64,000 bases of DNA from Candidatus Micropelagos thuwalensis (lineage in GTDB: Bacteria; Pseudomonadota; Alphaproteobacteria; RS24), in the NCBI RefSeq assembly GCF_000469155.1, contig NZ_AWXE01000004.1, positions 496,001 through 560,000 of the forward strand. The letters are read 5' to 3'. This document shows positions 1-64,000 of this stretch, in pieces. The notes under the pieces were generated by a model, which searched no databases, had not been told where the DNA came from, and saw nothing but the letters and a program-made list of their open reading frames with translations. A program made the translations under genes and the position numbers. Positions within the stretch are counted from its first letter, which is position 1. The number at the start of each line of letters is the position of its first letter.

Positions 1-337
1 TAATCGCCATGGTCTTTTCCCATAGCTCCTCGCCTTCTCCTTCGACACTATCCGGCCAGGAAATGCCGGCATTATTTACCAGGACATCAAACCCGCCCAT
101 CGCCGCTATTGCCGCCGATACGATATTTTGTGGCGCATCTGTTTCAGTAATATCTTGTTCCAGTGGCGTCACACCCTCAACATCTGTAAAATTTTGTGAG
201 ACCGCGCTATCGGGTAAATCCACAACCAATACTTGTGCCCCCTCGCGTGCATAAGCCAGCACAATGGCCTCACCAATGCCTGAAGCACCGCCCGTTACGA
301 TAGCTTTGCGACCTGATAATAATTGTCTGTCAGACAT
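1..337 (-). CDS. Short-chain dehydrogenase/reductase, N-terminal part (cut by window edge)
   Basis: This reading frame runs off the left edge, so only about 112 N-terminal residues are visible. The ATG at 335-337 is preceded on its strand by a strong AGGAGGGT ribosome site. The translation shows the Rossmann glycine motif TGGASGIG near residues 15-22, an acidic residue after the second strand (VVDLP), and the NNAG motif near residue 90, all typical of classical SDRs that oxidise or reduce alcohols and ketones with NAD(P). The catalytic Ser/Tyr/Lys region lies outside the window. It would be one of twelve SDRs in this region and presumably works in the same degradation pathway. Substrate unknown. 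Confidence 0.9.
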   Translation of the reverse strand, partial: MSDRQLLSGRKAIVTGGASGIGEAIVLAYAREGAQVLVVDLPDSAVSQNFTDVEGVTPLEQDITETDAPQNIVSAAIAAMGGFDVLVNNAGISWPDSVEGEGEELWEKTMAI

Positions 338-413
338 AGAACCCTCCTATAGTAAGCACTTAAAATTAGTCTATCTGTATGAACAGATTTTCATAGCTAC
401 TTTTCTTTACAGT

Positions 414-449
414 ATAAAAAAAGGCCGGCTTCAAAAGAAACCGGCCTTT
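414..449 (-). terminator. Rho-independent terminator downstream of TonB receptor 1
   Basis: A GC-rich hairpin has arms AAAGGCCGG (420-428) and CCGGCCTTT (441-449). On the minus strand it is followed by a run of seven T residues. It lies 20 bases beyond the stop codon of the receptor gene and separates it from the partial SDR downstream. Confidence 0.85.
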
Positions 450-468
450 AAATTTGTATAAACTAACT

Positions 469-2922
469 TTAGAAGTCGAACGTCATTTCAACACCAGCTG
501 TACGTGGTGGGCCATATTGTGAGAACACCCACAATGTAGCAACCGGCTGTGATGAAACGCGGTAGCGCTCATCAGTAGCATTTTTTACAAATGCACGGAC
601 GCTGTAGTTATTGCTGTTGTCAATCAACGCATAGGACACATCAATCAGCGTTTTGCTTTCAAGAACAGTGTCATAAGCTTCACCGAGATCAGAGTAGTTA
701 TTGACTTGATCATCTTCGTGGAAGATTGTCATCACAGCTTGACCAGTAATATCACCATAGTCCTGCTCATAAGAGACTTGCAGAGCAGCCTGGACTTCAG
801 GTGTTCTGGTCAATGGACGGTCGGAGAAGTCAACATCGATTGTGCCGTCAAAATTGGTGTCGGCCTCAAACTTGTCAAAATCACCATCCTGTAGTGATAA
901 ATTACCCTGAATTGTTAAACCCGGAACCTTGGCAGGTACAAAGGTAAACTCAGTTTCAATACCATTCACAGTAGCTTCAGCAGCGTTGAAGAAGCGTGTT
1001 TCCTGATCGTTCCCAAAAGTCGCTGCAATCTGACGCTGAGCATCTGTGTACTCGACATTAAATGCGGCGACATTTAAACGAAGCTGATTATCAAAGAGGT
1101 CCGATTTCAAACCAATTTCAATTGAGTCAGCATATTCAGGGTTAGTAGGTGCAATATTGGCCGCACTCAATGCAGCAACTGTGCCTGTTTGGTCGTTAAA
1201 CGCACCTGACTTAAAGCCTCTGGCATATGTGATGTATGAGAATACATCGTCAGATACTTGATAAGATGCTGTGAAACGATAGCTATCTTCTTCCCAAGTT
1301 TGATCAGTCCCAAGAACACCAGCAGAATATGTCGTGAAGTCAGCAGCAGCCAAAGGTCCGCCAATTGTTGCAGCCGTCAAGTTAACATCAAACCCACCTG
1401 TAAGAGATTGAAAAGGTACTCGATTACGACCGATCCAAGCTTTATCTTCTTCTGTGTAACGGAAACCACCACTAAGTGAGAGTCTGTCGCTCACATCATA
1501 AGTGGCATCAATAAATACAGCCTGAGCTTCCTGCTGCTGAGCACTACAGAGTACAAGTGGCGTATTGTTATATGTACCAGGGAATGGAGGTGCACCACCA
1601 ACATTTGCAAAGTAATCAAGGAAACCAAGTATTTGTGTCACACAGAAAGTTGTATCGTCTTCCTGCATAAATATACCAGTAACATATTCAAGATTACCCC
1701 CGAGATCAGAGGCGTAACGCAACTCATATTGGGTTGTTTCACGAACATCTGCTCGGTTTGCATCAAATAAGGAAAGTGTACCATTCACACCTGTATAAGT
1801 ACTAGGTAGAAGTGAATCTTGTTCTCTTTTTCCAGCCATGAAGAACACATTACCTTTGTCCATAGCGTATTCAAGGTTGAGATAGAGACCATCAACATCA
1901 ACTTGGTGACCCTGAGACATATTCAATAGATTATCATCTCTGTCAGTAGATGCCGCATTGTTCAAAGGATCACCTGGCTGAACTGGTGCATTAAAAATTC
2001 CTCCCGCCCATGCAAAACGAGTAAGCCCTGTTGCAGGGTCTATATCGGCAGGTGTATCATTTACTGATGGGACTGCATCTGAATTGTCTCGAATAATTTC
2101 ATATTGTAGTAAAGCAGTAAGTTTGTCGGTTGCTTCGTAAAGAACTTTGAAACGCCCAGAGAAAACATCTTCACCACCCAGATCACGACCGTCACCGGTT
2201 GAACCATCAGCAGGTGGGAATGAACTGAATAATAGTGTATTTGGATCAATTGCAGGGGCATCCATCAAAAGCCCTCCGGCTTTATAATAACCATCAGACT
2301 CTGCAAAAAGACCGGAAGCACGAATAGCAATTTTATCGGTTATTGGTAAATTAACTGCAGCACGAATTTCTTGGCGGCCAAAATCAGCAAGGAGAACATT
2401 AAATTTGGCATTTGCTTCATCTAAATCTGGACGCTTAGTTCTAAGTGTAACCATACCCGCTGTTGTATTTTTACCAAATAGTGTACCCTGAGGACCGCGT
2501 AACACTTCAACCTGCTCAATGTCAAAGACATCTAGAAGTTGTGTCTGAACATGCGGGACGATAAAGTCATCAATCGCGACACCAACTTGTGGGTCTGAAT
2601 AAACAATAATATCTGTTTGACCAGCACCGCGCATTGAGAAACCTGCAGCATTGAATCCAGTAATTTTAGCAGCTGAAAAGTTTGGTGCTAACACAGCAAC
2701 ATCACCAATATCTCTAGCAATTAGTGAATTCACATCTTCAGCCTGAATAGCTGAAACTGCAATTGGCGTTGACTGCAGATTTGTTTCACGTTTAGACGCA
2801 CGCACAATGACCTCATCAATCTGTGCGAAAGCACCAGATGAAACAAAGACGGACATGCCAACGAAAAATGATGTCAGAAGACGTGGTGATTTAGCACCGA
2901 GTATTTTCTGAACAAGTAGCAT
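469..2922 (-). CDS. TonB-dependent outer-membrane receptor 1
   Basis: An 817-residue TonB-dependent receptor of the large family annotated in marine bacteria as FecA/CirA-like or 'pesticin receptor-like'. I start it at the ATG at 2920-2922, because GGAGGAA lies just upstream; an in-frame ATG 14 codons earlier lacks such a site. The N-terminus has a signal peptide ending near AFAQ, followed by a TonB-box-like stretch (IDEVIVRASKR). The plug domain contains the LRGPQGTLFGKNTTAG motif, and the protein ends in an aromatic residue (TFDF) as expected for a beta-barrel. It would import a bulky or hydrophobic substrate across the outer membrane using TonB energy. Its place at the edge of a catabolic island suggests it takes up the pathway substrate, but the ligand cannot be read from sequence. 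Confidence 0.93.
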   Translation of the reverse strand: MLLVQKILGAKSPRLLTSFFVGMSVFVSSGAFAQIDEVIVRASKRETNLQSTPIAVSAIQAEDVNSLIARDIGDVAVLAPNFSAAKITGFNAAGFSMRGAGQTDIIVYSDPQVGVAIDDFIVPHVQTQLLDVFDIEQVEVLRGPQGTLFGKNTTAGMVTLRTKRPDLDEANAKFNVLLADFGRQEIRAAVNLPITDKIAIRASGLFAESDGYYKAGGLLMDAPAIDPNTLLFSSFPPADGSTGDGRDLGGEDVFSGRFKVLYEATDKLTALLQYEIIRDNSDAVPSVNDTPADIDPATGLTRFAWAGGIFNAPVQPGDPLNNAASTDRDDNLLNMSQGHQVDVDGLYLNLEYAMDKGNVFFMAGKREQDSLLPSTYTGVNGTLSLFDANRADVRETTQYELRYASDLGGNLEYVTGIFMQEDDTTFCVTQILGFLDYFANVGGAPPFPGTYNNTPLVLCSAQQQEAQAVFIDATYDVSDRLSLSGGFRYTEEDKAWIGRNRVPFQSLTGGFDVNLTAATIGGPLAAADFTTYSAGVLGTDQTWEEDSYRFTASYQVSDDVFSYITYARGFKSGAFNDQTGTVAALSAANIAPTNPEYADSIEIGLKSDLFDNQLRLNVAAFNVEYTDAQRQIAATFGNDQETRFFNAAEATVNGIETEFTFVPAKVPGLTIQGNLSLQDGDFDKFEADTNFDGTIDVDFSDRPLTRTPEVQAALQVSYEQDYGDITGQAVMTIFHEDDQVNNYSDLGEAYDTVLESKTLIDVSYALIDNSNNYSVRAFVKNATDERYRVSSQPVATLWVFSQYGPPRTAGVEMTFDF

Positions 2923-3108
2923 TTCTTCCTCCAAAAAAGGTTTTATCGGAATATGAAAATACACACCCCAAATATTAATTAAATAAAAGACCTACGACCG
3001 ATTATCATACGAAGCGATAAGTCTGGACTATAGCCTATGACAAAATCTAACCTCTAAGTCCTCTGTTTTAAATAGTTTTATGTCCTGACAGAGTTGTTGA
3101 AATCTTTA

Positions 3109-3124
3109 GTTGTAATTTTACAAC
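3109..3124. promoter_or_regulatory. Inverted repeat in divergent promoter region
   Basis: GTTGTAA-TT-TTACAAC is a perfect 7-base dyad with a 2-base centre. It lies in the 283-base gap between TonB receptor 1 and the ABM gene pair, which diverge from each other. Its position about 80 bases before the ABM start fits an operator, but no regulator is assigned. Confidence 0.4.
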
Positions 3125-3205
3125 AGTTGTCGCCTTGCTCTATTTAACTTATCGTGTGACGAGGATGTTGTCTAAAATATACATAGGTATTTCGGAGGGT
3201 TTATC

Positions 3206-3496
3206 ATGGCACACACATTTATCGCGCGCATGAAGGTTTTTCCTGACAAGGTAGATCAATTTATCGACACATGCGAGCGCATGGAAAAGGCCGTCGCCGA
3301 ACATGAACCAAACTGTCTGATGTACAAGTTTTTCCGCCTAAGAGAAGAAAACAGCTTTGCCGTCATCGAAAGTTTCAAAACTGAAGCGGATGATCAGGCA
3401 CATCAGGAAACTGAACATTTTAAAGAAATCGCAGCTGATATGATTCCCTGTCTCGACGGAGGCTATGAGCGCGAATACCTTGATCCGCTTACTTGA
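3206..3496 (+). CDS. Small ABM-fold protein (antibiotic biosynthesis monooxygenase / quinol monooxygenase-like)
   Basis: A 96-residue protein beginning MAHTFIARMKV, with a clear GGAGGG site before the ATG. Its length and pattern (an N-terminal strand, a helix containing ERMEKAVAEHEPNCLMYKFF, then AVIESFKTEADDQAH) match the dimeric ferredoxin-like ABM fold. Members are cofactor-free monooxygenases on quinol-like substrates or small-molecule isomerases, and many have no known role. It is followed 11 bases later by a second ABM-like gene, so the two may form a heterodimer. In this context it may act on an oxidised ring intermediate, which is inference. Confidence 0.8.
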   Translation: MAHTFIARMKVFPDKVDQFIDTCERMEKAVAEHEPNCLMYKFFRLREENSFAVIESFKTEADDQAHQETEHFKEIAADMIPCLDGGYEREYLDPLT

Positions 3497-3507
3497 TAGG
3501 AAAAGAC

Positions 3508-3825
3508 ATGACAGCCTTTCTTGCTAAACTTGTAATTGACCCCGCCAAACGGGAGAAATTTGAAAACGCACAAACTGAATTGCGCGACCTTACCTATGCT
3601 CATGAGCCTGAAACCCCTGTTTACGAGCTTATCAAGTCGCGCGATGACCCGAACACTTATTACTGCGTCGCCACTTTCACGGATGAATCAGCCTTTGAGT
3701 ATCACATGGCGACTGACTTTCACGACCGTATTGTTCCAGATATTGTTGATTGTCTGGCGGAGGAAATGGATTTGAGTTTCTACGATATTATCGGCGACCC
3801 GAAAAAGGGCCTCAGCCGACCTTAA
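3508..3825 (+). CDS. Second small ABM-fold protein
   Basis: A 105-residue protein. I start it at the ATG at 3508, which has AGGAAAAG just upstream; a TTG five codons earlier overlaps the preceding stop and is less likely. The sequence MTAFLAKLVIDPAKREKFENA, then HEPETPVYELIKSRDDPNTYYCVATFTDESAFEYHM, follows the same strand-helix-strand pattern as the gene before it. The two proteins are diverged, sharing mainly the HEP..-Y motif and the fold. Co-transcription with the first copy is nearly certain from the spacing. The function is unknown beyond the fold; a heteromeric ABM enzyme is possible. Confidence 0.78.
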   Translation: MTAFLAKLVIDPAKREKFENAQTELRDLTYAHEPETPVYELIKSRDDPNTYYCVATFTDESAFEYHMATDFHDRIVPDIVDCLAEEMDLSFYDIIGDPKKGLSRP

Positions 3826-3865
3826 GTCACTGTACCCGACGAATATCACTATTTAATATTTAATT

Positions 3866-4405
3866 TTAAAAAAGCTCTGCAGCACTGCGGATAGGATTAG
3901 AGCCATCCCAGTTCTCTGCTGCTTTGCGAAGATTGCTGAAATAATTATTGATAAAGGGTTGGTTTTCTAGCACCTCAACCATGCATCCCATTTTGCTTGA
4001 CGTATCGACATAACAAAAATCCATCGGCCCCATAGCGCCGTTAAAGGCAATCTCAAAACCCATATCGGTGTAACGCGCCACTTCCTTTTCATAATCCTCC
4101 GCAATAATACCAACATGGTGGAAGCCTTCCTCACCCGCCGCGAACATATCGCGGTAGCATGACGGGCTATCACAATTTTGCTGAATAAATTCAACGTGAA
4201 TATCGCCCGTCTGACAGACCGCAACACTGAAATCCACCTCTTGCGGCTTACCTCTATAATGTGGATCGGTAATATTAATATCTTCCAGCAAGAAAAACGG
4301 GCCGATACCAAAAGTCTCCTGCCAGTCCTTGGCGGTTTCACGAATATCGCGGACAACATAGGCCATCTGAATGATTGTATGATTCATTAGCGGCTGGGGA
4401 AACAT
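3866..4405 (-). CDS. VOC (glyoxalase/dioxygenase-fold) family protein
   Basis: A 179-residue single-chain VOC protein made of two beta-alpha-beta-beta-beta modules. The first opens with NHTIIQMAYVVRDI and reaches IHVEFIQQ; the second has FHHVGIIAEDYE and ends GCMVEVLE. The His and Glu residues in these motifs are candidates for the metal ligands of the family. Members include epimerases, lyases and extradiol ring-cleavage dioxygenases. It is shorter than a typical extradiol dioxygenase (about 290 residues), so an epimerase- or lyase-type role is more likely. It is the last gene of a minus-strand operon behind a Rieske oxygenase and two SDRs, 23 bases after the oxygenase stop. It is the only candidate in the window even related to ring-cleavage enzymes. 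Confidence 0.82.
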   Translation of the reverse strand: MFPQPLMNHTIIQMAYVVRDIRETAKDWQETFGIGPFFLLEDINITDPHYRGKPQEVDFSVAVCQTGDIHVEFIQQNCDSPSCYRDMFAAGEEGFHHVGIIAEDYEKEVARYTDMGFEIAFNGAMGPMDFCYVDTSSKMGCMVEVLENQPFINNYFSNLRKAAENWDGSNPIRSAAELF

Positions 4406-4428
4406 GGTGAGACCTTACCTTTTCTAGA

Positions 4429-5808
4429 CTACTGTTTCTTGGTTTTTCTAGACGCTGTTTTTTTGCCTGAGGCAGCCTTCTTTGTAGCGTCAGGGTTCAA
4501 ATATTTTTCCAGCGTATCGTGGAAATGACGAATCCGCAGTTCCTGATCGCCAATCCAAAGACCTTCATATCCTTCGCTCTGCATACCCTTTTGCACAAAG
4601 GGAAGGTTATAAGCATCTTGATTGATCACCAGCCCAAGAGAGACTTCACCATATTTATATTGCTTGTGAATCGGGCGGCGATATTCTTCCTCGTCAAATT
4701 CCGCATCCGGCAATTCATACATATAATAATCGAACAGCATCTTATTCGGATCTTCAGGATGAGGACGCTGACGGAATAACATCAAATCATCCGCATGCAC
4801 ATTCATAGTGATATTCGGGAAAATCATATAATGATAATCATCTGTAAGCTGATCATCGTTCAAAGCTGAATAATCCTTACCCTGCGCCGGGCCATTTTCT
4901 CTCTTAAATTGCTGTACTGCGTGGCGAATATCGTGAACGGACCCTTCATATGAGGCGGGATCCATGCCCGCATCTTTCATCACCACCTTAATCGCTGGTG
5001 GAATTTCACCTGGCGCAACTACGCGAGGACTCAGCACACCAAAGGCAATCAGATACCGATTGTGACGCTCATAGCAGTCAATCTGAATATCAAGGTCATC
5101 AAGGTAATATAGTAATTGCTTATGAATGCCTTGAACATGGTAGCTTTCATTGAAAGCATCAACTGATGCCTTCCAATTACAATCCCACTCAACCGTGAGT
5201 GCTTTGGTCAACACCATGCGCTCAAAATGATACGGGTTGAGATGCTCCGGAATAATACCGAGATAATCCAATAACGGTTCGACATCCTGATTAAGACTGA
5301 ACCAGACAAATGACCCCCAGCTATCGCATGGGAGTTCAGTCAAACCACCACAGGGCGGCGCACCTTGCGGGAACGTCTCGAGGTCAGGAATATCCATAAA
5401 GCTGCCATTAATGGCATATTCCCAATCGTGATATTTACACTTGAAAGACGTCGCCGCTTCCAGCGGTTTTTCAAAACTGTGAACAAGACGATTACCCCTG
5501 TGATGACAGACATTATAAAATGCCTTCACAGAGTTATCTTTCTGGCGAACCAACAAAATTGACTCATTACCAATCTCAGTCACATAGTGGTCGCCGGGTT
5601 CGGGCAAATCCTCATCCCGACAAGCCATAAGCCAGACTTTGCTCCACATATGCTCCCATTCTTGGGCCATATAATCTGGGCTGACATAGCGCTCTTTTGG
5701 AATGAGCGCCGAGCCGAGAGCAGGTTTTGGTGCAACCTCAACCGGCGTGCCATATTTGCCTTGCTTCTTGGTAGTACGCTGAATTTTTTGCTGACGACGA
5801 ACTTTCAT
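4429..5808 (-). CDS. Rieske non-heme iron oxygenase alpha subunit (A)
   Basis: A 459-residue aromatic-ring-hydroxylating-type oxygenase. The Rieske cluster ligands are C101/H103 (CHHRG) and C124/H127 (CKYHDW). The mononuclear iron site shows NESYHVQGIH with H224 and H229. The enzyme would insert oxygen into a hydrophobic substrate using electrons from a separate reductase, none of which is encoded nearby. I start at the ATG at 5806-5808, one base after the upstream SDR stop, implying translational coupling; a longer in-frame start would overlap the SDR. Oddities are the Lys/Arg-rich N-terminus and a Lys-rich C-terminal tail (KKAASGKKTASRKTKKQ), which the other Rieske proteins here lack. Confidence 0.92.
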   Translation of the reverse strand: MKVRRQQKIQRTTKKQGKYGTPVEVAPKPALGSALIPKERYVSPDYMAQEWEHMWSKVWLMACRDEDLPEPGDHYVTEIGNESILLVRQKDNSVKAFYNVCHHRGNRLVHSFEKPLEAATSFKCKYHDWEYAINGSFMDIPDLETFPQGAPPCGGLTELPCDSWGSFVWFSLNQDVEPLLDYLGIIPEHLNPYHFERMVLTKALTVEWDCNWKASVDAFNESYHVQGIHKQLLYYLDDLDIQIDCYERHNRYLIAFGVLSPRVVAPGEIPPAIKVVMKDAGMDPASYEGSVHDIRHAVQQFKRENGPAQGKDYSALNDDQLTDDYHYMIFPNITMNVHADDLMLFRQRPHPEDPNKMLFDYYMYELPDAEFDEEEYRRPIHKQYKYGEVSLGLVINQDAYNLPFVQKGMQSEGYEGLWIGDQELRIRHFHDTLEKYLNPDATKKAASGKKTASRKTKKQ

Positions 5809-5809
5809 T

Positions 5810-6571
5810 TTAGAGCTGCACCCTTTTCGTGTAGCCGCCATCAACGACCAAATTAACACCTGTTACCCAGCTTGCGGCCTGGCTTGAGAGAAAGACAACG
5901 CAATTTGCGACTTCTTCTGGTGTGCCAAGACGTCCTAAGGCATGGGTTTTTTCCGTGATACCGTAGAATTTCTCATTTGAGATTTTAATCATATCCCACG
6001 CACCACCATCAAAATAAATGGGGCCGGGGGATACAACATTCACACGCACACCATTTTCACCATGCGCTTGTGATAATTGCTTAGCATAGGTAATAAGCGA
6101 CGCTTTCATCGCATTATAAGGTTGTGGCTCCATGAAAGTCTCAACGGCAGCTGTTGTACCAATCATGGTTATCGCGCCACCAGTCTCTTCCATAAGTGGC
6201 AAAACAGCTTCAACACCGCGAACGGTTCCAAGAACATCCACCTCAAAGTTTTTCCACCAATTACGTTCGCTATCATTACCGCCACCGGCAGAAACATTCG
6301 GGATAAAAACATCAACGCCGCCAAGCTCTTCAGCCATATCAGCGACCCATTTTTCGTAATCTTCTTTTTCTTTAATGTTACACGGCGCACCGACAATGCG
6401 TCCTTCAGCCATCAGGCTCATTTCCTTAACGGCTTGTTTAACGCTTTCCTCCGTCCGCGAACAAATAGCAACATTAGCGCCTTCAGCCGCAAACAGGTTG
6501 GCAATCCGCCGGCCAATACCAGCCGTTGAGCCAGTAATGAGAACGTTTTTATCTCTTAATCCCAAATCCAT
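5810..6571 (-). CDS. SDR oxidoreductase with atypical NVSA motif
   Basis: A 253-residue SDR with glycine motif TGSTAGIG near residues 13-20 and the YNAMK catalytic Tyr/Lys pair. Two classical positions differ: the NNAG motif reads NVSA, and the catalytic-Ser segment reads GTTAAVET, with Thr where Ser is usual. The closest relative in the window is the SDR at 30049, which also has NVSA and the same MDLGL start, GPI-F-GG segment and GGYTKRVQ ending. Ribosome site AGGATAGGA precedes the ATG. The gene is directly coupled to the downstream Rieske oxygenase, so it probably oxidises or reduces the oxygenase product. Substrate unknown. Confidence 0.9.
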   Translation of the reverse strand: MDLGLRDKNVLITGSTAGIGRRIANLFAAEGANVAICSRTEESVKQAVKEMSLMAEGRIVGAPCNIKEKEDYEKWVADMAEELGGVDVFIPNVSAGGGNDSERNWWKNFEVDVLGTVRGVEAVLPLMEETGGAITMIGTTAAVETFMEPQPYNAMKASLITYAKQLSQAHGENGVRVNVVSPGPIYFDGGAWDMIKISNEKFYGITEKTHALGRLGTPEEVANCVVFLSSQAASWVTGVNLVVDGGYTKRVQL

Positions 6572-6614
6572 ATTTTTTCCTATCCTAGTTATCCTTTAGC
6601 AGGACATTTATTAA

Positions 6615-7391
6615 CTATTGCACAATATCCGCAGGGCGAGCGAGAAGACCATTATCGACGATAAATTCACTACCTGTTAGGAAACGGGCATCATCTGAAG
6701 CTAAAAAGACCACCATTCGTGCCACATCCTCTGGACACCCAAGAGACTCCTGCGGAAGTATACCATCCTTCGGAATTTCCATCGGTGCTTCATCGCCGCG
6801 CCCTTGCACAGTTTGCACCATCGGCGTTTCAATCCCACTCGCATGAATTGAAACACATCTGACAGGTAGATTTGTCATCTGGCAATGTATCGCCATAGAT
6901 TTTGTCATGGAACGCACCGCACCTTTGGCAGCAGAATAAGCAAAGAAGGGGGGGTAACCAAGATGTGAGGCAGTAGACGACATGTTAATGATGGAGCCAT
7001 TTTTACTCTTTTTAAGCAAAGGGAGTGCCGATTGCATACCTAGAAAAACACCATCATTCATAATCGCATTTGTTTTCTTGAAATCTTCGTAAGTACAACT
7101 TTCAGGATCAGCGACAATCACAATACCGGCATTATTTACCAGCACATCCAAACCACCAAACTTTTCTTCAACAGTCGCAATGGCTGACGCCCATTCTTCG
7201 GGGCTACTGACATCAAGCTTAGCAAAAGCGGCATTCTCTCCAAGCGCATCGGCAGCTTTTTGCCCAGCCTCTACATTGATATCCGTAAGCAGAACGCGTG
7301 CACCTTCTTCAATGAGCATAGTTGCATCTGCAAGACCAAGCCCCATTGCCGCGCCGGTTACCAACGCGATTTTACCTTCCACTCGACCCAT
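6615..7391 (-). CDS. SDR oxidoreductase
   Basis: A 258-residue classical SDR. Motifs: TGAAMGLG (NAD-binding), D37-type acidic residue in LLTDI (NAD preference likely), NNAG, NMSS and YSAAK. I choose the second in-frame ATG (MGRVEGK) because AAGGGAG lies about six bases upstream of it, while the ATG two codons earlier abuts the site. It is the first gene of the minus-strand operon SDR, SDR, Rieske, VOC. It is probably an alcohol dehydrogenase acting on hydroxylated intermediates. Confidence 0.9.
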   Translation of the reverse strand: MGRVEGKIALVTGAAMGLGLADATMLIEEGARVLLTDINVEAGQKAADALGENAAFAKLDVSSPEEWASAIATVEEKFGGLDVLVNNAGIVIVADPESCTYEDFKKTNAIMNDGVFLGMQSALPLLKKSKNGSIINMSSTASHLGYPPFFAYSAAKGAVRSMTKSMAIHCQMTNLPVRCVSIHASGIETPMVQTVQGRGDEAPMEIPKDGILPQESLGCPEDVARMVVFLASDDARFLTGSEFIVDNGLLARPADIVQ

Positions 7392-7617
7392 ATTCATCTC
7401 CCTTAAAGATACTATTCAGACTGTAATTTTATTTAGCATAGCTCAAAATTTCGATAAGCCTAAACAGTGCAAATCGCCACAGATGCGTTATTTTTGCACA
7501 ATAGATAGTTGCTGAGAACATATATTTTTCTATAGTTTTGAGGAGTTTACCCATATGAAAATATGGTTATAGCAATGTCTGAAGGCGCTTCATCATCGAA
7601 CACGAAAGAACGAGATA

Positions 7618-8541
7618 TTGACTGATTTTATTTTGCACCATCATGATCCGTCCCCATATGGCGAAAAAATTCGCAAACTTTTTGGAGTGAAAGGCATGGC
7701 CTGGAAATCTGTTCAAGTATCCATGGTGATGCCCCGACCCGATATGACTGCCCTTACCGGCGGCTACCGACGTATACCCGTCATGCAAATTGGGGGGGAT
7801 GTTTTTTGCGATACGCTCATCATAGCCCGCATTATTGATATGTTGCACCCTTCGCCGTCGGTATTTCAATCCGGTCTAATGGCTAATCTCGCAATTCAAC
7901 AATGGAGTGATATGATGTTCCGTCCCGGTGCAGCTTTGTCGCTGTACGAAAATGCAGAATATCTGCCTGATGATGTCGTCACTGACCGAGCTGCCTATTT
8001 CACTTTTCTTGATTTTGAAAATTTTGCAGAAGATGCACCACATTTTCGCAGTCAGTTTATTACTTTTGCCAGCCAGCTTAATCACCAGCTTGCGGACGGA
8101 CGCGCATTTCTGTTCGGCGATAATGCAGAATGGGGGGATATTAATGCCTATATGAATATCTGGATGGCTGGGGGAAACATCCCCTCCAGCGAGGACTTTC
8201 TGGCTAAATTTCCCCATATTTCAGGATGGTATGACCGCATGGATAAGTTTGGATGTGGCGAACGTACCGATATCGGGTCGTCTGATGCCCTAGAAATTGC
8301 GGTTAAAGCACAAAATAATGCGGGTGGTTTCCGTCTCGGCACACATAAAGAGGACATGTCTGGATGTCAGCCGGGTGACCCTGTGACAATCCAACCTGAT
8401 GATTATGGCATTGTCCCTGTTGCAGGATTTCTTGAAATGGCCAATGATGAAGAAATAATTATACGTCGCACACAAATTGATGTCGGGGAAATATATTTGC
8501 ATTTCCCCCGCAAAGGTTTCCGTATCGAGAAGAGTGCATAG
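7618..8541 (+). CDS. Glutathione S-transferase family protein with C-terminal extension
   Basis: A 307-residue protein whose N-terminal part (ILHHHDPSPYGEKIRKLFG, then YRRIPVMQIGG and a DT-type segment) is a thioredoxin-like GST domain, followed by a helical C-terminal domain to about residue 215. About 70 extra residues at the end (GDPVTIQPDDYGIVP...IYLHFPRKGF) look like a small beta-rich domain. The start is TTG at 7618; no ATG is available in frame, and the sequence begins exactly where GST domains normally begin. A 16-codon ATG frame at 7575 overlaps this start and may couple translation. It lies 19 bases before a Rieske gene, so it may process its product or detoxify epoxides or quinones. 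Confidence 0.83.
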   Translation: MTDFILHHHDPSPYGEKIRKLFGVKGMAWKSVQVSMVMPRPDMTALTGGYRRIPVMQIGGDVFCDTLIIARIIDMLHPSPSVFQSGLMANLAIQQWSDMMFRPGAALSLYENAEYLPDDVVTDRAAYFTFLDFENFAEDAPHFRSQFITFASQLNHQLADGRAFLFGDNAEWGDINAYMNIWMAGGNIPSSEDFLAKFPHISGWYDRMDKFGCGERTDIGSSDALEIAVKAQNNAGGFRLGTHKEDMSGCQPGDPVTIQPDDYGIVPVAGFLEMANDEEIIIRRTQIDVGEIYLHFPRKGFRIEKSA

Positions 8542-8560
8542 TTTATTTTGGGAGATTGGA

Positions 8561-9925
8561 ATGTCTGAAAAGTTAGATGTGAAATGGCCAATGGATTTAG
8601 GCGCACCCCCCGGAACGCTTGAGGCAAAAATGCCCCGCCCGGATGATATTGGGGCCGATATACCTGACCCGCAGCGATATTTCAGCCGTGACTATATGCA
8701 ACAAGAATGGGAACGGCTCTGGCCGAAAGTCTGGTTATTGGCAGGTGTCACGCCGGATCTCAAAGAGCCGGGTGATTTTATTACCCATCGCCACGGGCAT
8801 GAAGAGTTTCTACTCGTCCGCCACGAAGACAATAAAATCCGAGCCTTTTACAATGTCTGCCCACATCGTGGCAAACGTGTCTGCCAAGTTGAGCAAGGCA
8901 ATGTGCCTAAATTTTCCTGCCCGTTTCACGGCTGGCAATTCCACACAGATGGTGCGCTTGCATCTATCACAGATGAAGAAACCTATGATGCTGATTTAAT
9001 CGCACATCGTCCTGGCCTTACTGAAATTCGTTGCGAAACAATTGGCGGTCTGATTTTCATCAATATGGACGGCAATGCGCCGCCCCTCAGGGAGTGGATT
9101 GGCCTGCCGAAGGGATATATTGAAAATTACGAAATCGATAAAATGAATGTCATACGCCATGTGCGCACAGAATGGATGGCTAATTGGAAGACTGGCGTGG
9201 ATGCGTTTTATGAGTCCTACCACCTGCCGCATATTCACCCTCAAACACAAGGCGTTATGGAAGATTTTGTGCAAGTAGATCTTTATCCGAATGGTTTTAG
9301 CCGAATGATTGTGCCGATTGGAGTTAAATCCCACCGGGTGGCAGATCAGGAAACAATTGATCCCTATCAAACCTTCATGATGATGGAAGCAGGCATTGAT
9401 CCCGAGAACTTTAAGGGCTCAGCTCAGGATGTGCGTGTCGCTATTCAAAAAGCTAAACGCGAACGTGGTGAAAAGTTCGGTCTCGATTTCTATGATAATC
9501 TGACAGACGGGCAACTCACCGATAGCTGGGCTACTGGCTTTTTTCCGAATGTTCAAATCGGCATGCACCCTGAGGGCGTCTTCCTGATGCGATTTGTGCC
9601 GCATGCCACTGACCCTGAAAGATTTTATTACGACACAATGACCATGTTCCGTTATGTTGATGACCCCGGTTACACTGTACCCGGCTGGATGGGTCTTCCT
9701 GAAGGCATGGATGTGACCGGCGCAATTCGCCCTGAGATTGAACATTTCAGCGCCGATATGGAGGCTGATCTTGGAGAGGTGCTTAATCAAGATGTGGATT
9801 TGATTGCCAGCGTCCAGCAGGGTGTTAAATCACGCGGATTTAACGGCCCGCTCTGGTGTGAGCAGGAAGACCGTATCCGTCACTTACATCGTGAAATTGA
9901 TCGCTACATTAAACAGGAAATCTAA
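8561..9925 (+). CDS. Rieske non-heme iron oxygenase alpha subunit (B)
   Basis: A 454-residue Rieske oxygenase. Cluster ligands are C100/H102 (CPHRG) and C120/H123 (CPFHGW); iron ligands H221 and H226 are in ESYHLPHIH. The start at 8561 has GGGAGATTGG directly upstream; a longer frame beginning inside the GST gene is not supported by a ribosome site. The C-terminal domain has the usual hydrophobic substrate-pocket pattern and ends IDRYIKQEI, similar to oxygenases C and F (lengths and DxDLIASVQQG-type segment). It is co-transcribed with the GST. No beta subunit, ferredoxin or reductase is adjacent, so electrons must come from elsewhere. Confidence 0.93.
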   Translation: MSEKLDVKWPMDLGAPPGTLEAKMPRPDDIGADIPDPQRYFSRDYMQQEWERLWPKVWLLAGVTPDLKEPGDFITHRHGHEEFLLVRHEDNKIRAFYNVCPHRGKRVCQVEQGNVPKFSCPFHGWQFHTDGALASITDEETYDADLIAHRPGLTEIRCETIGGLIFINMDGNAPPLREWIGLPKGYIENYEIDKMNVIRHVRTEWMANWKTGVDAFYESYHLPHIHPQTQGVMEDFVQVDLYPNGFSRMIVPIGVKSHRVADQETIDPYQTFMMMEAGIDPENFKGSAQDVRVAIQKAKRERGEKFGLDFYDNLTDGQLTDSWATGFFPNVQIGMHPEGVFLMRFVPHATDPERFYYDTMTMFRYVDDPGYTVPGWMGLPEGMDVTGAIRPEIEHFSADMEADLGEVLNQDVDLIASVQQGVKSRGFNGPLWCEQEDRIRHLHREIDRYIKQEI

Positions 9926-9931
9926 GTTGGG

Positions 9932-11536
9932 TTACGGAGAATATTTTTCTCCAAGGTCAAATGATTTCAACTTAAACTTCTGAATTTTCGTCGCTGACAT
10001 CGGCCATTCGTTAACAAATACGACATATCTTGGAATTTTAAAATTGGATATTTGACCTTTACAATAGTCAATGATGTCCTGAGAAGAAACGTTTGCACCT
10101 GGCACCGCTTCAATGAAAACAGCTGCAACTTCGTCATATCGTTCATCTTCAATACCGACAACCTGTGAGAGAATAACACTAGGGTGAGTATTGATGTGAG
10201 ACTCTATTTCAAGTGCGGCAACATTTTCGCCACCAATCTTTAACATGTCTTTCCAACGACCGAGATACGATAAATAGCCATCTTCATCTAGCGCACCTAA
10301 ATCACCAGAACGATACCACCCATCATCAGTCATGGCATTCTGAGTTGCCTCTTCATCTTTATAATATCCTTCAAAAAGGGAATATCCACGTATTTGTATT
10401 TCACCTTTTTGATTTGCACCAAGCACCTCACTAGGGTTTTCAGGGTTCGAAATTCTAACTTCAATTCCTGGAAATGGCTTGCCACATGTGTTCAAACGCT
10501 TCTCCAAACTATCATCGACATCTCCATAACAAATAACGCCGCCGGCCTCTGTCATTCCAAAAGCAGAAACACCAACTCCGTGTTCGAAAGACTTATCATA
10601 AATTTCAAGAGTAGAAATTGGCGCAACATTATTGACGAGCCGAACAGAAGATAACGCCGCACCATCAAATTTTGGATGATTAATTATTTCATTTGTTAGT
10701 GTAGGGAATGCAATAAACCCAATTGTGATTTCGTCATTTATAAAAGTCTCAACAGCCTCATCAGCGCTGAAATACCTTGTTGCATACAAAGATGACATTG
10801 AACATATGGATGCTGTTAATGGTAAGATTGCCGACATATGGAAAAACGGTAAGGGGTCATACATTCGATCTTCTTCCGTCATCTGCCATCGCTCAACTTG
10901 TGCAAATCCATTACCAACAACCGACCTGTGTGATAGGCAGCATGCTTTTGGATTAGCCGTCGTCCCAGAAGTAAACATTATAAAGGCAATATCGTCACTT
11001 TTAATAATAGGCGGGTTGAAATTGCCTTTATTTAAATTTGAAAGAAATGATGTATCTGAAATATCTGAATTTGGTGGATTCTCAACAATATAAATTTTTT
11101 CCAGAACCGGGGCATCTGATAAATTTTGACTATTTTGGGTATCGTCCAAGTCAGAAAAAGCTTCATTCAATGTATTTAAAAAATTGGTTTCTTGCGCTGC
11201 ACTTGTGAAAAGAAACCTAACATCACCATGGGATAGCACATACTTGAGTTCAGCTACTTTATATCTGTTATTGATTGTAACTGGAATACATCCAGCTAAC
11301 ATCGCACCATAAAAGATTTCTAAATATTCAATTCCGTTTGGTAAGAGAATGCCAACTTTATCTCCATTTTGTGCACCTAGATTAGTTAAGCACTCAGCTC
11401 TTTTTAAAGCCCCCTGATAAAGATCAGAAAAACTGCATTTAACCCCATCCATACTGAGACAAAGCCCGCCTGGGTTTTTTTCTGCTGCATGTTTTAGCAA
11501 GTCTATTAGTGTTGGATTATCTGATCTTGATAGCAT
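9932..11536 (-). CDS. Acyl-CoA/AMP ligase (adenylate-forming)
   Basis: A 534-residue adenylate-forming enzyme expected to activate a carboxylic acid with ATP and coenzyme A. The phosphate-binding loop is FTSGTTANPKA near residues 188-198, slightly changed from the usual GTTGxPKG. Later motifs are WYRSGDLG and GRWKDMLKIGGENV, and the C-terminal catalytic Lys is in SATKIQKFKL. The ATG has AAGG upstream. It is third in the operon SDR, P450, ligase (gaps of 12 and 16 bases), which suggests that a P450-hydroxylated or oxidised side chain is turned into an acid and then a CoA thioester. The base composition here is noticeably A+T-rich. Confidence 0.9.
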   Translation of the reverse strand: MLSRSDNPTLIDLLKHAAEKNPGGLCLSMDGVKCSFSDLYQGALKRAECLTNLGAQNGDKVGILLPNGIEYLEIFYGAMLAGCIPVTINNRYKVAELKYVLSHGDVRFLFTSAAQETNFLNTLNEAFSDLDDTQNSQNLSDAPVLEKIYIVENPPNSDISDTSFLSNLNKGNFNPPIIKSDDIAFIMFTSGTTANPKACCLSHRSVVGNGFAQVERWQMTEEDRMYDPLPFFHMSAILPLTASICSMSSLYATRYFSADEAVETFINDEITIGFIAFPTLTNEIINHPKFDGAALSSVRLVNNVAPISTLEIYDKSFEHGVGVSAFGMTEAGGVICYGDVDDSLEKRLNTCGKPFPGIEVRISNPENPSEVLGANQKGEIQIRGYSLFEGYYKDEEATQNAMTDDGWYRSGDLGALDEDGYLSYLGRWKDMLKIGGENVAALEIESHINTHPSVILSQVVGIEDERYDEVAAVFIEAVPGANVSSQDIIDYCKGQISNFKIPRYVVFVNEWPMSATKIQKFKLKSFDLGEKYSP

Positions 11537-11552
11537 TACAAACCTTAAAAAT

Positions 11553-12734
11553 TTATGAACATTTAATGCTAAGGGACTTAAACCCCCTCATAACATTGCC
11601 TGGTTGACGTTCAAAATCTCCTGCGAGTTCAATTTTTTCATATCTATCTAAAAGGATATTAGCAAAAATTTCACCCTCAAGACGTGCCAATCTCGCGCCT
11701 AAGCATTGATGATGACCATAGCCAAAAGCCAGATGCTGATTAAGATTGTCCCGGTTTAAATTAAAATCCTCGGGACACTCAAAAACATCTGGATCGTGAT
11801 TTCCTGCGCCAAGTGAAAACATCACCCGGTCATTTTGTAAAATAAATTTATCATCAATTGACATATCATCCTTAACAGTTCGGCAAATATTTTGAACTGG
11901 GCTCTCTAGACGCAGAGACTCCTCCAGAGCCGGTTTCAATAAGGTTCTGTCGGATTGCAAACTTTCAAACAAACCCGATATCGTACAAATTTGGTAAATA
12001 AAATTACTGAGAAAATTTGCGGTTGTTTCATGTCCAGCAGCCAAAAAGAAAACCCCGTTGGCTACAACTTCTTCGCGAGAAAGTCTCTCTCCATCTACCT
12101 CAGCGAAAACTATCTCAGTCATAAGATCACTGCCTGGATTTTTTTCTTTTTCTTCAGCCTTTAACCGAATGAAACGCGCCATTTCTATAAGTGCGTTTCT
12201 CTGTTCTTCTGAAATGTTTGTTCCCAACCTCTCAACTAATGCAGCTGACCAACGTTGGAAATCTTCCCGTCTATCGTCTGAAAATCCGAGCATACGACAT
12301 ATAACAGCAGCGGGCGCTGGGTAACAAACATGGTGAACAATATCAAAAGACTGTTCAGAATTATCGCATGCAATGTTGTCAAAATGCTCAACAAAAATTT
12401 TGCTTATTTCATCTTCCCAAGATTGAATAGCCTTAGGCGAAAACGACTTATACAGAAAAGCTTTCATTTTTGCATGACGTGGTGGATCAGTTCGGTTGAT
12501 ATCAGGGTACGTCCCCTCAGAGAATCTTCCTGCAGGGTCTACACCGTGCCGCGCATCAAAAACCTGATCATTTTTTAATGATTGAATATCATTATGATGG
12601 GTCAGGACATAATTGTCATAGCGTGGCTCTTGGTAAACACGCCCACTTTCCCTGATTTCTTTGTAAGCAGGGAAAGGGCAATCTGAAACCTCTTCAGTGA
12701 ACAAATCTATATCTGATAAATTTTTACCTTTCAT
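11553..12734 (-). CDS. Cytochrome P450
   Basis: A 393-residue soluble bacterial P450. Signature motifs are present: I-helix AGHETT (233-238), K-helix ExxR in EESLRLESP (about 272-275), and the heme loop FGYGHHQCLGARLA with the ligand Cys at 344. I start at the ATG encoding MKGKNL, since the residue two codons upstream is a GTG inside the ribosome site. It would hydroxylate a hydrophobic substrate with electrons from a ferredoxin and reductase, neither of which is nearby. It sits between an SDR and a CoA ligase, a layout like that of terminal-methyl oxidation of isoprenoid or steroid side chains; this parallel is inference. Confidence 0.95.
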   Translation of the reverse strand: MKGKNLSDIDLFTEEVSDCPFPAYKEIRESGRVYQEPRYDNYVLTHHNDIQSLKNDQVFDARHGVDPAGRFSEGTYPDINRTDPPRHAKMKAFLYKSFSPKAIQSWEDEISKIFVEHFDNIACDNSEQSFDIVHHVCYPAPAAVICRMLGFSDDRREDFQRWSAALVERLGTNISEEQRNALIEMARFIRLKAEEKEKNPGSDLMTEIVFAEVDGERLSREEVVANGVFFLAAGHETTANFLSNFIYQICTISGLFESLQSDRTLLKPALEESLRLESPVQNICRTVKDDMSIDDKFILQNDRVMFSLGAGNHDPDVFECPEDFNLNRDNLNQHLAFGYGHHQCLGARLARLEGEIFANILLDRYEKIELAGDFERQPGNVMRGFKSLSIKCS

Positions 12735-12746
12735 GTACACCTACCA

Positions 12747-13535
12747 TTACCTAGCTGTGTAACCACCGTCTACAGGAATAACGGCGCCTGTCATCCAATT
12801 AGAATCTTCTGAAAAAAGAAAAGCTGACATATTTGAAACATCCATTTCCTGTCCAAGTCGGCGAAGGGGATAACGACTAGCCGTCTGAGATAAGCTCTCA
12901 TCAACTGTAATATCACTTTTAGCGGCTTCAAGTCTCTGTTTGTAAGTTTCTCGAACAAGTTCAGTCTCAATCGTGCCGGGTGCTATCGCGTTTATTCTGA
13001 TATTATATTCCCCATAATCAGAAGCCATTTGACGAGTAATTGCTGCAATTGCCCCTTTTGCGGCTGTATAGGCAACTAATTTTGGGAAACCATTCAGTGC
13101 ACAAATAGAAGATTGAAACACAATATTACCTGATTTTTGAGCAATAAAATGCGGTATCACATGTTTCGCACACAACCATTTGCCAGTTAAAGAAACTTTA
13201 ATGAGACGATCCCAATCTTCCAAAGAAGTCTCATGGGCTGCGCCGGTACCTGCAATACCAGCATTTGCTAACAATCCATCAATCCCATTATAGGTTTTTT
13301 CAGCCTCTGTAACCATCGCAATGATTTCAGTTTCTGAGCACATATCAGCCTGATGGTGAGATGCAACTCCGCCTCGGGAAGTGATTATATCTGAAGTTTC
13401 TTTGACGGTTTCAGGATTAACGTCAACACAAAAGACCTGCGCATCTTCTTCCGCTAATTTAATTGCTGAAGCCCTACCAAGACCTGAACCAGCACCAGTT
13501 ACAATAATTGATTTTTTATTCAGCCTACCTGTCAT
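12747..13535 (-). CDS. SDR oxidoreductase of the P450 operon
   Basis: A 262-residue classical SDR with TGAGSGLG (residues 13-20), VDVN acidic residue, NAG motif in LLANAGIAG, Ser in QSSICALNG and YTAAK. The stop lies 12 bases before the P450 start, so both are co-transcribed with the ligase. A likely role is to oxidise the alcohol formed by the P450 towards an aldehyde, ketone or acid. It is the first gene of the operon; the 225-base A+T-rich region upstream holds the promoter and a dyad element at 13638. Confidence 0.9.
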   Translation of the reverse strand: MTGRLNKKSIIVTGAGSGLGRASAIKLAEEDAQVFCVDVNPETVKETSDIITSRGGVASHHQADMCSETEIIAMVTEAEKTYNGIDGLLANAGIAGTGAAHETSLEDWDRLIKVSLTGKWLCAKHVIPHFIAQKSGNIVFQSSICALNGFPKLVAYTAAKGAIAAITRQMASDYGEYNIRINAIAPGTIETELVRETYKQRLEAAKSDITVDESLSQTASRYPLRRLGQEMDVSNMSAFLFSEDSNWMTGAVIPVDGGYTAR

Positions 13536-13637
13536 GAAGATTTTCCATGTAATTTATTTTTATCTAATTTTTAATTAGAAGTTAAAAATCCTATATTTTC
13601 AATTATATACATCAAAACTTATATGCAAATAATCATC

Positions 13638-13656
13638 CTATAAGTTATTCTTATAG
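13638..13656. promoter_or_regulatory. Inverted repeat upstream of the SDR/P450/ligase operon
   Basis: CTATAAG-TTATT-CTTATAG is a perfect 7-base dyad about 100 bases before the SDR start. Its half-site resembles the CTTATAAG palindromes found between TonB receptor 2 and the LysR gene (17980-18011). The rest of 13536-13733 is A+T-rich and holds no gene that I can see. Confidence 0.45.
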
Positions 13657-13733
13657 ACGTATTTGGCCTTCAAATTATTTAATGAATTGAACATTTACGA
13701 ATTTAACAAATTAACTTTCCTATAATAAAATTT

Positions 13734-13760
13734 AAAAAACCAATTCAAACATTTTGAATT
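13734..13760 (-). terminator. Probable terminator after the first DUF3604 gene
   Basis: AATTCAAA-CAT-TTTGAATT (13742-13760) is a perfect 8-base hairpin immediately after the DUF3604 stop codon. On the minus strand it is followed by a run of six T residues (13734-13739). The stem is A+T-rich, so strength is uncertain. Confidence 0.6.
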
Positions 13761-15521
13761 TTATTTCCGATTGGGTTCAAACCAAATTGGAGAGGAATAG
13801 GCTCTTTCACGAATTAAAGTTGGTATTTCCGGATCTAATGAAACATCATATCTTTCTTGATCATAAGTTGACCACCGCTTAGTAGGAACTTCCAGGACTC
13901 TGGCATAATAAAAAGCCTCTTGATCAATCTTAAAATCCTTGTCAACCCAAATACCAACAAAAGTATCTAGGCCTTTACCATCAGCAGACTCCATTACAGT
14001 GAAAACTTTTTCCCCAATCTGTCCGTCTTCATCAACCCATCCCTTAATTATTTGAAATTTATCAATTTTGCTGCCTTTTGGATCTTTAGATATTTTGAAA
14101 ACAAAACGAGGTTTCGCCTCACTATTTAGATTGGTAAAACTCCCCCCCATAGGAACCCCGTCTTCATATGCAGTTTTGTTAAAAAATTCTGGAGCTTCTA
14201 AGTCCTCACTTGCATAGTTCCAACCTCCAAAAAATTTAAGTAAAATTCTAGGTCCAGAGGTTGCGTATACCTCTCTTCTTTTCAAGGCATCAAAAATTGC
14301 TTCTCTGGTATTTTCCTTGGCCCAAACTGCAGTATACCCAGAAGCTGATAATCTCCAATTATCCCATAACCTGTCTCCCAAACTAGAGCTGGTTCTTTCT
14401 TCACTAGGAAGTGAGTCAACAAATTTTCCATAAAAGTTTTCATCGTCGGATGTGCTCAAAGCATTATGCGTATCGGTTCCCCCAACTAAACCAAATTTAA
14501 ACGGGTTGGTGCCATATTTGTTTGATAAGACCAAACCGTTTTTTAATGCGGCGCGGGCATACTCTCCCTGAAGCATTTTTTTGTCTTTTGGTTCCATCCG
14601 AAGGTTACCCTGATCCCAAGTTTCAAAATCTGCATACTCATCTGTCGGAGAAAGATATGGATGGGCTTCAGCATCGCCTTTTACTTGGGTCACCTCGTAA
14701 AGAGGTTCCCATTTTTGTCTTTTTGCTGAATATGAAGCATCAAAATCACTTCCATCAACACGTTTATCAGAGAACATTACGCCATTGGAAACATTGCCAT
14801 TATGAGGAATGGCAATTACCTGACCTCCAGTTGACTGCTCGTATTTCCCCATGAATTTCCATAAATCCTCTGGGTCAGGACTATCTAAGGCCGAGAAGGG
14901 AAGCATTTTTTGAGCCTTGGACATTCCATCCCTGTAAACGACGACTCGATGCAAATTGTCTCCATTAATCATTGACGTCCACTCAAATCCAATCAATGCT
15001 GAAAAAACACCCGGCTCATTATATCTTTCTGCAAAGTCTAATAATTTTGACCAAGCGCTCTTATTAAAATCCTCTGGCAGTAACTCAATATCTTTTTGTC
15101 TTTCAATCATTTGAACATATTCGCGTGAAATAGGCGCTTGGGTTCCTGATTGAAAATAATTCAGCCATCTCTGACCCAGAGCAGAATTCTTTAATTTTGG
15201 GTCATCCCGCTCTAGTCCCAAAAATAATCCTAGGTATTCTGCGTGATCAGAAACCAATAAAAAATCTAGTGGGGTACTTAATTGAGCCAGCTCACCATTT
15301 GGCGCCTTTACAGGTAACCCCTTGGCAAACTCATATGCCTTATCTGGGCCAAGAGCGGTATTACCAAAAGAATATGCATCAAATGAAAAATTACTATGAA
15401 CATGTAAGTCACCCCAAAGGAGTACTTTTTCATAATCATTTTTACCCTCAGCTAATAAATCTTGCGGGTAAAAGATAAGTGTCAATAAAAGAGAATAAAC
15501 AAATAAAGAAAAACTTTTCAT
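13761..15521 (-). CDS. DUF3604 protein, exported PHP-like putative metallohydrolase (copy 1)
   Basis: A 586-residue protein with a hydrophobic N-terminal signal sequence ending near LLAEG, so probably periplasmic. The PHP-like metal-binding motifs are clear: GDLHVHSNFSFDA near residue 37, SDHAEYLG, IPHNGN and GGTDTHN. DUF3604 members resemble metal-dependent phosphoesterases, but their substrate is not established. It lies downstream of TonB receptor 2 on the same strand with a terminator between them, so it may be partly co-expressed. A second copy, with a lipobox, lies at 60748. Pairing of DUF3604 with receptors suggests it processes imported material in the periplasm; this is inference. 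Confidence 0.88.
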   Translation of the reverse strand: MKSFSLFVYSLLLTLIFYPQDLLAEGKNDYEKVLLWGDLHVHSNFSFDAYSFGNTALGPDKAYEFAKGLPVKAPNGELAQLSTPLDFLLVSDHAEYLGLFLGLERDDPKLKNSALGQRWLNYFQSGTQAPISREYVQMIERQKDIELLPEDFNKSAWSKLLDFAERYNEPGVFSALIGFEWTSMINGDNLHRVVVYRDGMSKAQKMLPFSALDSPDPEDLWKFMGKYEQSTGGQVIAIPHNGNVSNGVMFSDKRVDGSDFDASYSAKRQKWEPLYEVTQVKGDAEAHPYLSPTDEYADFETWDQGNLRMEPKDKKMLQGEYARAALKNGLVLSNKYGTNPFKFGLVGGTDTHNALSTSDDENFYGKFVDSLPSEERTSSSLGDRLWDNWRLSASGYTAVWAKENTREAIFDALKRREVYATSGPRILLKFFGGWNYASEDLEAPEFFNKTAYEDGVPMGGSFTNLNSEAKPRFVFKISKDPKGSKIDKFQIIKGWVDEDGQIGEKVFTVMESADGKGLDTFVGIWVDKDFKIDQEAFYYARVLEVPTKRWSTYDQERYDVSLDPEIPTLIRERAYSSPIWFEPNRK

Positions 15522-15550
15522 TTAAAACCCTCGTGGTGACATGTGTTTAT

Positions 15551-15583
15551 AAAAAAACGGGCCGAATAATTATATCCGGCCCG
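15551..15583 (-). terminator. Rho-independent terminator after TonB receptor 2
   Basis: Arms CGGGCCG (15558-15564) and CGGCCCG (15577-15583) form a GC-rich hairpin. On the minus strand it is followed by seven T residues (15551-15557). It lies between TonB receptor 2 and the DUF3604 gene downstream, so expression of the latter would need read-through or its own promoter. Confidence 0.85.
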
Positions 15584-15606
15584 TAAATTTACAGAAACTA
15601 ACTCAA

Positions 15607-17907
15607 TTAGAATGAGTAGGCTGCCTTAACTCCATACGTCGATGGTGTGCCACCCCATGTCAATCTGGTTAGTGCATTATCTAGAGCAAAGTCGTGATAT
15701 TCTTCGTCAGTAATGTTTTTACCAAATAGAGTGAGCTTCAGGCCATCACTATCACGCGTGTATGAAACACTGGCATCTAGCAGTCCATATGACTCAGTCG
15801 CAATTGCCGCAGTTCCTGTGGCATCATTAGTGAAATCATCAGTAAAGGCATATGAAACTCTGAAATCGAGCTCTGAGCCACTTGCCATTGGGACATTGTA
15901 GCTTGCGGCCACAGTATAGGTTAACTCTGGCACTCTTTCGAAATCCAACGCAGCTGCAGCAGCGGGATCAGTTACTGGATCGTAACCTGGTGTGCCGTCA
16001 GCATCAAAACCAGAGAAACTGTCATAACCTGCATCTGTGTAACCTAGCGCCCCCTCGAGAACTAAACTATCTGTAACGAAGGCTTTAGTCTCGATTTCAA
16101 TACCCTCAATCGTTGCCTCTGCAGCGTTGATAAGTCTCTGGATGTTACCAGTGTCACAACCTGGAGTGCCGAGTTGACATGGCTCGAGTGCTAATTTTTG
16201 AATGTCATCATATTTAGCAGAGAAGACAGCGACATTCAAAAGCAGTTTGTCATCGTTTAGTAATGACTTGAAACCTAATTCAAAACTCTCGACTGTTTCA
16301 GGACCAGGGCGGCTATTTAAGAAAGAGTCAGTAGTGCGAGCACGAGCATCAAAGGAACCACTACGGAAACCTTCGGTGTAACTTGCATATACATTAACAT
16401 CATCATTAACGAAATAAGTCAGAGCAACCTTCGGTGTGGTGTCGTCAAATTTACCACCATTAGTTAAACCGGCGTTAGCACCTTGGCATCCTGTAAAGTC
16501 AGTATTGCATGAGCCTATGGCGTTAAAGAGGACATCTTTCTCCTCCTCTGTATAACGTGCGCCAACTGTTAACTTGAGCTGATCTGTCATCATATAATCA
16601 AGCTCAGCAAATATACCCATTGTCTCATGTTCAAGTTCTGTTGCGCCAGATATATCAAGTGAGCCAATTAGACGCCTTTCGCCAACAAAGAATTCTTGAT
16701 CAAAAGTACTTACACCGACCACATAACTTAATTTATCTGAAACGTTTGCAGCATACCTTAGTTCCATGGTGGTCTGTTCCTGCTCCTCATGGTTATCAGG
16801 GAAGTGGAAAATAGTAAACGGAGTTCCGTCAAAGTCTGTGCTTGAGTCGTAAGTCAGCTCTCTGTAAGAGGCTATACCCGTCAATTTACCATTCTGAGTT
16901 TGATAATTGAACTCTGCAATAAATGTATCCGTTTCAAGGTCATTGCCACCCATTAAGTTGTGATTAATCTCATAGGGATCACTAGGAGGTGTATAACCAA
17001 ATAATTGAGAAAGTCTTGGGGCGGCGGTTGGGTGAACGAAATTTCTACTATTAGCTGTGCCGCTCTTATCTCTTAAGAACTCAGCCATTAGAGTTATATC
17101 CAAGTTATCACTAGGCGTAAAATAGAGCATTGGGCGGACGATAGTTAAGTCAACGTCAGGCTTAGTTCCTGAGGGACCTTCCCCTGCAAGAGTAACTGCA
17201 GCTCCACCACGAAATGTTGTTGACGCTACAGAAGGAACAATTGTCCCTCCGTTATTATCTTCCCAGTAACCATCACGGCTCCGGCTCATAAATGCAACTT
17301 TGGCAGATACCTTGCCTTCAACCAGCGGACCTTCAATACTTGCGGATACATCAAGTCGGTCATAATCACCAGCAACTATGTTAACTTTACCACCAAATTC
17401 ACCTGTTGGTCGGGCTGTTCTTACAACTATCGCGCCACCAGTAACATTTCTACCAAGCAGAGTACCTTGAGGGCCTCTCAAAATCTCTACAGACTCTCTG
17501 TCAAACATATCAAGGTTTGCACCGACTGGGAAACCAAGATAGACACCATCGACGATGACACCGACTGATGGATCAAGAGATCTTGTAGTACCACTTACCC
17601 CGATACCTCTGATTAGAAAATTAGGTGTGGATGCAAAAGTAGCGGATGGGTGAAGCGTAGCGTTTGGAGCTAATCTGCCAACATCTGTAAGATCAATCGA
17701 GTCTGTAGCCTCAATTAAATCAGCATTCACTGCTGTGACACTAGTCGCGATATCCTGAACGGAAATCCCCGCGGCACGTTTCTGTGAGGTGACAACAATT
17801 TCATCAATTGCTTGAGCCTTAGCCTCACTATACATTGCTCCGGCAAACGCAGTCATTAAAACTGATGCGGATACCAGAACCTTTTTTAATGGTAATTTAG
17901 TTATCAT
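15607..17907 (-). CDS. TonB-dependent outer-membrane receptor 2
   Basis: A 766-residue TonB receptor. The signal peptide ends near SEAKAQA and is followed by the TonB-box-like IDEIVVTSQKR. The plug domain includes LRGPQGTLLGRNVTGG, the barrel has TYF-type strands, and the C-terminus is aromatic (KAAYSF). A GGAGGGG site precedes the ATG. It lies between a DUF3604 gene and a LysR regulator, and its 120-base upstream region contains a striking pair of CTTATAAG palindromes, so it is probably regulated, perhaps by that LysR protein. Its substrate is unknown but is likely that of the neighbouring P450/ligase or MFS operons. Confidence 0.93.
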   Translation of the reverse strand: MITKLPLKKVLVSASVLMTAFAGAMYSEAKAQAIDEIVVTSQKRAAGISVQDIATSVTAVNADLIEATDSIDLTDVGRLAPNATLHPSATFASTPNFLIRGIGVSGTTRSLDPSVGVIVDGVYLGFPVGANLDMFDRESVEILRGPQGTLLGRNVTGGAIVVRTARPTGEFGGKVNIVAGDYDRLDVSASIEGPLVEGKVSAKVAFMSRSRDGYWEDNNGGTIVPSVASTTFRGGAAVTLAGEGPSGTKPDVDLTIVRPMLYFTPSDNLDITLMAEFLRDKSGTANSRNFVHPTAAPRLSQLFGYTPPSDPYEINHNLMGGNDLETDTFIAEFNYQTQNGKLTGIASYRELTYDSSTDFDGTPFTIFHFPDNHEEQEQTTMELRYAANVSDKLSYVVGVSTFDQEFFVGERRLIGSLDISGATELEHETMGIFAELDYMMTDQLKLTVGARYTEEEKDVLFNAIGSCNTDFTGCQGANAGLTNGGKFDDTTPKVALTYFVNDDVNVYASYTEGFRSGSFDARARTTDSFLNSRPGPETVESFELGFKSLLNDDKLLLNVAVFSAKYDDIQKLALEPCQLGTPGCDTGNIQRLINAAEATIEGIEIETKAFVTDSLVLEGALGYTDAGYDSFSGFDADGTPGYDPVTDPAAAAALDFERVPELTYTVAASYNVPMASGSELDFRVSYAFTDDFTNDATGTAAIATESYGLLDASVSYTRDSDGLKLTLFGKNITDEEYHDFALDNALTRLTWGGTPSTYGVKAAYSF

Positions 17908-17979
17908 TTTCCCCTCCGAAATAAATTACTTACCTAAAAATATTTAACAACTTTGATGCACAAGCAACTGAAAAATGCC

Positions 17980-18011
17980 TTCCTTATAAGTAACCTATCG
18001 CTTATAAGGAA
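17980..18011. promoter_or_regulatory. Tandem palindromes (CTTATAAG x2) upstream of TonB receptor 2
   Basis: TTCCTTATAAG (17980-17990) and CTTATAAGGAA (18001-18011) are perfect 11-base inverted repeats with a 10-base spacer. Each contains the 8-base palindrome CTTATAAG, and the two palindromes begin 18 bases apart. A partial third copy (CTTATATAG) starts at 18014. The site lies in the presumed promoter of the receptor and just after the LysR gene. Confidence 0.6.
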
Positions 18012-18027
18012 AACTTATATAGTATAT

Positions 18028-18962
18028 TTAATTATTACTTTGAAAGCCAACAAAAGCGTCTCTTTCCAAAGCAAGGCTTTCAACCATCTCCAATTCAATG
18101 GGCGACAGTATTGCATTAGACCTGGTGACTAGCTTTATTTTTAAAGTTAAATCAAAATCATCTATTTCTAATACTTTTAACAGACCTTGGTTAACTTCAT
18201 TACTAAAAAATTTTTCAGGTGACATAATCAAGTAGTCTGTCTCAGAAACTATGGGTACTGCAAGCTTTACACTTTCTAAATTCCCTGCAGGAAAGTTTTT
18301 TTCAAGCTTATCGATTTGCTGCTGAGTTTCCAGTCTGTCAAAGATATATTTTTTAGAACTAACAGTATGATATGTAATAACTGGATATTCAATTAGGTTA
18401 ACACATTTAATGTTATCAAGCGTTGTTAGCGGATGATCAACGCGGGCATAAAAGTTTACCTTCAAATTGATAAAATCTTCTTGAGTAATTTCTTCGTCAA
18501 CTGCATCAAGATGATTAGCAGTTATAAAAAAATTAATCTCTTGTCGGAGCAGCTTTTCCCTGAGTTCATACCAATATCCGCTGATAAAATTGGGATAGAC
18601 TTCTTGATTTTTACTGCAAAAACTTTTTAAAGCGCCAGGCAAAATACTCTCAGCTACAATATTTCCAACACCAAAAACAACACTGCCTGTATTTTTTTTG
18701 TTATACTTTTGAGCCGGAACAAAACATCGTCGACATTTTTAACTATATTGCCACCCTCGTTAGATAAGAAATCACTATAAATATTAGAACGAACCATGCC
18801 GTTCGTATCACGATAGAAAAGATTCAGATCAAGCTTTTCCTCAAGTTTTGAAATAGCCATGCTTAAAGCTGGCTGTGAAATTCCAGCGTGTTTTGCGGCT
18901 TGACTAAAATTTTTATGTTTATTTAAAAGCGTTACGTATTTTAGCTCTTTAAGAGTAATCAT
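18028..18962 (-). pseudogene. LysR-type transcriptional regulator, interrupted by a frameshift
   Basis: Two frames together make one LysR protein of about 311 residues. The first part (from the ATG at 18960-18962) has the winged-helix motif FSQAAKHAGISQPALSMAISKLEEKL. It stops after an aberrant tail at 18654. In the next frame the effector-binding domain begins with TGSVVFGVGNIVAESILPGAL and runs to 18028. The break falls at a run of eight A residues on the coding strand (T-run at 18692-18699); nine would restore the frame. No other damage is seen, so this may be a sequencing error, slippage, or a recent mutation. It is divergent from the MFS operon and follows TonB receptor 2, both plausible targets. 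Confidence 0.85.
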
Positions 18963-19042
18963 AATATAAATCTATTTATTGGCTCTGGGCCTATCAAGTA
19001 TAAAAACTAAAATCCAAAATCACAAAATTTATTCCAAATGAG

Positions 19043-19052
19043 ACTTGCAAGT
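19043..19052. promoter_or_regulatory. Palindrome in LysR/MFS divergent promoter
   Basis: ACTTGCAAGT is a perfect 10-base palindrome in the 110-base gap between the LysR regulator and the MFS operon, about 20 bases before the MFS start. Such a position fits a regulatory site, but length alone makes chance occurrence possible. Confidence 0.3.
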
Positions 19053-19072
19053 TACAATATTTTGTTGGAGTT

Positions 19073-20425
19073 TTGATTTCCTTTTTGATTATGAAAGTAC
19101 CTTACATGTCATATGAAGCTGAAAATCAATCAAGCAATAGATTTTATACATGGTCGTTATTAGCACTCTTTACTCTGACTTACACATTTTCATTTGTTGA
19201 TAGGCAGGTCATAAACCTCCTTGTTGAGCCTATTAAAAATGATATGGACCTCTCAGATGTTCAAATTAGCTATCTTCAGGGTTTGATTTTTGTAATCCCA
19301 TATGTGCTTTTGAGCATACCAATTGGCAGACTGGTAGATGTATTTTCGAGAATTTATGTAATCATCGGAGGTATACTAGTCTGGAGCTTTGCGACTATTG
19401 CTGCTGGTCTCTCAGGAAATTATACGCAACTTGCATTGGCAAGAGGTTTTGTTGGCGCTGGAGAGGCTGCGCTTACTCCGGCAGTTTGGTCGATGTTCCC
19501 TGACATCTTTAATAAAAATCAATTAGCATTGGCGATGAGTATTTTTTCAATGGCACCTTATCTTGGAGCTGGAATTGCATTAATAGCGGGCGCGCAAGTT
19601 ATTGAAATTTCTCAATCCTCACCACCTCTTGAAATACCTGTATTCGGCATCCTACAACCTTGGCAAGTAACGCTCATAATCTGTGGAGCCCCGGGAATAA
19701 TATTTGCTTTAATTTACGCGTGTATTAAAGAACCAAAAAGAACTGCCTCAGCAACCGAGACAGATGATGCAATGCCATTATCAGAAGCTTTAAGTTTCAT
19801 GAAGAAAAACTGGAAGGTCTATTTAGCTTTCTTAGGTGGTTCGCCGTTTATGATTATTCTGCTTTACAGTATTCAAGCATGGTCCCCAACTCTGTTAATT
19901 CGTATTCACGAGTGGGATATTTCAGATGCGGGCCGAATTTATGGCCTTGTGGCTTTAGTAACCGGCAGTCTTGGCGTTTTGTCCTCACCCTTAGTTGCAA
20001 GAATAATGAAGCATTTTAATCTGAAGGGTTATCCTTTATTGATGCTCATGATGAGTACCACTCTTACTGCAATGTTTTTATTTATTGCCGGACAACAGAG
20101 TGATGGAATGAACTGCTTAATATTCTTAGCGCTTGCAAGTTTTTTTGTTACCATACCACTCCCGCAGTTAGCAGTTACACTTCAAACCATATCCCCTAAT
20201 AAAATGCGAGGAATGGTTGCTGGTATCTTTGTTGTAACTGGCAATGTCATGGGCATGGGTTTAGGCCCAACATTCGTTGCGTTCTTTACAGAGAATATTT
20301 TTCAGGATCCAATGAGTGTCGGCTTATCAATGGGGTTGCTTGGTCTTTTCTCGGCGCCAATTGCATTGATTATCTATATTAATGGCTATAAAGACCTTAT
20401 CGCCATCACCGCAAAAGAAAGCTAA
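19073..20425 (+). CDS. Major facilitator superfamily transporter (spinster-like)
   Basis: A membrane protein of up to 450 residues with about 12 hydrophobic segments. The first transmembrane region ends FSFVDRQVINLLVEPIK, followed by GRLVDVFSR in the first cytoplasmic loop, as in the spinster-like MFS group common in catabolic clusters of marine and sphingomonad bacteria. The start is unclear: TTG at 19073 is too close to the TTGGAG site, and ATGs at 19091 or 19106 lack a good site. The stop overlaps the next start (TAATG). It probably moves the growth substrate or a metabolite across the inner membrane. It heads the operon MFS, NAD-binding, ligase, NTF2. Confidence 0.9.
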   Translation: MISFLIMKVPYMSYEAENQSSNRFYTWSLLALFTLTYTFSFVDRQVINLLVEPIKNDMDLSDVQISYLQGLIFVIPYVLLSIPIGRLVDVFSRIYVIIGGILVWSFATIAAGLSGNYTQLALARGFVGAGEAALTPAVWSMFPDIFNKNQLALAMSIFSMAPYLGAGIALIAGAQVIEISQSSPPLEIPVFGILQPWQVTLIICGAPGIIFALIYACIKEPKRTASATETDDAMPLSEALSFMKKNWKVYLAFLGGSPFMIILLYSIQAWSPTLLIRIHEWDISDAGRIYGLVALVTGSLGVLSSPLVARIMKHFNLKGYPLLMLMMSTTLTAMFLFIAGQQSDGMNCLIFLALASFFVTIPLPQLAVTLQTISPNKMRGMVAGIFVVTGNVMGMGLGPTFVAFFTENIFQDPMSVGLSMGLLGLFSAPIALIIYINGYKDLIAITAKES

Positions 20426-21348
20426 TGAAATTATGTGTCATCGGCGGAACTGGCCAGCAAGGCTATCAACAAGTTCTCGCCGCTCTGGAGCAAGGCTATG
20501 AGGTGGCAGCCATTGGCCAGTCACGTACATTAAGCCGTGAGGCAAAATTAAAAAACGAAAATCTTAGCTGGAAAAAAGCTGACCTCGCCAACAACAAATC
20601 GGACATCATTCTCGCTTTGCAGGCAGTGGATTATGTTTTAATCAATATGCCCTCATCCTCCTTTAACGATGAGAACAAACTGCTCAGCATGTTTGATAAC
20701 CTCCTCACTGCTTGCGATATAGCAGCACCTAAAAAAATCATCTTTAACACCAGCATGTATGTTGCAGAAGGGGATATAGAATTTCAGGCACCCCGCGTTC
20801 GACGGGAAATGATTAATCGGCTGCAGCAATCACAGCACTCTAATGTGACGGTCAAGCCAGTCATCTATATGGATAACCTGCTCGCCGCATGGACACGACC
20901 TGGCATTACAGAACGGAATGTTTTTCGTTATCCGCATCACGAAAAACTTGAGGTCTCATGGATTTGCCTTCGTGATGTCGCTCATATAATGCTGGCTCTA
21001 ACAGATAATAATGAATTTGACGGTCAAGAAATTACTATTGGAGGCCCTGAAGCTCTCAAAGGGCACGATATTGCGCGACATCTTTCAAAATCGCTAAGTC
21101 TTAACATTGAGTTTCAATCCATGCCTATTCCAGAATTTGGAAAAATTATGGCTGGTTTATTCGCTGATAAGAACTCTTTTGATGCAAAGAAAATATCCGA
21201 TGAATTGGTGAAAGTATACACTTGGTATAACTCATCTCCACTTGAACCTTTCAAGGTAGACATGCAACCACTAATTGATAAATTGGATATTGAGTTAACT
21301 TATTTTTCAGAGTGGATACAAAAAGTAGACTGGGAAACAGATGATTAA
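20425..21348 (+). CDS. NmrA-like NAD(P)-binding protein (atypical SDR)
   Basis: A 307-residue protein with the N-terminal Rossmann motif VIGGTGQQG and an extended-SDR layout (YVLINMPSSSF, IIFNTSMYV, KPVIYMDNLLAAW, then FDGQEITIGGPE). This matches NmrA-like proteins, which either sense NAD(P) or reduce small molecules. The usual YxxxK pair is not evident, so a reductase role is uncertain. Its start overlaps the MFS stop (TAATG) and its end overlaps the ligase start by eight bases, so all three are translationally coupled. Confidence 0.82.
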   Translation: MKLCVIGGTGQQGYQQVLAALEQGYEVAAIGQSRTLSREAKLKNENLSWKKADLANNKSDIILALQAVDYVLINMPSSSFNDENKLLSMFDNLLTACDIAAPKKIIFNTSMYVAEGDIEFQAPRVRREMINRLQQSQHSNVTVKPVIYMDNLLAAWTRPGITERNVFRYPHHEKLEVSWICLRDVAHIMLALTDNNEFDGQEITIGGPEALKGHDIARHLSKSLSLNIEFQSMPIPEFGKIMAGLFADKNSFDAKKISDELVKVYTWYNSSPLEPFKVDMQPLIDKLDIELTYFSEWIQKVDWETDD

Positions 21349-22879
21349 TATCGGGAATATCGTTACCAAACAGGCAAATTTAAAAGCCAATAAACTGGCG
21401 GTTTACGACCAACCTAATGACAAAAGAGTTTCCTTCTCTGAACTCAATAATATGGTCAATAAAATTGCCAATACCTTCCTCGCATCAGCTGTTGGTAAAG
21501 GGGACAGGGTCTCCATTCTATCACAAAACTGCGTTGAATATTTTGCACTTTTTTTTGCTTGCGCCAAAACCGGCGCCATTCTGCAAACGCTCAACTGGCG
21601 GTTAGCGGATCAGGAAATTTCAAAAATCATGTCTAATGGTGACCCGAAAGTCTTTATCTATCAGGGACAGTTTTCTGACACCGCTGAGTATCTCAAAAGC
21701 ACAGAAAATAATGTGACGCATTGGCTGGGATTTGGTCCGGAGTCAGACAATTCGTTCTATACAACAATCGAACCAGCCAGCACTCATGAACCAAAGCCTG
21801 ACTGGACCGTCGGTGGCGAAGACCCACTTTTTATTCTTTATACTGGTGGCACAACAGGCGAGTCGAAAGGCGCGCTTCATTCGCATCTCTCTGCCTATTT
21901 CGGCATGCTAAACCAGACTGTTGCCGAAGGCATTGGCCCTAATAGCGTTTACATGCTCACCGGTCAGATGTTCCATATTCCCGTTTTGCTTGCTGTAAAT
22001 TACACCGCGCATGGATGCCCAGTCGTGTTAATGAATTTCGATGCCGAACTTGCGTTGCGCCTGATTGAGACTGAGCGTGTTTCCGGCTTTCTTGGCATTA
22101 CAACAATGCTGAACTGGATGATGGCGGTTGAAGGCTTCGAGAAATACGATTTGTCGAGCCTACAATGTGTGCAATATGGCGGCGGCCCCATGCCGTCACG
22201 TGTCATCAAGGAAGTGGTTGAGAAACTGCCTTGTCGCATCATTCAGGGTTATGGTCAAACGGAAGGGACGACAATGACCTTCCTCTCTCATGAAGATCAC
22301 ATTAAGGCAGTTGTGAATGGTGAAAATTCAGAACGCTTGCTGTCTTGTGGACGCGAAGGGTTTGTAACAACAGTGCGTGTGGTTGACGAACTAGGAAATG
22401 ATGTACCGCTAGACGGGGAAACACCCGGAGAGATTATCGTTAGATCGCCAGCAAATATGCTTGGATATTATCAACGCGATGACCTAACCGCCAATACAAT
22501 CAAAGATGGCTGGATGTGGACCGGCGATATTGCGACCATGGATGGTGAGCATTATGTATTTATAAAAGACCGGGCTAAAGATATGATTATCTCAGGCGGT
22601 GAAAATATTTATTCTGTTCAGGTCGAGGAGGCAATTTGTAAACATCCCGCAGTTCTCGAAACAGCTGTGATCGGTATACCCGATGATGAGTGGGGCGAGT
22701 CAGTTAAAGCTTATGTTGTGTTGAAACCAGATACAAAAGCTACCGAGCAGGAAATAATTGATGAGGCTAAAAAGAACTTGGCCTCATACCAGAAACCTAA
22801 ATTTGTGGAGTTTATAGATGAACTCCCTAAAGCGCCTACTGGGAAAATTTTAAAACGTATTCTGCGTGAGCAGAATTAA
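21341..22879 (+). CDS. Acyl-CoA synthetase (adenylate-forming)
   Basis: A 512-residue AMP-dependent ligase with the phosphate loop YTGGTTGESKG (about 167-177), GYGQTEG, WTGDIA, the IKDRAKDMIISGGENI hinge and a C-terminal catalytic Lys in APTGKILKRILRE. It resembles medium- to long-chain or aryl acyl-CoA synthetases of the FadD3/FadD17 type by overall pattern. It would activate a carboxylate delivered by the co-encoded transporter. The start ATG overlaps the upstream gene by eight bases, which supports coupling. Confidence 0.92.
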   Translation: MINIGNIVTKQANLKANKLAVYDQPNDKRVSFSELNNMVNKIANTFLASAVGKGDRVSILSQNCVEYFALFFACAKTGAILQTLNWRLADQEISKIMSNGDPKVFIYQGQFSDTAEYLKSTENNVTHWLGFGPESDNSFYTTIEPASTHEPKPDWTVGGEDPLFILYTGGTTGESKGALHSHLSAYFGMLNQTVAEGIGPNSVYMLTGQMFHIPVLLAVNYTAHGCPVVLMNFDAELALRLIETERVSGFLGITTMLNWMMAVEGFEKYDLSSLQCVQYGGGPMPSRVIKEVVEKLPCRIIQGYGQTEGTTMTFLSHEDHIKAVVNGENSERLLSCGREGFVTTVRVVDELGNDVPLDGETPGEIIVRSPANMLGYYQRDDLTANTIKDGWMWTGDIATMDGEHYVFIKDRAKDMIISGGENIYSVQVEEAICKHPAVLETAVIGIPDDEWGESVKAYVVLKPDTKATEQEIIDEAKKNLASYQKPKFVEFIDELPKAPTGKILKRILREQN

Positions 22880-22893
22880 TTTGGGAGGATAAA

Positions 22894-23337
22894 ATGACGA
22901 CACCTAGAGAATTGGTTAACAGTTTTTACGAGTCAATCATTAAGGGGGACATGGAATTATACCAATCCATTATTCATGATGATTATGAAGTATCAGTTCC
23001 AGCGAACAGAGGAGTCCTCAGCGGCACTTATGGACGTGAGAAAGTTTTAAATGAAGTCTTCCCAACTGTTGTCGGCAAACTTAACCTTGAAGATTTCACC
23101 TTCTGTAAAAATTTTAAAATCATGTGTGAAGACGAGAACTGGATTGTCGTGATCTGCGAAGCTGAAGGCACATCTATCAGTGGTGAGCGTTATGACCAAA
23201 CCTACGCACATTTGTTTAGTTTTCAGGATGAAAAAATCAGGCGGCTTATCGAGTTTCAGGATACAGCTTTGGCAGATCGTGCTTTATGGGGAAATGATAC
23301 ACCATTCGTTGAGCCTGATAAGCCCTTTACATACTAA
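22894..23337 (+). CDS. SnoaL/NTF2-like protein
   Basis: A 147-residue protein with the cone-shaped NTF2-like fold pattern: an N-terminal helix (TPRELVNSFYESIIKGDMELYQSII), HDDYEVSVPAN, a central GTYGRE segment and late strands ending AHLFSFQDEKIRRLIEFQDT. Such proteins are cyclases, isomerases, dehydratases or non-catalytic partners. A strong GGGAGG site precedes the ATG, 14 bases after the ligase stop, making it the last gene of the MFS operon. Related proteins lie at 36064 and 51085. Exact function unknown. Confidence 0.82.
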   Translation: MTTPRELVNSFYESIIKGDMELYQSIIHDDYEVSVPANRGVLSGTYGREKVLNEVFPTVVGKLNLEDFTFCKNFKIMCEDENWIVVICEAEGTSISGERYDQTYAHLFSFQDEKIRRLIEFQDTALADRALWGNDTPFVEPDKPFTY

Positions 23338-23348
23338 TAACAGATATA

Positions 23349-24548
23349 TCAATACAGAGTAGGTTCGTCTGGACGTAAACCCAAATACCAATCCACATAT
23401 TCATGGAAATATTGGTTGCCCCTTTCATTTTGGCCAAAAATGATGGTGTCATGCGCTCCAGACTCCAAGCCAGTTTGTATGTGATTACCTATCCAATAAT
23501 CTTCATCACGCACAACCTTGTAGAGAAATTCCATCATCCCTTCCAGCGCGTGTTGTGACTCAGCGTCTGGTGGGGGCTGACGCGTAAAGTAATTTAAAAT
23601 AGTAATATTTTGATCTGGTGTTGGGCCCGGGAAAAGCTGGGCCAGTTGGGTGATCTTATTGGCTACAAAAACTGATACATTTGGAAAAAGTATACGGATA
23701 AAATCATAACCCTTATGTTCCATATCCCCCCATTTTTCAGGCGAAACAGGGTTTAAATGCTTACTAATATTTACTTGCGGGAACCCAATCCGCAGATGAG
23801 GGCCAAATGCCTGGTAATGCGCGATATTTGAAGGCGTACGCGGGGCAACTGTTTTGGGGTGCAAAGCCGCAAAATGATAGGCCTCCATATAACCATCAAA
23901 GGCAATTTTCCAATTCGCACCAGTGAGAACACGGCTACCGAGAAAATGCCAGCCAGCAAATCCAAGTTCCTCAAAATCATCTAGAAAACCTTTAAAAAAA
24001 TCATCAAGATTAAATGCCTGTCCGGGCGTAAGGCAGACAAATATCAGCCCATTCTTTTCTTCACAAGAAAGCTCTGTTAGCCCCTTAGCAGATTTGTCTA
24101 TATCCCCAAAAGTGTGAGCATCAGCCACACCGATCAGCTTGCCATCAAGGTCATAAGTCCATCCGTGATATTTACAACTCATGCGCCGCACATGCCCGCA
24201 CCCCTCTGCAACAATCGGAGCACCGCGATGTGCGCATACATTCAAGAAGGCGCGCACTATATTATCCTTACCGCGCACCATTAGCACCGGCTTGCCGAGC
24301 ATATCCGCAGCCTTATAGGCACCAATCTCTTTCAGTTCCGCAGTCGTGGCAAGACATAGTGGGAGCTTCTCAAAAATTTCTGACATTTCATTTTCCCACC
24401 TATCGGCATCCGTAAATATTGACGTCGGCAGGGTAATGATTTTATCCGTCTGAAACGTTTTACCATTCTCAACATAATCAAGCATGGCCTTCGCAGACTC
24501 GGCATAGGATTTTCTCGTTTTAATTTTGACGTTATCCATATCAGACAT
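23349..24548 (-). CDS. Rieske non-heme iron oxygenase alpha subunit (C), twin 1
   Basis: A 399-residue oxygenase. Rieske ligands are C105/H107 (CAHRG) and C125/H128 (CKYHGW); iron ligands lie in EAYHFAALHP. It is clearly a paralogue of the oxygenase at 26162: both share the GxTFQTDKI start region, TDADxWxxEM, CAHRGAP, the GVADAHTFGDIDKS-type loop and HFNERGNQxFHE-type C-terminus. The start lies three bases after the dehydratase stop, so the genes are coupled. Two closely related oxygenases in one operon may form a heteromer or act on successive positions. No reductase is present. Confidence 0.93.
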   Translation of the reverse strand: MSDMDNVKIKTRKSYAESAKAMLDYVENGKTFQTDKIITLPTSIFTDADRWENEMSEIFEKLPLCLATTAELKEIGAYKAADMLGKPVLMVRGKDNIVRAFLNVCAHRGAPIVAEGCGHVRRMSCKYHGWTYDLDGKLIGVADAHTFGDIDKSAKGLTELSCEEKNGLIFVCLTPGQAFNLDDFFKGFLDDFEELGFAGWHFLGSRVLTGANWKIAFDGYMEAYHFAALHPKTVAPRTPSNIAHYQAFGPHLRIGFPQVNISKHLNPVSPEKWGDMEHKGYDFIRILFPNVSVFVANKITQLAQLFPGPTPDQNITILNYFTRQPPPDAESQHALEGMMEFLYKVVRDEDYWIGNHIQTGLESGAHDTIIFGQNERGNQYFHEYVDWYLGLRPDEPTLY

Positions 24549-24551
24549 TTA

Positions 24552-25385
24552 TTAATAAGCCTCTAACACCTGAGCTGTATAAAGCTCTTCTCCGTGATCG
24601 TTATAAACCGCCAAGCGGTCCCCGTCATCATCTCTGACACCTTGAACATGGAGTGTCTGGTTGACCGTAGCTGAGCCATTACACCGTAAATTAATATGTT
24701 TGAGTGTTTTACCAGGATTATTCTGTTGCCAGCAATTAAGAACGATGCTGGTTTGAATAGGCCCATGAACGACTTGATCCGGATAGGCTTCAACTTGTTG
24801 GGCATGTTGCGGATCAAAATGAATCCGGTGTGCGTTAAAGGTAATCGCAGAAAATCTGAACAGCTGATGCGGAGAAAAACTGACGCTCTGTGCGTAATCA
24901 CATGGCGGACGCGACGCTAAGGATTTCTCTGAAACATCTGCCGACTCTGACCGCTCAGGTAAATATATAAGCGTAAGCGCCTCACTCAAACAATGCACCC
25001 CATCAACATAATAATCATTCACCAAATCAACTAATGTCATCTCCCCCAAGGAGCCTGATTTATTTTTCTGATCGATGATTTTGGTAGTCCTGCTGACCTT
25101 GTCACCAATACGCAGTGGATTGATAAATTTTAGGCTCCCACCGCCCCAAACCCGTCGAGGTAAGTCAATAAATGGCAGTGCCTCATCTTCATAAGCCAAG
25201 CCATCCGGGCGAAGCTGGTCGTTCCTTATAAGATCAAGACAAAGCATGAGATAACTATTTAATGGGGACGGTGCGCCAGTCTCGAGCCCATTTTCGGGAA
25301 CGGCCCAGTCCATAGTTGTATACATGCGCGCGACCATGCTGGCCGTTAAAACATCATCTGTTTTTACAGATAAACTTTGAGACAC
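24552..25385 (-). CDS. Hot-dog fold hydratase/dehydratase (HTD2 / mesaconyl-C4-CoA hydratase-like)
   Basis: A 277-residue double-hot-dog protein. The C-terminal half has the signature LFRFSAITFNAHRIHFDPQHA followed by VVHGPIQTSIVL, typical of HTD2-like 3-hydroxyacyl-thioester dehydratases and mesaconyl-C4-CoA or itaconyl-CoA hydratases. The N-terminal half supplies the substrate-binding hot-dog (RRVWGGGSLKF, RIGDKV). It would add or remove water on an enoyl thioester. It starts with GTG, eight bases after an SDR stop. Its place between an SDR and a Rieske gene is consistent with a CoA-linked degradation route. Confidence 0.86.
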   Translation of the reverse strand: MSQSLSVKTDDVLTASMVARMYTTMDWAVPENGLETGAPSPLNSYLMLCLDLIRNDQLRPDGLAYEDEALPFIDLPRRVWGGGSLKFINPLRIGDKVSRTTKIIDQKNKSGSLGEMTLVDLVNDYYVDGVHCLSEALTLIYLPERSESADVSEKSLASRPPCDYAQSVSFSPHQLFRFSAITFNAHRIHFDPQHAQQVEAYPDQVVHGPIQTSIVLNCWQQNNPGKTLKHINLRCNGSATVNQTLHVQGVRDDDGDRLAVYNDHGEELYTAQVLEAY

Positions 25386-25393
25386 GACAGGCG

Positions 25394-26140
25394 CTAGACT
25401 TTCGCTAAGAAACCACCGTCAATGGTAATACCTTGACCGGTTATAAATGACGCTTCTTCAGATGCTAAAAACAGCGCTCCATTTGCAATATCTTCAGGCA
25501 TGCCCATGCGAGGAAGAACTGAAAAACTTTCAAACAACTCTTTCGTCTCCGGGTCATCCATAAGCGGACGCGTCATACCCGTCAGAATCGCGCCGGGGCT
25601 AATATAATTTGCTGTAATTTCGTCTGGGCCGAGTTCAACAGCCATAGTTTTTGTCAGACCCGCAATGGCGTGTTTAGAGGCCGCGTAAGCAGAGAGTCCT
25701 GGAGCCACGACATAAGCATTAATAGATGCAATATTGATGATTCTACCGCCGCCCCGCTTTCGCATTTCAGGAATAACACGTCGACAAAGTCGGAACACCG
25801 CATTGAGATTCACATCTAGAGTGCGTTCCCAATTATCATCCCGCATAATTTCAGTGTTCTCATATTCTACAACACCCGCGCAATTGACAAGGATATCTGC
25901 GGCGCCAAAAGCCGAAAGCGTCTCGCCGATAATTTTTTCATCCGCATCATCATCGGTAACATCAATATCCAACAGCTTGATGGAGTTCGTCCCGCTACCA
26001 TGGGCTTCTTTCAACTTCTCGGCATTCAAATCGACACCAAGAACTTGCGCACCTTCGGCAGCGAAGAGTTTTACAATCGCCTCACCCATTCCGTCTGCTG
26101 CACCCGAAACTATTGCAACTTTATCTTTCAGTCTTTCCAT
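25394..26140 (-). CDS. SDR oxidoreductase of the twin-Rieske operon
   Basis: A 248-residue classical SDR with SGAADGMG, an acidic LGVDLN, NCAG in place of NNAG, NIASINAYV and YAASK. AGGATATAG precedes the ATG. It sits 21 bases after the Rieske twin 2 stop and eight bases before the dehydratase start. A 3-hydroxyacyl-CoA or ring-diol dehydrogenase role fits the neighbours, but the substrate is not known. Confidence 0.9.
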   Translation of the reverse strand: MERLKDKVAIVSGAADGMGEAIVKLFAAEGAQVLGVDLNAEKLKEAHGSGTNSIKLLDIDVTDDDADEKIIGETLSAFGAADILVNCAGVVEYENTEIMRDDNWERTLDVNLNAVFRLCRRVIPEMRKRGGGRIINIASINAYVVAPGLSAYAASKHAIAGLTKTMAVELGPDEITANYISPGAILTGMTRPLMDDPETKELFESFSVLPRMGMPEDIANGALFLASEEASFITGQGITIDGGFLAKV

Positions 26141-26161
26141 ACTCTATATCCTGCCAGTTAT

Positions 26162-27334
26162 TTAAATTTTAGGCATTGGTTTTGAAGAGTCATTCGCCAT
26201 ATACCATGCCAGACATTCATGAAAAAACTGATTTCCTCTTTCGTTTTTACCTAGAACAATCTCGCTATGCGCGCCGGATTGAAGACCTTTTTGAATGAGA
26301 TCGCCAATCATATAATCCTCTTCTTCCACCACCTGACGAAGCCAGTCCATCATACCCTCAAGGCCTTCACGGTCCGCATCATCTTTGGGCGGCTCATTTC
26401 TGAAAAACATCAGCACCGTTCGGTTCTGGTCAACGGTCGGCCCGGGAAAGAGTTGTGCAACCTGCGTAATTTCAGGCGCTAGAAATATCGACACATTCGG
26501 GAACAGGATACGTACAAAGTCATACCCATTATTTTCCATCTCGCCCCATTTTTCTTTCGGCGCTGCGCCGAGCTTTTCTTTAATTCCCGTTTGTGCAAAA
26601 CCAATGCGCATATGCGGTCCAAAATTCTCATAATGTGTCAAATTGGAATAGGTGCGTGGGTGTATACTTTCTGGATGAAGTGAGGAGAAATGATACCCCT
26701 CCAAATAACCGTCAAAAGCAATCTTCCAATTCGCACCGGTAATGACTCTTTGTCCGATATAGGCCCAGTCCTTAAAATTATAATATTCAAGATCATCCAG
26801 CATGCCATCTAAGAACCCGTCAAGATTCATTTCAGCACCCGGCGTTAAAGACACAAAAATGAGCCCAGATTTTTCTTCACAAGGCAGGGCGGTCAAGCCA
26901 CGTGTTGATTTATCAATATCGCCAAATGTGTGCGCCTCTGCGACACCCATCAATTTACCGTCATTCGTGTAGGTCCAACCATGGTATTTACAGGTAAAGC
27001 GGGATTTATGCCCACACCCCTCTTCAGCAACAGGGGCGCCACGATGCGCACAAACATTCAAAAACGCATGCACTTGACCCTCTTTGTCACGTGTAATCAG
27101 AATTGGAAGCCCAACAGCTTCCATTGCTTTATAATTCCCCGGTTTGGGCAGTTCAGCACTTGCGGCTAGTGCAAGCGGGAGTTTTTTGAAAACCGCATCC
27201 ATTTCTTTTTGCCACAAATCTGCATCTGTATAGACACCAGAGGGGACAGTCGTGATTTTGTCCGTCTGAAAAGTTTCCCCGTTTTCAGCGTAATCAAGTA
27301 AAGTTTCGGCAATTTGAGCCAGATCTTCGCGCAT
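26162..27334 (-). CDS. Rieske non-heme iron oxygenase alpha subunit (D), twin 2
   Basis: A 390-residue oxygenase with Rieske ligands C95/H97 (CAHRG) and C115/H118 (CKYHGW) and iron ligands in EGYHFSSLHP. It is the close paralogue of the oxygenase at 23349 and opens the four-gene operon Rieske, SDR, dehydratase, Rieske. The ATG at 27334 has GGGAGGG upstream. The 134-base gap upstream is shared with the divergent CoA ligase and contains the promoters for both. Confidence 0.94.
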   Translation of the reverse strand: MREDLAQIAETLLDYAENGETFQTDKITTVPSGVYTDADLWQKEMDAVFKKLPLALAASAELPKPGNYKAMEAVGLPILITRDKEGQVHAFLNVCAHRGAPVAEEGCGHKSRFTCKYHGWTYTNDGKLMGVAEAHTFGDIDKSTRGLTALPCEEKSGLIFVSLTPGAEMNLDGFLDGMLDDLEYYNFKDWAYIGQRVITGANWKIAFDGYLEGYHFSSLHPESIHPRTYSNLTHYENFGPHMRIGFAQTGIKEKLGAAPKEKWGEMENNGYDFVRILFPNVSIFLAPEITQVAQLFPGPTVDQNRTVLMFFRNEPPKDDADREGLEGMMDWLRQVVEEEDYMIGDLIQKGLQSGAHSEIVLGKNERGNQFFHECLAWYMANDSSKPMPKI

Positions 27335-27468
27335 AGATAACCCTCCCTATTTGCATTATCCAACCATTCTGGATTAATTCATCAAACTGAGACTATTAAT
27401 AGGTTTTCATAATTTAACCTTAAAGCAAAATATGTATACAGAAATTCAAGGAAGATAGGGTCAAAATA

Positions 27469-29118
27469 ATGGACAATTCCACCCGCTGGCGTGAAGCCAA
27501 AGAGCGCGCAAGTCATCTACAAAAATATAAAGGCAGTTCAGTGTGGTGCGATGAAACCATCGGGCAAATGGCAAAACGACTAGCGGAAGAAAACCCCGGC
27601 ACCTCTGTTTTTCCCAATATTGACGGCGACTGGTCATATAAACGCATTTATGAAGATGCACTTGCTCTTGCCCGTGGCCTTAATAAAGCAGGCGTTAAAC
27701 CGGATGATGTGATCAGCTTTCAGACACCCAACTGGCCTGAGGCGGCAATCATTAATGTCGCTGCCGCGCTTGGTGGATTCGTTATCAGTCCGATTGTGAT
27801 TATTTACCGGCATGCGGAAGTCCGCCACATGTTGCAAGACAGCCGTTCTAAAGTGATGTTTATTTGTGAAAGCTTCAATAAATATGACTTCGCGGGCATG
27901 ATGGAAGATATTCGTTCAGAATGTCCTGATCTGCTCCATGTATCCCATGTGCGCTCCGATAAACCCGGAAATCTGCAGGAGATGATTGAGGCTGGTCGTG
28001 ACCTCGATACAGTTCTGCAAACCCCAGACCCTGATGATGTTAAATTACTGCTGTATACCTCAGGCACAACAGGCCGACCAAAAGCGGTTTTACACAGCCA
28101 TAATACTCTAGCACGGGCTTCATTTTGTGCACGCGATCACTGGGGCATGAAACCCGGTGCACATATTTTAATGCCATCCCCCGTTTCACATGTTAGCGGC
28201 TATGCCAATGGGCTGGAGCTCCCTTTTCTATGTGACACACGAACTGTGCTCATGGAAAGCTGGAACGCTGAAAAAGCAGTCGAGCTCATCGAAACTTTTG
28301 GTGTTGCCGGCACAGTTGCCGCCACGCCTTTCCTGCAAGAATTATCCCGTCTCTCGGAGGAAAAGGGTACCAATTTGCCCAGTCTGAAATATTTTGCCTG
28401 TGGCGGGGCAGCGGTGCCGTCAGAGATTGTTTATTCTGCCAATCGTCAATTCGCTGAAACTTGCTGTTTTAGGGTGTTTGGCAGTTCCGAAGCCCCGCTG
28501 GTGACACTCGGCTATCAGGGTGAAGCCAATGCAGATCTTGCCGCAACAACCGATGGCGAAGCAGTGGATTATGAAATTCGGATTGTTGACGATAATGGGA
28601 ACGCTATCGCGCCTAACGCAGATGGGGAAGTAACGGATGGCGAGATTGAAGTCAGAGGTCCAGCTATGATGATTGGCTACGCTGATGCTGGTGATACGGC
28701 AGGTGCAATCACACCGGATGGGTTTTTTAAAACCGGCGATATCGGCTTTATTAATAGTAAAGGCGCACTCTGTATTTCAGGGCGTAAGAAAGATCTCATT
28801 ATTCGCGGCGGAGAGAATATCAGCGCCAAAGAAATTGAGGATGTATTACATCTCAGTGCCGCCGTGCAGGAAGCTGCCGTCGTATCTATGCCTCACGAGA
28901 GACTAGGTGAAGGTGTTTGCGCCTTTGTGATTTTGACAGACACTGCACCAGATGATTCCGATGACGTTATAGAAAAATTGCTGGAACAGATGGCCGAGTC
29001 CGGCCTTGCCAAACAAAAGCGTCCTGAGAAATTCATCTTTGTTGATGACTTCCCAAGGACAGCTTCCGGCAAAATCAGAAAAGATATGCTCAGAGAAAAG
29101 GCTAAAGCGAATGATTAG
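27469..29118 (+). CDS. Acyl-CoA synthetase (cyclohexanecarboxylate-CoA ligase-like)
   Basis: A 549-residue AMP-forming ligase with phosphate loop YTSGTTGRPKA (about 196-206), FGSSEAP, FKTGDIG, ISGRKKDLIIRGGENI and the C-terminal Lys in TASGKIRKDML. Its N-terminal pattern (Q-A-K-LAEENP, WSYKRIYEDALALARGL) resembles cyclohexanecarboxylate- or fatty-acid CoA ligases. The ATG follows AGGG by eight bases. It is divergent from the twin-Rieske operon, so the two are probably controlled together. The 3' end overlaps the convergent SDR by four bases. Confidence 0.92.
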   Translation: MDNSTRWREAKERASHLQKYKGSSVWCDETIGQMAKRLAEENPGTSVFPNIDGDWSYKRIYEDALALARGLNKAGVKPDDVISFQTPNWPEAAIINVAAALGGFVISPIVIIYRHAEVRHMLQDSRSKVMFICESFNKYDFAGMMEDIRSECPDLLHVSHVRSDKPGNLQEMIEAGRDLDTVLQTPDPDDVKLLLYTSGTTGRPKAVLHSHNTLARASFCARDHWGMKPGAHILMPSPVSHVSGYANGLELPFLCDTRTVLMESWNAEKAVELIETFGVAGTVAATPFLQELSRLSEEKGTNLPSLKYFACGGAAVPSEIVYSANRQFAETCCFRVFGSSEAPLVTLGYQGEANADLAATTDGEAVDYEIRIVDDNGNAIAPNADGEVTDGEIEVRGPAMMIGYADAGDTAGAITPDGFFKTGDIGFINSKGALCISGRKKDLIIRGGENISAKEIEDVLHLSAAVQEAAVVSMPHERLGEGVCAFVILTDTAPDDSDDVIEKLLEQMAESGLAKQKRPEKFIFVDDFPRTASGKIRKDMLREKAKAND

Positions 29119-29903
29119 GACTGCATATGTTTGGCGACGCTCTCTTGAATGTCCTTGCTCGTCGGGTTACCTCGCAAACATAGACCGCCATTAACCTGAA
29201 GGTTTTCACCGGTCATGTAACATTCATCACTCGACAGCCAGACAGCCGCGGCGGCAATATCTTCAGACGTATTAATACGCCCCAGCGGATACCCTTTATC
29301 AAAGGCTTCAAAAATACCCGGGGTTTCCTTGGCAGCCGCCGTCATGGGCGTGTCAGTGAGACCCGGTGAGATAGAATTGGCTCTTATGCCTTTTTCCCCA
29401 AATTCATGCGCGATACATCTGATCACATGATCGGTGCCGGCTTTCGTCCCCATATAGGCCGCATGGTCATTGAGCATAATTTTTGCCGTTGCAGAGCTAA
29501 TCTGGATAAGCGACCCACCTTTACCCATTACTTCTAGCATGGCCTGATAGAAGAAAAACGGCCCGATATATTGCAGTTTTGTCATTTTTTCGAGATCTTC
29601 TTCAGTATTTTCGAGGAAGGGTTTCAACAATCCCCAGCCGGTAGAATTAATGGCAATATCAACCTTACCCATTTTCTCAACAGCGCTTGCAGCGAGGGCA
29701 AAAACTTGCTCACGGTTGGTAATATCACACAGCGCGTAATGCCCGCCAATCTCGACTGAAATATCTTGAAGAATGTCTTCATTTCTACCAGCCACTAAAA
29801 CCTTGGCACCTTCAGCAACAAAGCGGCGCGCCATGACCTGACCCATATTATCCTTGCTGGCAGCGCCAAGTATAACGGCGCATTTTCCATCTAGTCTGCC
29901 CAT
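29115..29903 (-). CDS. SDR oxidoreductase with variant glycine motif
   Basis: A 262-residue SDR. I start at the ATG preceded by AGGAGGGG (MGRLDGK); an ATG ten codons upstream lacks a site. The nucleotide motif reads GAASKDNMGQ rather than TGxxxGxG, a spacing seen in a branch of SDRs related to enoyl-ACP reductases. The catalytic region has QISSATAK and YMGTK. It overlaps the end of the convergent ligase gene. Reduction of an enoyl or keto CoA ester is possible, but not shown. Confidence 0.87.
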   Translation of the reverse strand: MGRLDGKCAVILGAASKDNMGQVMARRFVAEGAKVLVAGRNEDILQDISVEIGGHYALCDITNREQVFALAASAVEKMGKVDIAINSTGWGLLKPFLENTEEDLEKMTKLQYIGPFFFYQAMLEVMGKGGSLIQISSATAKIMLNDHAAYMGTKAGTDHVIRCIAHEFGEKGIRANSISPGLTDTPMTAAAKETPGIFEAFDKGYPLGRINTSEDIAAAAVWLSSDECYMTGENLQVNGGLCLRGNPTSKDIQESVAKHMQS

Positions 29904-30048
29904 AATCCCCTCCTGAAAAACTTCATCTTTCATTTATATCATATCAATAGCATGGCGGTGTCGGCTGGCTATCAACAACTAGCGTGATTACTAGGTATAA
30001 AATTCATAGCAAGAGGTTAGCCTGTCCCAAACAAATACGGGGGTTAAC

Positions 30049-30807
30049 ATGGATCTTGGTCTTAAAGGAATGAAAGTTATTCTTACTGGCGGCAGCCGCG
30101 GTATCGGGCGTGCCGCGCTGGAAATTTTTGCAGCTGAGGGCTGTGATATCGGGTTCTTTTCCCGAAATGCAGAGCAAGTTGCCGAGACAGTCGAAAGCCT
30201 TTCAAAGCATGGTGGCAAAGTTATTGGCGAAACCTTTGACATGGATAATTTCGACGACTATCCGGCTTGGCTGACGAAGACCGCTGATGCATTAGGCGGA
30301 TGTGATATTTTCATTCCCAATGTCAGCGCATCAGGCGCGGGGGCTACCGACGACTGGGACAAATGTGTGCAATATGACCTCAAAGGTACTGCCATTGGCG
30401 CAGGGGCACTCGAACCATATCTGGAAAAATCCGATAATGGCTCTATTGTGGTGATGTCTAGCACTGCAGGCGCAGAAACATTCCTCGTGCCACAACCTTA
30501 TAATGCCATTAAGGGTGCTTTGATGACTTACACAAAACAGCTGTCACAGCATTTGGGGCCGAAGCATATTCGCGTAAATGCAGTCTCTCCTGGACCAATT
30601 AAATTCCCCGGCGGTAATTGGGAAACGATTGAAACAGCTATGCCGGAGCTTTATGACGCAACCGTCGGGCAAATGGCGCTTGGTCGCTTCGGTAGCCCCG
30701 AAGATGTTGCAAAAGCTGTCGTGTTTCTCGCCAGTCCGGCCTCATCCTATACAACCGGAACAAATATTGTCGTGGATGGCGGTTACACTAAAAGAGTACA
30801 ATTCTAG
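30049..30807 (+). CDS. SDR oxidoreductase, paralogue of the SDR at 5810
   Basis: A 252-residue SDR starting MDLGLKGMK after GGGGG. It has TGGSRGIG, SSTAGAET and YNAIK, with NVSA at the usual NNAG position. The GPIKFPGGNW segment and the GGYTKRVQF ending match the SDR at 5810, so both probably handle similar substrates. Here the Ser segment is normal (SST), unlike the Thr variant in the other copy. It stands alone on the plus strand between two minus-strand SDRs. Confidence 0.9.
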   Translation: MDLGLKGMKVILTGGSRGIGRAALEIFAAEGCDIGFFSRNAEQVAETVESLSKHGGKVIGETFDMDNFDDYPAWLTKTADALGGCDIFIPNVSASGAGATDDWDKCVQYDLKGTAIGAGALEPYLEKSDNGSIVVMSSTAGAETFLVPQPYNAIKGALMTYTKQLSQHLGPKHIRVNAVSPGPIKFPGGNWETIETAMPELYDATVGQMALGRFGSPEDVAKAVVFLASPASSYTTGTNIVVDGGYTKRVQF

Positions 30808-30814
30808 TCTGTAT

Positions 30815-31540
30815 TCAGGGTTGCACCATTGCACCACCATCGACATAGATGCCGTGACCACTCATAAAGCGCGCATCATCGCTCACCAAAAAGGCAATGA
30901 CATCGGCTATATCCTGCGGTTGGCCGAGTCTGCCGAGTGGCGCTTTTTCAGACCAGAAGGTTTTATATTCCGGCATATCGTTAAACGCCGGTGCGGTCAT
31001 CGGGGTTTCAATCGCGCCAGGCTGAACACAATTTACGGTAATGCCATACCCCCCCAATTCAGTTGCCAGCGCACGACTTAATCCGAGCAGGCCGTGTTTC
31101 GATGCGGTATATGCCGTGAGCCCAGGGCCTGCAAATTCAGACATGACCGACCCGATGGTGACAACCCGTCCGGCTTGAGACTCCTTCAATAATGACGTGG
31201 CATCGCGCACCAGTCGGAACACAGCTGTCAAATTCACAGCAAGATTATTGTCCCAGACCTCATCACTGGTTTCTTCAAGCGACAAAAACTTACTTATGCC
31301 AGCACAGGTAACAAGAATATCCAATTTCCCATATTTGTGCCGAACTGCATCAAGAATTTCTGTGTTTGCACCGTCGGCTGTGACATCAAGCAGAAGGTCA
31401 GCATCGCCTTTCCGGTCAACCCGCAAAACCTTCGCGCCGTCTGCTGCTAACCGCGCCGCCGTTTGCGCGCCAATGCCCGATGCACCACCGGTCACGACAG
31501 CAATGCGTCCATTCAACCTATCTGAAGTCTGTGCGCTCAA
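30815..31540 (-). CDS. SDR oxidoreductase
   Basis: A 241-residue SDR with TGGASGIG, a VDRK segment after the second strand, TCAG in place of NNAG, TIGSVMSEF and YTASK. The start is TTG with a good AGGAG site eight bases upstream. It is 45 bases downstream of an MDR reductase gene on the same strand, forming a two-gene operon, and converges with the SDR at 30049. Confidence 0.88.
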   Translation of the reverse strand: MSAQTSDRLNGRIAVVTGGASGIGAQTAARLAADGAKVLRVDRKGDADLLLDVTADGANTEILDAVRHKYGKLDILVTCAGISKFLSLEETSDEVWDNNLAVNLTAVFRLVRDATSLLKESQAGRVVTIGSVMSEFAGPGLTAYTASKHGLLGLSRALATELGGYGITVNCVQPGAIETPMTAPAFNDMPEYKTFWSEKAPLGRLGQPQDIADVIAFLVSDDARFMSGHGIYVDGGAMVQP

Positions 31541-31585
31541 AAATCTGCTCCTGCTGTATTTGGTCTTGCGCCTTAGTCAGGCCTG

Positions 31586-32599
31586 CTAGTCGGGGCTAAC
31601 GTCCAAAATAAGCTTGCCCGTATTTTGACCACTGAATAATTTCATGAAGACCTCATATGAATTTTCAATGCCGCTTTCTATATGCTCATCAAACTTCACC
31701 TTACCGTCTGCAATCCAGCTTGCGACTTCCGCACCACCTTCCGCAAATCGCGGGGCATAGTCCCTGATAAGAAACCCTTTAACGGTTGTCTGTTTGACAA
31801 TGGTCTGCCACAAATTACGCGCACCTTTTGGTTCAGTATTATATTCACTGATAAGCCCACATAAAATAACACGCGAATATTCGTTCAGATTCATCAATCC
31901 AGCATCGAGAATATCACCCCCGACATTTTCAAAAATAATATCCACGCCATCCGGGGCGGCTTCGCCAATCTCTTTTGTTAGTGTATCGACATCCTTGCCG
32001 CGGTAATCCACCGCCGCGTCAAAACCATAATCCTCAATGAGGCGACGGCATTTTTCAGCCCCGCCCGCAATGCCTACAGCGCGGCAGCCTTTAATTTTTG
32101 CAATCTGCCCGACCATGGAGCCAACAGCGCCCGCCGCGCCAGACACCAGAACTGTTTCACCCTCTTTGGGTTGCCCTGCATCCTGCAAACCGAAATAAGC
32201 TGTCAGACCAACCGCACCCAGGGCAGAAAGAAAAATGCTGGGCGAGGGAACAATATCGACATCAATCGGCGACGTAAAACCGCCAGGGAGAACCAACGAA
32301 TATTCCTCTACTTTGTTAAGCCCAAGCACCCATTGCCCTTCGGTAAATTCCGGATTCTTTGACTTATAAACCCTGCCTACAGTTGTGGCGCGGACGGCAT
32401 CATCCAATTCAACCGGTGGCATGTATGACGGGGCATCATCTAGCCAGCCCCGCATTGCGGGGTCTATGGAAATAAAATGATTGCGGACAACAAACGCCCC
32501 TTCCTCAGGCTCGGGAATAGGGGTTTCCAGCAACTCAAAATCATCCAGTTTTGGTTCCCCAATAGGGCGTTTTTTGAGAATAAATCTTCGGTTCGTCAT
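31586..32599 (-). CDS. Zinc-independent MDR oxidoreductase (2-alkenal/enone reductase-like)
   Basis: A 337-residue medium-chain reductase of the prostaglandin/leukotriene B4 reductase-like group. I start at the ATG encoding MTNRRFILKKRPIGEP, preceded by GAGGAG; an upstream in-frame ATG lacks a site. Motifs: RPIGEP, ISIDPAMRGWL, VSGAAGAVGSMVGQIAK (NADPH loop) and a bulky conserved NVGG region. No structural-zinc cysteines are seen. Members reduce C=C bonds of enones with NADPH. The window has four such genes; this one is followed by an SDR. Confidence 0.92.
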   Translation of the reverse strand: MTNRRFILKKRPIGEPKLDDFELLETPIPEPEEGAFVVRNHFISIDPAMRGWLDDAPSYMPPVELDDAVRATTVGRVYKSKNPEFTEGQWVLGLNKVEEYSLVLPGGFTSPIDVDIVPSPSIFLSALGAVGLTAYFGLQDAGQPKEGETVLVSGAAGAVGSMVGQIAKIKGCRAVGIAGGAEKCRRLIEDYGFDAAVDYRGKDVDTLTKEIGEAAPDGVDIIFENVGGDILDAGLMNLNEYSRVILCGLISEYNTEPKGARNLWQTIVKQTTVKGFLIRDYAPRFAEGGAEVASWIADGKVKFDEHIESGIENSYEVFMKLFSGQNTGKLILDVSPD

Positions 32600-32741
32600 C
32601 TCTGTGTCTCCTCGTATCAGTCGCCATAATCGCATAGACCACCCTTGTCGCAACTAACAATTAACAGAGTATGCCATTCCAAATTGGCAGTTATGCTATG
32701 GTTATGAAAATAAAGAAAACGACGTTACAGGTATTTCAATT

Positions 32742-33734
32742 ATGACACGGTGTTGGCAAATAACGGCCCATCCAAGGGGTCGACCTCTGGAGAATAGCGA
32801 CTTCGAATTAGTTGAAATAGGCCAACCCCAGCCCGGCGCAGGTGAGGCTTTGCTTAAAACGCTCTGGCTTGGTTTTGATCCCGCCCAAAAGGGTTGGATG
32901 GAGAATGTCGCGGATTACGTCGCACCCATGCAAATCGGCGATATTATGCGCGGCACAGGTATTGGCGAGGTTATTGAAAGCAATAATCCCGATATGCCGG
33001 TTGGCAGCCTATGGTCAGGTATGACCGGTTGGACGGAACATTTTGTTACTGACGGGAAGGGATTCGATGCTGTCGAGAGCGAGTTGGAGCCAACCGCCAG
33101 TCTTTCTGTTTTGGGTCTAACAGGCATGACCGCTTGGTGTGGCCTGTTCAAGATTGGCAAGCCTATCGCAGGAGATACAATTGTAGTTTCCGGCGCCGCA
33201 GGCGCAACCGGTTCGATTGTTGGACAACTAGCAAAATTAATGCAGTGCCGTGTGATAGGCATTGCCGGTGGCGCAGAAAAATGTGCTTGGCTTCAGGAAG
33301 AAGCAGGTTTCGACGCAGCCATTGATTATAAAAACGAAAATGTCAAAGAGCGCTTGCGCGAACTTGCACCGAAAGGCGCGAATATTGTCTACGACAATGT
33401 GGGCGGAAAGATTTTAGACGATATGCTGGCAAATATTGCCACCCATGCGCGCATCGTTGTGTGTGGCGGGATTAGCCGTTATGAGACGGGCGACATGCCC
33501 GCCGGACCACAGAATTATTTTAATTTAATCTTCCGACGTGCCACCATGGCGGGGTTTATTGTTCTTGACTATATAAGCGAGTTTCCGACTATCCGGAAAC
33601 GCATGGTGCAACTGATTAAAGACGGTAAATTAACATGGCAGGAAGATTGCCAATCTGGGTTTGAAGCAGCACCAGAAACACTTAACCGCCTTTATAAGGG
33701 ATTAAATAAAGGGAAACAGATTTTAAAAATCTGA
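32742..33734 (+). CDS. Zinc-independent MDR oxidoreductase
   Basis: A 330-residue member of the same NADP-dependent enone-reductase-like group. It has GFDPAQKGWM near residue 50, VSGAAGATGSIVGQLAK and the conserved NVGGKILDDML region. AGG lies ten bases before the ATG. It is divergent from the MDR at 31586 and followed 30 bases later by an SDR, so the locus has two mirror-image MDR/SDR pairs. Probably reduces unsaturated intermediates. Confidence 0.92.
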   Translation: MTRCWQITAHPRGRPLENSDFELVEIGQPQPGAGEALLKTLWLGFDPAQKGWMENVADYVAPMQIGDIMRGTGIGEVIESNNPDMPVGSLWSGMTGWTEHFVTDGKGFDAVESELEPTASLSVLGLTGMTAWCGLFKIGKPIAGDTIVVSGAAGATGSIVGQLAKLMQCRVIGIAGGAEKCAWLQEEAGFDAAIDYKNENVKERLRELAPKGANIVYDNVGGKILDDMLANIATHARIVVCGGISRYETGDMPAGPQNYFNLIFRRATMAGFIVLDYISEFPTIRKRMVQLIKDGKLTWQEDCQSGFEAAPETLNRLYKGLNKGKQILKI

Positions 33735-33764
33735 TTTAAATTTTTGGGATAAAGGGAGATGATG

Positions 33765-34529
33765 ATGAACCAACTTGAAAATAAAGTAGCCTTGATTACC
33801 GGTGGCGCATCCCGCCCTGGATTGGGGAGTGCCATAGCAGACAAATTTGCAGCAGAAGGTGCTTTTGTGTTTCTGACAGATATTGATGAAAGTGGATGTG
33901 ACGCCTCGCTTGATGTGATTAAGAATAATGGCGGGCAAGGCGCAGCGCTTAAACACAACGTTACAGACGAAAAAGACTGGGACAATGTTTTCGCAGCCAT
34001 CAAGGAACAAAAAGGCCAACTCGATATTCTGGTTAATAATGCCGGCATCTCACAACTTGGCACGATTGATTCAGCGACTTCAGAAGAATATTTGCGTGTC
34101 ATGGACACCAATATGCACAGCGTATTCTACGGCACCAAAAGAGCTGTCGCGATGATGCGTGAAACCGGTAATGGCGGGAATATTATCAATATTTCTTCAA
34201 TCTCAGGCATAGTCGGCATCCCTGGCAATGTGGCTTATAGTGCCGCCAAAGCTGGGGTAAGGCTTATGACAAAAACTGTTGCCATGGAAACCGCAAAAGA
34301 AAATATACGTGTGAACTCCATTCACCCCGGACTGATTGACACAAATTTGCTTGCCGGCGCAAAACAGGAAAATGCTGAAAACTGGGATATGTTTGTCCAA
34401 GCTATTCCAATGGGTCGATTGGGCGAGCCGGAAGATGTCGCAAATTGCGCATTGTTTCTTGCGAGTGATCAGGGAAAATATATTACCGGCGCAGAGCTTA
34501 TCGTGGATGGTGGCGTTACAGCAATGTAA
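33765..34529 (+). CDS. SDR oxidoreductase
   Basis: A 254-residue SDR with an extended glycine motif TGGASRPGLG, NNAG, NISSISGIV and YSAAK. Three consecutive ATG codons follow the AAGGGAG site; the third (33765) has the best spacing and is used here. It is co-transcribed with the upstream MDR. Ending GAELIVDGGVTAM is typical of 3-oxoacyl/steroid-type dehydrogenases. Substrate unknown. Confidence 0.9.
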   Translation: MNQLENKVALITGGASRPGLGSAIADKFAAEGAFVFLTDIDESGCDASLDVIKNNGGQGAALKHNVTDEKDWDNVFAAIKEQKGQLDILVNNAGISQLGTIDSATSEEYLRVMDTNMHSVFYGTKRAVAMMRETGNGGNIINISSISGIVGIPGNVAYSAAKAGVRLMTKTVAMETAKENIRVNSIHPGLIDTNLLAGAKQENAENWDMFVQAIPMGRLGEPEDVANCALFLASDQGKYITGAELIVDGGVTAM

Positions 34530-34558
34530 GCCTTTATGGGCGTGACTATGGTTAAGCT

Positions 34559-35566
34559 TTAAAAAAGTTTAACCAGTGTCTTGCCGATATTACCGCCGGT
34601 GAACAGCTTCGTATAAGCAGCCAGCATATTATCCAATCCATCCGTCACATCGAATGGCATGTTTAGCTTGCCGGCAAGATATTGTTCCTTCAGCGCCTCG
34701 GTCAGCCGTGGGCCTTGATCTGCAAAATCCGGGGAGAAGAAGCCTTTGACCGTCAATCGCTTCATCAAAATCTGATCAAATCTGGCAGGGTGTGTCGGCT
34801 GACCAGAATATTCAGCGATCAAGCCGCTAATCGCAATCCGTCCATAATTCGCCATATTCGGGAAAACCGCATCCAGTTGTGGCCCACCGACATTATCGAA
34901 ATAAACATCAATACCGCCTTCAATCTGGGCAAGACGCTCCTCCACATTTTCAGATTTATAGTCAATGGCAGTAATGCCGAATTCTTTTTCCAGAAAAGCA
35001 CATTTATTTGCACCGCCTGCCGTGCCGTAAACATGACACCCAAGATTTTTGGCAATCTGGCATGCCACCATGCCAGCAGCCCCGCCGGCAGCAGATACAA
35101 GCACATTTTCACCCGCTTTGGCTTCGCCGGTTTCCATAATGCCCCACATGCCAGTCCAGCCCGTAAAGCCAAGGACACCCAAATGCTGACGAATATCATC
35201 GATGGATTTATCCAGTTTCATAAGCCCAGAAAGTTCCGCCGTTACCACAGAATAATCAGCCCATTGTCCAAAGCCACGCACTAAATCGCCTTCCACAAAG
35301 TTTGGATCAGACGAAGCAATCACTTCCCCAACGCCCAGCCCCACCATAGGTATGTTCAAATCAAGCGGCGGCTGGTAGCCGTCTTCACGCCCGGTAATCC
35401 ACATACGCGTTCCGGCATCGAGAGAAAGATATTGGTTTTTGACAATAACTTGCCCATCCACAGGGGCGACGAGTGGTGTTTCCTCCAGCGTAAAGGCCTC
35501 ATCATAGGCATTGCCTTCAGGTCGCTTGATGAATTTCCAGAAGCGATTGGTGAGATTTTCAACCAC
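34559..35566 (-). CDS. Zinc-independent MDR oxidoreductase (third copy)
   Basis: A 335-residue member of the MDR enone-reductase group with LSLDAGTRMW, VSAAGGAAGMVACQIAK, NVGGPQLDAVFPN and GLDNMLAAYTKLFTGGNIGKT at the end. The start is GTG with GGAG seven bases upstream. It is preceded on the same strand by an ABM-fold gene (36-base gap). The NADPH loop and missing zinc ligands support a double-bond reductase. Confidence 0.92.
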   Translation of the reverse strand: MVENLTNRFWKFIKRPEGNAYDEAFTLEETPLVAPVDGQVIVKNQYLSLDAGTRMWITGREDGYQPPLDLNIPMVGLGVGEVIASSDPNFVEGDLVRGFGQWADYSVVTAELSGLMKLDKSIDDIRQHLGVLGFTGWTGMWGIMETGEAKAGENVLVSAAGGAAGMVACQIAKNLGCHVYGTAGGANKCAFLEKEFGITAIDYKSENVEERLAQIEGGIDVYFDNVGGPQLDAVFPNMANYGRIAISGLIAEYSGQPTHPARFDQILMKRLTVKGFFSPDFADQGPRLTEALKEQYLAGKLNMPFDVTDGLDNMLAAYTKLFTGGNIGKTLVKLF

Positions 35567-35602
35567 GGCTTATCTCCAGTTTAAAGTTCCAGATATTGAG
35601 TT

Positions 35603-35911
35603 TTACTCAGACCCGGGGAGCGGACGTTCGCCGGAAATATCAAAAACTTTCACAGTCGTATCCTGCATATGTGGAAAGAATTTTTCGAAAAATGCCATAA
35701 TCCATGGTTGCCCGAAATGCACGAGCAATGCGTCATCATCACGCCATTTCTCTAAGACATTCACCAGCCCTTTATCCGCATCCTCTACCAGCAAGGAGTA
35801 ATGCAAACATCCATCTTCGGCGCGCACCTTATCTACCATAGCGGCAACCTCGGCTTTAAAATCATCAATGATTTCAGGATTCATTGTCATCGTTCCAGCT
35901 ACAAAAATCAT
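35603..35911 (-). CDS. ABM-fold protein (putative quinol monooxygenase)
   Basis: A 102-residue protein. I start at MIFVAGTMTMNPE because GAGGGG lies about nine bases before it, although two upstream in-frame ATGs exist. The pattern RAEDGCLHYSLLVED, VLEKWRDDDALLVHF and a C-terminal VFDISGERPL strand is typical of YgiN-like putative quinol monooxygenases. It is the first gene of the ABM/MDR operon and the third ABM protein in the window. Confidence 0.82.
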   Translation of the reverse strand: MIFVAGTMTMNPEIIDDFKAEVAAMVDKVRAEDGCLHYSLLVEDADKGLVNVLEKWRDDDALLVHFGQPWIMAFFEKFFPHMQDTTVKVFDISGERPLPGSE

Positions 35912-36017
35912 ATCAGTCCCCTCAAATGCCATGACCTGTTGTTTTCGCAATTTCGTAAATTCATAAAAGACCCTGACCAGACTGCATACCACTAGCTTTT
36001 TGGGGAGTATTTATCTG

Positions 36018-36038
36018 CATGCTAATTTTCCATGCTAA
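36018..36038 (+). promoter_or_regulatory. Direct repeat upstream of NTF2-like gene
   Basis: CATGCTAA occurs twice (36018-36025 and 36031-36038), the copies starting 13 bases apart, just before the ribosome site of the gene at 36064. A binding site is possible but unproven. Confidence 0.25.
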
Positions 36039-36063
36039 ATGAAACAAATGTGAGGGAGAGAAA

Positions 36064-36462
36064 ATGTCCGACAAGCCTGATTTAGTCAATTTGGTAAACA
36101 TCTTTTTTCAATATGCCCGCGAAGGAAACTTCGTCGAACTTGAAGCCATGATGACAGATGATATCGAAATTATCGAGTCCGAAAGCCTTCCGTTTGCAGG
36201 AAGATATACAGGCAAAAAAGCCCTGCAAAACCTCTACACTAAAATCATGCCCATGCTTCGGATTTCTGAAGTGCGTCAATTCAATCTAATGCTTGGCGAA
36301 AGCTCGGTTTGCTGCGAGGTAGAACTTATTCCCGAAGGCTCAGACGAAGTCATTGAACTCATGGAAATGTATGTCTTCCGAGGCGATAAGCTGTGCATGA
36401 TTAAACCATTCTACTATAATCATGACCAGGTTCATGCCGTAGCTAAGGCCAACGCCTCCTAG
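36064..36462 (+). CDS. SnoaL/NTF2-like protein
   Basis: A 132-residue protein with the SnoaL-like pattern: helix DLVNLVNIFFQYAREGNFVEL, MMTDDIEIIESESLPFAGRYTGK, and later strands ending MYVFRGDKLCMIKPFY. GGGAGAG precedes the ATG. It converges on the E2 gene with a four-base overlap at the stops. It is the second of three NTF2-like proteins here and could be a small isomerase or hydrolase. Function unknown. Confidence 0.8.
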   Translation: MSDKPDLVNLVNIFFQYAREGNFVELEAMMTDDIEIIESESLPFAGRYTGKKALQNLYTKIMPMLRISEVRQFNLMLGESSVCCEVELIPEGSDEVIELMEMYVFRGDKLCMIKPFYYNHDQVHAVAKANAS

Positions 36463-37895
36463 AAAAACAGTTCTGGCTCTTCAATCATTGACTTGAGTGT
36501 CGCCATGAATTTCGCACCAGCAGCACCATCAATCGCGCGGTGATCGCATGACATCGCGACCGAAAGCTTGCTGCGGAATTCGCCTGAGCCATCTTCCATT
36601 TCCGTCATCACACGGCTAATACCACCAATCGCCAATATTGACCCTTGCGGTGGGTTGATAATCGCATCGAACTGGTCAACACCCATCATACCGAGATTGG
36701 AGATAGTAAGTGTACCTCCCTCCAAATCTGCGAGGCCGAGTTTGCCACTATTTGCTTTCTTAATAAGCTGGGTTGTTGCCCGCGAAATATCGCTAATATC
36801 CATGAGATCAACATTTTTGACAACGGGTGTGATGAGACCAGACTTCGCCGCAATCGCAACCCCCACATTAGCATGTGGATAATAGTGAATTTTATCATCA
36901 TGCACCTGAACATTGACATCGCGATGCTCCACCAGCGCCCGTCCGACAGCCTTGATCAGATAATCGTTTAAGGATGCTTTGGTATTGAGCACCTTGTTAC
37001 CGATGCGACGGAATTCCAATAGATTCTCAACATCAAAATCACTGCGAATATAAAAATGTGGAATGGTTGATTTGGCCTCAGTCAAACGCTTGGCGATAAC
37101 CTTACGAATTTTATCCATCTCAACAATTTGCGGTTTGTTGTCAGTATTTTGCGCAAGCGATGCTTGTGGTCTCGCGCTCGCATCCGGCAACAATGCAAAG
37201 ACATCTTCTTTTCGAATACGACCCCGCGCACCCGTTCCAGCAACACCTTTTAGGTCAATGCCATTCATAGCGGCAAGCCGTTTCGCAAGCGGTGAAGCAA
37301 AAATTGACTCGTCATCAACAGGCATAGGCAAGGCCCCGCCCAGATCAACCTTCGCCTCAGGCCGTGAAGCTTGATGCACATCCTGATAGGTGATGCGACC
37401 ATTACGACCTGACCCGCTTATCTGGGTAGCGTCTACTTGCAATTCTATTGCCAGCTCTCGCGCTTTCGGACTGATGTTCAGATTATCGAAACTCGTATCG
37501 CTAATAGCGGGCGGGGCAGGTTCAGGCGCTTGAGGTGAAGCCGTTTCAGCTGGCGCATAGGCCTTTGTGTCAGAATTACGCCCGACAGCCGTACCAGTAT
37601 CAGCTGCTTCAAAACTTTGAGCGAAAGTTTCAATCTCATCATCCGGCACATCTGTATCCCCAAAAACGCCAAGTAAAGCGCCAACAGGTTCAGTCTGACC
37701 GGAGGGTGTTACGATTTTGCGAAGAACGCCATCAAATTCAGCCTCTACCTCATTTGAAATTTTGTCGGTTTCAATTAGAGCAATAATTTCACCCTTTTTG
37801 AAAGACTGGCCTTCCTTCACAACCCATTCCGAGATTGTGCCTTCTTGCATCTCGATACCCCATTTGGGCATGGTGAATGCTTTGATATTTTTCAT
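36459..37895 (-). CDS. 2-oxo-acid (or acetoin) dehydrogenase E2 acyltransferase with two tandem E3-binding domains
   Basis: A 478-residue E2 component. An N-terminal lipoyl domain carries the lipoylated Lys at K45 (ETDKISNEVEAE). Two peripheral subunit-binding domains follow: SPKARELAIEL to about residue 175, and SPLAKRLAAMNGIDL to about residue 236, each with the G-G-RNGRI or GARGRI signature. The catalytic domain ends HRAIDG with His452 and Asp456. It transfers the acyl group from E1 to coenzyme A. Two binding domains in tandem are unusual, most E2s having one. It is the last gene of a six-gene operon; the E3 gene lies separately at 49660. Confidence 0.92.
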   Translation of the reverse strand: MKNIKAFTMPKWGIEMQEGTISEWVVKEGQSFKKGEIIALIETDKISNEVEAEFDGVLRKIVTPSGQTEPVGALLGVFGDTDVPDDEIETFAQSFEAADTGTAVGRNSDTKAYAPAETASPQAPEPAPPAISDTSFDNLNISPKARELAIELQVDATQISGSGRNGRITYQDVHQASRPEAKVDLGGALPMPVDDESIFASPLAKRLAAMNGIDLKGVAGTGARGRIRKEDVFALLPDASARPQASLAQNTDNKPQIVEMDKIRKVIAKRLTEAKSTIPHFYIRSDFDVENLLEFRRIGNKVLNTKASLNDYLIKAVGRALVEHRDVNVQVHDDKIHYYPHANVGVAIAAKSGLITPVVKNVDLMDISDISRATTQLIKKANSGKLGLADLEGGTLTISNLGMMGVDQFDAIINPPQGSILAIGGISRVMTEMEDGSGEFRSKLSVAMSCDHRAIDGAAGAKFMATLKSMIEEPELFF

Positions 37896-37907
37896 CGTTG
37901 CCTCGCG

Positions 37908-38918
37908 CTATTTCCAGGCTAAAGTTCGTTGAACGGCATCTGCAATTTTATCCGGAGATGGCAGATAGGCCTTTTCAAGCTCACGTGCAAAAGGCACGGG
38001 TGTATGAGGAGACGTAACCATTTCGGGCGGCGCCTTCAAGCTCGCATAAGCCTTGTTGGTGACCAGTGACACAATATCAGTTGCCAAACCACAACGTGGT
38101 GGCGACTCGTCAACAACGACCAACCGACCGGTATTTTCTACCGAGTCGAGAATGGCCTCTTCGTCCAACGGGCTGGTGGTACGTAAATCAATAACATCGC
38201 ATCCAATGCCCTGCTCGGAGAGAGTTTTGGCTGCTTTGGTTGCAAATTTAACCATAAGACCTGCGGCAACAATCGTAACATCCTCACCAGCATGGGCTAA
38301 ACGCGCATGACCGAAAGGAATTGTATAATCACCTTCAGGCACTTCCCCTTTTTCAGCATAAAGGGCTTTATGTTCCAAAAAAATAACCGGGTCCTGGTCG
38401 CGAATGGCCGTGGACAACAGACCCTTGGCATCGGCAGGTGTTGACGGCATAACGACTTTCAGCCCCGGCATGGATGTCAAAATGCCATGTGGTGCCTGAC
38501 TGTGTTGAGCGGCGGCGTTCAACCCTGCACCGTAAATCATACGGACAACAGCAGGACATTCGGTCTTTCCGCCAAACATGTAACGGAATTTTGCCATCTG
38601 GTTCCAAATCTGATCCATACAAACGCCAAGGAAGTCCGCGAACATAATTTCTGCGACAGGACGTTTCCCGGTAAGACCGAGTCCGCCTGCAGCACCAATA
38701 ATCGCACTTTCGGAAATTGGCGTGTCGATGACGCGATCTCCACCAAACTTGTCATAAAGACCAGTAGAGGTTCCCCAAATACCGCCGATTGCCTCTGGGC
38801 CACCATCCGTGCCCATACCACCTACAATGTCCTCGCCAAGAACAACGACATTTTCATCCCGCTCCATTTCGGAAAACAGGGTTTGTAAAATTGCTTCACG
38901 CAACATTAATTCAGCCAT
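37908..38918 (-). CDS. 2-oxo-acid/acetoin dehydrogenase-type E1 beta subunit
   Basis: A 336-residue transketolase-like E1 beta subunit (REAILQTLFSEMERDENVVVLGEDI, GGPEAIGGIWGTSTGLYDKFG, DTPISESAIIGAAGGLGLTGKRPVAEIMFADF, and HSQAPHGILTSMPGLKVVMP). It pairs with the E1 alpha subunit to decarboxylate a 2-oxo acid or cleave acetoin with thiamine diphosphate. The general sequence pattern is that of acetoin-type complexes, but substrate assignment needs testing. It is 14 bases after E1 alpha and 12 bases before E2. Confidence 0.93.
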   Translation of the reverse strand: MAELMLREAILQTLFSEMERDENVVVLGEDIVGGMGTDGGPEAIGGIWGTSTGLYDKFGGDRVIDTPISESAIIGAAGGLGLTGKRPVAEIMFADFLGVCMDQIWNQMAKFRYMFGGKTECPAVVRMIYGAGLNAAAQHSQAPHGILTSMPGLKVVMPSTPADAKGLLSTAIRDQDPVIFLEHKALYAEKGEVPEGDYTIPFGHARLAHAGEDVTIVAAGLMVKFATKAAKTLSEQGIGCDVIDLRTTSPLDEEAILDSVENTGRLVVVDESPPRCGLATDIVSLVTNKAYASLKAPPEMVTSPHTPVPFARELEKAYLPSPDKIADAVQRTLAWK

Positions 38919-38932
38919 CTTCTTGTCCCTTC

Positions 38933-39904
38933 TTAGATATAGTCAATATAGACATCGGTTAGAACATCCTCAGCCGTAGGCGGCGCAGCAGCCCGGGACT
39001 CTTCAACTGACTTATCAATCAGATCGGAGACTTCTTTATCGATGGCATCTAAATCTTTCTTGCTCACAAGCTTTTTCTTCGCCGCATGCTCTCTAAAGAT
39101 TGTGATGCAATCGCGTTCTTTTCTGATGCGTGCAATCTCGCCTTCGCCGCGATAGTTTTGCGGATCGCCTTCAAAGTGACCGAAAAATCTTTCCGTATCA
39201 AATTCAACAGCTGCAGGCCCCTTGCCAGCGCGGACATGGTCTACAACTTCGCCCATAGTTTCATAAACTTTGAAAAAGTCACACCCATCAACCCGCCAGG
39301 CTTTCATGCCAAAACTTTCAGCTCGGCCTGCAATATCCTCACTACCGACAGCGTATGACACCCCAGTATGTTCGGAATAATGATTATTTTCAAAAGCAAA
39401 AATTGCCGGGGCGTTGGTTACAACTGCCAAATTCATGGCCTCAAAGGTTGTGCCTTGGTTACAGGCTCCGTCACCCGAAAAAGCCACAGCCAGGCGACCA
39501 TCGCCATATAACTTGGCAGCAAGCGCCGCGCCGACAACAATTGGGGGGCCGCCACCAACTATGCCATTCGCGCCCAGCATACCTTTTTCAATATCGGCGA
39601 TATGCATGGAGCCGCCCTTACCTTTACAGATTCCATTAGCACGTCCGTAAATCTCTAACATCATGCCCTTAACGTCACAGCCTTTAGCGATGCAGTGACC
39701 ATGACCTCTATGGGTGGAAGCAATCGTGTCATTATAATCGAGATGTTCGCAAACCCCGACAGCAACCGCTTCTTGACCTGCATAAAGATGAGTAAATCCT
39801 GCAATCTCACCTGTCATAATCTCATCATGCAAGCGCTCTTCAAACATGCGGATGGTTTTCATCTGCCGGTATGCCTGCTTTAGCGCATCTTCACTGATTT
39901 GCAT
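38933..39904 (-). CDS. 2-oxo-acid/acetoin dehydrogenase-type E1 alpha subunit
   Basis: A 323-residue thiamine-diphosphate-dependent E1 alpha subunit. The cofactor motif is GDG (144-146) to NN (173-174), with HRGHGH and KGKGGSMHI before it. It resembles AcoA and PdhA; short length and the absence of a phosphorylation-type loop favour the acetoin-dehydrogenase branch, though pyruvate or another 2-oxo acid remains possible. GGAGGGA precedes the ATG. It follows an acyl-CoA dehydrogenase by 50 bases in the same transcription unit. Confidence 0.93.
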   Translation of the reverse strand: MQISEDALKQAYRQMKTIRMFEERLHDEIMTGEIAGFTHLYAGQEAVAVGVCEHLDYNDTIASTHRGHGHCIAKGCDVKGMMLEIYGRANGICKGKGGSMHIADIEKGMLGANGIVGGGPPIVVGAALAAKLYGDGRLAVAFSGDGACNQGTTFEAMNLAVVTNAPAIFAFENNHYSEHTGVSYAVGSEDIAGRAESFGMKAWRVDGCDFFKVYETMGEVVDHVRAGKGPAAVEFDTERFFGHFEGDPQNYRGEGEIARIRKERDCITIFREHAAKKKLVSKKDLDAIDKEVSDLIDKSVEESRAAAPPTAEDVLTDVYIDYI

Positions 39905-39954
39905 TGTTCCCTCCGTTTTTAAACGTACTGTTTGTCTCTAACATGAAGGCCATA

Positions 39955-41163
39955 CTACAGGCCAAGCACGGTCTTGGATATGATATTCGCCTGAACTTCA
40001 TTTGTCCCGCCAAAAATAGTCCACGCGCGACTGTTTAAGTAACGCGGTGTCGCAATCTGCGCCCCTTGCGAGAAAATTGGTTGGGGGGCATTACCGCCAT
40101 AAAGCGGACGTTGCGTTTCAAGTTGCAAAGCTGCATGACCGAAAAGATCAACAGCAAGACTGTCAACTTCCTGGCGAACTTTTGACGCGACAAATTTAAT
40201 AAGCGAAGTTTGTGGCCCAGGCTCAAGCCCTTCCATGATATTGGCCAGCACCTGCAACTCCGTCACTTCAAGCGCCTGCGCGCGTAAACGAATACCTGCC
40301 AGCTTCCGACGCCAAGTGCTGGTTTCGGACACTTTGCAATCATCCTCAAAAATTTCCTGCGAAGCTGCTAGGTCCAATCTTTCCAAATCAGCAAGCAATT
40401 CCGGTGCATGACAAGAACCACCGCGTTCGTTTTCAAGCAGAAATTTGGCAATCTCCCAACCCTGGCCTTCTTCACCGACAAGGTTTTCAACAGGCGTGAC
40501 GGCATCATCAAAAAACACCTGATTGACCTCATGATCACCTGCCAGCGTTATAATCGGTTTTACCGAAATACCCGGCTGGTCAAGATCGAGTAAAATGAAG
40601 CTGATACCTTGTTGCGGGCGCTCCGCTTTTTCAGTGCGGAGCAAACAGAAAATTTTATTCGCGTGGTGTCCATGCGTTGTCCAAATCTTACTGCCATTGA
40701 CGATATAATTGTCACCATCACGAACAGCTGTCGCCTGCAAGCTTGCAAGGTCTGACCCGGAATTTGGCTCCGAAAACCCCTGACACCAATAATCTTCGCC
40801 CGATAAAATACGCGGCAATAAGTTTTCTTTTTGTGCATCAGTACCAAATGTGTAAATGCTCGGGCCGAGCAACTGCATGCCCATTACGGGGAGTTTTGGC
40901 GCACCAACTAATGAACATTCTTTTTCAAAAATATATTTCTGTAAGGCTGTCCAGCCTGTACCGCCATATTCGACAGGCCAGTCGGGGGCAATCCAGCCTC
41001 TTTCATAAAGCTTCTGATGCCAGCCGAGACCAATATCCGGCTCGGCAAACACACCCGGCGATGATGCCGAAGCCGATTGCACATCCGCATCTAGCGCTTC
41101 AGCTAGAAAGCTTTTCACTTCATCACGAAATTCAGATTCACTTTCCAGAAATTCAAAATCCAT
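39955..41163 (-). CDS. Acyl-CoA dehydrogenase (possible heteromeric FadE type), subunit 1
   Basis: A 402-residue flavin acyl-CoA dehydrogenase. Motifs: QGFSEPNSGSDLASL for FAD/substrate binding, NGSKIWTTHGHHA, LLENERGG, and a C-terminal FGGTNEVQANIISKTVLGL. The usual EGT catalytic Glu near the C-terminus is replaced by GGT, as in a branch whose base lies elsewhere and which often works as a heteromer with a second subunit in steroid side-chain oxidation. The second acyl-CoA dehydrogenase at 43737 is a possible partner. It starts five bases after the thiolase-like stop. Confidence 0.9.
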   Translation of the reverse strand: MDFEFLESESEFRDEVKSFLAEALDADVQSASASSPGVFAEPDIGLGWHQKLYERGWIAPDWPVEYGGTGWTALQKYIFEKECSLVGAPKLPVMGMQLLGPSIYTFGTDAQKENLLPRILSGEDYWCQGFSEPNSGSDLASLQATAVRDGDNYIVNGSKIWTTHGHHANKIFCLLRTEKAERPQQGISFILLDLDQPGISVKPIITLAGDHEVNQVFFDDAVTPVENLVGEEGQGWEIAKFLLENERGGSCHAPELLADLERLDLAASQEIFEDDCKVSETSTWRRKLAGIRLRAQALEVTELQVLANIMEGLEPGPQTSLIKFVASKVRQEVDSLAVDLFGHAALQLETQRPLYGGNAPQPIFSQGAQIATPRYLNSRAWTIFGGTNEVQANIISKTVLGL

Positions 41164-41168
41164 AATTT

Positions 41169-42314
41169 TTATTTTCTCAAAATTGTTACAGCTGAAACGC
41201 CGGGCGCACCATAAACATGACTGTAAGCGACACGCGGATCATTTTGAACCTGCCGCGCCCCAGCCTGTCCTCTAAGTTGAACCACATTTTCATATACCTG
41301 ACGTAAACCGGAGGCGCCAATAGGCTCGCCACAAGCAATACACCCGCCATCTGTGTTAATGGGTAATTGCCCATTCAGCAATGTTTTGCCTTCTGCGAGC
41401 CATTGCTCCTGCTCACCATCGGCGCACAGACCATTCTCAGCCATATGGATAATTTCTGTCCCCGCATCAGTATCTTGAATCTGGGCAAGATCAAAATCCT
41501 CTGGGCCAATACCAGCGAGCTCAAAAGCCGCTTGCGAAGCGAGCCGCGTAGCAGAACCATCAATGTCGTTATCGATAGACGGCGCGAAAACTTCAAAACT
41601 ACCCTGTGGGCGCGTACGCATAATAGCCGCATCAAGCTTGATAAATGGCGCGCCAATTTCACGTGCCTTTTTCTCAGAAGCCAAAATAAGCGCCACGCCA
41701 CCCTCAGCAGGAGAACAGAACATATATTTGCGTAATGGGTCATTAACCATCGGGCTTTCCATGATTTCTTCAAGTGCAACAGGATTGCGCCGCCAGGCAT
41801 GCTCGGCATGTTCGGCATTGGCAAATGACTTTTCAGAAACACGACCGAGAGATAGGTCCGAAATATTGAAATCAAACATATAGCGTTTAATTTTCATGGC
41901 AAAAAATTGTGTGGTGAGCATATAGCCCTGCGCGCCATACCAGTCTGGCAGACCCCATTCTTCAGGCAACGGGTTGAACGCCCCGCGTGGGTGTTTATCA
42001 AAACCAACCGCCAGACCAATATCATATTCACCGGCCTTGATGGTGCTTGCTACTGCATAAAGTGCCGAACCGCCAGTCGCACAGCCATTCTTAACATTAA
42101 CGAATTGCACGCCGGACAAGCCAAGCTGTTTGACCATGGTATCGGCATTGCCTGATGCGTCAGAACCGCCATAGGCAAACTGCACATCCTCCCAGTTAAG
42201 ATTGCAATCCGACAACGCCTCGCGCACCGCATAAATGCCCATATCAATCCCGCTACGGCCCTCTGTTCTGCCGAAAGGATGAATGCCCACTCCGATAATA
42301 CCTACGTCAGTCAT
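41169..42314 (-). CDS. SCP-x-type thiolase/aldolase-like protein
   Basis: A 381-residue thiolase-fold protein of the lipid-transfer (SCP-x) branch. The nucleophile Cys is C78 in NGCATGGSA. At the C-terminus the usual GHPxGASG motif reads GEPIGASG, with Glu330 in place of the catalytic His, and the final thiolase Cys motif is also absent (SHVYGAPG). It may therefore not be a true thiolase; relatives that pair with DUF35 partners cleave beta-hydroxy-CoA esters by retro-aldol chemistry in steroid side-chain degradation. It overlaps the DUF35 gene by four bases (ATGA), which fits a physical complex. Confidence 0.88.
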   Translation of the reverse strand: MTDVGIIGVGIHPFGRTEGRSGIDMGIYAVREALSDCNLNWEDVQFAYGGSDASGNADTMVKQLGLSGVQFVNVKNGCATGGSALYAVASTIKAGEYDIGLAVGFDKHPRGAFNPLPEEWGLPDWYGAQGYMLTTQFFAMKIKRYMFDFNISDLSLGRVSEKSFANAEHAEHAWRRNPVALEEIMESPMVNDPLRKYMFCSPAEGGVALILASEKKAREIGAPFIKLDAAIMRTRPQGSFEVFAPSIDNDIDGSATRLASQAAFELAGIGPEDFDLAQIQDTDAGTEIIHMAENGLCADGEQEQWLAEGKTLLNGQLPINTDGGCIACGEPIGASGLRQVYENVVQLRGQAGARQVQNDPRVAYSHVYGAPGVSAVTILRK

Positions 42315-42727
42315 GCAGCCACCTTTGCCATCGGCCTGAAGGCATGCATCACACTGCCCGGCGCACCATTAATATCTGGAACAACCGTAAGTTCTACCGG
42401 TAGACCAATCTCTACTTCGTCTTCCTCTATGTCCACAAGACGCGCTTCTACTTTTAATTGCCCGGGTAAATCGACATATGCGACAAGATAGGGCGTAAAA
42501 TCATCAGGGCCAGCATATGGTGGGGTCTTCGGGCGAAACCGCTGAACCGTAAACGACCATATTGTCCCCTCGCGCTTCAATGGCACGGGTTGGAAAAATT
42601 CCCTATCTCCACCCATGAGCGGAAACACATATTTACCTGAAGCTTCATTATGACCGCCCTGCAAATAATAGCTTCCATCCTCAGCTACTAAAAGGTGGGG
42701 GGGGTCGCCTGTTATGTCTTGATCCAT
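42311..42727 (-). CDS. DUF35 OB-fold protein, partner of the thiolase-like protein
   Basis: A 138-residue DUF35 family protein. The OB-fold acyl-CoA-binding-like core is recognisable (GTIWSFTVQRFRPKTPPYAGPDDFTPYLVAYVDLP, then VEARL and GLPVELTV). The N-terminal rubredoxin-like zinc ribbon lacks its usual four Cys; the segment reads LQGGHNEASGKYVFP. DUF35 proteins accompany SCP-x thiolases and aldolases as in the Ltp2/ChsH2 aldolase. It starts the six-gene operon DUF35, thiolase, acyl-CoA dehydrogenase, E1 alpha, E1 beta, E2. Confidence 0.85.
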   Translation of the reverse strand: MDQDITGDPPHLLVAEDGSYYLQGGHNEASGKYVFPLMGGDREFFQPVPLKREGTIWSFTVQRFRPKTPPYAGPDDFTPYLVAYVDLPGQLKVEARLVDIEEDEVEIGLPVELTVVPDINGAPGSVMHAFRPMAKVAA

Positions 42728-42833
42728 TGTCTTTAAGAATATTTTGAAATCTACAGAAATATATATTCTTCACTACTAGCTTTTAAAAAAAGCCAGCGGC
42801 ACTCCCTAAATAACTAGGTTGTTAAGAAGAATA

Positions 42834-43616
42834 TTAAATCAGTATTTTGGAACTCATATTGCTGATATACCCAAGCTGAGTAGCTTTAAAAACCGCCTGA
42901 CTGCGATTGACAGCATCAAGCTTCATCGAAGCATTATGAATATGAAAGCGAACTGTCGCACGACTACGTTTGATAATCATGCTGATTTCAATATCGGTTT
43001 TACCCATTGCAGCCCAACGCAAGCACTCCACTTCGCGCTTAGAGAGTTTCGAACTGCTTGGCAATATCTGAACACGCGGCAAAACATGCATATATGAACG
43101 AATAAAGGCGCGCGCATAAAGTCCCAATTCCATGCCAAAATTATCATAAGCCTCTGATAAGTCTGTCATTTTCTCATCAAAAGGATTGAAGCTGACTGCG
43201 CCAATCTGACTGAAAGGCATATGAACCGGCACAACAATCGCCGCAGTGGTTTTGGCTCTCTCGCGGAATTTCGAAAGATCAATTTCATCCAGAAACGTAT
43301 TGGGATGCTGGGTATAGACGCCTTTTTCATTAATCCAGAAGGGCTCGCTCTCATAGCGGCAGGCCATAGTTATCGGCGACTCTAGTGCCAGATAAGCACT
43401 TCCAAGCCAGTCATTTTTTCCTTCCCAGCCAAAAACCTCAGTCGCAATTAGCTGACCTTCAACATCAACCAGCGCCTCATTCTTTGCAATGTTATGACTT
43501 GCGGCAATGCGCATATTAACGAGTTTTTTAACAATATCACGGAAAGCCTCGGCGGAACTACGAATGTCTTCCGGGCTTTTGATACGAATGTTTTTGAGGT
43601 TTTTATCCACTTCCAT
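42834..43616 (-). CDS. LuxR-family regulator with autoinducer-binding-like domain (no LuxI in window)
   Basis: A 260-residue regulator. Residues about 191-250 form a LuxR helix-turn-helix (LSKREVECLRWAAMGKT, TVRFHIHNASMKLDAVNRSQAV). The N-terminal 180 residues have the pattern of an autoinducer-binding domain, including W70 and Y75 and a VPVHMPFSQIGAVSFNPF strand region; the Asp normally before Pro81 is Ser. No acyl-homoserine-lactone synthase lies nearby, so it is a solo LuxR that may sense an exogenous signal or a pathway metabolite such as an acyl-CoA. It sits between the acyl-CoA dehydrogenase/thiolase operon and the divergent acyl-CoA dehydrogenase at 43737, which are likely targets. Confidence 0.85.
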   Translation of the reverse strand: MEVDKNLKNIRIKSPEDIRSSAEAFRDIVKKLVNMRIAASHNIAKNEALVDVEGQLIATEVFGWEGKNDWLGSAYLALESPITMACRYESEPFWINEKGVYTQHPNTFLDEIDLSKFRERAKTTAAIVVPVHMPFSQIGAVSFNPFDEKMTDLSEAYDNFGMELGLYARAFIRSYMHVLPRVQILPSSSKLSKREVECLRWAAMGKTDIEISMIIKRSRATVRFHIHNASMKLDAVNRSQAVFKATQLGYISNMSSKILI

Positions 43617-43736
43617 AGCCGGAAACTAACCTTTTTACTTCACCCTGACAAATTATTTAGTATCAATTAAACGCAATAGAATGTTCTAACCATAAGAGTA
43701 GATAGTGCCCAACAGAAATTATAGAAGGTTCCCACT

Positions 43737-44855
43737 GTGCATTTCCAACTGTCAGATGATCAACAAATGCTCAAATCGCTCGTAGAGCGTTTTGTTCAAG
43801 ATCATTATGCCGACGGGCAAAGAAACACATATCTGGCAACACCCTATGGATTTAGCCCTGAGAATTGGTGTCTTTTGGGTGAACTGGGGATTATTGCCAC
43901 CGCCTTTGATGAGGCCGATGGTGGTATTGAAACAGATATCAAAACATTAACAGTGATTTTCGAAGCTTTAGGGCGGGGCATCACAACTGAACCACTTATT
44001 GAGTATGCTTATGAGTCTGGTGCGCTCTTTGCCGCCACCGCTTCACCGGAACTAAAATCTGCCTGGATAGATCACCTCATCACCGGCGAGAAGCGCCTCG
44101 CGCTTGCACACACCGAACAACGCGCGCGCGATAATCCTCTATGGGTTGAAGTGACCGCCACGCCAAAAGATGACGGGTTTAGTCTGACCGGCTCGAAGTC
44201 ACTGGTGCCGAGCGGGGTCGGGGTTGATGGCTATATCATCTCTTCAAAATCTGTTGATGGCACACAAGGTGAGGTGTCGCTATTTTTCGTGCCTGCAGAA
44301 ACGCCAGGCCTTCAAATAGTGCCTTACAGACTTGTTGATGGGCGCGTCGCTGTAAAACTTGATTTTGACTCCATTCAAGTTCCTGCATCCTACAAGCTCG
44401 ATGGAGGGTTTCAGGCTCTTACAGAGGTACAACAAATGTCCGATATTGCCCGTTGCGCCGAAACGCTGGGGCTGATGGAAACTATGTTTGAGGCGACCCT
44501 TGAATACTTAAAGACACGCAAACAGTTTGGAAAACCTCTAGGCAGTTTTCAGGCACTTCAGCATCGTATGGTTGAACAATATGTTGCCATTGACCAGTTG
44601 CGGTCTCTCATTATGCGCCTTACGCTTTTAAACAATGATGCGACTGAAGAGCTTGGCAAGATGATTGCTGGCGTGCGTGCCTTTGCTGCTGAAGCCGGAA
44701 CAGCTTTGGGACATGAGGCTATTCAGCTTCATGGTGGCATGGGTGTGTCAGAAGAGGTTATTGTCGCAACCGGGCATAAAAGACTTATGATGCTTGCGCG
44801 TTATCCCTATTCGGCAGAAAGAGCCATGGATATCTATGCCGGCGCACGTGCTTAA
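43737..44855 (+). CDS. Acyl-CoA dehydrogenase, possible heteromer subunit 2
   Basis: A 372-residue acyl-CoA dehydrogenase family protein. It starts at GTG (MHFQLSDDQQML) with AGAAGG nine bases upstream. It has the N-terminal helical pattern, SLTGSKSLVPSG, TRKQFGKPLGSFQALQHRMVEQY and QLHGGMGVSEEVIVATGHKRL. It lacks the C-terminal EGTxEIQ motif and has a short end (AERAMDIYAGARA), as in the non-catalytic or half-catalytic partners of heteromeric FadE enzymes. The likely partner is the protein at 39955, divergently encoded across the LuxR gene. Confidence 0.88.
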   Translation: MHFQLSDDQQMLKSLVERFVQDHYADGQRNTYLATPYGFSPENWCLLGELGIIATAFDEADGGIETDIKTLTVIFEALGRGITTEPLIEYAYESGALFAATASPELKSAWIDHLITGEKRLALAHTEQRARDNPLWVEVTATPKDDGFSLTGSKSLVPSGVGVDGYIISSKSVDGTQGEVSLFFVPAETPGLQIVPYRLVDGRVAVKLDFDSIQVPASYKLDGGFQALTEVQQMSDIARCAETLGLMETMFEATLEYLKTRKQFGKPLGSFQALQHRMVEQYVAIDQLRSLIMRLTLLNNDATEELGKMIAGVRAFAAEAGTALGHEAIQLHGGMGVSEEVIVATGHKRLMMLARYPYSAERAMDIYAGARA

Positions 44856-44877
44856 GATCTAAAGCTCAAATGTTCTG

Positions 44878-45648
44878 TTAAGCCTGAATTTCTTCCCGAA
44901 CCATCCAGTTGATGCCGCGCCTCAGTAGCTTGTAAAAAACCGGCAAGTCCCAAGCGCATCTATCAACTGTCGGCCACCAATCTAACGCAGGCTGCAAATC
45001 ATAATGCCCACGACAATGACCCAGCGTCAGATACAAAACGGCACCTTTGCCATGCTCTTTGATATAGAAGACAGGGTGCATGCCATGTGCATCATCAGCT
45101 TCAACAAAGCCAGTACCGGGCTGGTCACATTCAGCTTCCATTAAAACATCTAAGTCGCCATGCGTCTCGAGATGATACAACTCGTCAGTTGTTTCAAAAG
45201 CGTCAACATCCTTAACAAGCGGGTGGTCAGGCTGTGTGACCGTCACTTTGTAAGGCTCAATCGGTGGGTGCGAAATAAATTGCGAACCGAGCAAATCCAT
45301 AAAAGCTGGCGCCCAGCGTGGCGCATCCCAGAGACCATCATCTAACATTCTAAGAATGGAGTTGGTTCCGTGGAGCGCATACCAACGCCCCCCAGCATTC
45401 AACCATTCCTTTAACACTTCTTGCGCGGCAAGAGACGGCACAACATCACATGTATATGTCACGATGCAATCTGCCGCCTGAATCGCCTCAAGATTTTCAT
45501 AATCTTCAAAAACCCTGACTCTAAAACGCATATCCTCGCCTAGAAGTTTAAGCAATTCGAGGCGAGCAAAATCAATATCATGATATTTTCCTGCAGCGAC
45601 GAGAATGCAATCAATGCGTTTTGGGTGTTCTTCAGCTACGTCGTTCAT
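44878..45648 (-). CDS. ThuA-like protein
   Basis: A 256-residue ThuA-like protein with a class-I glutamine-amidotransferase-like fold: IDCILVAAGKYHDIDFARLEL, DCIVTYTCD, GGRWYALHGTNS, and late YLTLGHCRGHYDLQP. The fold lacks a clear catalytic Cys/His/Glu triad for glutaminase activity. ThuA was named for trehalose/maltose utilisation, but relatives in catabolic clusters act on unknown substrates. It starts four bases after the Rieske stop, so the two are coupled. Confidence 0.85.
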   Translation of the reverse strand: MNDVAEEHPKRIDCILVAAGKYHDIDFARLELLKLLGEDMRFRVRVFEDYENLEAIQAADCIVTYTCDVVPSLAAQEVLKEWLNAGGRWYALHGTNSILRMLDDGLWDAPRWAPAFMDLLGSQFISHPPIEPYKVTVTQPDHPLVKDVDAFETTDELYHLETHGDLDVLMEAECDQPGTGFVEADDAHGMHPVFYIKEHGKGAVLYLTLGHCRGHYDLQPALDWWPTVDRCAWDLPVFYKLLRRGINWMVREEIQA

Positions 45649-45652
45649 TGGA

Positions 45653-47059
45653 CTATTTCTCCAGGTATTTTTCTAATGTTTGATGAAACTGGCGAATACG
45701 AATTTCCTGATAATCACCAAGTTGCACCTCACCGGTTTTAGAGGCTTTAAGCCCTTCCTGAACATAAGGTAGATTTTCCATATCCTGTTCAAACACCTCG
45801 CCAAGCGCCCCTAGCTCAGGTGCTTCGGTCCATTTCTGATCAACAGAAAGGAACTTCATGGGCGGACTAGCAGGCATAGGCTGATCGGGTGGTATACGGG
45901 ATAAAATCCGCACTTCCATCAGGCAGTGATCCGGATCTTGCCAAGGCTTCCAGCGGTAAACAATGTTCGGCATGAAGCCACCCCATGGAGCGAAATTAGG
46001 AAATACATTGTAAACAATAGCATCAAGAAGCTCGGCATCCGTTGCATCGCTGTGATCATGACCAAAAATTTCAGTATAATATTCCCTGAAGTTCGCCCCT
46101 AAAGCGCGACGCGCCGAAACGCCCTCAGGTACTTCAATTTTAAACGGGTCACTATCCGGGTCATAATTTTCAGCAGAACGGCCATTATATTTCACGAACT
46201 CATCCACAATCCATTGCTGCTTCTTGTCAGTCGGGTCAATGTGCGGTGAAATAACGCCAAATGGCACAAGATTAACATTTACATTGTCACCCCAGAACCA
46301 GTAGGCGCTGTTTTCATCCCCCGTAAAAGGCAAAATTTGAGGGTGTGTGACCAGAGTATGCCAAGCTTCCATAAAGGCTTCGGCTGTAACTTTCCAATTG
46401 GCGGGAACGACCTTACCAACCCAAAGAACGGTTGCACATTCCTCGTGCCGCCAGCGCTTAAAATGCTCTGGCAACGGTGCGAGAAACTCTTCTAACGAAG
46501 GCCCACCCGGATTTTCTTTGATAAAAATATAGCCGCCCCAGCGTCCGACTTCAGCCTCCGGCAGTTTCATTTTCTCATCTGTCAAATGCCCGAAGTCCCA
46601 GCGATTGGGAATTTCGTTTAGGCTGCCATCTTTATTCCAGGTATACCCATGGAAAGGACATTGGAATTTATCGGCACAGCCATCTTCGGTTCTAAGTTTA
46701 CGACCACGATGCAGGCAGACATTGTGAAACGCTCTGACACCACCATCATCCTGACGGACAATCAAAAAAGTGCGGTCTGCATTGTCAAACACCACATAAT
46801 CGCCCGGCTCAAGCAAATCTTCTTCTCGCGCGGCGAATTGCCAGATGTTCGGCCACATTTTTTCTTTTTCGAGCTTTTCAAACTCGACAGATGTGTAACG
46901 GCTGGCCGGTATAGGGTCTGACCCCAGATACTCATAACTTGGCTCTTTCAGGAAATCCGGAACGGGACGCGCGTCCTCCTCCATCAAATCAACCCAGTTG
47001 ACTCCCTTAGCTTGTCTTGTCAGATCCTCGCCTGACGGATGTGAAGTTTTCTCTGACAT
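45653..47059 (-). CDS. Rieske non-heme iron oxygenase alpha subunit (E)
   Basis: A 468-residue oxygenase with Rieske ligands C115/H117 (CLHRG) and C134/H137 (CPFHGY) and iron ligands in MEAWHTLVTHP. I choose the third of three in-frame ATG codons (MSEKTSHPS), which has AGGGGG at the best distance. The N-terminal 60 residues before the Rieske domain contain a Trp- and acid-rich stretch (VNWVDLMEEDARPVPDFL) resembling terpenoid/steroid-type oxygenases. It is co-transcribed with the ThuA-like gene and divergent from three SDRs. No reductase is seen. Confidence 0.92.
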   Translation of the reverse strand: MSEKTSHPSGEDLTRQAKGVNWVDLMEEDARPVPDFLKEPSYEYLGSDPIPASRYTSVEFEKLEKEKMWPNIWQFAAREEDLLEPGDYVVFDNADRTFLIVRQDDGGVRAFHNVCLHRGRKLRTEDGCADKFQCPFHGYTWNKDGSLNEIPNRWDFGHLTDEKMKLPEAEVGRWGGYIFIKENPGGPSLEEFLAPLPEHFKRWRHEECATVLWVGKVVPANWKVTAEAFMEAWHTLVTHPQILPFTGDENSAYWFWGDNVNVNLVPFGVISPHIDPTDKKQQWIVDEFVKYNGRSAENYDPDSDPFKIEVPEGVSARRALGANFREYYTEIFGHDHSDATDAELLDAIVYNVFPNFAPWGGFMPNIVYRWKPWQDPDHCLMEVRILSRIPPDQPMPASPPMKFLSVDQKWTEAPELGALGEVFEQDMENLPYVQEGLKASKTGEVQLGDYQEIRIRQFHQTLEKYLEK

Positions 47060-47225
47060 CATATCCCCCTGCATATTTCGGTTGATGCGTTGCGAAATAT
47101 TCCGCGTACTTGTTAATCATACTGCCTAAAAATAACTAAACCCACAACCTTAACCAAAGCATAGGTTTAATTTTTGTTCATTAAGCAGGATAGTTAGTCC
47201 TGGATAGATAAATTAGGGGGATATA

Positions 47226-48005
47226 ATGACACGTCTCGCAAATAAAGTTGCCATCATCACAGGCGGCACATCGGGTATCGGTGCCGGTACGGTGAGAAGA
47301 TTTATGCAAGAGGGAGCGCAAGTTGTTTTTACCGGCTCGAATGAGAGTAAAGCCGAAAAAGTTGTTTCTGAAACAGGTGCCGAATTCGTTAAGCATCAAG
47401 TTCAAGACGCCACAGGCTGGAATAAGCTGATGGAACATGTAAGCGCAAAATATGGGCGGCTGGATATTATGTTCGCCAATGCAGGCACAGAGTCCGGCGA
47501 TGCAAGCATTGAAGATGTCCCTCTGGAGAACTGGCAGAACCTTCTCGATATTAATTTGACCGGGGTGATGCTAAGCGCACAGCACGCCGTACGCGCCATG
47601 CGCAAAAATCCCGAAGGGCCATCCGGGGCGATTATTTTGAACAGCTCGATGAATGCCTATATTCCCATGGGAAATTATGTCACCTATTCGACGACCAAAG
47701 GCGCGCTCATTGCCATGGCAAAATCTGTTGCGATGCATTGCGCCAATCAGAGCCTTCCCATCAGATGTAATTCCATTCACCCCGGCGTGGTGGAAACAGA
47801 AATGATTAGCGATGTAATTAATGGCGCACCAGACCCGGCAGCAGCCCGTGCTCAGTTTGAAGGGATGGCACCGCTTAAGCGTATGGCGCATGTTGACGAA
47901 GTTGCCGCACTGGTCGCCTATCTCGTATCGGATGAGGCGGCATTTATTTCTGGCGCGGATTACAAAATTGACGGCGCAACAACTTCGGGAATGATGGGAG
48001 TTTAA
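47226..48005 (+). CDS. SDR oxidoreductase (first of three in tandem)
   Basis: A 259-residue SDR with TGGTSGIG, NAG in MFANAGTESG, LNSSMNAYI and YSTTK. A GGGGG site precedes the ATG. It ends ADYKIDGATTSGMMGV, slightly unlike the usual DGG ending. It begins a plus-strand operon of three SDRs followed by E3. The next gene starts two bases after its stop, with GTG. Confidence 0.9.
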   Translation: MTRLANKVAIITGGTSGIGAGTVRRFMQEGAQVVFTGSNESKAEKVVSETGAEFVKHQVQDATGWNKLMEHVSAKYGRLDIMFANAGTESGDASIEDVPLENWQNLLDINLTGVMLSAQHAVRAMRKNPEGPSGAIILNSSMNAYIPMGNYVTYSTTKGALIAMAKSVAMHCANQSLPIRCNSIHPGVVETEMISDVINGAPDPAAARAQFEGMAPLKRMAHVDEVAALVAYLVSDEAAFISGADYKIDGATTSGMMGV

Positions 48006-48007
48006 TC

Positions 48008-48805
48008 GTGACAGATTATGGTGAACGCATTGCCCTTGTGACAGGTGGCCTGCGTGGTATCGGTCGTGGTATCGCCGAACGCCTACTCGCTGAAGGCATG
48101 CAGGTTTATCTCGTAGATATTGAAAGTGATGAAACGGCTGCAGACCTTATGCAGGGGGTTGAAGGCAAAGCATCTTATCTGAAGCTAAATGTCATTGAAG
48201 AAACGCAATGGCAATCAGTGATTGGCGAAATTAAATCCGCAAAAGGACGATTGGATTGTCTTGTAAATAATGCGGGCGTTGACTGCGTTGGCCCAGTTGA
48301 AGAACTAACCTATGAAAGCTGGCGGCGTATTATGTCAATTAATGTCGACGGTGTTTTTCTCGGCATTAAAACATCTGCACCCTTACTTGCTGAAACAGGT
48401 CAAACCACGCCTGCAGGCAGTTCGATTATTAATATAAGCTCAGTTATGGGTAAGGTCGGCTATATCGACACCTCAGCCTATAATACCAGCAAGGGTGCCG
48501 TAACCCTGATGAGCAAAGCCGTCGGTGTTGAGTTTGCGACCAAACGGACACCCATACGTGTGAATTCCCTCCATCCCGGCTTTGTGCAAACACCGTTGTT
48601 AGATACGGGTATGAACCGCATGGTCGCAGAAGGCCTAGCGGAAAAACCCGAAGACCTTAAAGGCATGATTGCGCAGGCTACCCCAATGGGGCGGATTGCG
48701 GATACGTCAGAAATCGCATCTGGCGCATGGTTCCTAACTTCAGATGATAGCGGTTATATGACAGGCGCTGAATTGGTAATTGATGGCGGCTGGACCGCAC
48801 AATGA
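48008..48805 (+). CDS. SDR oxidoreductase (second of three)
   Basis: A 265-residue SDR starting with GTG, two bases after the previous stop and with GGGAG upstream. Motifs: TGGLRGIG, VDIE acidic residue, NNAGVDCVG, NISSVMGKV and YNTSK. Resembles 3-alpha/7-alpha-hydroxysteroid and cyclopentanol dehydrogenases in pattern. Coupled to both neighbours. Confidence 0.9.
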   Translation: MTDYGERIALVTGGLRGIGRGIAERLLAEGMQVYLVDIESDETAADLMQGVEGKASYLKLNVIEETQWQSVIGEIKSAKGRLDCLVNNAGVDCVGPVEELTYESWRRIMSINVDGVFLGIKTSAPLLAETGQTTPAGSSIINISSVMGKVGYIDTSAYNTSKGAVTLMSKAVGVEFATKRTPIRVNSLHPGFVQTPLLDTGMNRMVAEGLAEKPEDLKGMIAQATPMGRIADTSEIASGAWFLTSDDSGYMTGAELVIDGGWTAQ

Positions 48806-48842
48806 TAAATAATCACTGCAAGACAAAAAGAAAGGGCGAATA

Positions 48843-49622
48843 ATGACAATCAATCTGGAAAATACAATTGCTCTGGTTACCGGAGCAGCTGGCGGCATTG
48901 GCCGTGCCGTTTGCGCAACCATGACCGACGCAGGCGCCAAAGTTATCGCAACCGATATTGCCGACAGACCCGACGACCTCGTCGCCGAAGCCTATTACAA
49001 GCATGATGTGACGTCACAAGAGGATTGGCAAAAAATCGCAGATAAGATTGAAAGTTATTACGGGCAGCTTGATGCACTTGTAAATGTTGCCGGACTTTCG
49101 ATTGTTGCATCTATTGAAGAAACCAGTCTCTCAGAATGGCAGCGTGTAAACGGTATTAATGTTGACTCAATTCTTTTGTCCTTTCACGCCATGCTGCCAT
49201 TGTTGAAAAAAAGTGGTGAGACTCGAAAAGGCGGCGCTTCAGTGGTCAATTTCTCATCCATCGCTGGACAAAGAGGCGCAGCGTTTAACGCCGCCTATTG
49301 CGCCAGCAAAGGTGCTGTGAAAATTTTCACAAAATGCGCAGCGATAGAATTTGCCGCCCTCGGCTATAATATCCGTGTGAACTCGATTCACCCCGGCGGC
49401 GTCGAGACCCCAATGCTGAAATCAATTATTGATACCTATATAGATAAAGGGGTTGTGCCATCCCATGAGATCGCAGAAGCCGGCATTATTGCTGACCACC
49501 CGATTGGAAGGCTCGGCGTGCCTGAAGATTTGGGCGGCGGCGTCGTTTATCTATGTTCCGACTCTGCGGCATTTGTGACCGGTGCGGAGCTTAATATTGA
49601 TGGTGGCTTTACTTCTGTATAA
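48843..49622 (+). CDS. SDR oxidoreductase (third of three)
   Basis: A 259-residue SDR with TGAAGGIG, a short ATDIAD segment after strand two, NVAG in place of NNAG, NFSSIAGQR and YCASK. AGGGCG precedes the ATG. It lies 37 bases before the E3 gene. Three adjacent SDRs that differ in sequence probably act on different hydroxyl positions or stereoisomers. Confidence 0.9.
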   Translation: MTINLENTIALVTGAAGGIGRAVCATMTDAGAKVIATDIADRPDDLVAEAYYKHDVTSQEDWQKIADKIESYYGQLDALVNVAGLSIVASIEETSLSEWQRVNGINVDSILLSFHAMLPLLKKSGETRKGGASVVNFSSIAGQRGAAFNAAYCASKGAVKIFTKCAAIEFAALGYNIRVNSIHPGGVETPMLKSIIDTYIDKGVVPSHEIAEAGIIADHPIGRLGVPEDLGGGVVYLCSDSAAFVTGAELNIDGGFTSV

Positions 49623-49659
49623 AAATGCTAGTTCAAATCTATAGCTGAAAGATCAATTC

Positions 49660-51065
49660 ATGACGGAAAAAACAACGGATCATTTTGACATTATTGTAAT
49701 CGGCGCCGGACCCGGTGGTTATGTTGCCGCCATCAGAGCTTCCCAACTTGGCATGAAGACTGCCATTTTTGAGAAAGCCGATATGGGCGGCATTTGCCTG
49801 AACTGGGGATGCATCCCGACCAAGGCCATGCTGAGATCATCCGAAATGTATGCGCATATGCAAAATGCCGAACATTACGGTCTTTCCGCCAAACCAAAAT
49901 TCGACCTTTCAGCCATTGTTAAACGTTCCCGCGATATTGCCGCCAAACTGTCAGGCGGCATCGACTTTCTTATGAAAAAAACAAAGTCACCGTCATTAAA
50001 GCCGCCGCGAGCCTGAAAGCTTCTGATGGCAATGCACCCGCCGTCAAAACTGGAGATGCAACTTATAGTGCCGACCACATTATCTTAGCCACCGGAGCAC
50101 GAGCACGGACCATTGAAAGCATCGGGGCCGTTCCGGATGGCAAAACCATATGGACATCGCGTGAAGCCATGGTGCCGGAAACATTGCCAAAAAAATTATT
50201 GGTCGTCGGTTCGGGTGCCATTGGGCTTGAGTTTGCAAGTTTCTATAATGGACTTGGCTCAGACGTCACAGTCGTTGAAGTCATGGATCGCATCCTTCTG
50301 CAGGAAGATGCAGAAATTGCTGCGCTCGCCCAAAAAAGTTTTGAAAAGCGCAGCGTTAATTTTATGACATCAGCCGAATTACAATCTGTCGTGCCAACTA
50401 AAAAAGGGGTGGATGCAACCATCTCTAAAGATGGGGCTTCCCAGACGCTCAGTTTCGACAAGGTTATTCTGGCGATTGGCGTGGTTGCCAATACTGAAGG
50501 TATGGGCCTTGAAGACCTCGGCGTTGAACTTGAAAAAGGTGCCATTAAAACTGACAGCTATGGCGCCACAAATATTCCTGGCCTGTATGCAATTGGTGAT
50601 GTAACAGCCCCACCATGGCTGGCCCATAAGGCATCGCATGAGGCGGTTATTTGCGTGGAAGCGATTGCCGGCCTCTCACCGCATGCGCTGGATAAAAATA
50701 AAATTCCGGCCTGCACCTATTGCACACCGCAAATTGCATCTATCGGCCTAACTGAAGAAAAAGCTCTCGCTAAGGGCCATGAAATTCGTGTCGGGCGCTT
50801 CCCGTTTCAAGGGAATGGTAAAGCCCTCGCCATGGGTGAAACAGAAGGGCTTGTGAAAGTTGTCTTTTGTGATGAAACGGGAGAACTGCTCGGCGCGCAT
50901 CTCATTGGTGCGGAAGTTACGGAGCTTATTCAGGGATTTGCGACGGCCATCGGACTTGAAACCACAGAAGAAGAACTTATGCAAACCGTCTTCCCGCACC
51001 CAACCTTATCAGAAATGATGCACGAGTCGGTGCTGGATGCTTACGATAAAGTTCTGCACCTCTAG
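49660..51065 (+). pseudogene. lpdA: Dihydrolipoamide dehydrogenase (E3), interrupted by a frameshift
   Basis: Two frames join to make a 468-residue E3 if one base is added. The first frame (49660-50016) has the FAD motif GAGPGGY and the redox disulfide C46-C51 (GGICLNWGCIPTKA). It fails after a run of seven A residues (49975-49981); eight would keep the frame through KVTVIKAAASLKA. The second frame continues with VVGSGAIGLEFASF (NAD motif), ATGA segment, YAIGDV and the catalytic His/Glu near the end (HPHPTLSEMMHES). No other defect is seen. It should serve the E1-E2 complex at 36459-39904. A sequencing error is as likely as a true mutation. Confidence 0.88.
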
Positions 51066-51084
51066 GAAGATCTATTCGTAAACT

Positions 51085-51591
51085 CTAATTCTCATAGAGG
51101 TAATCGTCGGGCTTGCGCGCACCCCGTTCAAGCAACGGCTTCATTTCAGGAGAACTCCAATTCTCCGTAGCGGGATCATTACGGTTCCAGTCATACACAG
51201 CTTTGCGATGAGAGAATTTCCATTCATCGCCGCGCTTCTCAAACTTGTCAAAATATCGACCGGCGGCAATCATATCAATGGCTTCATCGCCCTCGCCAAT
51301 CTGGTGATAGGCAACGAAATATGTCTCTGCACTTGCTTTATCACCCTCTACCTCAACCAGAATATTGCTAATTGTATGCTGCGTGCCATTCATTGACTTC
51401 AACAGAGGAATAACCCAAGCAACATAATCTTCAGCCGTTCCAGTGAACAGTCCATGATCGTCCGTGGCGTCAGGCCAGAACAATTCGCGCATCAGCTCTT
51501 CATCAACCCTGTCAATGGATCTGGCAAACAAATAAATCAGATTCTTTAACGTGGCTTCGGTTTGGATAAATTCCATATCCAGCGTTTTCAT
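51085..51591 (-). CDS. SnoaL/NTF2-like protein next to a Rieske gene
   Basis: A 168-residue NTF2-like protein. I start at MKTLDMEF, preceded by AGGAGGG; an earlier in-frame start would overlap the oxygenase. Pattern: LIYLFARSIDRVDEELMRELFWPDATDDHG, TAEDYVAWVIPLLKS, TQHTISNILVEVEGDKASAETYFVAYH. This is the SnoaL_4 type, which resembles small oxygenase beta subunits in fold. Its position 34 bases after a Rieske alpha gene makes a beta-like partner conceivable, though it is not a clear homologue of known beta subunits. Confidence 0.82.
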   Translation of the reverse strand: MKTLDMEFIQTEATLKNLIYLFARSIDRVDEELMRELFWPDATDDHGLFTGTAEDYVAWVIPLLKSMNGTQHTISNILVEVEGDKASAETYFVAYHQIGEGDEAIDMIAAGRYFDKFEKRGDEWKFSHRKAVYDWNRNDPATENWSSPEMKPLLERGARKPDDYLYEN

Positions 51592-51625
51592 ACTTCCCTC
51601 CTGCTTTACCCGGTGATGTTGCGTC

Positions 51626-52987
51626 TCAGCGACCCAACTCACCTTTGATGTAGCGGTCTATATTGTCATGCAAAAATTGAACGCGGCGTTCTTGATGGCA
51701 CAGAATGGCCTTCTTAAAACCATGCGATCGCATACCCTGCTGGACGATAGGCGCAATATCCACATCCTGATCAATACCAAAACTGATGGACTCTTCACCC
51801 CATTTGAACTGCTTATGTTCAATTTCTGCGTCTCGGGTCAGGGTCATATCCATGTGCTCCCAATATAAGGTGTCTTCACCTTCTGGAAATTTAGCAATGG
51901 TCCAATAATCAAATAAGCATTTTTCAGGATCATCAGGATGCGGGCGTGAGCGCAATAACCACACATATTCACCCTCAGGGTAAACACTTAGCGCACAGCT
52001 TGGGAAAAGGTCATAAAGGAAATTATCTGTTAGCTGAGCATCTGATAAATGGCTAAAATCTTTACCGCGCTCGGCCGACTTATCCCGCTTTGACTTCTGT
52101 AGGGCGGGGCGGATTTCTCCGTGCCTGTCTTTATAAGCCTCAGGGTCAATATCCCATTTCGTCAACATGTGCGTTATGGAATCAGGCAAAGTATTTTGCG
52201 GCTTAAAATTAGGGCTTGGGTCGCACCCCAGCAATATCATTCTTGAGTGCCCGCCATTATAAAGATCATATTGAACGGACTCTTTATTTTCATTTACTGT
52301 TTCCATGAGTTGCGGATGTAATGTGCGGATATGGTAGCCCTCCTGAAAATTATCAATCACGACTTTCCAATTACAAGGCAATTCAACCGTAAAATGCTCC
52401 ACACGGAAACCATCATTAAGCTGCCAGCTTTCTAATTGCTCTTTCATATCACCGAGGAAGTCATCAAGTCCTGGAGCATCATCATCCAGACAGTACCAGA
52501 CAAACCCAGCAAATATTTCGGTTCTGAAGTCTGCTAGTCTGACATGTTCGCAAGGGTCTCTTTCAAAATCATCTCTGTCCTGGGCTTCGACAAGTTCCCC
52601 CTCCAGACCATACTTCCAGCCATGATAGATGCAGGAAAAACTGTCCATGGATCCTTTCTCCTGAATAACGAGCTTGGCGCCGCGATGCTGGCAGATATTG
52701 TAGAAGCCATTAATGCCGTCCTTACCTCTTACAAAAAGCAGAGGCTCATGCCCGAGATCACATGTAAAAAAATCGCCGGGCGCCGCGCAGTCATCCGCCA
52801 TGCCAGCAATCATCCAGACCCTGCGCCACATATGTGTCCATTCCTGATCCTTAAATTCCTTACTGGTATATCTGTCGCCCGTTATCTCAACCTTGAGAAG
52901 CACCGGCTCGGCGGCTTTGGTGGTAGTTTTATCGCCCGGATAGGCTTCCGACGGCGTAATGTTACGTTCTTCCATAGTAAGTGACAT
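51626..52987 (-). CDS. Rieske non-heme iron oxygenase alpha subunit (F)
   Basis: A 453-residue oxygenase with Rieske ligands C99/H101 (CQHRG) and C119/H122 (CIYHGW) and iron ligands in EGYHIRTLHP. GAGGAGG precedes the ATG. The sequence resembles oxygenases A and B in length and in the ISFGIDQDVDIAPIVQQGMRS-type region. Its promoter lies in the 138-base gap shared with the divergent GFA gene, which contains repeated AAGCTT dyads. The NTF2-like gene follows. Confidence 0.94.
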   Translation of the reverse strand: MSLTMEERNITPSEAYPGDKTTTKAAEPVLLKVEITGDRYTSKEFKDQEWTHMWRRVWMIAGMADDCAAPGDFFTCDLGHEPLLFVRGKDGINGFYNICQHRGAKLVIQEKGSMDSFSCIYHGWKYGLEGELVEAQDRDDFERDPCEHVRLADFRTEIFAGFVWYCLDDDAPGLDDFLGDMKEQLESWQLNDGFRVEHFTVELPCNWKVVIDNFQEGYHIRTLHPQLMETVNENKESVQYDLYNGGHSRMILLGCDPSPNFKPQNTLPDSITHMLTKWDIDPEAYKDRHGEIRPALQKSKRDKSAERGKDFSHLSDAQLTDNFLYDLFPSCALSVYPEGEYVWLLRSRPHPDDPEKCLFDYWTIAKFPEGEDTLYWEHMDMTLTRDAEIEHKQFKWGEESISFGIDQDVDIAPIVQQGMRSHGFKKAILCHQERRVQFLHDNIDRYIKGELGR

Positions 52988-53008
52988 TGTGACCTCCTCA
53001 AATTAGGC

Positions 53009-53087
53009 TTAAGCTTAATCTAACATTATTATAACGACACCTAGAACTTGTGGGAGTAGCGATGCAAGCTTAAAATTTTGAAGCTTG
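53009..53087. promoter_or_regulatory. Clustered AAGCTT dyads in the Rieske/GFA divergent promoter
   Basis: TTAAGCTTAA (53009-53018) is a perfect palindrome. A second dyad, CAAGCTT (53065-53071) and AAGCTTG (53081-53087), has 7-base arms around a 9-base spacer. Together AAGCTT occurs three times within 80 bases between two divergent genes, which fits a repressor or activator binding region. Confidence 0.45.
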
Positions 53088-53125
53088 TGATTAAGTAACG
53101 GTATAATGGAGTAGGGGGAGAATAT

Positions 53126-53533
53126 ATGATCACAGGGTCATGCCTATGCGGGCAATTATCATATGAATTGGACGAAACCAAAACAGAGGCGCAACTTCAT
53201 TGCCACTGCCGAGATTGCCAGAAAGTTACAGGTTCCGGCAAAGCCACGATTGTCATGTTACCCCGCGAGAATTTGAGACTTTCAGGAGAACACAAACTTT
53301 ATAAAAGCCGGGGAACGGATGGCTCGCATGTCGCAAGGGGATTTTGCCCGATATGCGGTTCGCAAATGCTGACTTTTGTGGAGGAAATCCCCGATCACGT
53401 TTTTGTTAAGGCTGGCACAATGGATGACTCATCTTGGGTCAAGCCAGAAGCGAATTGTTGGCACGACTCGGAAAGTTCATGGTCACCTGTAGATCCAGCT
53501 CTAATCAGTTTTGATAGGAACCCACCAGCCTAA
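53126..53533 (+). CDS. GFA family zinc protein
   Basis: A 135-residue member of the glutathione-dependent formaldehyde-activating (GFA) fold. The zinc-binding cysteines are arranged as CLCG (residue 6), CHCRDCQ and FCPICGS, as expected for the family. GGGGGAG precedes the ATG. Few members are truly formaldehyde-related; most have no known role. It is divergent from the Rieske gene F and followed 30 bases later by a hydrolase. Confidence 0.87.
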   Translation: MITGSCLCGQLSYELDETKTEAQLHCHCRDCQKVTGSGKATIVMLPRENLRLSGEHKLYKSRGTDGSHVARGFCPICGSQMLTFVEEIPDHVFVKAGTMDDSSWVKPEANCWHDSESSWSPVDPALISFDRNPPA

Positions 53534-53563
53534 AAATTTAAACTAAATTATGAAGCCAATAAA

Positions 53564-54538
53564 ATGAACTCTACGAAACACCTAATTGACGAGATTAAAA
53601 ATATTCTAGATCATCTGCCTGAACTAATGAAAGAACCGATAACGGCAGATAATTTAATCGAGAAGCGTGAAGCCTATGGATTGATCGCTGCTGAGATGGC
53701 AAGAGAACAGCCAGCGATTGAGGGGATTGAAACATTCGAACTTTCGGCTTCTAACTCTCAAGACAATTTCAAGGTGCCATTATTTTTTCATCGCCCAACT
53801 AACGTCGACAATTCGCTACCTTGCCTATTATGGATACATGGGGGAGGTTATATAATTGGTTCAGCTGAAAGTGATGCCTTCATGGCAAAACAAGTTGCTA
53901 AAGTGTTAGATTGCGCTGTTGCCGTTGTTGATTACCGTCTTGCGCCAGAAAACCCTTACCCGCTCCCTCTGCAAGATTGTTACGCTGTGCTAAATTATAT
54001 TTTTGATAATACAGAAAGCTTAAATTTAGATGCCAAAAAAATTGCGGTTCTAGGCATTAGTGCTGGAGCTGGCTTGGCTGCTGGCCTAACGCTTTTAAAT
54101 AGAGATGAAGCGGTAAATAATTTATGTGGGCAAGTTCTTCTCTACCCTATGTTAGATGATAAAAATATTTTAGCAGCAAAAGGCCCTGATGATAATTTTC
54201 TTATTTGGCCGCGTGAAAGCAATCTATTTGGGTGGCAGTCCTACCTCGGCAAATTATTTGGCGAAGCAAATGTGCCCCCATATGCGGCAGCAGCAAGGTC
54301 TGAAAATTTGGCAGGCCTTCCTAAGGCGCTAGTCATAGTTGGTGATCTAGACTTATTTGTTCAAGAAGACATTACCTATGCATTGGAGCTAATTAATGCA
54401 GGGGTACCAACTGATCTGCATGTTTATTCTGGTGGATGCCATAGTTTTGATAAAATCGCCCCAGAGTCGTTGCCTGGAAAACGAAGTGCTCAGGAGATTG
54501 AATTATTTTTATCTGAAATTTTTAGCAGCCCAAGCTAA
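53564..54538 (+). CDS. Alpha/beta hydrolase (hormone-sensitive lipase family)
   Basis: A 324-residue esterase of the HSL group. The oxyanion-hole motif HGGG is at 92-95, the nucleophile elbow GISAG places Ser at about 166, and the acid and His are suggested by VGDLDLF and CHSFD. It would hydrolyse a carboxylic ester or lactone of a hydrophobic compound. The ribosome site is weak. Together with the symporter downstream it may handle an esterified form of the growth substrate. Confidence 0.9.
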   Translation: MNSTKHLIDEIKNILDHLPELMKEPITADNLIEKREAYGLIAAEMAREQPAIEGIETFELSASNSQDNFKVPLFFHRPTNVDNSLPCLLWIHGGGYIIGSAESDAFMAKQVAKVLDCAVAVVDYRLAPENPYPLPLQDCYAVLNYIFDNTESLNLDAKKIAVLGISAGAGLAAGLTLLNRDEAVNNLCGQVLLYPMLDDKNILAAKGPDDNFLIWPRESNLFGWQSYLGKLFGEANVPPYAAAARSENLAGLPKALVIVGDLDLFVQEDITYALELINAGVPTDLHVYSGGCHSFDKIAPESLPGKRSAQEIELFLSEIFSSPS

Positions 54539-54552
54539 AAGTAACCGAGAGT

Positions 54553-56166
54553 TTATGGGCCTATAAAATATAGAAATGAAATTAAAGCGATAGTCCAAAA
54601 AATAAGTAAACAAAATTTTACGTATGGAACAGAATTTGACATTAGTTTCAGATAGCCACTTGAGGTCCAGATCGCCTCTATAGGTGCCCGTGAGGATGGT
54701 TTTAGATATGAGATTAAATATCCAACGATAATAGTAAAAATAAAGCCTGTTACATTCCACCATAGCCAAGATATACCGCTAACATAAATCCATAGATATG
54801 AATTTAAAATAATACCGGCAATAAATCCGAGGCATACTGTGGTGCCATCCGTCCTCTTACTCAACAGCCCAAGAGTAAAGACACCAAGAATGGGGCCATT
54901 TGCTAAAGAACCAATTTTATTTACTGCAATAATAACTGTAGAGGCTAAGTCTCCAACCCAAAAACTTCCCATTAAGGCAAGGCCTCCCCAAAAAACAGTC
55001 AATAGCCTGCAACAATATAAATCCTGAGAGTTAGTCCAATTTTCTGACCAAAAAAATTTTCTCACGAAGTCTTCCATTGATACTGCCGAGAGACTGTTAA
55101 TCACTGAGTCAAGGGATGACATAGCTGCAGCAAATAGTGCAACCAACGCAAGCCCAACTAATCCCTTAGGGAGTTCCTCTATTAAAAAAAACGGCACAGC
55201 CAAGTTGTAATTTGGTTTGGAGCCGTCTAAAGCGAGGAAATCTATAAAGTCGGGGTTGCTTATTGCATAACCAGCCAATCCAACCCCAATTAAACAATAA
55301 AGCAGGACCAATGGGAAACGCATTAAACCATTTATGAAAAGAACTTTTTGTGCCTCTTCCTGATTTTTAGCACAAAGGCCTCTTTGGATTTGGCTCTGAT
55401 CACACATGTAATATGATATGTATAAAAGTGTTCCACCAATAAACATTGGCCAAAACGAAAAATCGTGACCATCTCCAAATCCATGGTTCTTGAAGTCTAA
55501 AGCTACATTCCGATTTTCTGGCAGCACTGAAAATAAAGCGCTTAGCCCTCCAGCCTGACTTATCAAAATATTTAGGACTAAAGACAAGACAAAAACTAAA
55601 ATTAGCATTTGTATTACGTCACTAAATACAACAGCCTTTATGCCCCCCAAAAGGTCATAAACCACTGTTACAAAGCCAAATATCATAACAGAGGTAAAAA
55701 ATGAAAGACCTGTAATTAATTGAATAACAACCGAAACTCCATAAATTGTAATAGAGGCAACCACTAATCTTGTTACTAAAAAAAATGCGCTGAGCAATAG
55801 TCTGGTTTTCTCATCAAACCTTATTTCCAAATATTCATAGACTGAAATTACCCTCAAACTAAAAATTATCGGCATGATGAAAATCATAGAAATTAACATG
55901 GCTAAAGGTAATGCAAGTTCATATTGAAGCCACACAAGCCCACCACCTGAAGCAAACGCCACAAATGCAGGGGCGCCCAAAATACTATTAGTGGAACATT
56001 GTGTTGCTAAGACTGATGTAGCCAATGGCCATGCACTATAGGAATTTGCAGTTACAAAATATTCTCTTTTATTTTTAAGAGACAAAGAAAAATATGCACT
56101 GATTGATAAAATTCCGATTAGATATGTAATGATAACCATCCAATCAAGAAAGCTCAGTAAACCCAT
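54553..56166 (-). CDS. Sodium:solute symporter (SSS family)
   Basis: A 537-residue inner-membrane protein with about 13 hydrophobic segments, beginning LDWMVIITYLIGILSISAYFS. SSS features include the long second helix region (SAWPLATSVLATQCSTNSILGAPAFVAF) and the GGIKAVVFSDVIQ motif typical of sodium-coupled transporters. It would import a small organic solute. AAAGG lies before the ATG. It converges with the hydrolase gene (14-base gap). The coding sequence is strikingly A+T-rich. Confidence 0.9.
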   Translation of the reverse strand: MGLLSFLDWMVIITYLIGILSISAYFSLSLKNKREYFVTANSYSAWPLATSVLATQCSTNSILGAPAFVAFASGGGLVWLQYELALPLAMLISMIFIMPIIFSLRVISVYEYLEIRFDEKTRLLLSAFFLVTRLVVASITIYGVSVVIQLITGLSFFTSVMIFGFVTVVYDLLGGIKAVVFSDVIQMLILVFVLSLVLNILISQAGGLSALFSVLPENRNVALDFKNHGFGDGHDFSFWPMFIGGTLLYISYYMCDQSQIQRGLCAKNQEEAQKVLFINGLMRFPLVLLYCLIGVGLAGYAISNPDFIDFLALDGSKPNYNLAVPFFLIEELPKGLVGLALVALFAAAMSSLDSVINSLSAVSMEDFVRKFFWSENWTNSQDLYCCRLLTVFWGGLALMGSFWVGDLASTVIIAVNKIGSLANGPILGVFTLGLLSKRTDGTTVCLGFIAGIILNSYLWIYVSGISWLWWNVTGFIFTIIVGYLISYLKPSSRAPIEAIWTSSGYLKLMSNSVPYVKFCLLIFWTIALISFLYFIGP

Positions 56167-56243
56167 AATTCATTTGCCTTTCTAGTCTCGATTATTTGCT
56201 TTTTACCTCAGAGAGTTTTTAACAAAAAATTTAAACTTTATAA

Positions 56244-56264
56244 TGATGCATGGCTGTGATGCAT
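56244..56264 (+). promoter_or_regulatory. Direct repeat upstream of TonB receptor 3
   Basis: TGATGCAT occurs twice (56244-56251 and 56257-56264), copies starting 13 bases apart, in the 243-base gap between the symporter and the receptor. The rest of the gap is A+T-rich with no gene seen. Confidence 0.25.
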
Positions 56265-56409
56265 TTTTGCAACAACATTGTTTGGAATTTTGATTTTAGA
56301 CATAACTAGTCAATTATTTAGGTTTGTTTAGGCCATTTATTTGCGAAAAGTATTTCAAGTCGTTTCATACTCAAGAAACTGACTGAATGTTAATTAGGAG
56401 GGTGAAATT

Positions 56410-58698
56410 ATGCAATTCACTAAGAAACTGCCAAATTACTTGGCAGGGATAGTGACTGGTTTGTTTGTTTTGTCATTTGTTGGCACTCAATACGACCTGT
56501 CAATCGTCTCCAAGGCGCAAGCCCAGGCGACAGATGAAATTATCGTTACTGCCCGTAAGCGGTCAGAGTCTATTCAAGATGTTCCAGTTGCAGTATCGGC
56601 ACTGAGTGCAGCACAACTCGAAAAAGGCAATATCCCAATGACGCAAGATTTGGGTAAGCTTACTCCAAACGTTGTGCTTCATGACATGGCATATGCTGGT
56701 GCGGGTCTTTCAGCTTCAATTCGTGGCCTTAACTACGATGACACTGAAAAATCAAATGATCCTGCAGTGGGTGTAACTATTGACGGTGTGTTTGCTGCCA
56801 ATAATGGTGGTGTGAACCTCGACTTGTTTGATGTTGAGTCAATCGAAGTTCTTCGTGGTCCACAGGGAACACTTTACGGTCGTAACACTATCGGTGGTGT
56901 TATTAACATCAAACGTTCAAAGCCCACCAGGGAACTTGGAGCAAAATTCCAAGTTGGAGTTGAAGAAGACAACACACAAGATTTACAAGCGGTGGTTAAT
57001 TTTCCAATTGGTGACAGAGCTGGCTTGAAAGTTGCTGTCAGAGATCTTACTGCAGACAACTGGATGTATAATGTCACCAACCAGAGAACGGACAAAGATT
57101 TCAAGGACGTCCAATCTCACTCAATTAGACTTGAAGCTGATATTACTGACAATATTACAATTGACTTGATCTATGACGACATTGATGACCAGTCTCAAAG
57201 AAACAATTTGGCAATTACATCTAATACTCAGCCATTTACCTTCTGCACTGGTATCCCGGTTGCAACTCCTCCGATACCAGCTGACGCATTAAAATGTGCA
57301 AGCGCCTCTGCGGATCTCTCAAGAGCAAATGATTATTCGACAACATATGATTTGATTCCTCAATTCATGACATATGAAACTGAAAATCTAACCATGAACC
57401 TTGAAATTGATCTTGGGAATCACACTTTGAAGTCGATTACTGGTGACCAGGACTCTGAGGAGCTTTTTACAATTGTTTCTTGGGGTTCACCAACTCCAGT
57501 ATTCCCAGTAACACGCGAAATCTCATTTGATCAAACGTCTCAGGAGTTCCAGCTTTTATCTGATTATGATGGCCCATTAAATTATGTTTTAGGTTATTAC
57601 TATCTCGATGCGACTTTCGACCAAAAGTCAGGGCCTGTACAGAACTTTGTTTCTGGTCAAGAACTAGAGGCTACAGCCATTTTTGGTGAAGTTTCTTATG
57701 ACATCAGTGATGAGTGGACCGCTACTTTGGGCCTAAGGTACACAGAGGAAGAAAAAGATTTCTTTGTTAGAAATTTTGCACCTCTTGCCCAAGGTGTTGC
57801 TGACGCAACTGCTTTCCAGCGAACCGGCGCGACACCTGCCGGTGGTTTTCGTAATGCTGTGGATCAAATTTATGAGGATGACTATATCCAACACAGATTT
57901 ATCATTGAAAGAAACTTCGACACCGGTATGGCATACGCATCCATTTCTAATGGCTTTAGAAGTGGTGGTATCTTTGCTCGTTGTACTGATCCAGTTACAT
58001 GCGCACCATTTGGTACTGAAGAAGTAATTAACTACGAAGCTGGCCTCCGATTAGAACCATCCGATGCTCTGGTATTTAATGTCACTGCATTTATGGCAGA
58101 TTATAAAGACAAGCAAGAGCAGGTTACTACTAATGGGCTAGTTTGTGGTAACCCTGCAGAAGCGACTTGTACTTTTAGTCTTAACGCGGCTGAAGTGTCA
58201 ATTTCTGGTCTAGAACTAGAAAGTCGTTACTATCCAAGTGAAAGTTTAAGCCTAAATGCCACTATTGGTATCTTGGACGCTGACTATGACTCATATGATG
58301 ATGGTGGGGTAGATATCTCTGATATTGCTAAGCTTAGAATGGCTCCTGAAGTGACGTTCAACCTTGGGTTCGACTATGACGTCAGCCTCCCAGGTGGTGA
58401 CTTGACTCTTTCAGGTAGCTTTAACGGTCGTGATTCTTATTGGGGTCAGGCGAATTGGAAAACTTTCAACTTTGCACAAGGGCCAAACATTGAGGTAGAT
58501 TCATACGAGTCACTTGATTTGTCAGCTTCATTCCGAACTGAAACCTCAAATGGTAACCAAATCAAAGTTATTATCTTTGGTAATGATATCCTGGAAGAAG
58601 GTGGGCGTATTGCTCGTCCATTTGACGCCGGTGCATTCGCATTTGCTGCCCCTGCTAAGAGACAGCATTTTGGTATGAAAATTGGATATGAATTCTAA
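56410..58698 (+). CDS. TonB-dependent outer-membrane receptor 3
   Basis: A 762-residue TonB receptor. The signal peptide ends near SKAQAQA, followed by a TonB-box-like TDEIIVTARKRSESIQDVP. The plug includes LRGPQGTLYGRNTIGG and the protein ends in an aromatic residue (MKIGYEF). AGGAGGG precedes the ATG. It is followed by a strong terminator. It differs from receptors 1 and 2 in the barrel but has the same overall plan, so the three may recognise related compounds. Confidence 0.94.
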   Translation: MQFTKKLPNYLAGIVTGLFVLSFVGTQYDLSIVSKAQAQATDEIIVTARKRSESIQDVPVAVSALSAAQLEKGNIPMTQDLGKLTPNVVLHDMAYAGAGLSASIRGLNYDDTEKSNDPAVGVTIDGVFAANNGGVNLDLFDVESIEVLRGPQGTLYGRNTIGGVINIKRSKPTRELGAKFQVGVEEDNTQDLQAVVNFPIGDRAGLKVAVRDLTADNWMYNVTNQRTDKDFKDVQSHSIRLEADITDNITIDLIYDDIDDQSQRNNLAITSNTQPFTFCTGIPVATPPIPADALKCASASADLSRANDYSTTYDLIPQFMTYETENLTMNLEIDLGNHTLKSITGDQDSEELFTIVSWGSPTPVFPVTREISFDQTSQEFQLLSDYDGPLNYVLGYYYLDATFDQKSGPVQNFVSGQELEATAIFGEVSYDISDEWTATLGLRYTEEEKDFFVRNFAPLAQGVADATAFQRTGATPAGGFRNAVDQIYEDDYIQHRFIIERNFDTGMAYASISNGFRSGGIFARCTDPVTCAPFGTEEVINYEAGLRLEPSDALVFNVTAFMADYKDKQEQVTTNGLVCGNPAEATCTFSLNAAEVSISGLELESRYYPSESLSLNATIGILDADYDSYDDGGVDISDIAKLRMAPEVTFNLGFDYDVSLPGGDLTLSGSFNGRDSYWGQANWKTFNFAQGPNIEVDSYESLDLSASFRTETSNGNQIKVIIFGNDILEEGGRIARPFDAGAFAFAAPAKRQHFGMKIGYEF

Positions 58699-58722
58699 AC
58701 CATAGGTTTAAACAAGTTAGAA

Positions 58723-58749
58723 ACCCCCGCCTTTGGCGGGGGTTTTTTT
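58723..58749 (+). terminator. Strong rho-independent terminator after TonB receptor 3
   Basis: ACCCCCGCC (58723-58731), a TTT loop and GGCGGGGGT (58735-58743) form a very stable hairpin followed by a T-run to 58749. It ends the receptor transcript 25 bases after the stop. Confidence 0.92.
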
Positions 58750-58753
58750 ATGC

Positions 58754-59821
58754 CTAAAATTGCATGCTGCGTTCTACAAACCAGAAACACGCAACAAAGC
58801 CGATTGTGTAAAATATAAATTTGTAACCCATGTTCATACAGAAGTTATATGCAGAGCCATTAAATTTCTGGGCTGCATAAACGAGCAGAATCACTGGTAT
58901 AACAAATACAATTTGCCCGGCCTCAACTCCCAAATTAAAAAAAAGCAAAGCCGCAACCAGCCCGTCCTCAGGAAACCCAATACTGATAAGTTCATTTGCA
59001 AAGCCCAAACCGTGCACCAGTCCGAAAAATAGAGAAATCAAAACTGGGTAGCTTCGCGCCAGGGTTTTTCTTTCGGTTTGCAACAACTCGACACAAACCA
59101 GAATAATGCTCAATGAAATAAGTGTTTCGACATAAATGACTGGCAGAGTAAGAAAATTCAATGACGCCGCCGCCAATGTGAAACTATGGCCAATCGTGAA
59201 GCCGGTTACTGCCAAAAATATTTGCCCAGGCATGGTCGTTAACGCCATAAGACAAATGAGAAATAAAAGATGGTCCCAACCCTTTAAAATGTGACTGAAG
59301 CCAAGCTCAAGATAAGCCTTCGCCATGAGAGATGAGGAGTTGGATGACGGTGCCAGCGACTGTGGGATCGCCCAGGAAAGCTCATCCGGTTTAAGCAGGA
59401 ACATGGCTGTGTTTTCATCGCCCTCCAAATTATTTTTATGCAAGCGCACAAAACTTGAGAGTGATGGATTGCCCAATGGATATGTCAACGTCAACATAGG
59501 CGCTAAATTCGGCGTGTTACCTGAACAAAGAAAATCGGCCCCGCCATAATAAGCCTCGCCCGTAAAGCGCTCCGGATAGGTGCGTATTAAATTACAGGCA
59601 GTTGCAAAGTTAATTATCGGATGCTTACGCGGAGATAAGGAGCCGGGAATTTTCCATTCGAGCCTCAACTCACCTGGGCGGGAATCATCTTGATAAATAT
59701 CAATCAATACCGGACGCGGATCATGCGCCGCTGCAGGCGAGATAAGAGATGCACCTAAAGCCTGAAACAGGCCTACACTAAGCATAATAAAAAAAGCAAG
59801 CTGTATATGCCGAGACATCAT
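58754..59821 (-). CDS. HupE/UreJ-family membrane protein with long exported N-terminal domain
   Basis: A 355-residue membrane protein. A signal sequence ends near PAAAHD, then about 150 residues form an extracytoplasmic domain (LIDIYQDDSRPGELRLEWKIPG and GEAYYGGADFLC), followed by six or so hydrophobic segments. The region LGFSHILKGWDHLLFLICLMAL and GLVHGLGFANEL match the HupE/UreJ_2 pattern, including His and Asp residues that in HupE bind nickel. The metal or substrate here is unknown. Its start overlaps the parvulin stop (TGATG), so the two are translationally coupled. Confidence 0.87.
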   Translation of the reverse strand: MMSRHIQLAFFIMLSVGLFQALGASLISPAAAHDPRPVLIDIYQDDSRPGELRLEWKIPGSLSPRKHPIINFATACNLIRTYPERFTGEAYYGGADFLCSGNTPNLAPMLTLTYPLGNPSLSSFVRLHKNNLEGDENTAMFLLKPDELSWAIPQSLAPSSNSSSLMAKAYLELGFSHILKGWDHLLFLICLMALTTMPGQIFLAVTGFTIGHSFTLAAASLNFLTLPVIYVETLISLSIILVCVELLQTERKTLARSYPVLISLFFGLVHGLGFANELISIGFPEDGLVAALLFFNLGVEAGQIVFVIPVILLVYAAQKFNGSAYNFCMNMGYKFIFYTIGFVACFWFVERSMQF

Positions 59822-60678
59822 CAGTCGTAAATAACAGTGTATTTTTTTCGCAAGCGATCGGCATGAGCCTGACGTGCCGCCTTGTTTAACGAAAGCTTCA
59901 AATCAAAAAGCGCCTTCGTCCTGACATCTGCCAGCATTGGTATTTTGGCATCGGTTTTATTAACCACACGCACAAGATGATACCCGTGGCGCGACGCAAA
60001 TGGCCCTTGCCACTCTAAACCGGATGAAAGGCCAAACACAGAAGAGGCAAAATTTTCTCCAAAATGTGCGGCAATATCTTCTTGTGACTTGCGCTGGTAA
60101 GATTTGTGATAGATGAATCGATCCCCCTGCTCCGCAATTGCCAGAGAATTTTCATTATTGAGGGCTGACAAAACTTCTTGAGCTTTTTCTCTTGCCTCAG
60201 GAACAAAATAAATATGCGTAAAACTTATCTCGGCAGGGAGGCGATAATTCTCTTTATGCGTCTCATACCAATCGGGCAATAATGCCTCGGCTTTTTTGAG
60301 TATGTCTCTCTGTGTGTCAGCCAAAAATTCTAGTTTCTGAATTAAGCGCTGGCGAATGATGAAATCGCCCTCGTCCAACCCCATCCGGCGCGCTTCCCGC
60401 ACCAATACTTCCGCGCGTATAAAGTCTTCTGTGAGCGCGTTGCGTTCATCGGTAGACATGACTTCCAGCTTGTTGGCAATAGCAGGTAAGCCAAAACTCT
60501 GACTTTTGTATTGATAAAATTCTTTCAAGCGCGCCTCTGAAACAATAATCTCATTCTCTGGTATAGGTTTTTGAGCCAGAAAAATCACATACAGAGCCGC
60601 TGAAAAAAGAATAAAAATAAATAGAGGTTCGCGCATAAAGCGCGGCACATCACGCTTGATTTGCATTGTGGAACTCAC
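59821..60678 (-). CDS. Parvulin-type peptidyl-prolyl isomerase (PpiC/SurA-like), membrane anchored
   Basis: A protein of about 285 residues with one N-terminal transmembrane helix (EPLFIFILFSAALYVIFLAQ), a helical chaperone-like region, and a PpiC rotamase domain (AEISFTHIYFVPEAREKAQ to GPFASRHGYHLVRV). It should sit in the inner membrane facing the periplasm and help fold exported proteins, perhaps the HupE or DUF3604 proteins encoded with it. The start is either GTG at 60678 or ATG at 60666; neither has a strong site. It lies 69 bases after the DUF3604 gene. Confidence 0.86.
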   Translation of the reverse strand: MSSTMQIKRDVPRFMREPLFIFILFSAALYVIFLAQKPIPENEIIVSEARLKEFYQYKSQSFGLPAIANKLEVMSTDERNALTEDFIRAEVLVREARRMGLDEGDFIIRQRLIQKLEFLADTQRDILKKAEALLPDWYETHKENYRLPAEISFTHIYFVPEAREKAQEVLSALNNENSLAIAEQGDRFIYHKSYQRKSQEDIAAHFGENFASSVFGLSSGLEWQGPFASRHGYHLVRVVNKTDAKIPMLADVRTKALFDLKLSLNKAARQAHADRLRKKYTVIYD

Positions 60679-60747
60679 ACATAAAACAGCCAGCTTTAAG
60701 AAAGATTACTTAGGGTAGTCTTCAGCTCCCCATAATTCAACACACGG

Positions 60748-62688
60748 TCATTCGGCAATTGGCGTATACCAGATTGGCGATGAATATACTCTTTCTTGAA
60801 TAGCAACTGGAACATCATCAGGCACATCAAGATTAAACCTTTGAGCATCATAAGTTGTCCAACGCGGTGTTGGTATTTCAAGAACACGGACATAGTAAAA
60901 AGCCCTCAAAGATTTGTCAAAAGATGGGTCTGTCCAGACTGTTGCCAGATTTTCCGAACCGATTGTATTTGTATAAGAAGCCTCAGAGACATTAACAGTT
61001 GACCCAACAGGCTGCAGTGCACCAGATTTTGGATCCACTTCACGGCCATCTGACCAAGCAACATCATAGACTTGCTCTTTCAATTCACCGTTAGCATCCA
61101 ACCAACCCTTCACGACCTGCACCCTATCAAGATTAGCTCCATCGGGGTCTTTAGATGCAGTTATCATAAACCGAGGGGCAGCCTCTTTATCATTTGCAAT
61201 AAATAGGTCACCGCCCATTGGAACGCCTTTTTTATAGCCAAGCGTTGCATAATCTGGTTGTTCTAAATCAGTCTCATCAAAATCCCAGCCGCCGAAGAAA
61301 CGCAAAACTATGCGTGGGCCAGTTGTCGCGTATACTTCCTTACGTTTGATAGCATCAAAAATCGCTTCGCGAGAGTTTTCCTCTGCCCAAACAGCTGCAT
61401 AACCAGCCGCAGTGAGCAACCTGTTGTTCCAAAGCATACCACCCATTTTACTCTCTAGGCGCTCTGGTGTCGGCTCGGAATCAACAAATTTACCATAATA
61501 ATTGTCACTGTCAGCTGTAGCCATAACTGTATGAGAATCCGTACTCCCAATCATGCCAAATTTAAACGGGTTCACACCCAACTTCTCCTCCAGCGCAAGG
61601 CCTGTTTTAAGTGCGGGGCGCGCATAGCTTCCAGTATACGCCACAACCTTTTTGTCTTTAGGAATCACATTTGAGTTGATATCTGTTTCATCCCATCTCT
61701 CAAAATCAGCAAAAGGGTCATTTGGTGAAACTAGAGGGTGAGTTTCGGAGTCACCCTTCACCTGTGTCATTTCAAGAACTGGCTCCCATCTGATACGAGT
61801 GTTGGCGTATTGCGTGTCAAGTGCTGCACCTGAAACACGCTCTCTAGAATACATCCGACCCTCTGACAAATTACTGTTATGTGGGATTGCGAGCACCTCA
61901 CCGCCTGTTTTCTTTTCATATTCCTCTAAACGTTCCCAAAGGTACTCAGGGTCGTTATTTTCAGTTGATGAAACTGGAATAGCGCCAAGTGTTTTTTCTG
62001 CACCATCTCTAAAAATAACCACACGGTGCATATTGTCGCCGTCTATCATTGAAGTCCACTCATATCCGGAAAAGGCTGAAAATTTACCAGGGTCATTGTG
62101 CCTTTCTGCGGTCTCAACCATTTCAGCCCATACGCCTTTAAAGAAAGCCTCATCCGGATACTCAATTTTTGGTTTAGAGTCTGAGGACGATGTATCAGCA
62201 TCAAATGAGCCTACCCATTCTTGAATAATACTTTGTAGATCATCATCGTCGAGCCAATTTTTCCAACGCTTACCTAATTCGGTTTTTTCAATGCCATGCT
62301 TTTGGTCCATGATACTTGCAATAACCCCCAAAAATTCTGCATGGTCAGACACCAACAAAAAATCGAGAGGTTTTTTTAATTGCGCGATGTCGCCCGTATG
62401 CGCTTCAACGGGCTCTCCCTTTGCAAACTTAAATGCGTCATCCGCGGTCATCATCCGATTGCCAAACGAAAATGAGTCCATTGATAATCTTGAGTGAACA
62501 TGCAGGTCACCCCAATATACTCCATCAGGTGATGACCCTGACGTTAACCGCTCATTTGAAAGAGAAGAAACGCCACCATTATCTTTTTTTTGAGTTTCTT
62601 GCTGGTCACCGCAACCAATCAAAATGACACTCAGAAAAAAGACAAAAATAAGAGTTAGGCCGTGGCGACCAAAGTGAGACATTGTCAT
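60748..62688 (-). CDS. DUF3604 lipoprotein, PHP-like putative metallohydrolase (copy 2)
   Basis: A 646-residue DUF3604 protein. The start at the ATG encoding MTMSHFG has GGAGGG seven bases upstream; an in-frame ATG overlapping that site is unlikely. A signal peptide ends in lipobox ILIGC, so it is probably a lipoprotein. Metal-site motifs: GDLHVHSRLSMDS, SDHAEFLG, IPHNSN and GSTDSHT. It is a clear paralogue of the protein at 13761 and heads the operon DUF3604, parvulin, HupE. The family's substrate is not established. A strong dyad (62703-62727) abuts its ribosome site. Confidence 0.9.
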   Translation of the reverse strand: MTMSHFGRHGLTLIFVFFLSVILIGCGDQQETQKKDNGGVSSLSNERLTSGSSPDGVYWGDLHVHSRLSMDSFSFGNRMMTADDAFKFAKGEPVEAHTGDIAQLKKPLDFLLVSDHAEFLGVIASIMDQKHGIEKTELGKRWKNWLDDDDLQSIIQEWVGSFDADTSSSDSKPKIEYPDEAFFKGVWAEMVETAERHNDPGKFSAFSGYEWTSMIDGDNMHRVVIFRDGAEKTLGAIPVSSTENNDPEYLWERLEEYEKKTGGEVLAIPHNSNLSEGRMYSRERVSGAALDTQYANTRIRWEPVLEMTQVKGDSETHPLVSPNDPFADFERWDETDINSNVIPKDKKVVAYTGSYARPALKTGLALEEKLGVNPFKFGMIGSTDSHTVMATADSDNYYGKFVDSEPTPERLESKMGGMLWNNRLLTAAGYAAVWAEENSREAIFDAIKRKEVYATTGPRIVLRFFGGWDFDETDLEQPDYATLGYKKGVPMGGDLFIANDKEAAPRFMITASKDPDGANLDRVQVVKGWLDANGELKEQVYDVAWSDGREVDPKSGALQPVGSTVNVSEASYTNTIGSENLATVWTDPSFDKSLRAFYYVRVLEIPTPRWTTYDAQRFNLDVPDDVPVAIQERVYSSPIWYTPIAE

Positions 62689-62702
62689 ATTATTACCCTC
62701 CA

Positions 62703-62727
62703 TTTAATGGTTATTTTAACCATTAAA
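62703..62727. promoter_or_regulatory. Perfect 11-base inverted repeat abutting the DUF3604 ribosome site
   Basis: TTTAATGGTTA (62703-62713), loop TTT, TAACCATTAAA (62717-62727). On the minus strand it lies directly upstream of the GGAGGG site of the DUF3604 lipoprotein gene. As DNA it could be an operator for the divergent DUF3604 and MDR genes; as RNA it could form a hairpin next to the ribosome site. Confidence 0.55.
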
Positions 62728-62811
62728 AAACTTTTTTAATCCTATCGAAAAAGCTTGTTTTAATCATCTATCCTATTGATAAGGTCATAGAGAATTTTTG
62801 GGGGGTATGGC

Positions 62812-63822
62812 ATGAAAAATCGCAGCATTATTCTAGCGAAACGACCTATAGGCAATCCTAAGTCCGATGACTTCGCTTTGCACGAGGGAGAGTTGCCGGA
62901 TATTCAAGACAATGAAATTCTTGTCAAAAATTTTGCCATTTCTCTTGATGCTGGATTTCGCAATTGGATGAATGAAGACGCTGGCGATGAAATTCTCCCC
63001 GCCATGCCTTTGGGTGAGCCTGTAATGGGGCTTTCGCTTTGTGAAGTAATTGAAACAAAAAACTCAGAATATGCAGTCGGTGATAAATTAATGGCCCGTT
63101 TTGCGTGGCAGGAATACTCAATCGGCAAGCCAGGAGATTTTATTGCCAAACTGCCCAGAGACCTATCCTTCCCATATAGTTATTATCTTGGAGTTCTTGG
63201 TGATACCGGTATGTCTGCTTACTTCGCGCTCACTGAAATTGCGCCTCCTAAAGAAGGACAAACTGTTCTCATAAGTGCGGCAGGTGGGGCGGTAGGGTCT
63301 ATTGCCGGGCAAATCGCTAAAATTTATGGCGCTCGTACTGTTGGTATTTCTAGTAGCCCTGAAAAATGTAACTTTCTTATCAATGACCTTGGCTATGATG
63401 CAGCCGTAAACCGCAAAGCGCCAGAGGGTCAAGCAGAAGCGATTAAGGCGGTCTGCCCTGACGGGGTTGATGTTTTTCTTGATAATGTCGGTGGTGAAAC
63501 GTTACAAGCCGCCATCACAAATATGAACCATCGCGGTAGGATTGTAATGATTGGCGCTGTGACGCATTACACATCTGAAGGCCCGCCCACTGCTCCAAAT
63601 AATTTGTTTGAGCTATCTTCTAAAGAAATCACAGCACAAGGTTTAATGACGCATTTCAGGCATGACAAATATGACACCGTCCGCCAGCAACTTGAAACAT
63701 GGCTCTCCGAAGGCAAGCTTAAAAGCTTTGAGCACAAACTTAACGGTATCGAAAATGTTGGAGTGGCTTTTTGCCAAATGTTTGATGGCAAAAATTTCGG
63801 TAAGACAGTTGTGGATCTATAG
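62812..63822 (+). CDS. Zinc-independent MDR oxidoreductase (fourth copy)
   Basis: A 336-residue MDR enone-reductase-like protein: RPIGNPKSDDF at the start, AISLDAGFRNWM, ISAAGGAVGSIAGQIAK and DNVGGETLQAAITNM. It is most like the copy at 31586 in its N-terminus (AKRPIGNP versus KKRPIGEP). GGGG lies about seven bases before the ATG. It is divergent from the DUF3604 operon and followed 20 bases later by a MaoC-like gene, which suggests a CoA-linked reduction and hydration sequence. Confidence 0.92.
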   Translation: MKNRSIILAKRPIGNPKSDDFALHEGELPDIQDNEILVKNFAISLDAGFRNWMNEDAGDEILPAMPLGEPVMGLSLCEVIETKNSEYAVGDKLMARFAWQEYSIGKPGDFIAKLPRDLSFPYSYYLGVLGDTGMSAYFALTEIAPPKEGQTVLISAAGGAVGSIAGQIAKIYGARTVGISSSPEKCNFLINDLGYDAAVNRKAPEGQAEAIKAVCPDGVDVFLDNVGGETLQAAITNMNHRGRIVMIGAVTHYTSEGPPTAPNNLFELSSKEITAQGLMTHFRHDKYDTVRQQLETWLSEGKLKSFEHKLNGIENVGVAFCQMFDGKNFGKTVVDL

Positions 63823-63842
63823 AATTCTCATGGTCAGTTAAA

Positions 63843-64000
63843 ATGGAAAATATGCGCTGCTATGAGGATATTGAGGTTGGTGAATATCTAGCCTCTTCTG
63901 AATTGGTTGTTGACGGTGAAGACATGATTGCCTTTGCCAAAAATTATGACCCGCAATGGTTTCATTTAGAAGTTCAAGATTCTAATTCCATGCGATTTGG
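63843..64000 (+). CDS. MaoC-like (R)-specific enoyl-CoA hydratase, N-terminal part (cut by window edge)
   Basis: About 52 residues are visible, starting MENMRCYEDIEVGEYL and reaching AKNYDPQWFHLEVQDS. The YDPQxxH segment with Asp and His is the catalytic core of MaoC-type hot-dog hydratases. It is probably co-transcribed with the MDR upstream. The rest lies beyond the window. Confidence 0.8.
   Translation, partial: MENMRCYEDIEVGEYLASSELVVDGEDMIAFAKNYDPQWFHLEVQDSNSMRF

Follow-up and report, generated by a model that had tools for sequence, protein, structure and literature searches.

The window, namely the whole stretch of DNA analyzed here, comprises 64,000 nt of Candidatus Micropelagos thuwalensis (GCF_000469155.1, NZ_AWXE01000004.1, positions 496,001-560,000, forward strand) and carries two DUF3604 genes, in a genome of 1.96 Mb with six DUF3604 loci and 17 TonB plugs. 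At the first site, TonB-dependent receptor 2 (766 aa; 15607..17907, minus strand; PF00593 and PF07715) is followed on the same strand, after a gap of 86 bp, by DUF3604 copy 1 (586 aa; 13761..15521, minus strand; PF12228, E 5e-206, 686 bits), as the original prediction had stated. Between them lies a terminator-like hairpin with a T-run (15557..15584, minus strand). The next same-strand gene downstream of copy 1 encodes a short-chain dehydrogenase (12747..13535, minus strand), and the neighbourhood further contains a cytochrome P450 (11553..12740, minus strand; PF00067), an AMP-binding enzyme of the acyl-CoA ligase type (9932..11536, minus strand; PF00501) and the alpha subunit of a Rieske ring-hydroxylating oxygenase (8477..9925, plus strand; PF00848 and PF00355).

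At the second site, DUF3604 copy 2 (651 aa; 60748..62703, minus strand; PF12228, E 4e-237, 789 bits) is the first gene of a cassette. The second gene encodes a PPIC-type peptidyl-prolyl isomerase with an N-terminal membrane anchor (59821..60678, minus strand; PF13145), and it is overlapped by the gene of a HupE_UreJ_2 permease (58754..59821, minus strand; PF13795), which has an HX5DH motif and an N-terminal domain of metal-binding, Ang-1-like type. TonB-dependent receptor 3 (56410..58698, plus strand; PF00593 and PF07715) is convergent to this cassette, and an ADH_N_2 / zinc-type oxidoreductase (62812..63822, plus strand; PF16884 and PF00107) is divergent from copy 2. The predicted spacing of about 2 kb between copy 2 and receptor 3 is accurate (2,050 bp), but the receptor gene runs towards the cassette and the isomerase and permease genes stand between. 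A domain search found both Plug and beta-barrel domains in the two receptors, and both DUF3604 copies score far above the PF12228 cut-off of 20.4 bits.

Three genomes of the genus conserve the arms of the hairpin at the first site, and terminator-like hairpins between receptor and DUF3604 occur in the window's genus and in several other pairs, which argues against a simple receptor-hydrolase operon. With a convergent receptor at the second site and a conserved hairpin at the first, co-transcription is therefore doubtful.

Predicted fold, candidate metal ligands and predicted export of DUF3604

Searching for solved relatives by sequence, phmmer returned one chance-like match (E 0.34) and a profile search none at E up to 1. 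The AlphaFold2 model of copy 2 (pLDDT 90.3) predicts a PHP domain at about residues 60-463 and a C-terminal beta-sandwich at 464-651, the C-terminal domain of copy 1 being about 30 residues shorter in the alignment. VIA-align matched the predicted fold to 3e38 (Z 16.3, 233 residues, 3.9 A), 2anu (Z 15.7), EndoQ (12.6) and PsfC (12.5), and the top Foldseek match was 2anu_F (E 1.6e-3). According to the model, residues 56-526 would thus have the fold of the PHP phosphoesterases TM0559 (2anu) and BVU_3505 (3e38), although identity is 14-17% and DUF3604 is much longer, exported and furnished with an extra beta-sandwich domain. CehA/McbA (NF038032) resembles DUF3604 in being exported, in its catabolic setting and, by eye against L227 and L228, in the PHP-type motif order HxH...D, DFL..DH, GxE, IxH, DxH, recognizable also in copy 1, in a stretch like YATTGP and in how the C-terminus ends. 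The two differ by larger insertions, the window copies reach 17.7 and 19.8 bits against the NF038032 cut-off of 80, and hhalign of DUF3604 with CehA-type sequences gave weak probabilities of 5.6 and 18.8. A cassette of PPIC isomerase and HupE is not known for CehA.

Nine residues, H68, H70, D76, H121, E215, H275, E311, D389 and H391, are invariant in all 65 diverse sequences compared, and from the motif order we infer that they are metal ligands. Regarding export, the N-terminus of copy 1 reads as a hydrophobic, signal-peptide-like stretch and that of copy 2 contains the lipobox LIGC, which agrees with the signal peptide and the lipidation predicted for them; a strong hydrophobic N-terminal stretch in 155 of 196 usable DUF3604 proteins, as against 5 of 93 SDR controls, supports the proposed envelope location. 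With fold and export both predicted, DUF3604 looks like an exported PHP-fold metallohydrolase. A very improbable alternative is a metal- or ligand-binding envelope protein which retains the PHP fold: it is consistent with a literature search that found no reported DUF3604 activity (the material retrieved held nothing on DUF3604 beyond a Chlamydia transposon list, and nothing on PF12228), but the invariance of all nine candidate ligands speaks against it.

Receptor linkage and catabolic neighbourhood of one DUF3604 clade

For comparison, 100 DUF3604 regions were taken from the places found in genomes; the remainder comprised the two places of G144, whose genus is that of G247, fragmentary DUF3604 genes in G147, G224 and G453, and the majority of places in other members of the window's family (G006, G011, G013-G024, and part of G003, G004, G007 and G012). 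Genes were called by picking ORFs, profile matches first, without a trained gene finder. In the window's own genus (6 genomes, 25 DUF3604 genes) 9 genes have a receptor no more than 5 kb away, with 1.9 expected, and no receptor neighbour was seen in other genera of the same family (4 genomes, 13 genes). Outside the family a receptor lies within 500 bp of 6 of 84 DUF3604 genes, with 0.5 expected, and all six are upstream and co-directional.

Adjacency of receptor and DUF3604 thus extends beyond this genome, but it holds for one clade and fails for the family at large. In a tree of 214 rows, built after genes shorter than 450 aa had been dropped, a receptor lies within 3 kb of 33 of the 58 genes of one clade as against 7 of 156 elsewhere, by a profile grown from receptor 2 that distant receptors may escape; L155, L156 and L222, repeats of earlier genomes, were dropped from tree and counts. 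Both window copies fall in this clade; two trees disagree on whether L046 and L053 belong to it. Fisher values ignore phylogeny; after collapsing at 60% identity, it is found in 10 of 15 clade clusters versus 4 of 58 others. The 25 clade genes with no receptor within 3 kb include some at contig ends. These counts show a linkage specific to the clade. As a rule for the family, TonB-DUF3604 pairing was rejected, there being no enrichment of receptors near genes outside the clade. Nor were the clade's receptors seen to form one orthologue group; between lineages they mostly share 26-30% identity, so that no common substrate is implied.

The surroundings of the clade are frequently catabolic. A Rieske oxygenase cluster, of which the window gene is a member, occurs at 15 clade loci and at none outside, while sulfatases within 6 kb show the reverse, being absent from the clade but present at 16 other loci. 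Another possibility, which we regard as improbable, is that DUF3604 is a general periplasmic phospho- or sulfoesterase whose esters come from the envelope or by scavenging; its TonB neighbours would then reflect catabolic islands that gather both gene types in genomes rich in receptors. The sulfatases outside the clade and the catabolic genes around its members are in its favour, as is one DUF3604 cassette of the window's own genome that adjoins an arylsulfatase and an alkylsulfatase-type enzyme. Against it, receptors near clade genes number 0.173 per kb at a distance of 0-1 kb, a ten-fold higher density than the 0.018 per kb at 5-7.5 kb, and there is no such peak outside the clade (0.016 and 0.021 per kb, respectively), though many of the genomes concerned have 20-48 receptors.

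The PPIC/HupE_UreJ_2 cassette

Of 84 DUF3604 genes from beyond the window's family, 51 have a HupE_UreJ_2 gene no more than 5 kb away, which concerns 36 of 42 genomes. The 289 genomes of the class divide into 29 with DUF3604, of which 27 have HupE_UreJ_2, and 260 without, of which 45 have it; one of the two DUF3604 genomes that lack it has only a DUF3604 fragment. At 180 loci, counted after one without a called DUF3604 was dropped, the contiguous order DUF3604-PPIC-HupE occurs 72 times, with the isomerase and permease genes overlapping in 57, and both partners stand in another order at 13; neither gene is present at 89 loci, where the cassette would thus need to act in trans. The counts show both the cassette and its co-occurrence with DUF3604. 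These general partners, found also in genomes where no TonB receptor was found (G045, G604 and G565), are why receptor pairing fails as a family rule. No literature joining HupE/UreJ with a peptidylprolyl isomerase was found.

Since metal import is what HupE proteins are known for, the delivery of metal to a periplasmic enzyme, as proposed below, is a guess. Foldseek of the window HupE model gave no PDB match at E up to 0.001, and the HupE profile retrieved only 5jmb (E 0.33) among solved structures. On a second look, its N-domain matched Ang-1 (9gce, Z 8.3, with residue 33 of the model aligned to residue 1 of the chain) by fold, with no sequence match, and zinc-bound ZrgA (Z 9.2). The mature protein likely begins at His33, after a putative cleavage between ...SPAAA and HDPRP; among 45 aligned HupE partners the residue after the predicted signal peptide is His in 35 and Asp in 10, and the HX5DH motif is present in 85 of 85 members of the main HupE cluster. 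The anglerase HupE/UreJ-2 permeases, as far as described in excerpts of PMC12537917, are alike in PF13795, in a signal peptide followed by His and in a beta-sandwich N-domain, but differ from the ten partners that start with Asp; those excerpts name no DUF3604 or isomerase neighbour.

Metal acquisition is the other alternative to be weighed, and we find it unlikely: the receptor would import a metal-ligand complex, DUF3604 would hydrolyse the ligand in a PfeE-like manner, and HupE would take up the freed metal. Co-directional receptor-DUF3604-PPIC-HupE groups in L057, L162 and L187, the order receptor-PPIC-HupE-DUF3604 in L171 and L109, and the likeness of the HupE N-domain to Cu- and Zn-binding domains are in line with it. 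The fold of PfeE is not known to be related to that of DUF3604. A comparable gene arrangement exists in P. aeruginosa, where excerpts of PMC8001512 place pfeE, for a periplasmic esterase, beside the receptor gene pfeA, with the difference that PfeE is a siderophore esterase for ferri-enterobactin. The cassette's presence where no receptor was found, the catabolic neighbourhoods of the clade, and the lower share of clade genes with HupE within 5 kb (19 of 58, versus 85 of 156 outside) are against metal acquisition.

Proposed role of DUF3604

The explanation we put forward, to which we give an even chance, is that DUF3604 is an exported metallohydrolase with a biogenesis cassette and that one clade was recruited to TonB-fed catabolic islands. 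As a rule the PHP-fold enzyme would be exported together with its cassette, in which the membrane-anchored PPIC isomerase would aid folding of the exported chain, and the extracytoplasmic N-domain of HupE_UreJ_2 may bind metal and serve DUF3604 metallation. The clade with both window copies would have joined islands of TonB receptors, Rieske oxygenases, P450, SDRs and CoA ligases. There, the receptor may carry a compound that is large or ester-linked as far as the periplasm, where DUF3604 may cut a bond of ester type (phosphate, carboxyl, carbamate or sulfate), and the core would cross the inner membrane to reach the oxygenase pathway. We infer in this sense that DUF3604 acts on imported material; the predicted periplasmic processing is supported for the TonB- and Rieske-linked clade and not for the family, because receptor pairing and Rieske neighbours are restricted to that clade.

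More tentatively, DUF3604, PPIC and an Ang-type HupE could form a portable make-and-metallate cassette, whose permease would supply an enzyme in the periplasm instead of the cytoplasm, making DUF3604 the first proposed anglerase client and, in the clade, the enzyme at the periplasmic entrance to those Rieske pathways of marine bacteria that TonB receptors feed. The unstudied DUF3604 family would thereby gain a predicted fold, a predicted chemistry, recurring partners and, in one clade, an uptake role that can be tested, the metal-binding HupE permeases a concrete proposed client, and uptake via orphan TonB receptors in PS1, SAR92 and sphingomonad-type bacteria a handle. No literature joining PHP domain, TonB-dependent receptor and periplasmic was found. 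As a precedent for the proposed catabolic role, excerpts of PMC8292978 describe a periplasmic carbaryl hydrolase in Pseudomonas C5pp that acts before the ring is hydroxylated in the cytoplasm; in strain CDS-1, cehA has a TonB receptor upstream. Oxidoreductases of the ADH_N_2 / zinc type, as beside copy 2, recur near DUF3604 genes of the clade.

The cassette around DUF3604

The general partner of DUF3604 is not the TonB receptor. We fetched 100 regions around DUF3604 genes and annotated them by local profiles. Outside the window organism's own family (84 DUF3604 genes, 42 genomes, 25 family groups), a PPIC-type isomerase lies within 5 kb of 54 genes and HupE_UreJ_2 within 5 kb of 51 (36 of 42 genomes, 21 of 25 families), while a receptor lies that near to 9, with 4.2 expected. 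Among 180 loci, which include 77 added named loci after removal of three repeats, the three genes are contiguous on one strand in 72; the others have both partners in another order (13), only one (6) or neither (89). In 57 of the 72 contiguous cassettes the PPIC and HupE genes overlap, and the cassette is found in Pseudomonadota, Bacteroidota, Gemmatimonadota, Myxococcota, Planctomycetota and Thermodesulfobacteriota. Across 289 genomes of the class, HupE_UreJ_2 occurs in 27 of 29 with DUF3604 versus 45 of 260 without.

At the second site of the window, copy 2 (60748-62703, -) bears a lipobox and is the first gene of a three-gene run with the isomerase (59821-60678, -) and the HupE_UreJ_2 permease (58754-59821, -). 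The original prediction paired copy 2 with receptor 3 (56410-58698, +); the pairing stands, but the receptor is convergent, and the two intervening genes that were passed over are the most important at this site. About 2.7 kb past copy 2, just outside the window end, lies a third DUF3604 gene (L015 9392-11449, genome C4; 685 aa), with a membrane-anchor-like N-terminus and neither cassette nor receptor. The host genome (G000; 1.96 Mb, 99.4% complete) has two more cassettes, L013 3491-10907 and L014 8978-13461, on very divergent paralogues (~755-761 aa); one adjoins genes for an arylsulfatase and for an alkylsulfatase-type metallo-beta-lactamase, and a gene identified by eye as mutL-like lies next to the other.

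The receptor-linked clade

The DUF3604-receptor link is genuine, yet confined to one clade. A 121-gene IQ-TREE tree places both window copies in a 15-row clade (support 97) that takes in all genes for which a co-directional receptor lies no more than 500 bp away, L066_907 excepted. Further relatives were then gathered by DUF3604 similarity alone, and in a 214-row FastTree both copies belong to a clade of 58 rows (support 98). Of these 58 clade genes, 33 have a receptor within 3 kb, versus 7/156 others, the clade borders being soft because L046 and L053 belong to the 15-row clade and not to the 58-row one, and because the alignment used to look for relatives was made from linked genes. With the own genus removed the counts are 24/49 and 7/140: adjacency beyond this genome holds for the clade, not for the family as a rule. 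After collapse at 60% identity, 10 of 15 clade clusters and 4 of 58 others are linked. Receptor density per kb around clade genes falls from 0.173 at 0-1 kb to 0.018 at 5-7.5 kb, versus 0.016 and 0.021 outside the clade.

Neighbours within 6 kb were clustered, and clade and outside loci were counted. A Rieske oxygenase cluster, with six members Pfam-checked, is found at 15 clade loci versus 0 outside; CoA ligases (13 versus 7), P450 (10 versus 6) and ADH_N_2-type oxidoreductases (14 versus 6) follow, and sulfatases are reversed (0 versus 16). In HTCC2207 (L153), SDRs, Rieske, a glyoxalase-like protein, DUF3604, an oxidoreductase and an SDR share one strand; in HTCC2080 (L202 4440-7825) a thiolase-like protein, Rieske and ThuA accompany DUF3604. 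Several of these identities were confirmed, the thiolase-like one being assigned by eye. The window's own thiolase-like, ThuA and Rieske genes at 41169-47074 resemble those of HTCC2080.

Predicted fold, permease partner and proposed role

The AlphaFold2 model of copy 2 is confident (pLDDT 90.3, pTM 0.89). Its residues 56-526 match the PHP proteins 3e38 (Z 16.3) and 2anu (Z 15.7), followed by EndoQ, PsfC, RNase AM and polymerase PHP domains; the C-terminal part (464-651) has middling beta-sandwich matches only (~Z 6). Foldseek on its own gives a weak signal, with 2anu as its best hit at E 1.6e-3. The residues of the PHP-like motifs do not vary across 65/65 DUF3604 sequences. Since the match to NF038032 (CehA/McbA) is far below its cut-off and hhalign did not establish a DUF3604-CehA/McbA link, we file DUF3604 under PHP, not under CehA.

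In the window HupE model (pLDDT 87.2) a membrane part accompanies a beta domain at ~33-155. Matches to this domain are Zn-bound ZrgA (Z 9.2), PA4063 (Z 8.9) and, from a HupE/UreJ-2 protein, the Cu-bound Ang-1 domain (9gce, Z 8.3); chain residue 1 of 9gce aligns to residue 33 of the model, and this pair opens the aligned range. The residue after the AxA-type site in HupE partners is His in 35/45 and Asp in 10/45. The available text of a 2025 anglerase paper reports one Ang-1 domain binding Cu and Ni, and metallophosphatases near the actinobacterial Ang-2 type; that text names no DUF3604 or isomerase neighbour (PMC12537917).

Because DUF3604 is predicted to be exported, its folding and metallation would occur outside the cytoplasm, a need which PPIC and a metal-binding permease would suit. 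For the clade, we propose that the receptor would admit a substrate whose size or polarity bars it from porins; DUF3604 would then cut it, the product passing into the oxygenase route. The carbaryl pathway of Pseudomonas C5pp, where periplasmic hydrolysis is described as preceding cytoplasmic ring hydroxylation, offers a working precedent for the periplasmic step (PMC8292978, available text). The strongest competing reading is that the system acquires metal, as PfeA/PfeE does.

Copy 1 and the intervening hairpins

Copy 1 (13761-15521, -) lies directly after receptor 2 (15607-17907, -), as first observed, on the same strand and 86 bp downstream; an SDR, a P450 and an AMP-binding ligase follow. 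Between receptor 2 and copy 1 is a terminator-like hairpin with a T-run (15557-15584, -), its arms kept across three genomes of the genus, with variable flanks. Terminator-like hairpins of <= -11 kcal/mol occur in 8/15 upstream co-directional pairs within 300 bp (L046, L057, L085, L088, L131, L136, L210 and the window); such hairpins may be usual for receptor genes generally. They speak against a simple receptor-DUF3604 operon. Similar hairpins separate receptor and DUF3604 in unrelated lineages.

In the DUF3604 region of C1, L012 16679-18418 codes for a protein of 579 aa that is predicted to be exported, belongs to no Pfam family and lies immediately upstream of a TonB receptor. Upstream of receptor 2, a LysR-type regulator (18028-18962, -) is spread over two reading frames of 102 and 204 aa, so that either the gene is broken or the sequence contains an error; the same-genus loci L131 and L136 have a single 307-aa ORF there.
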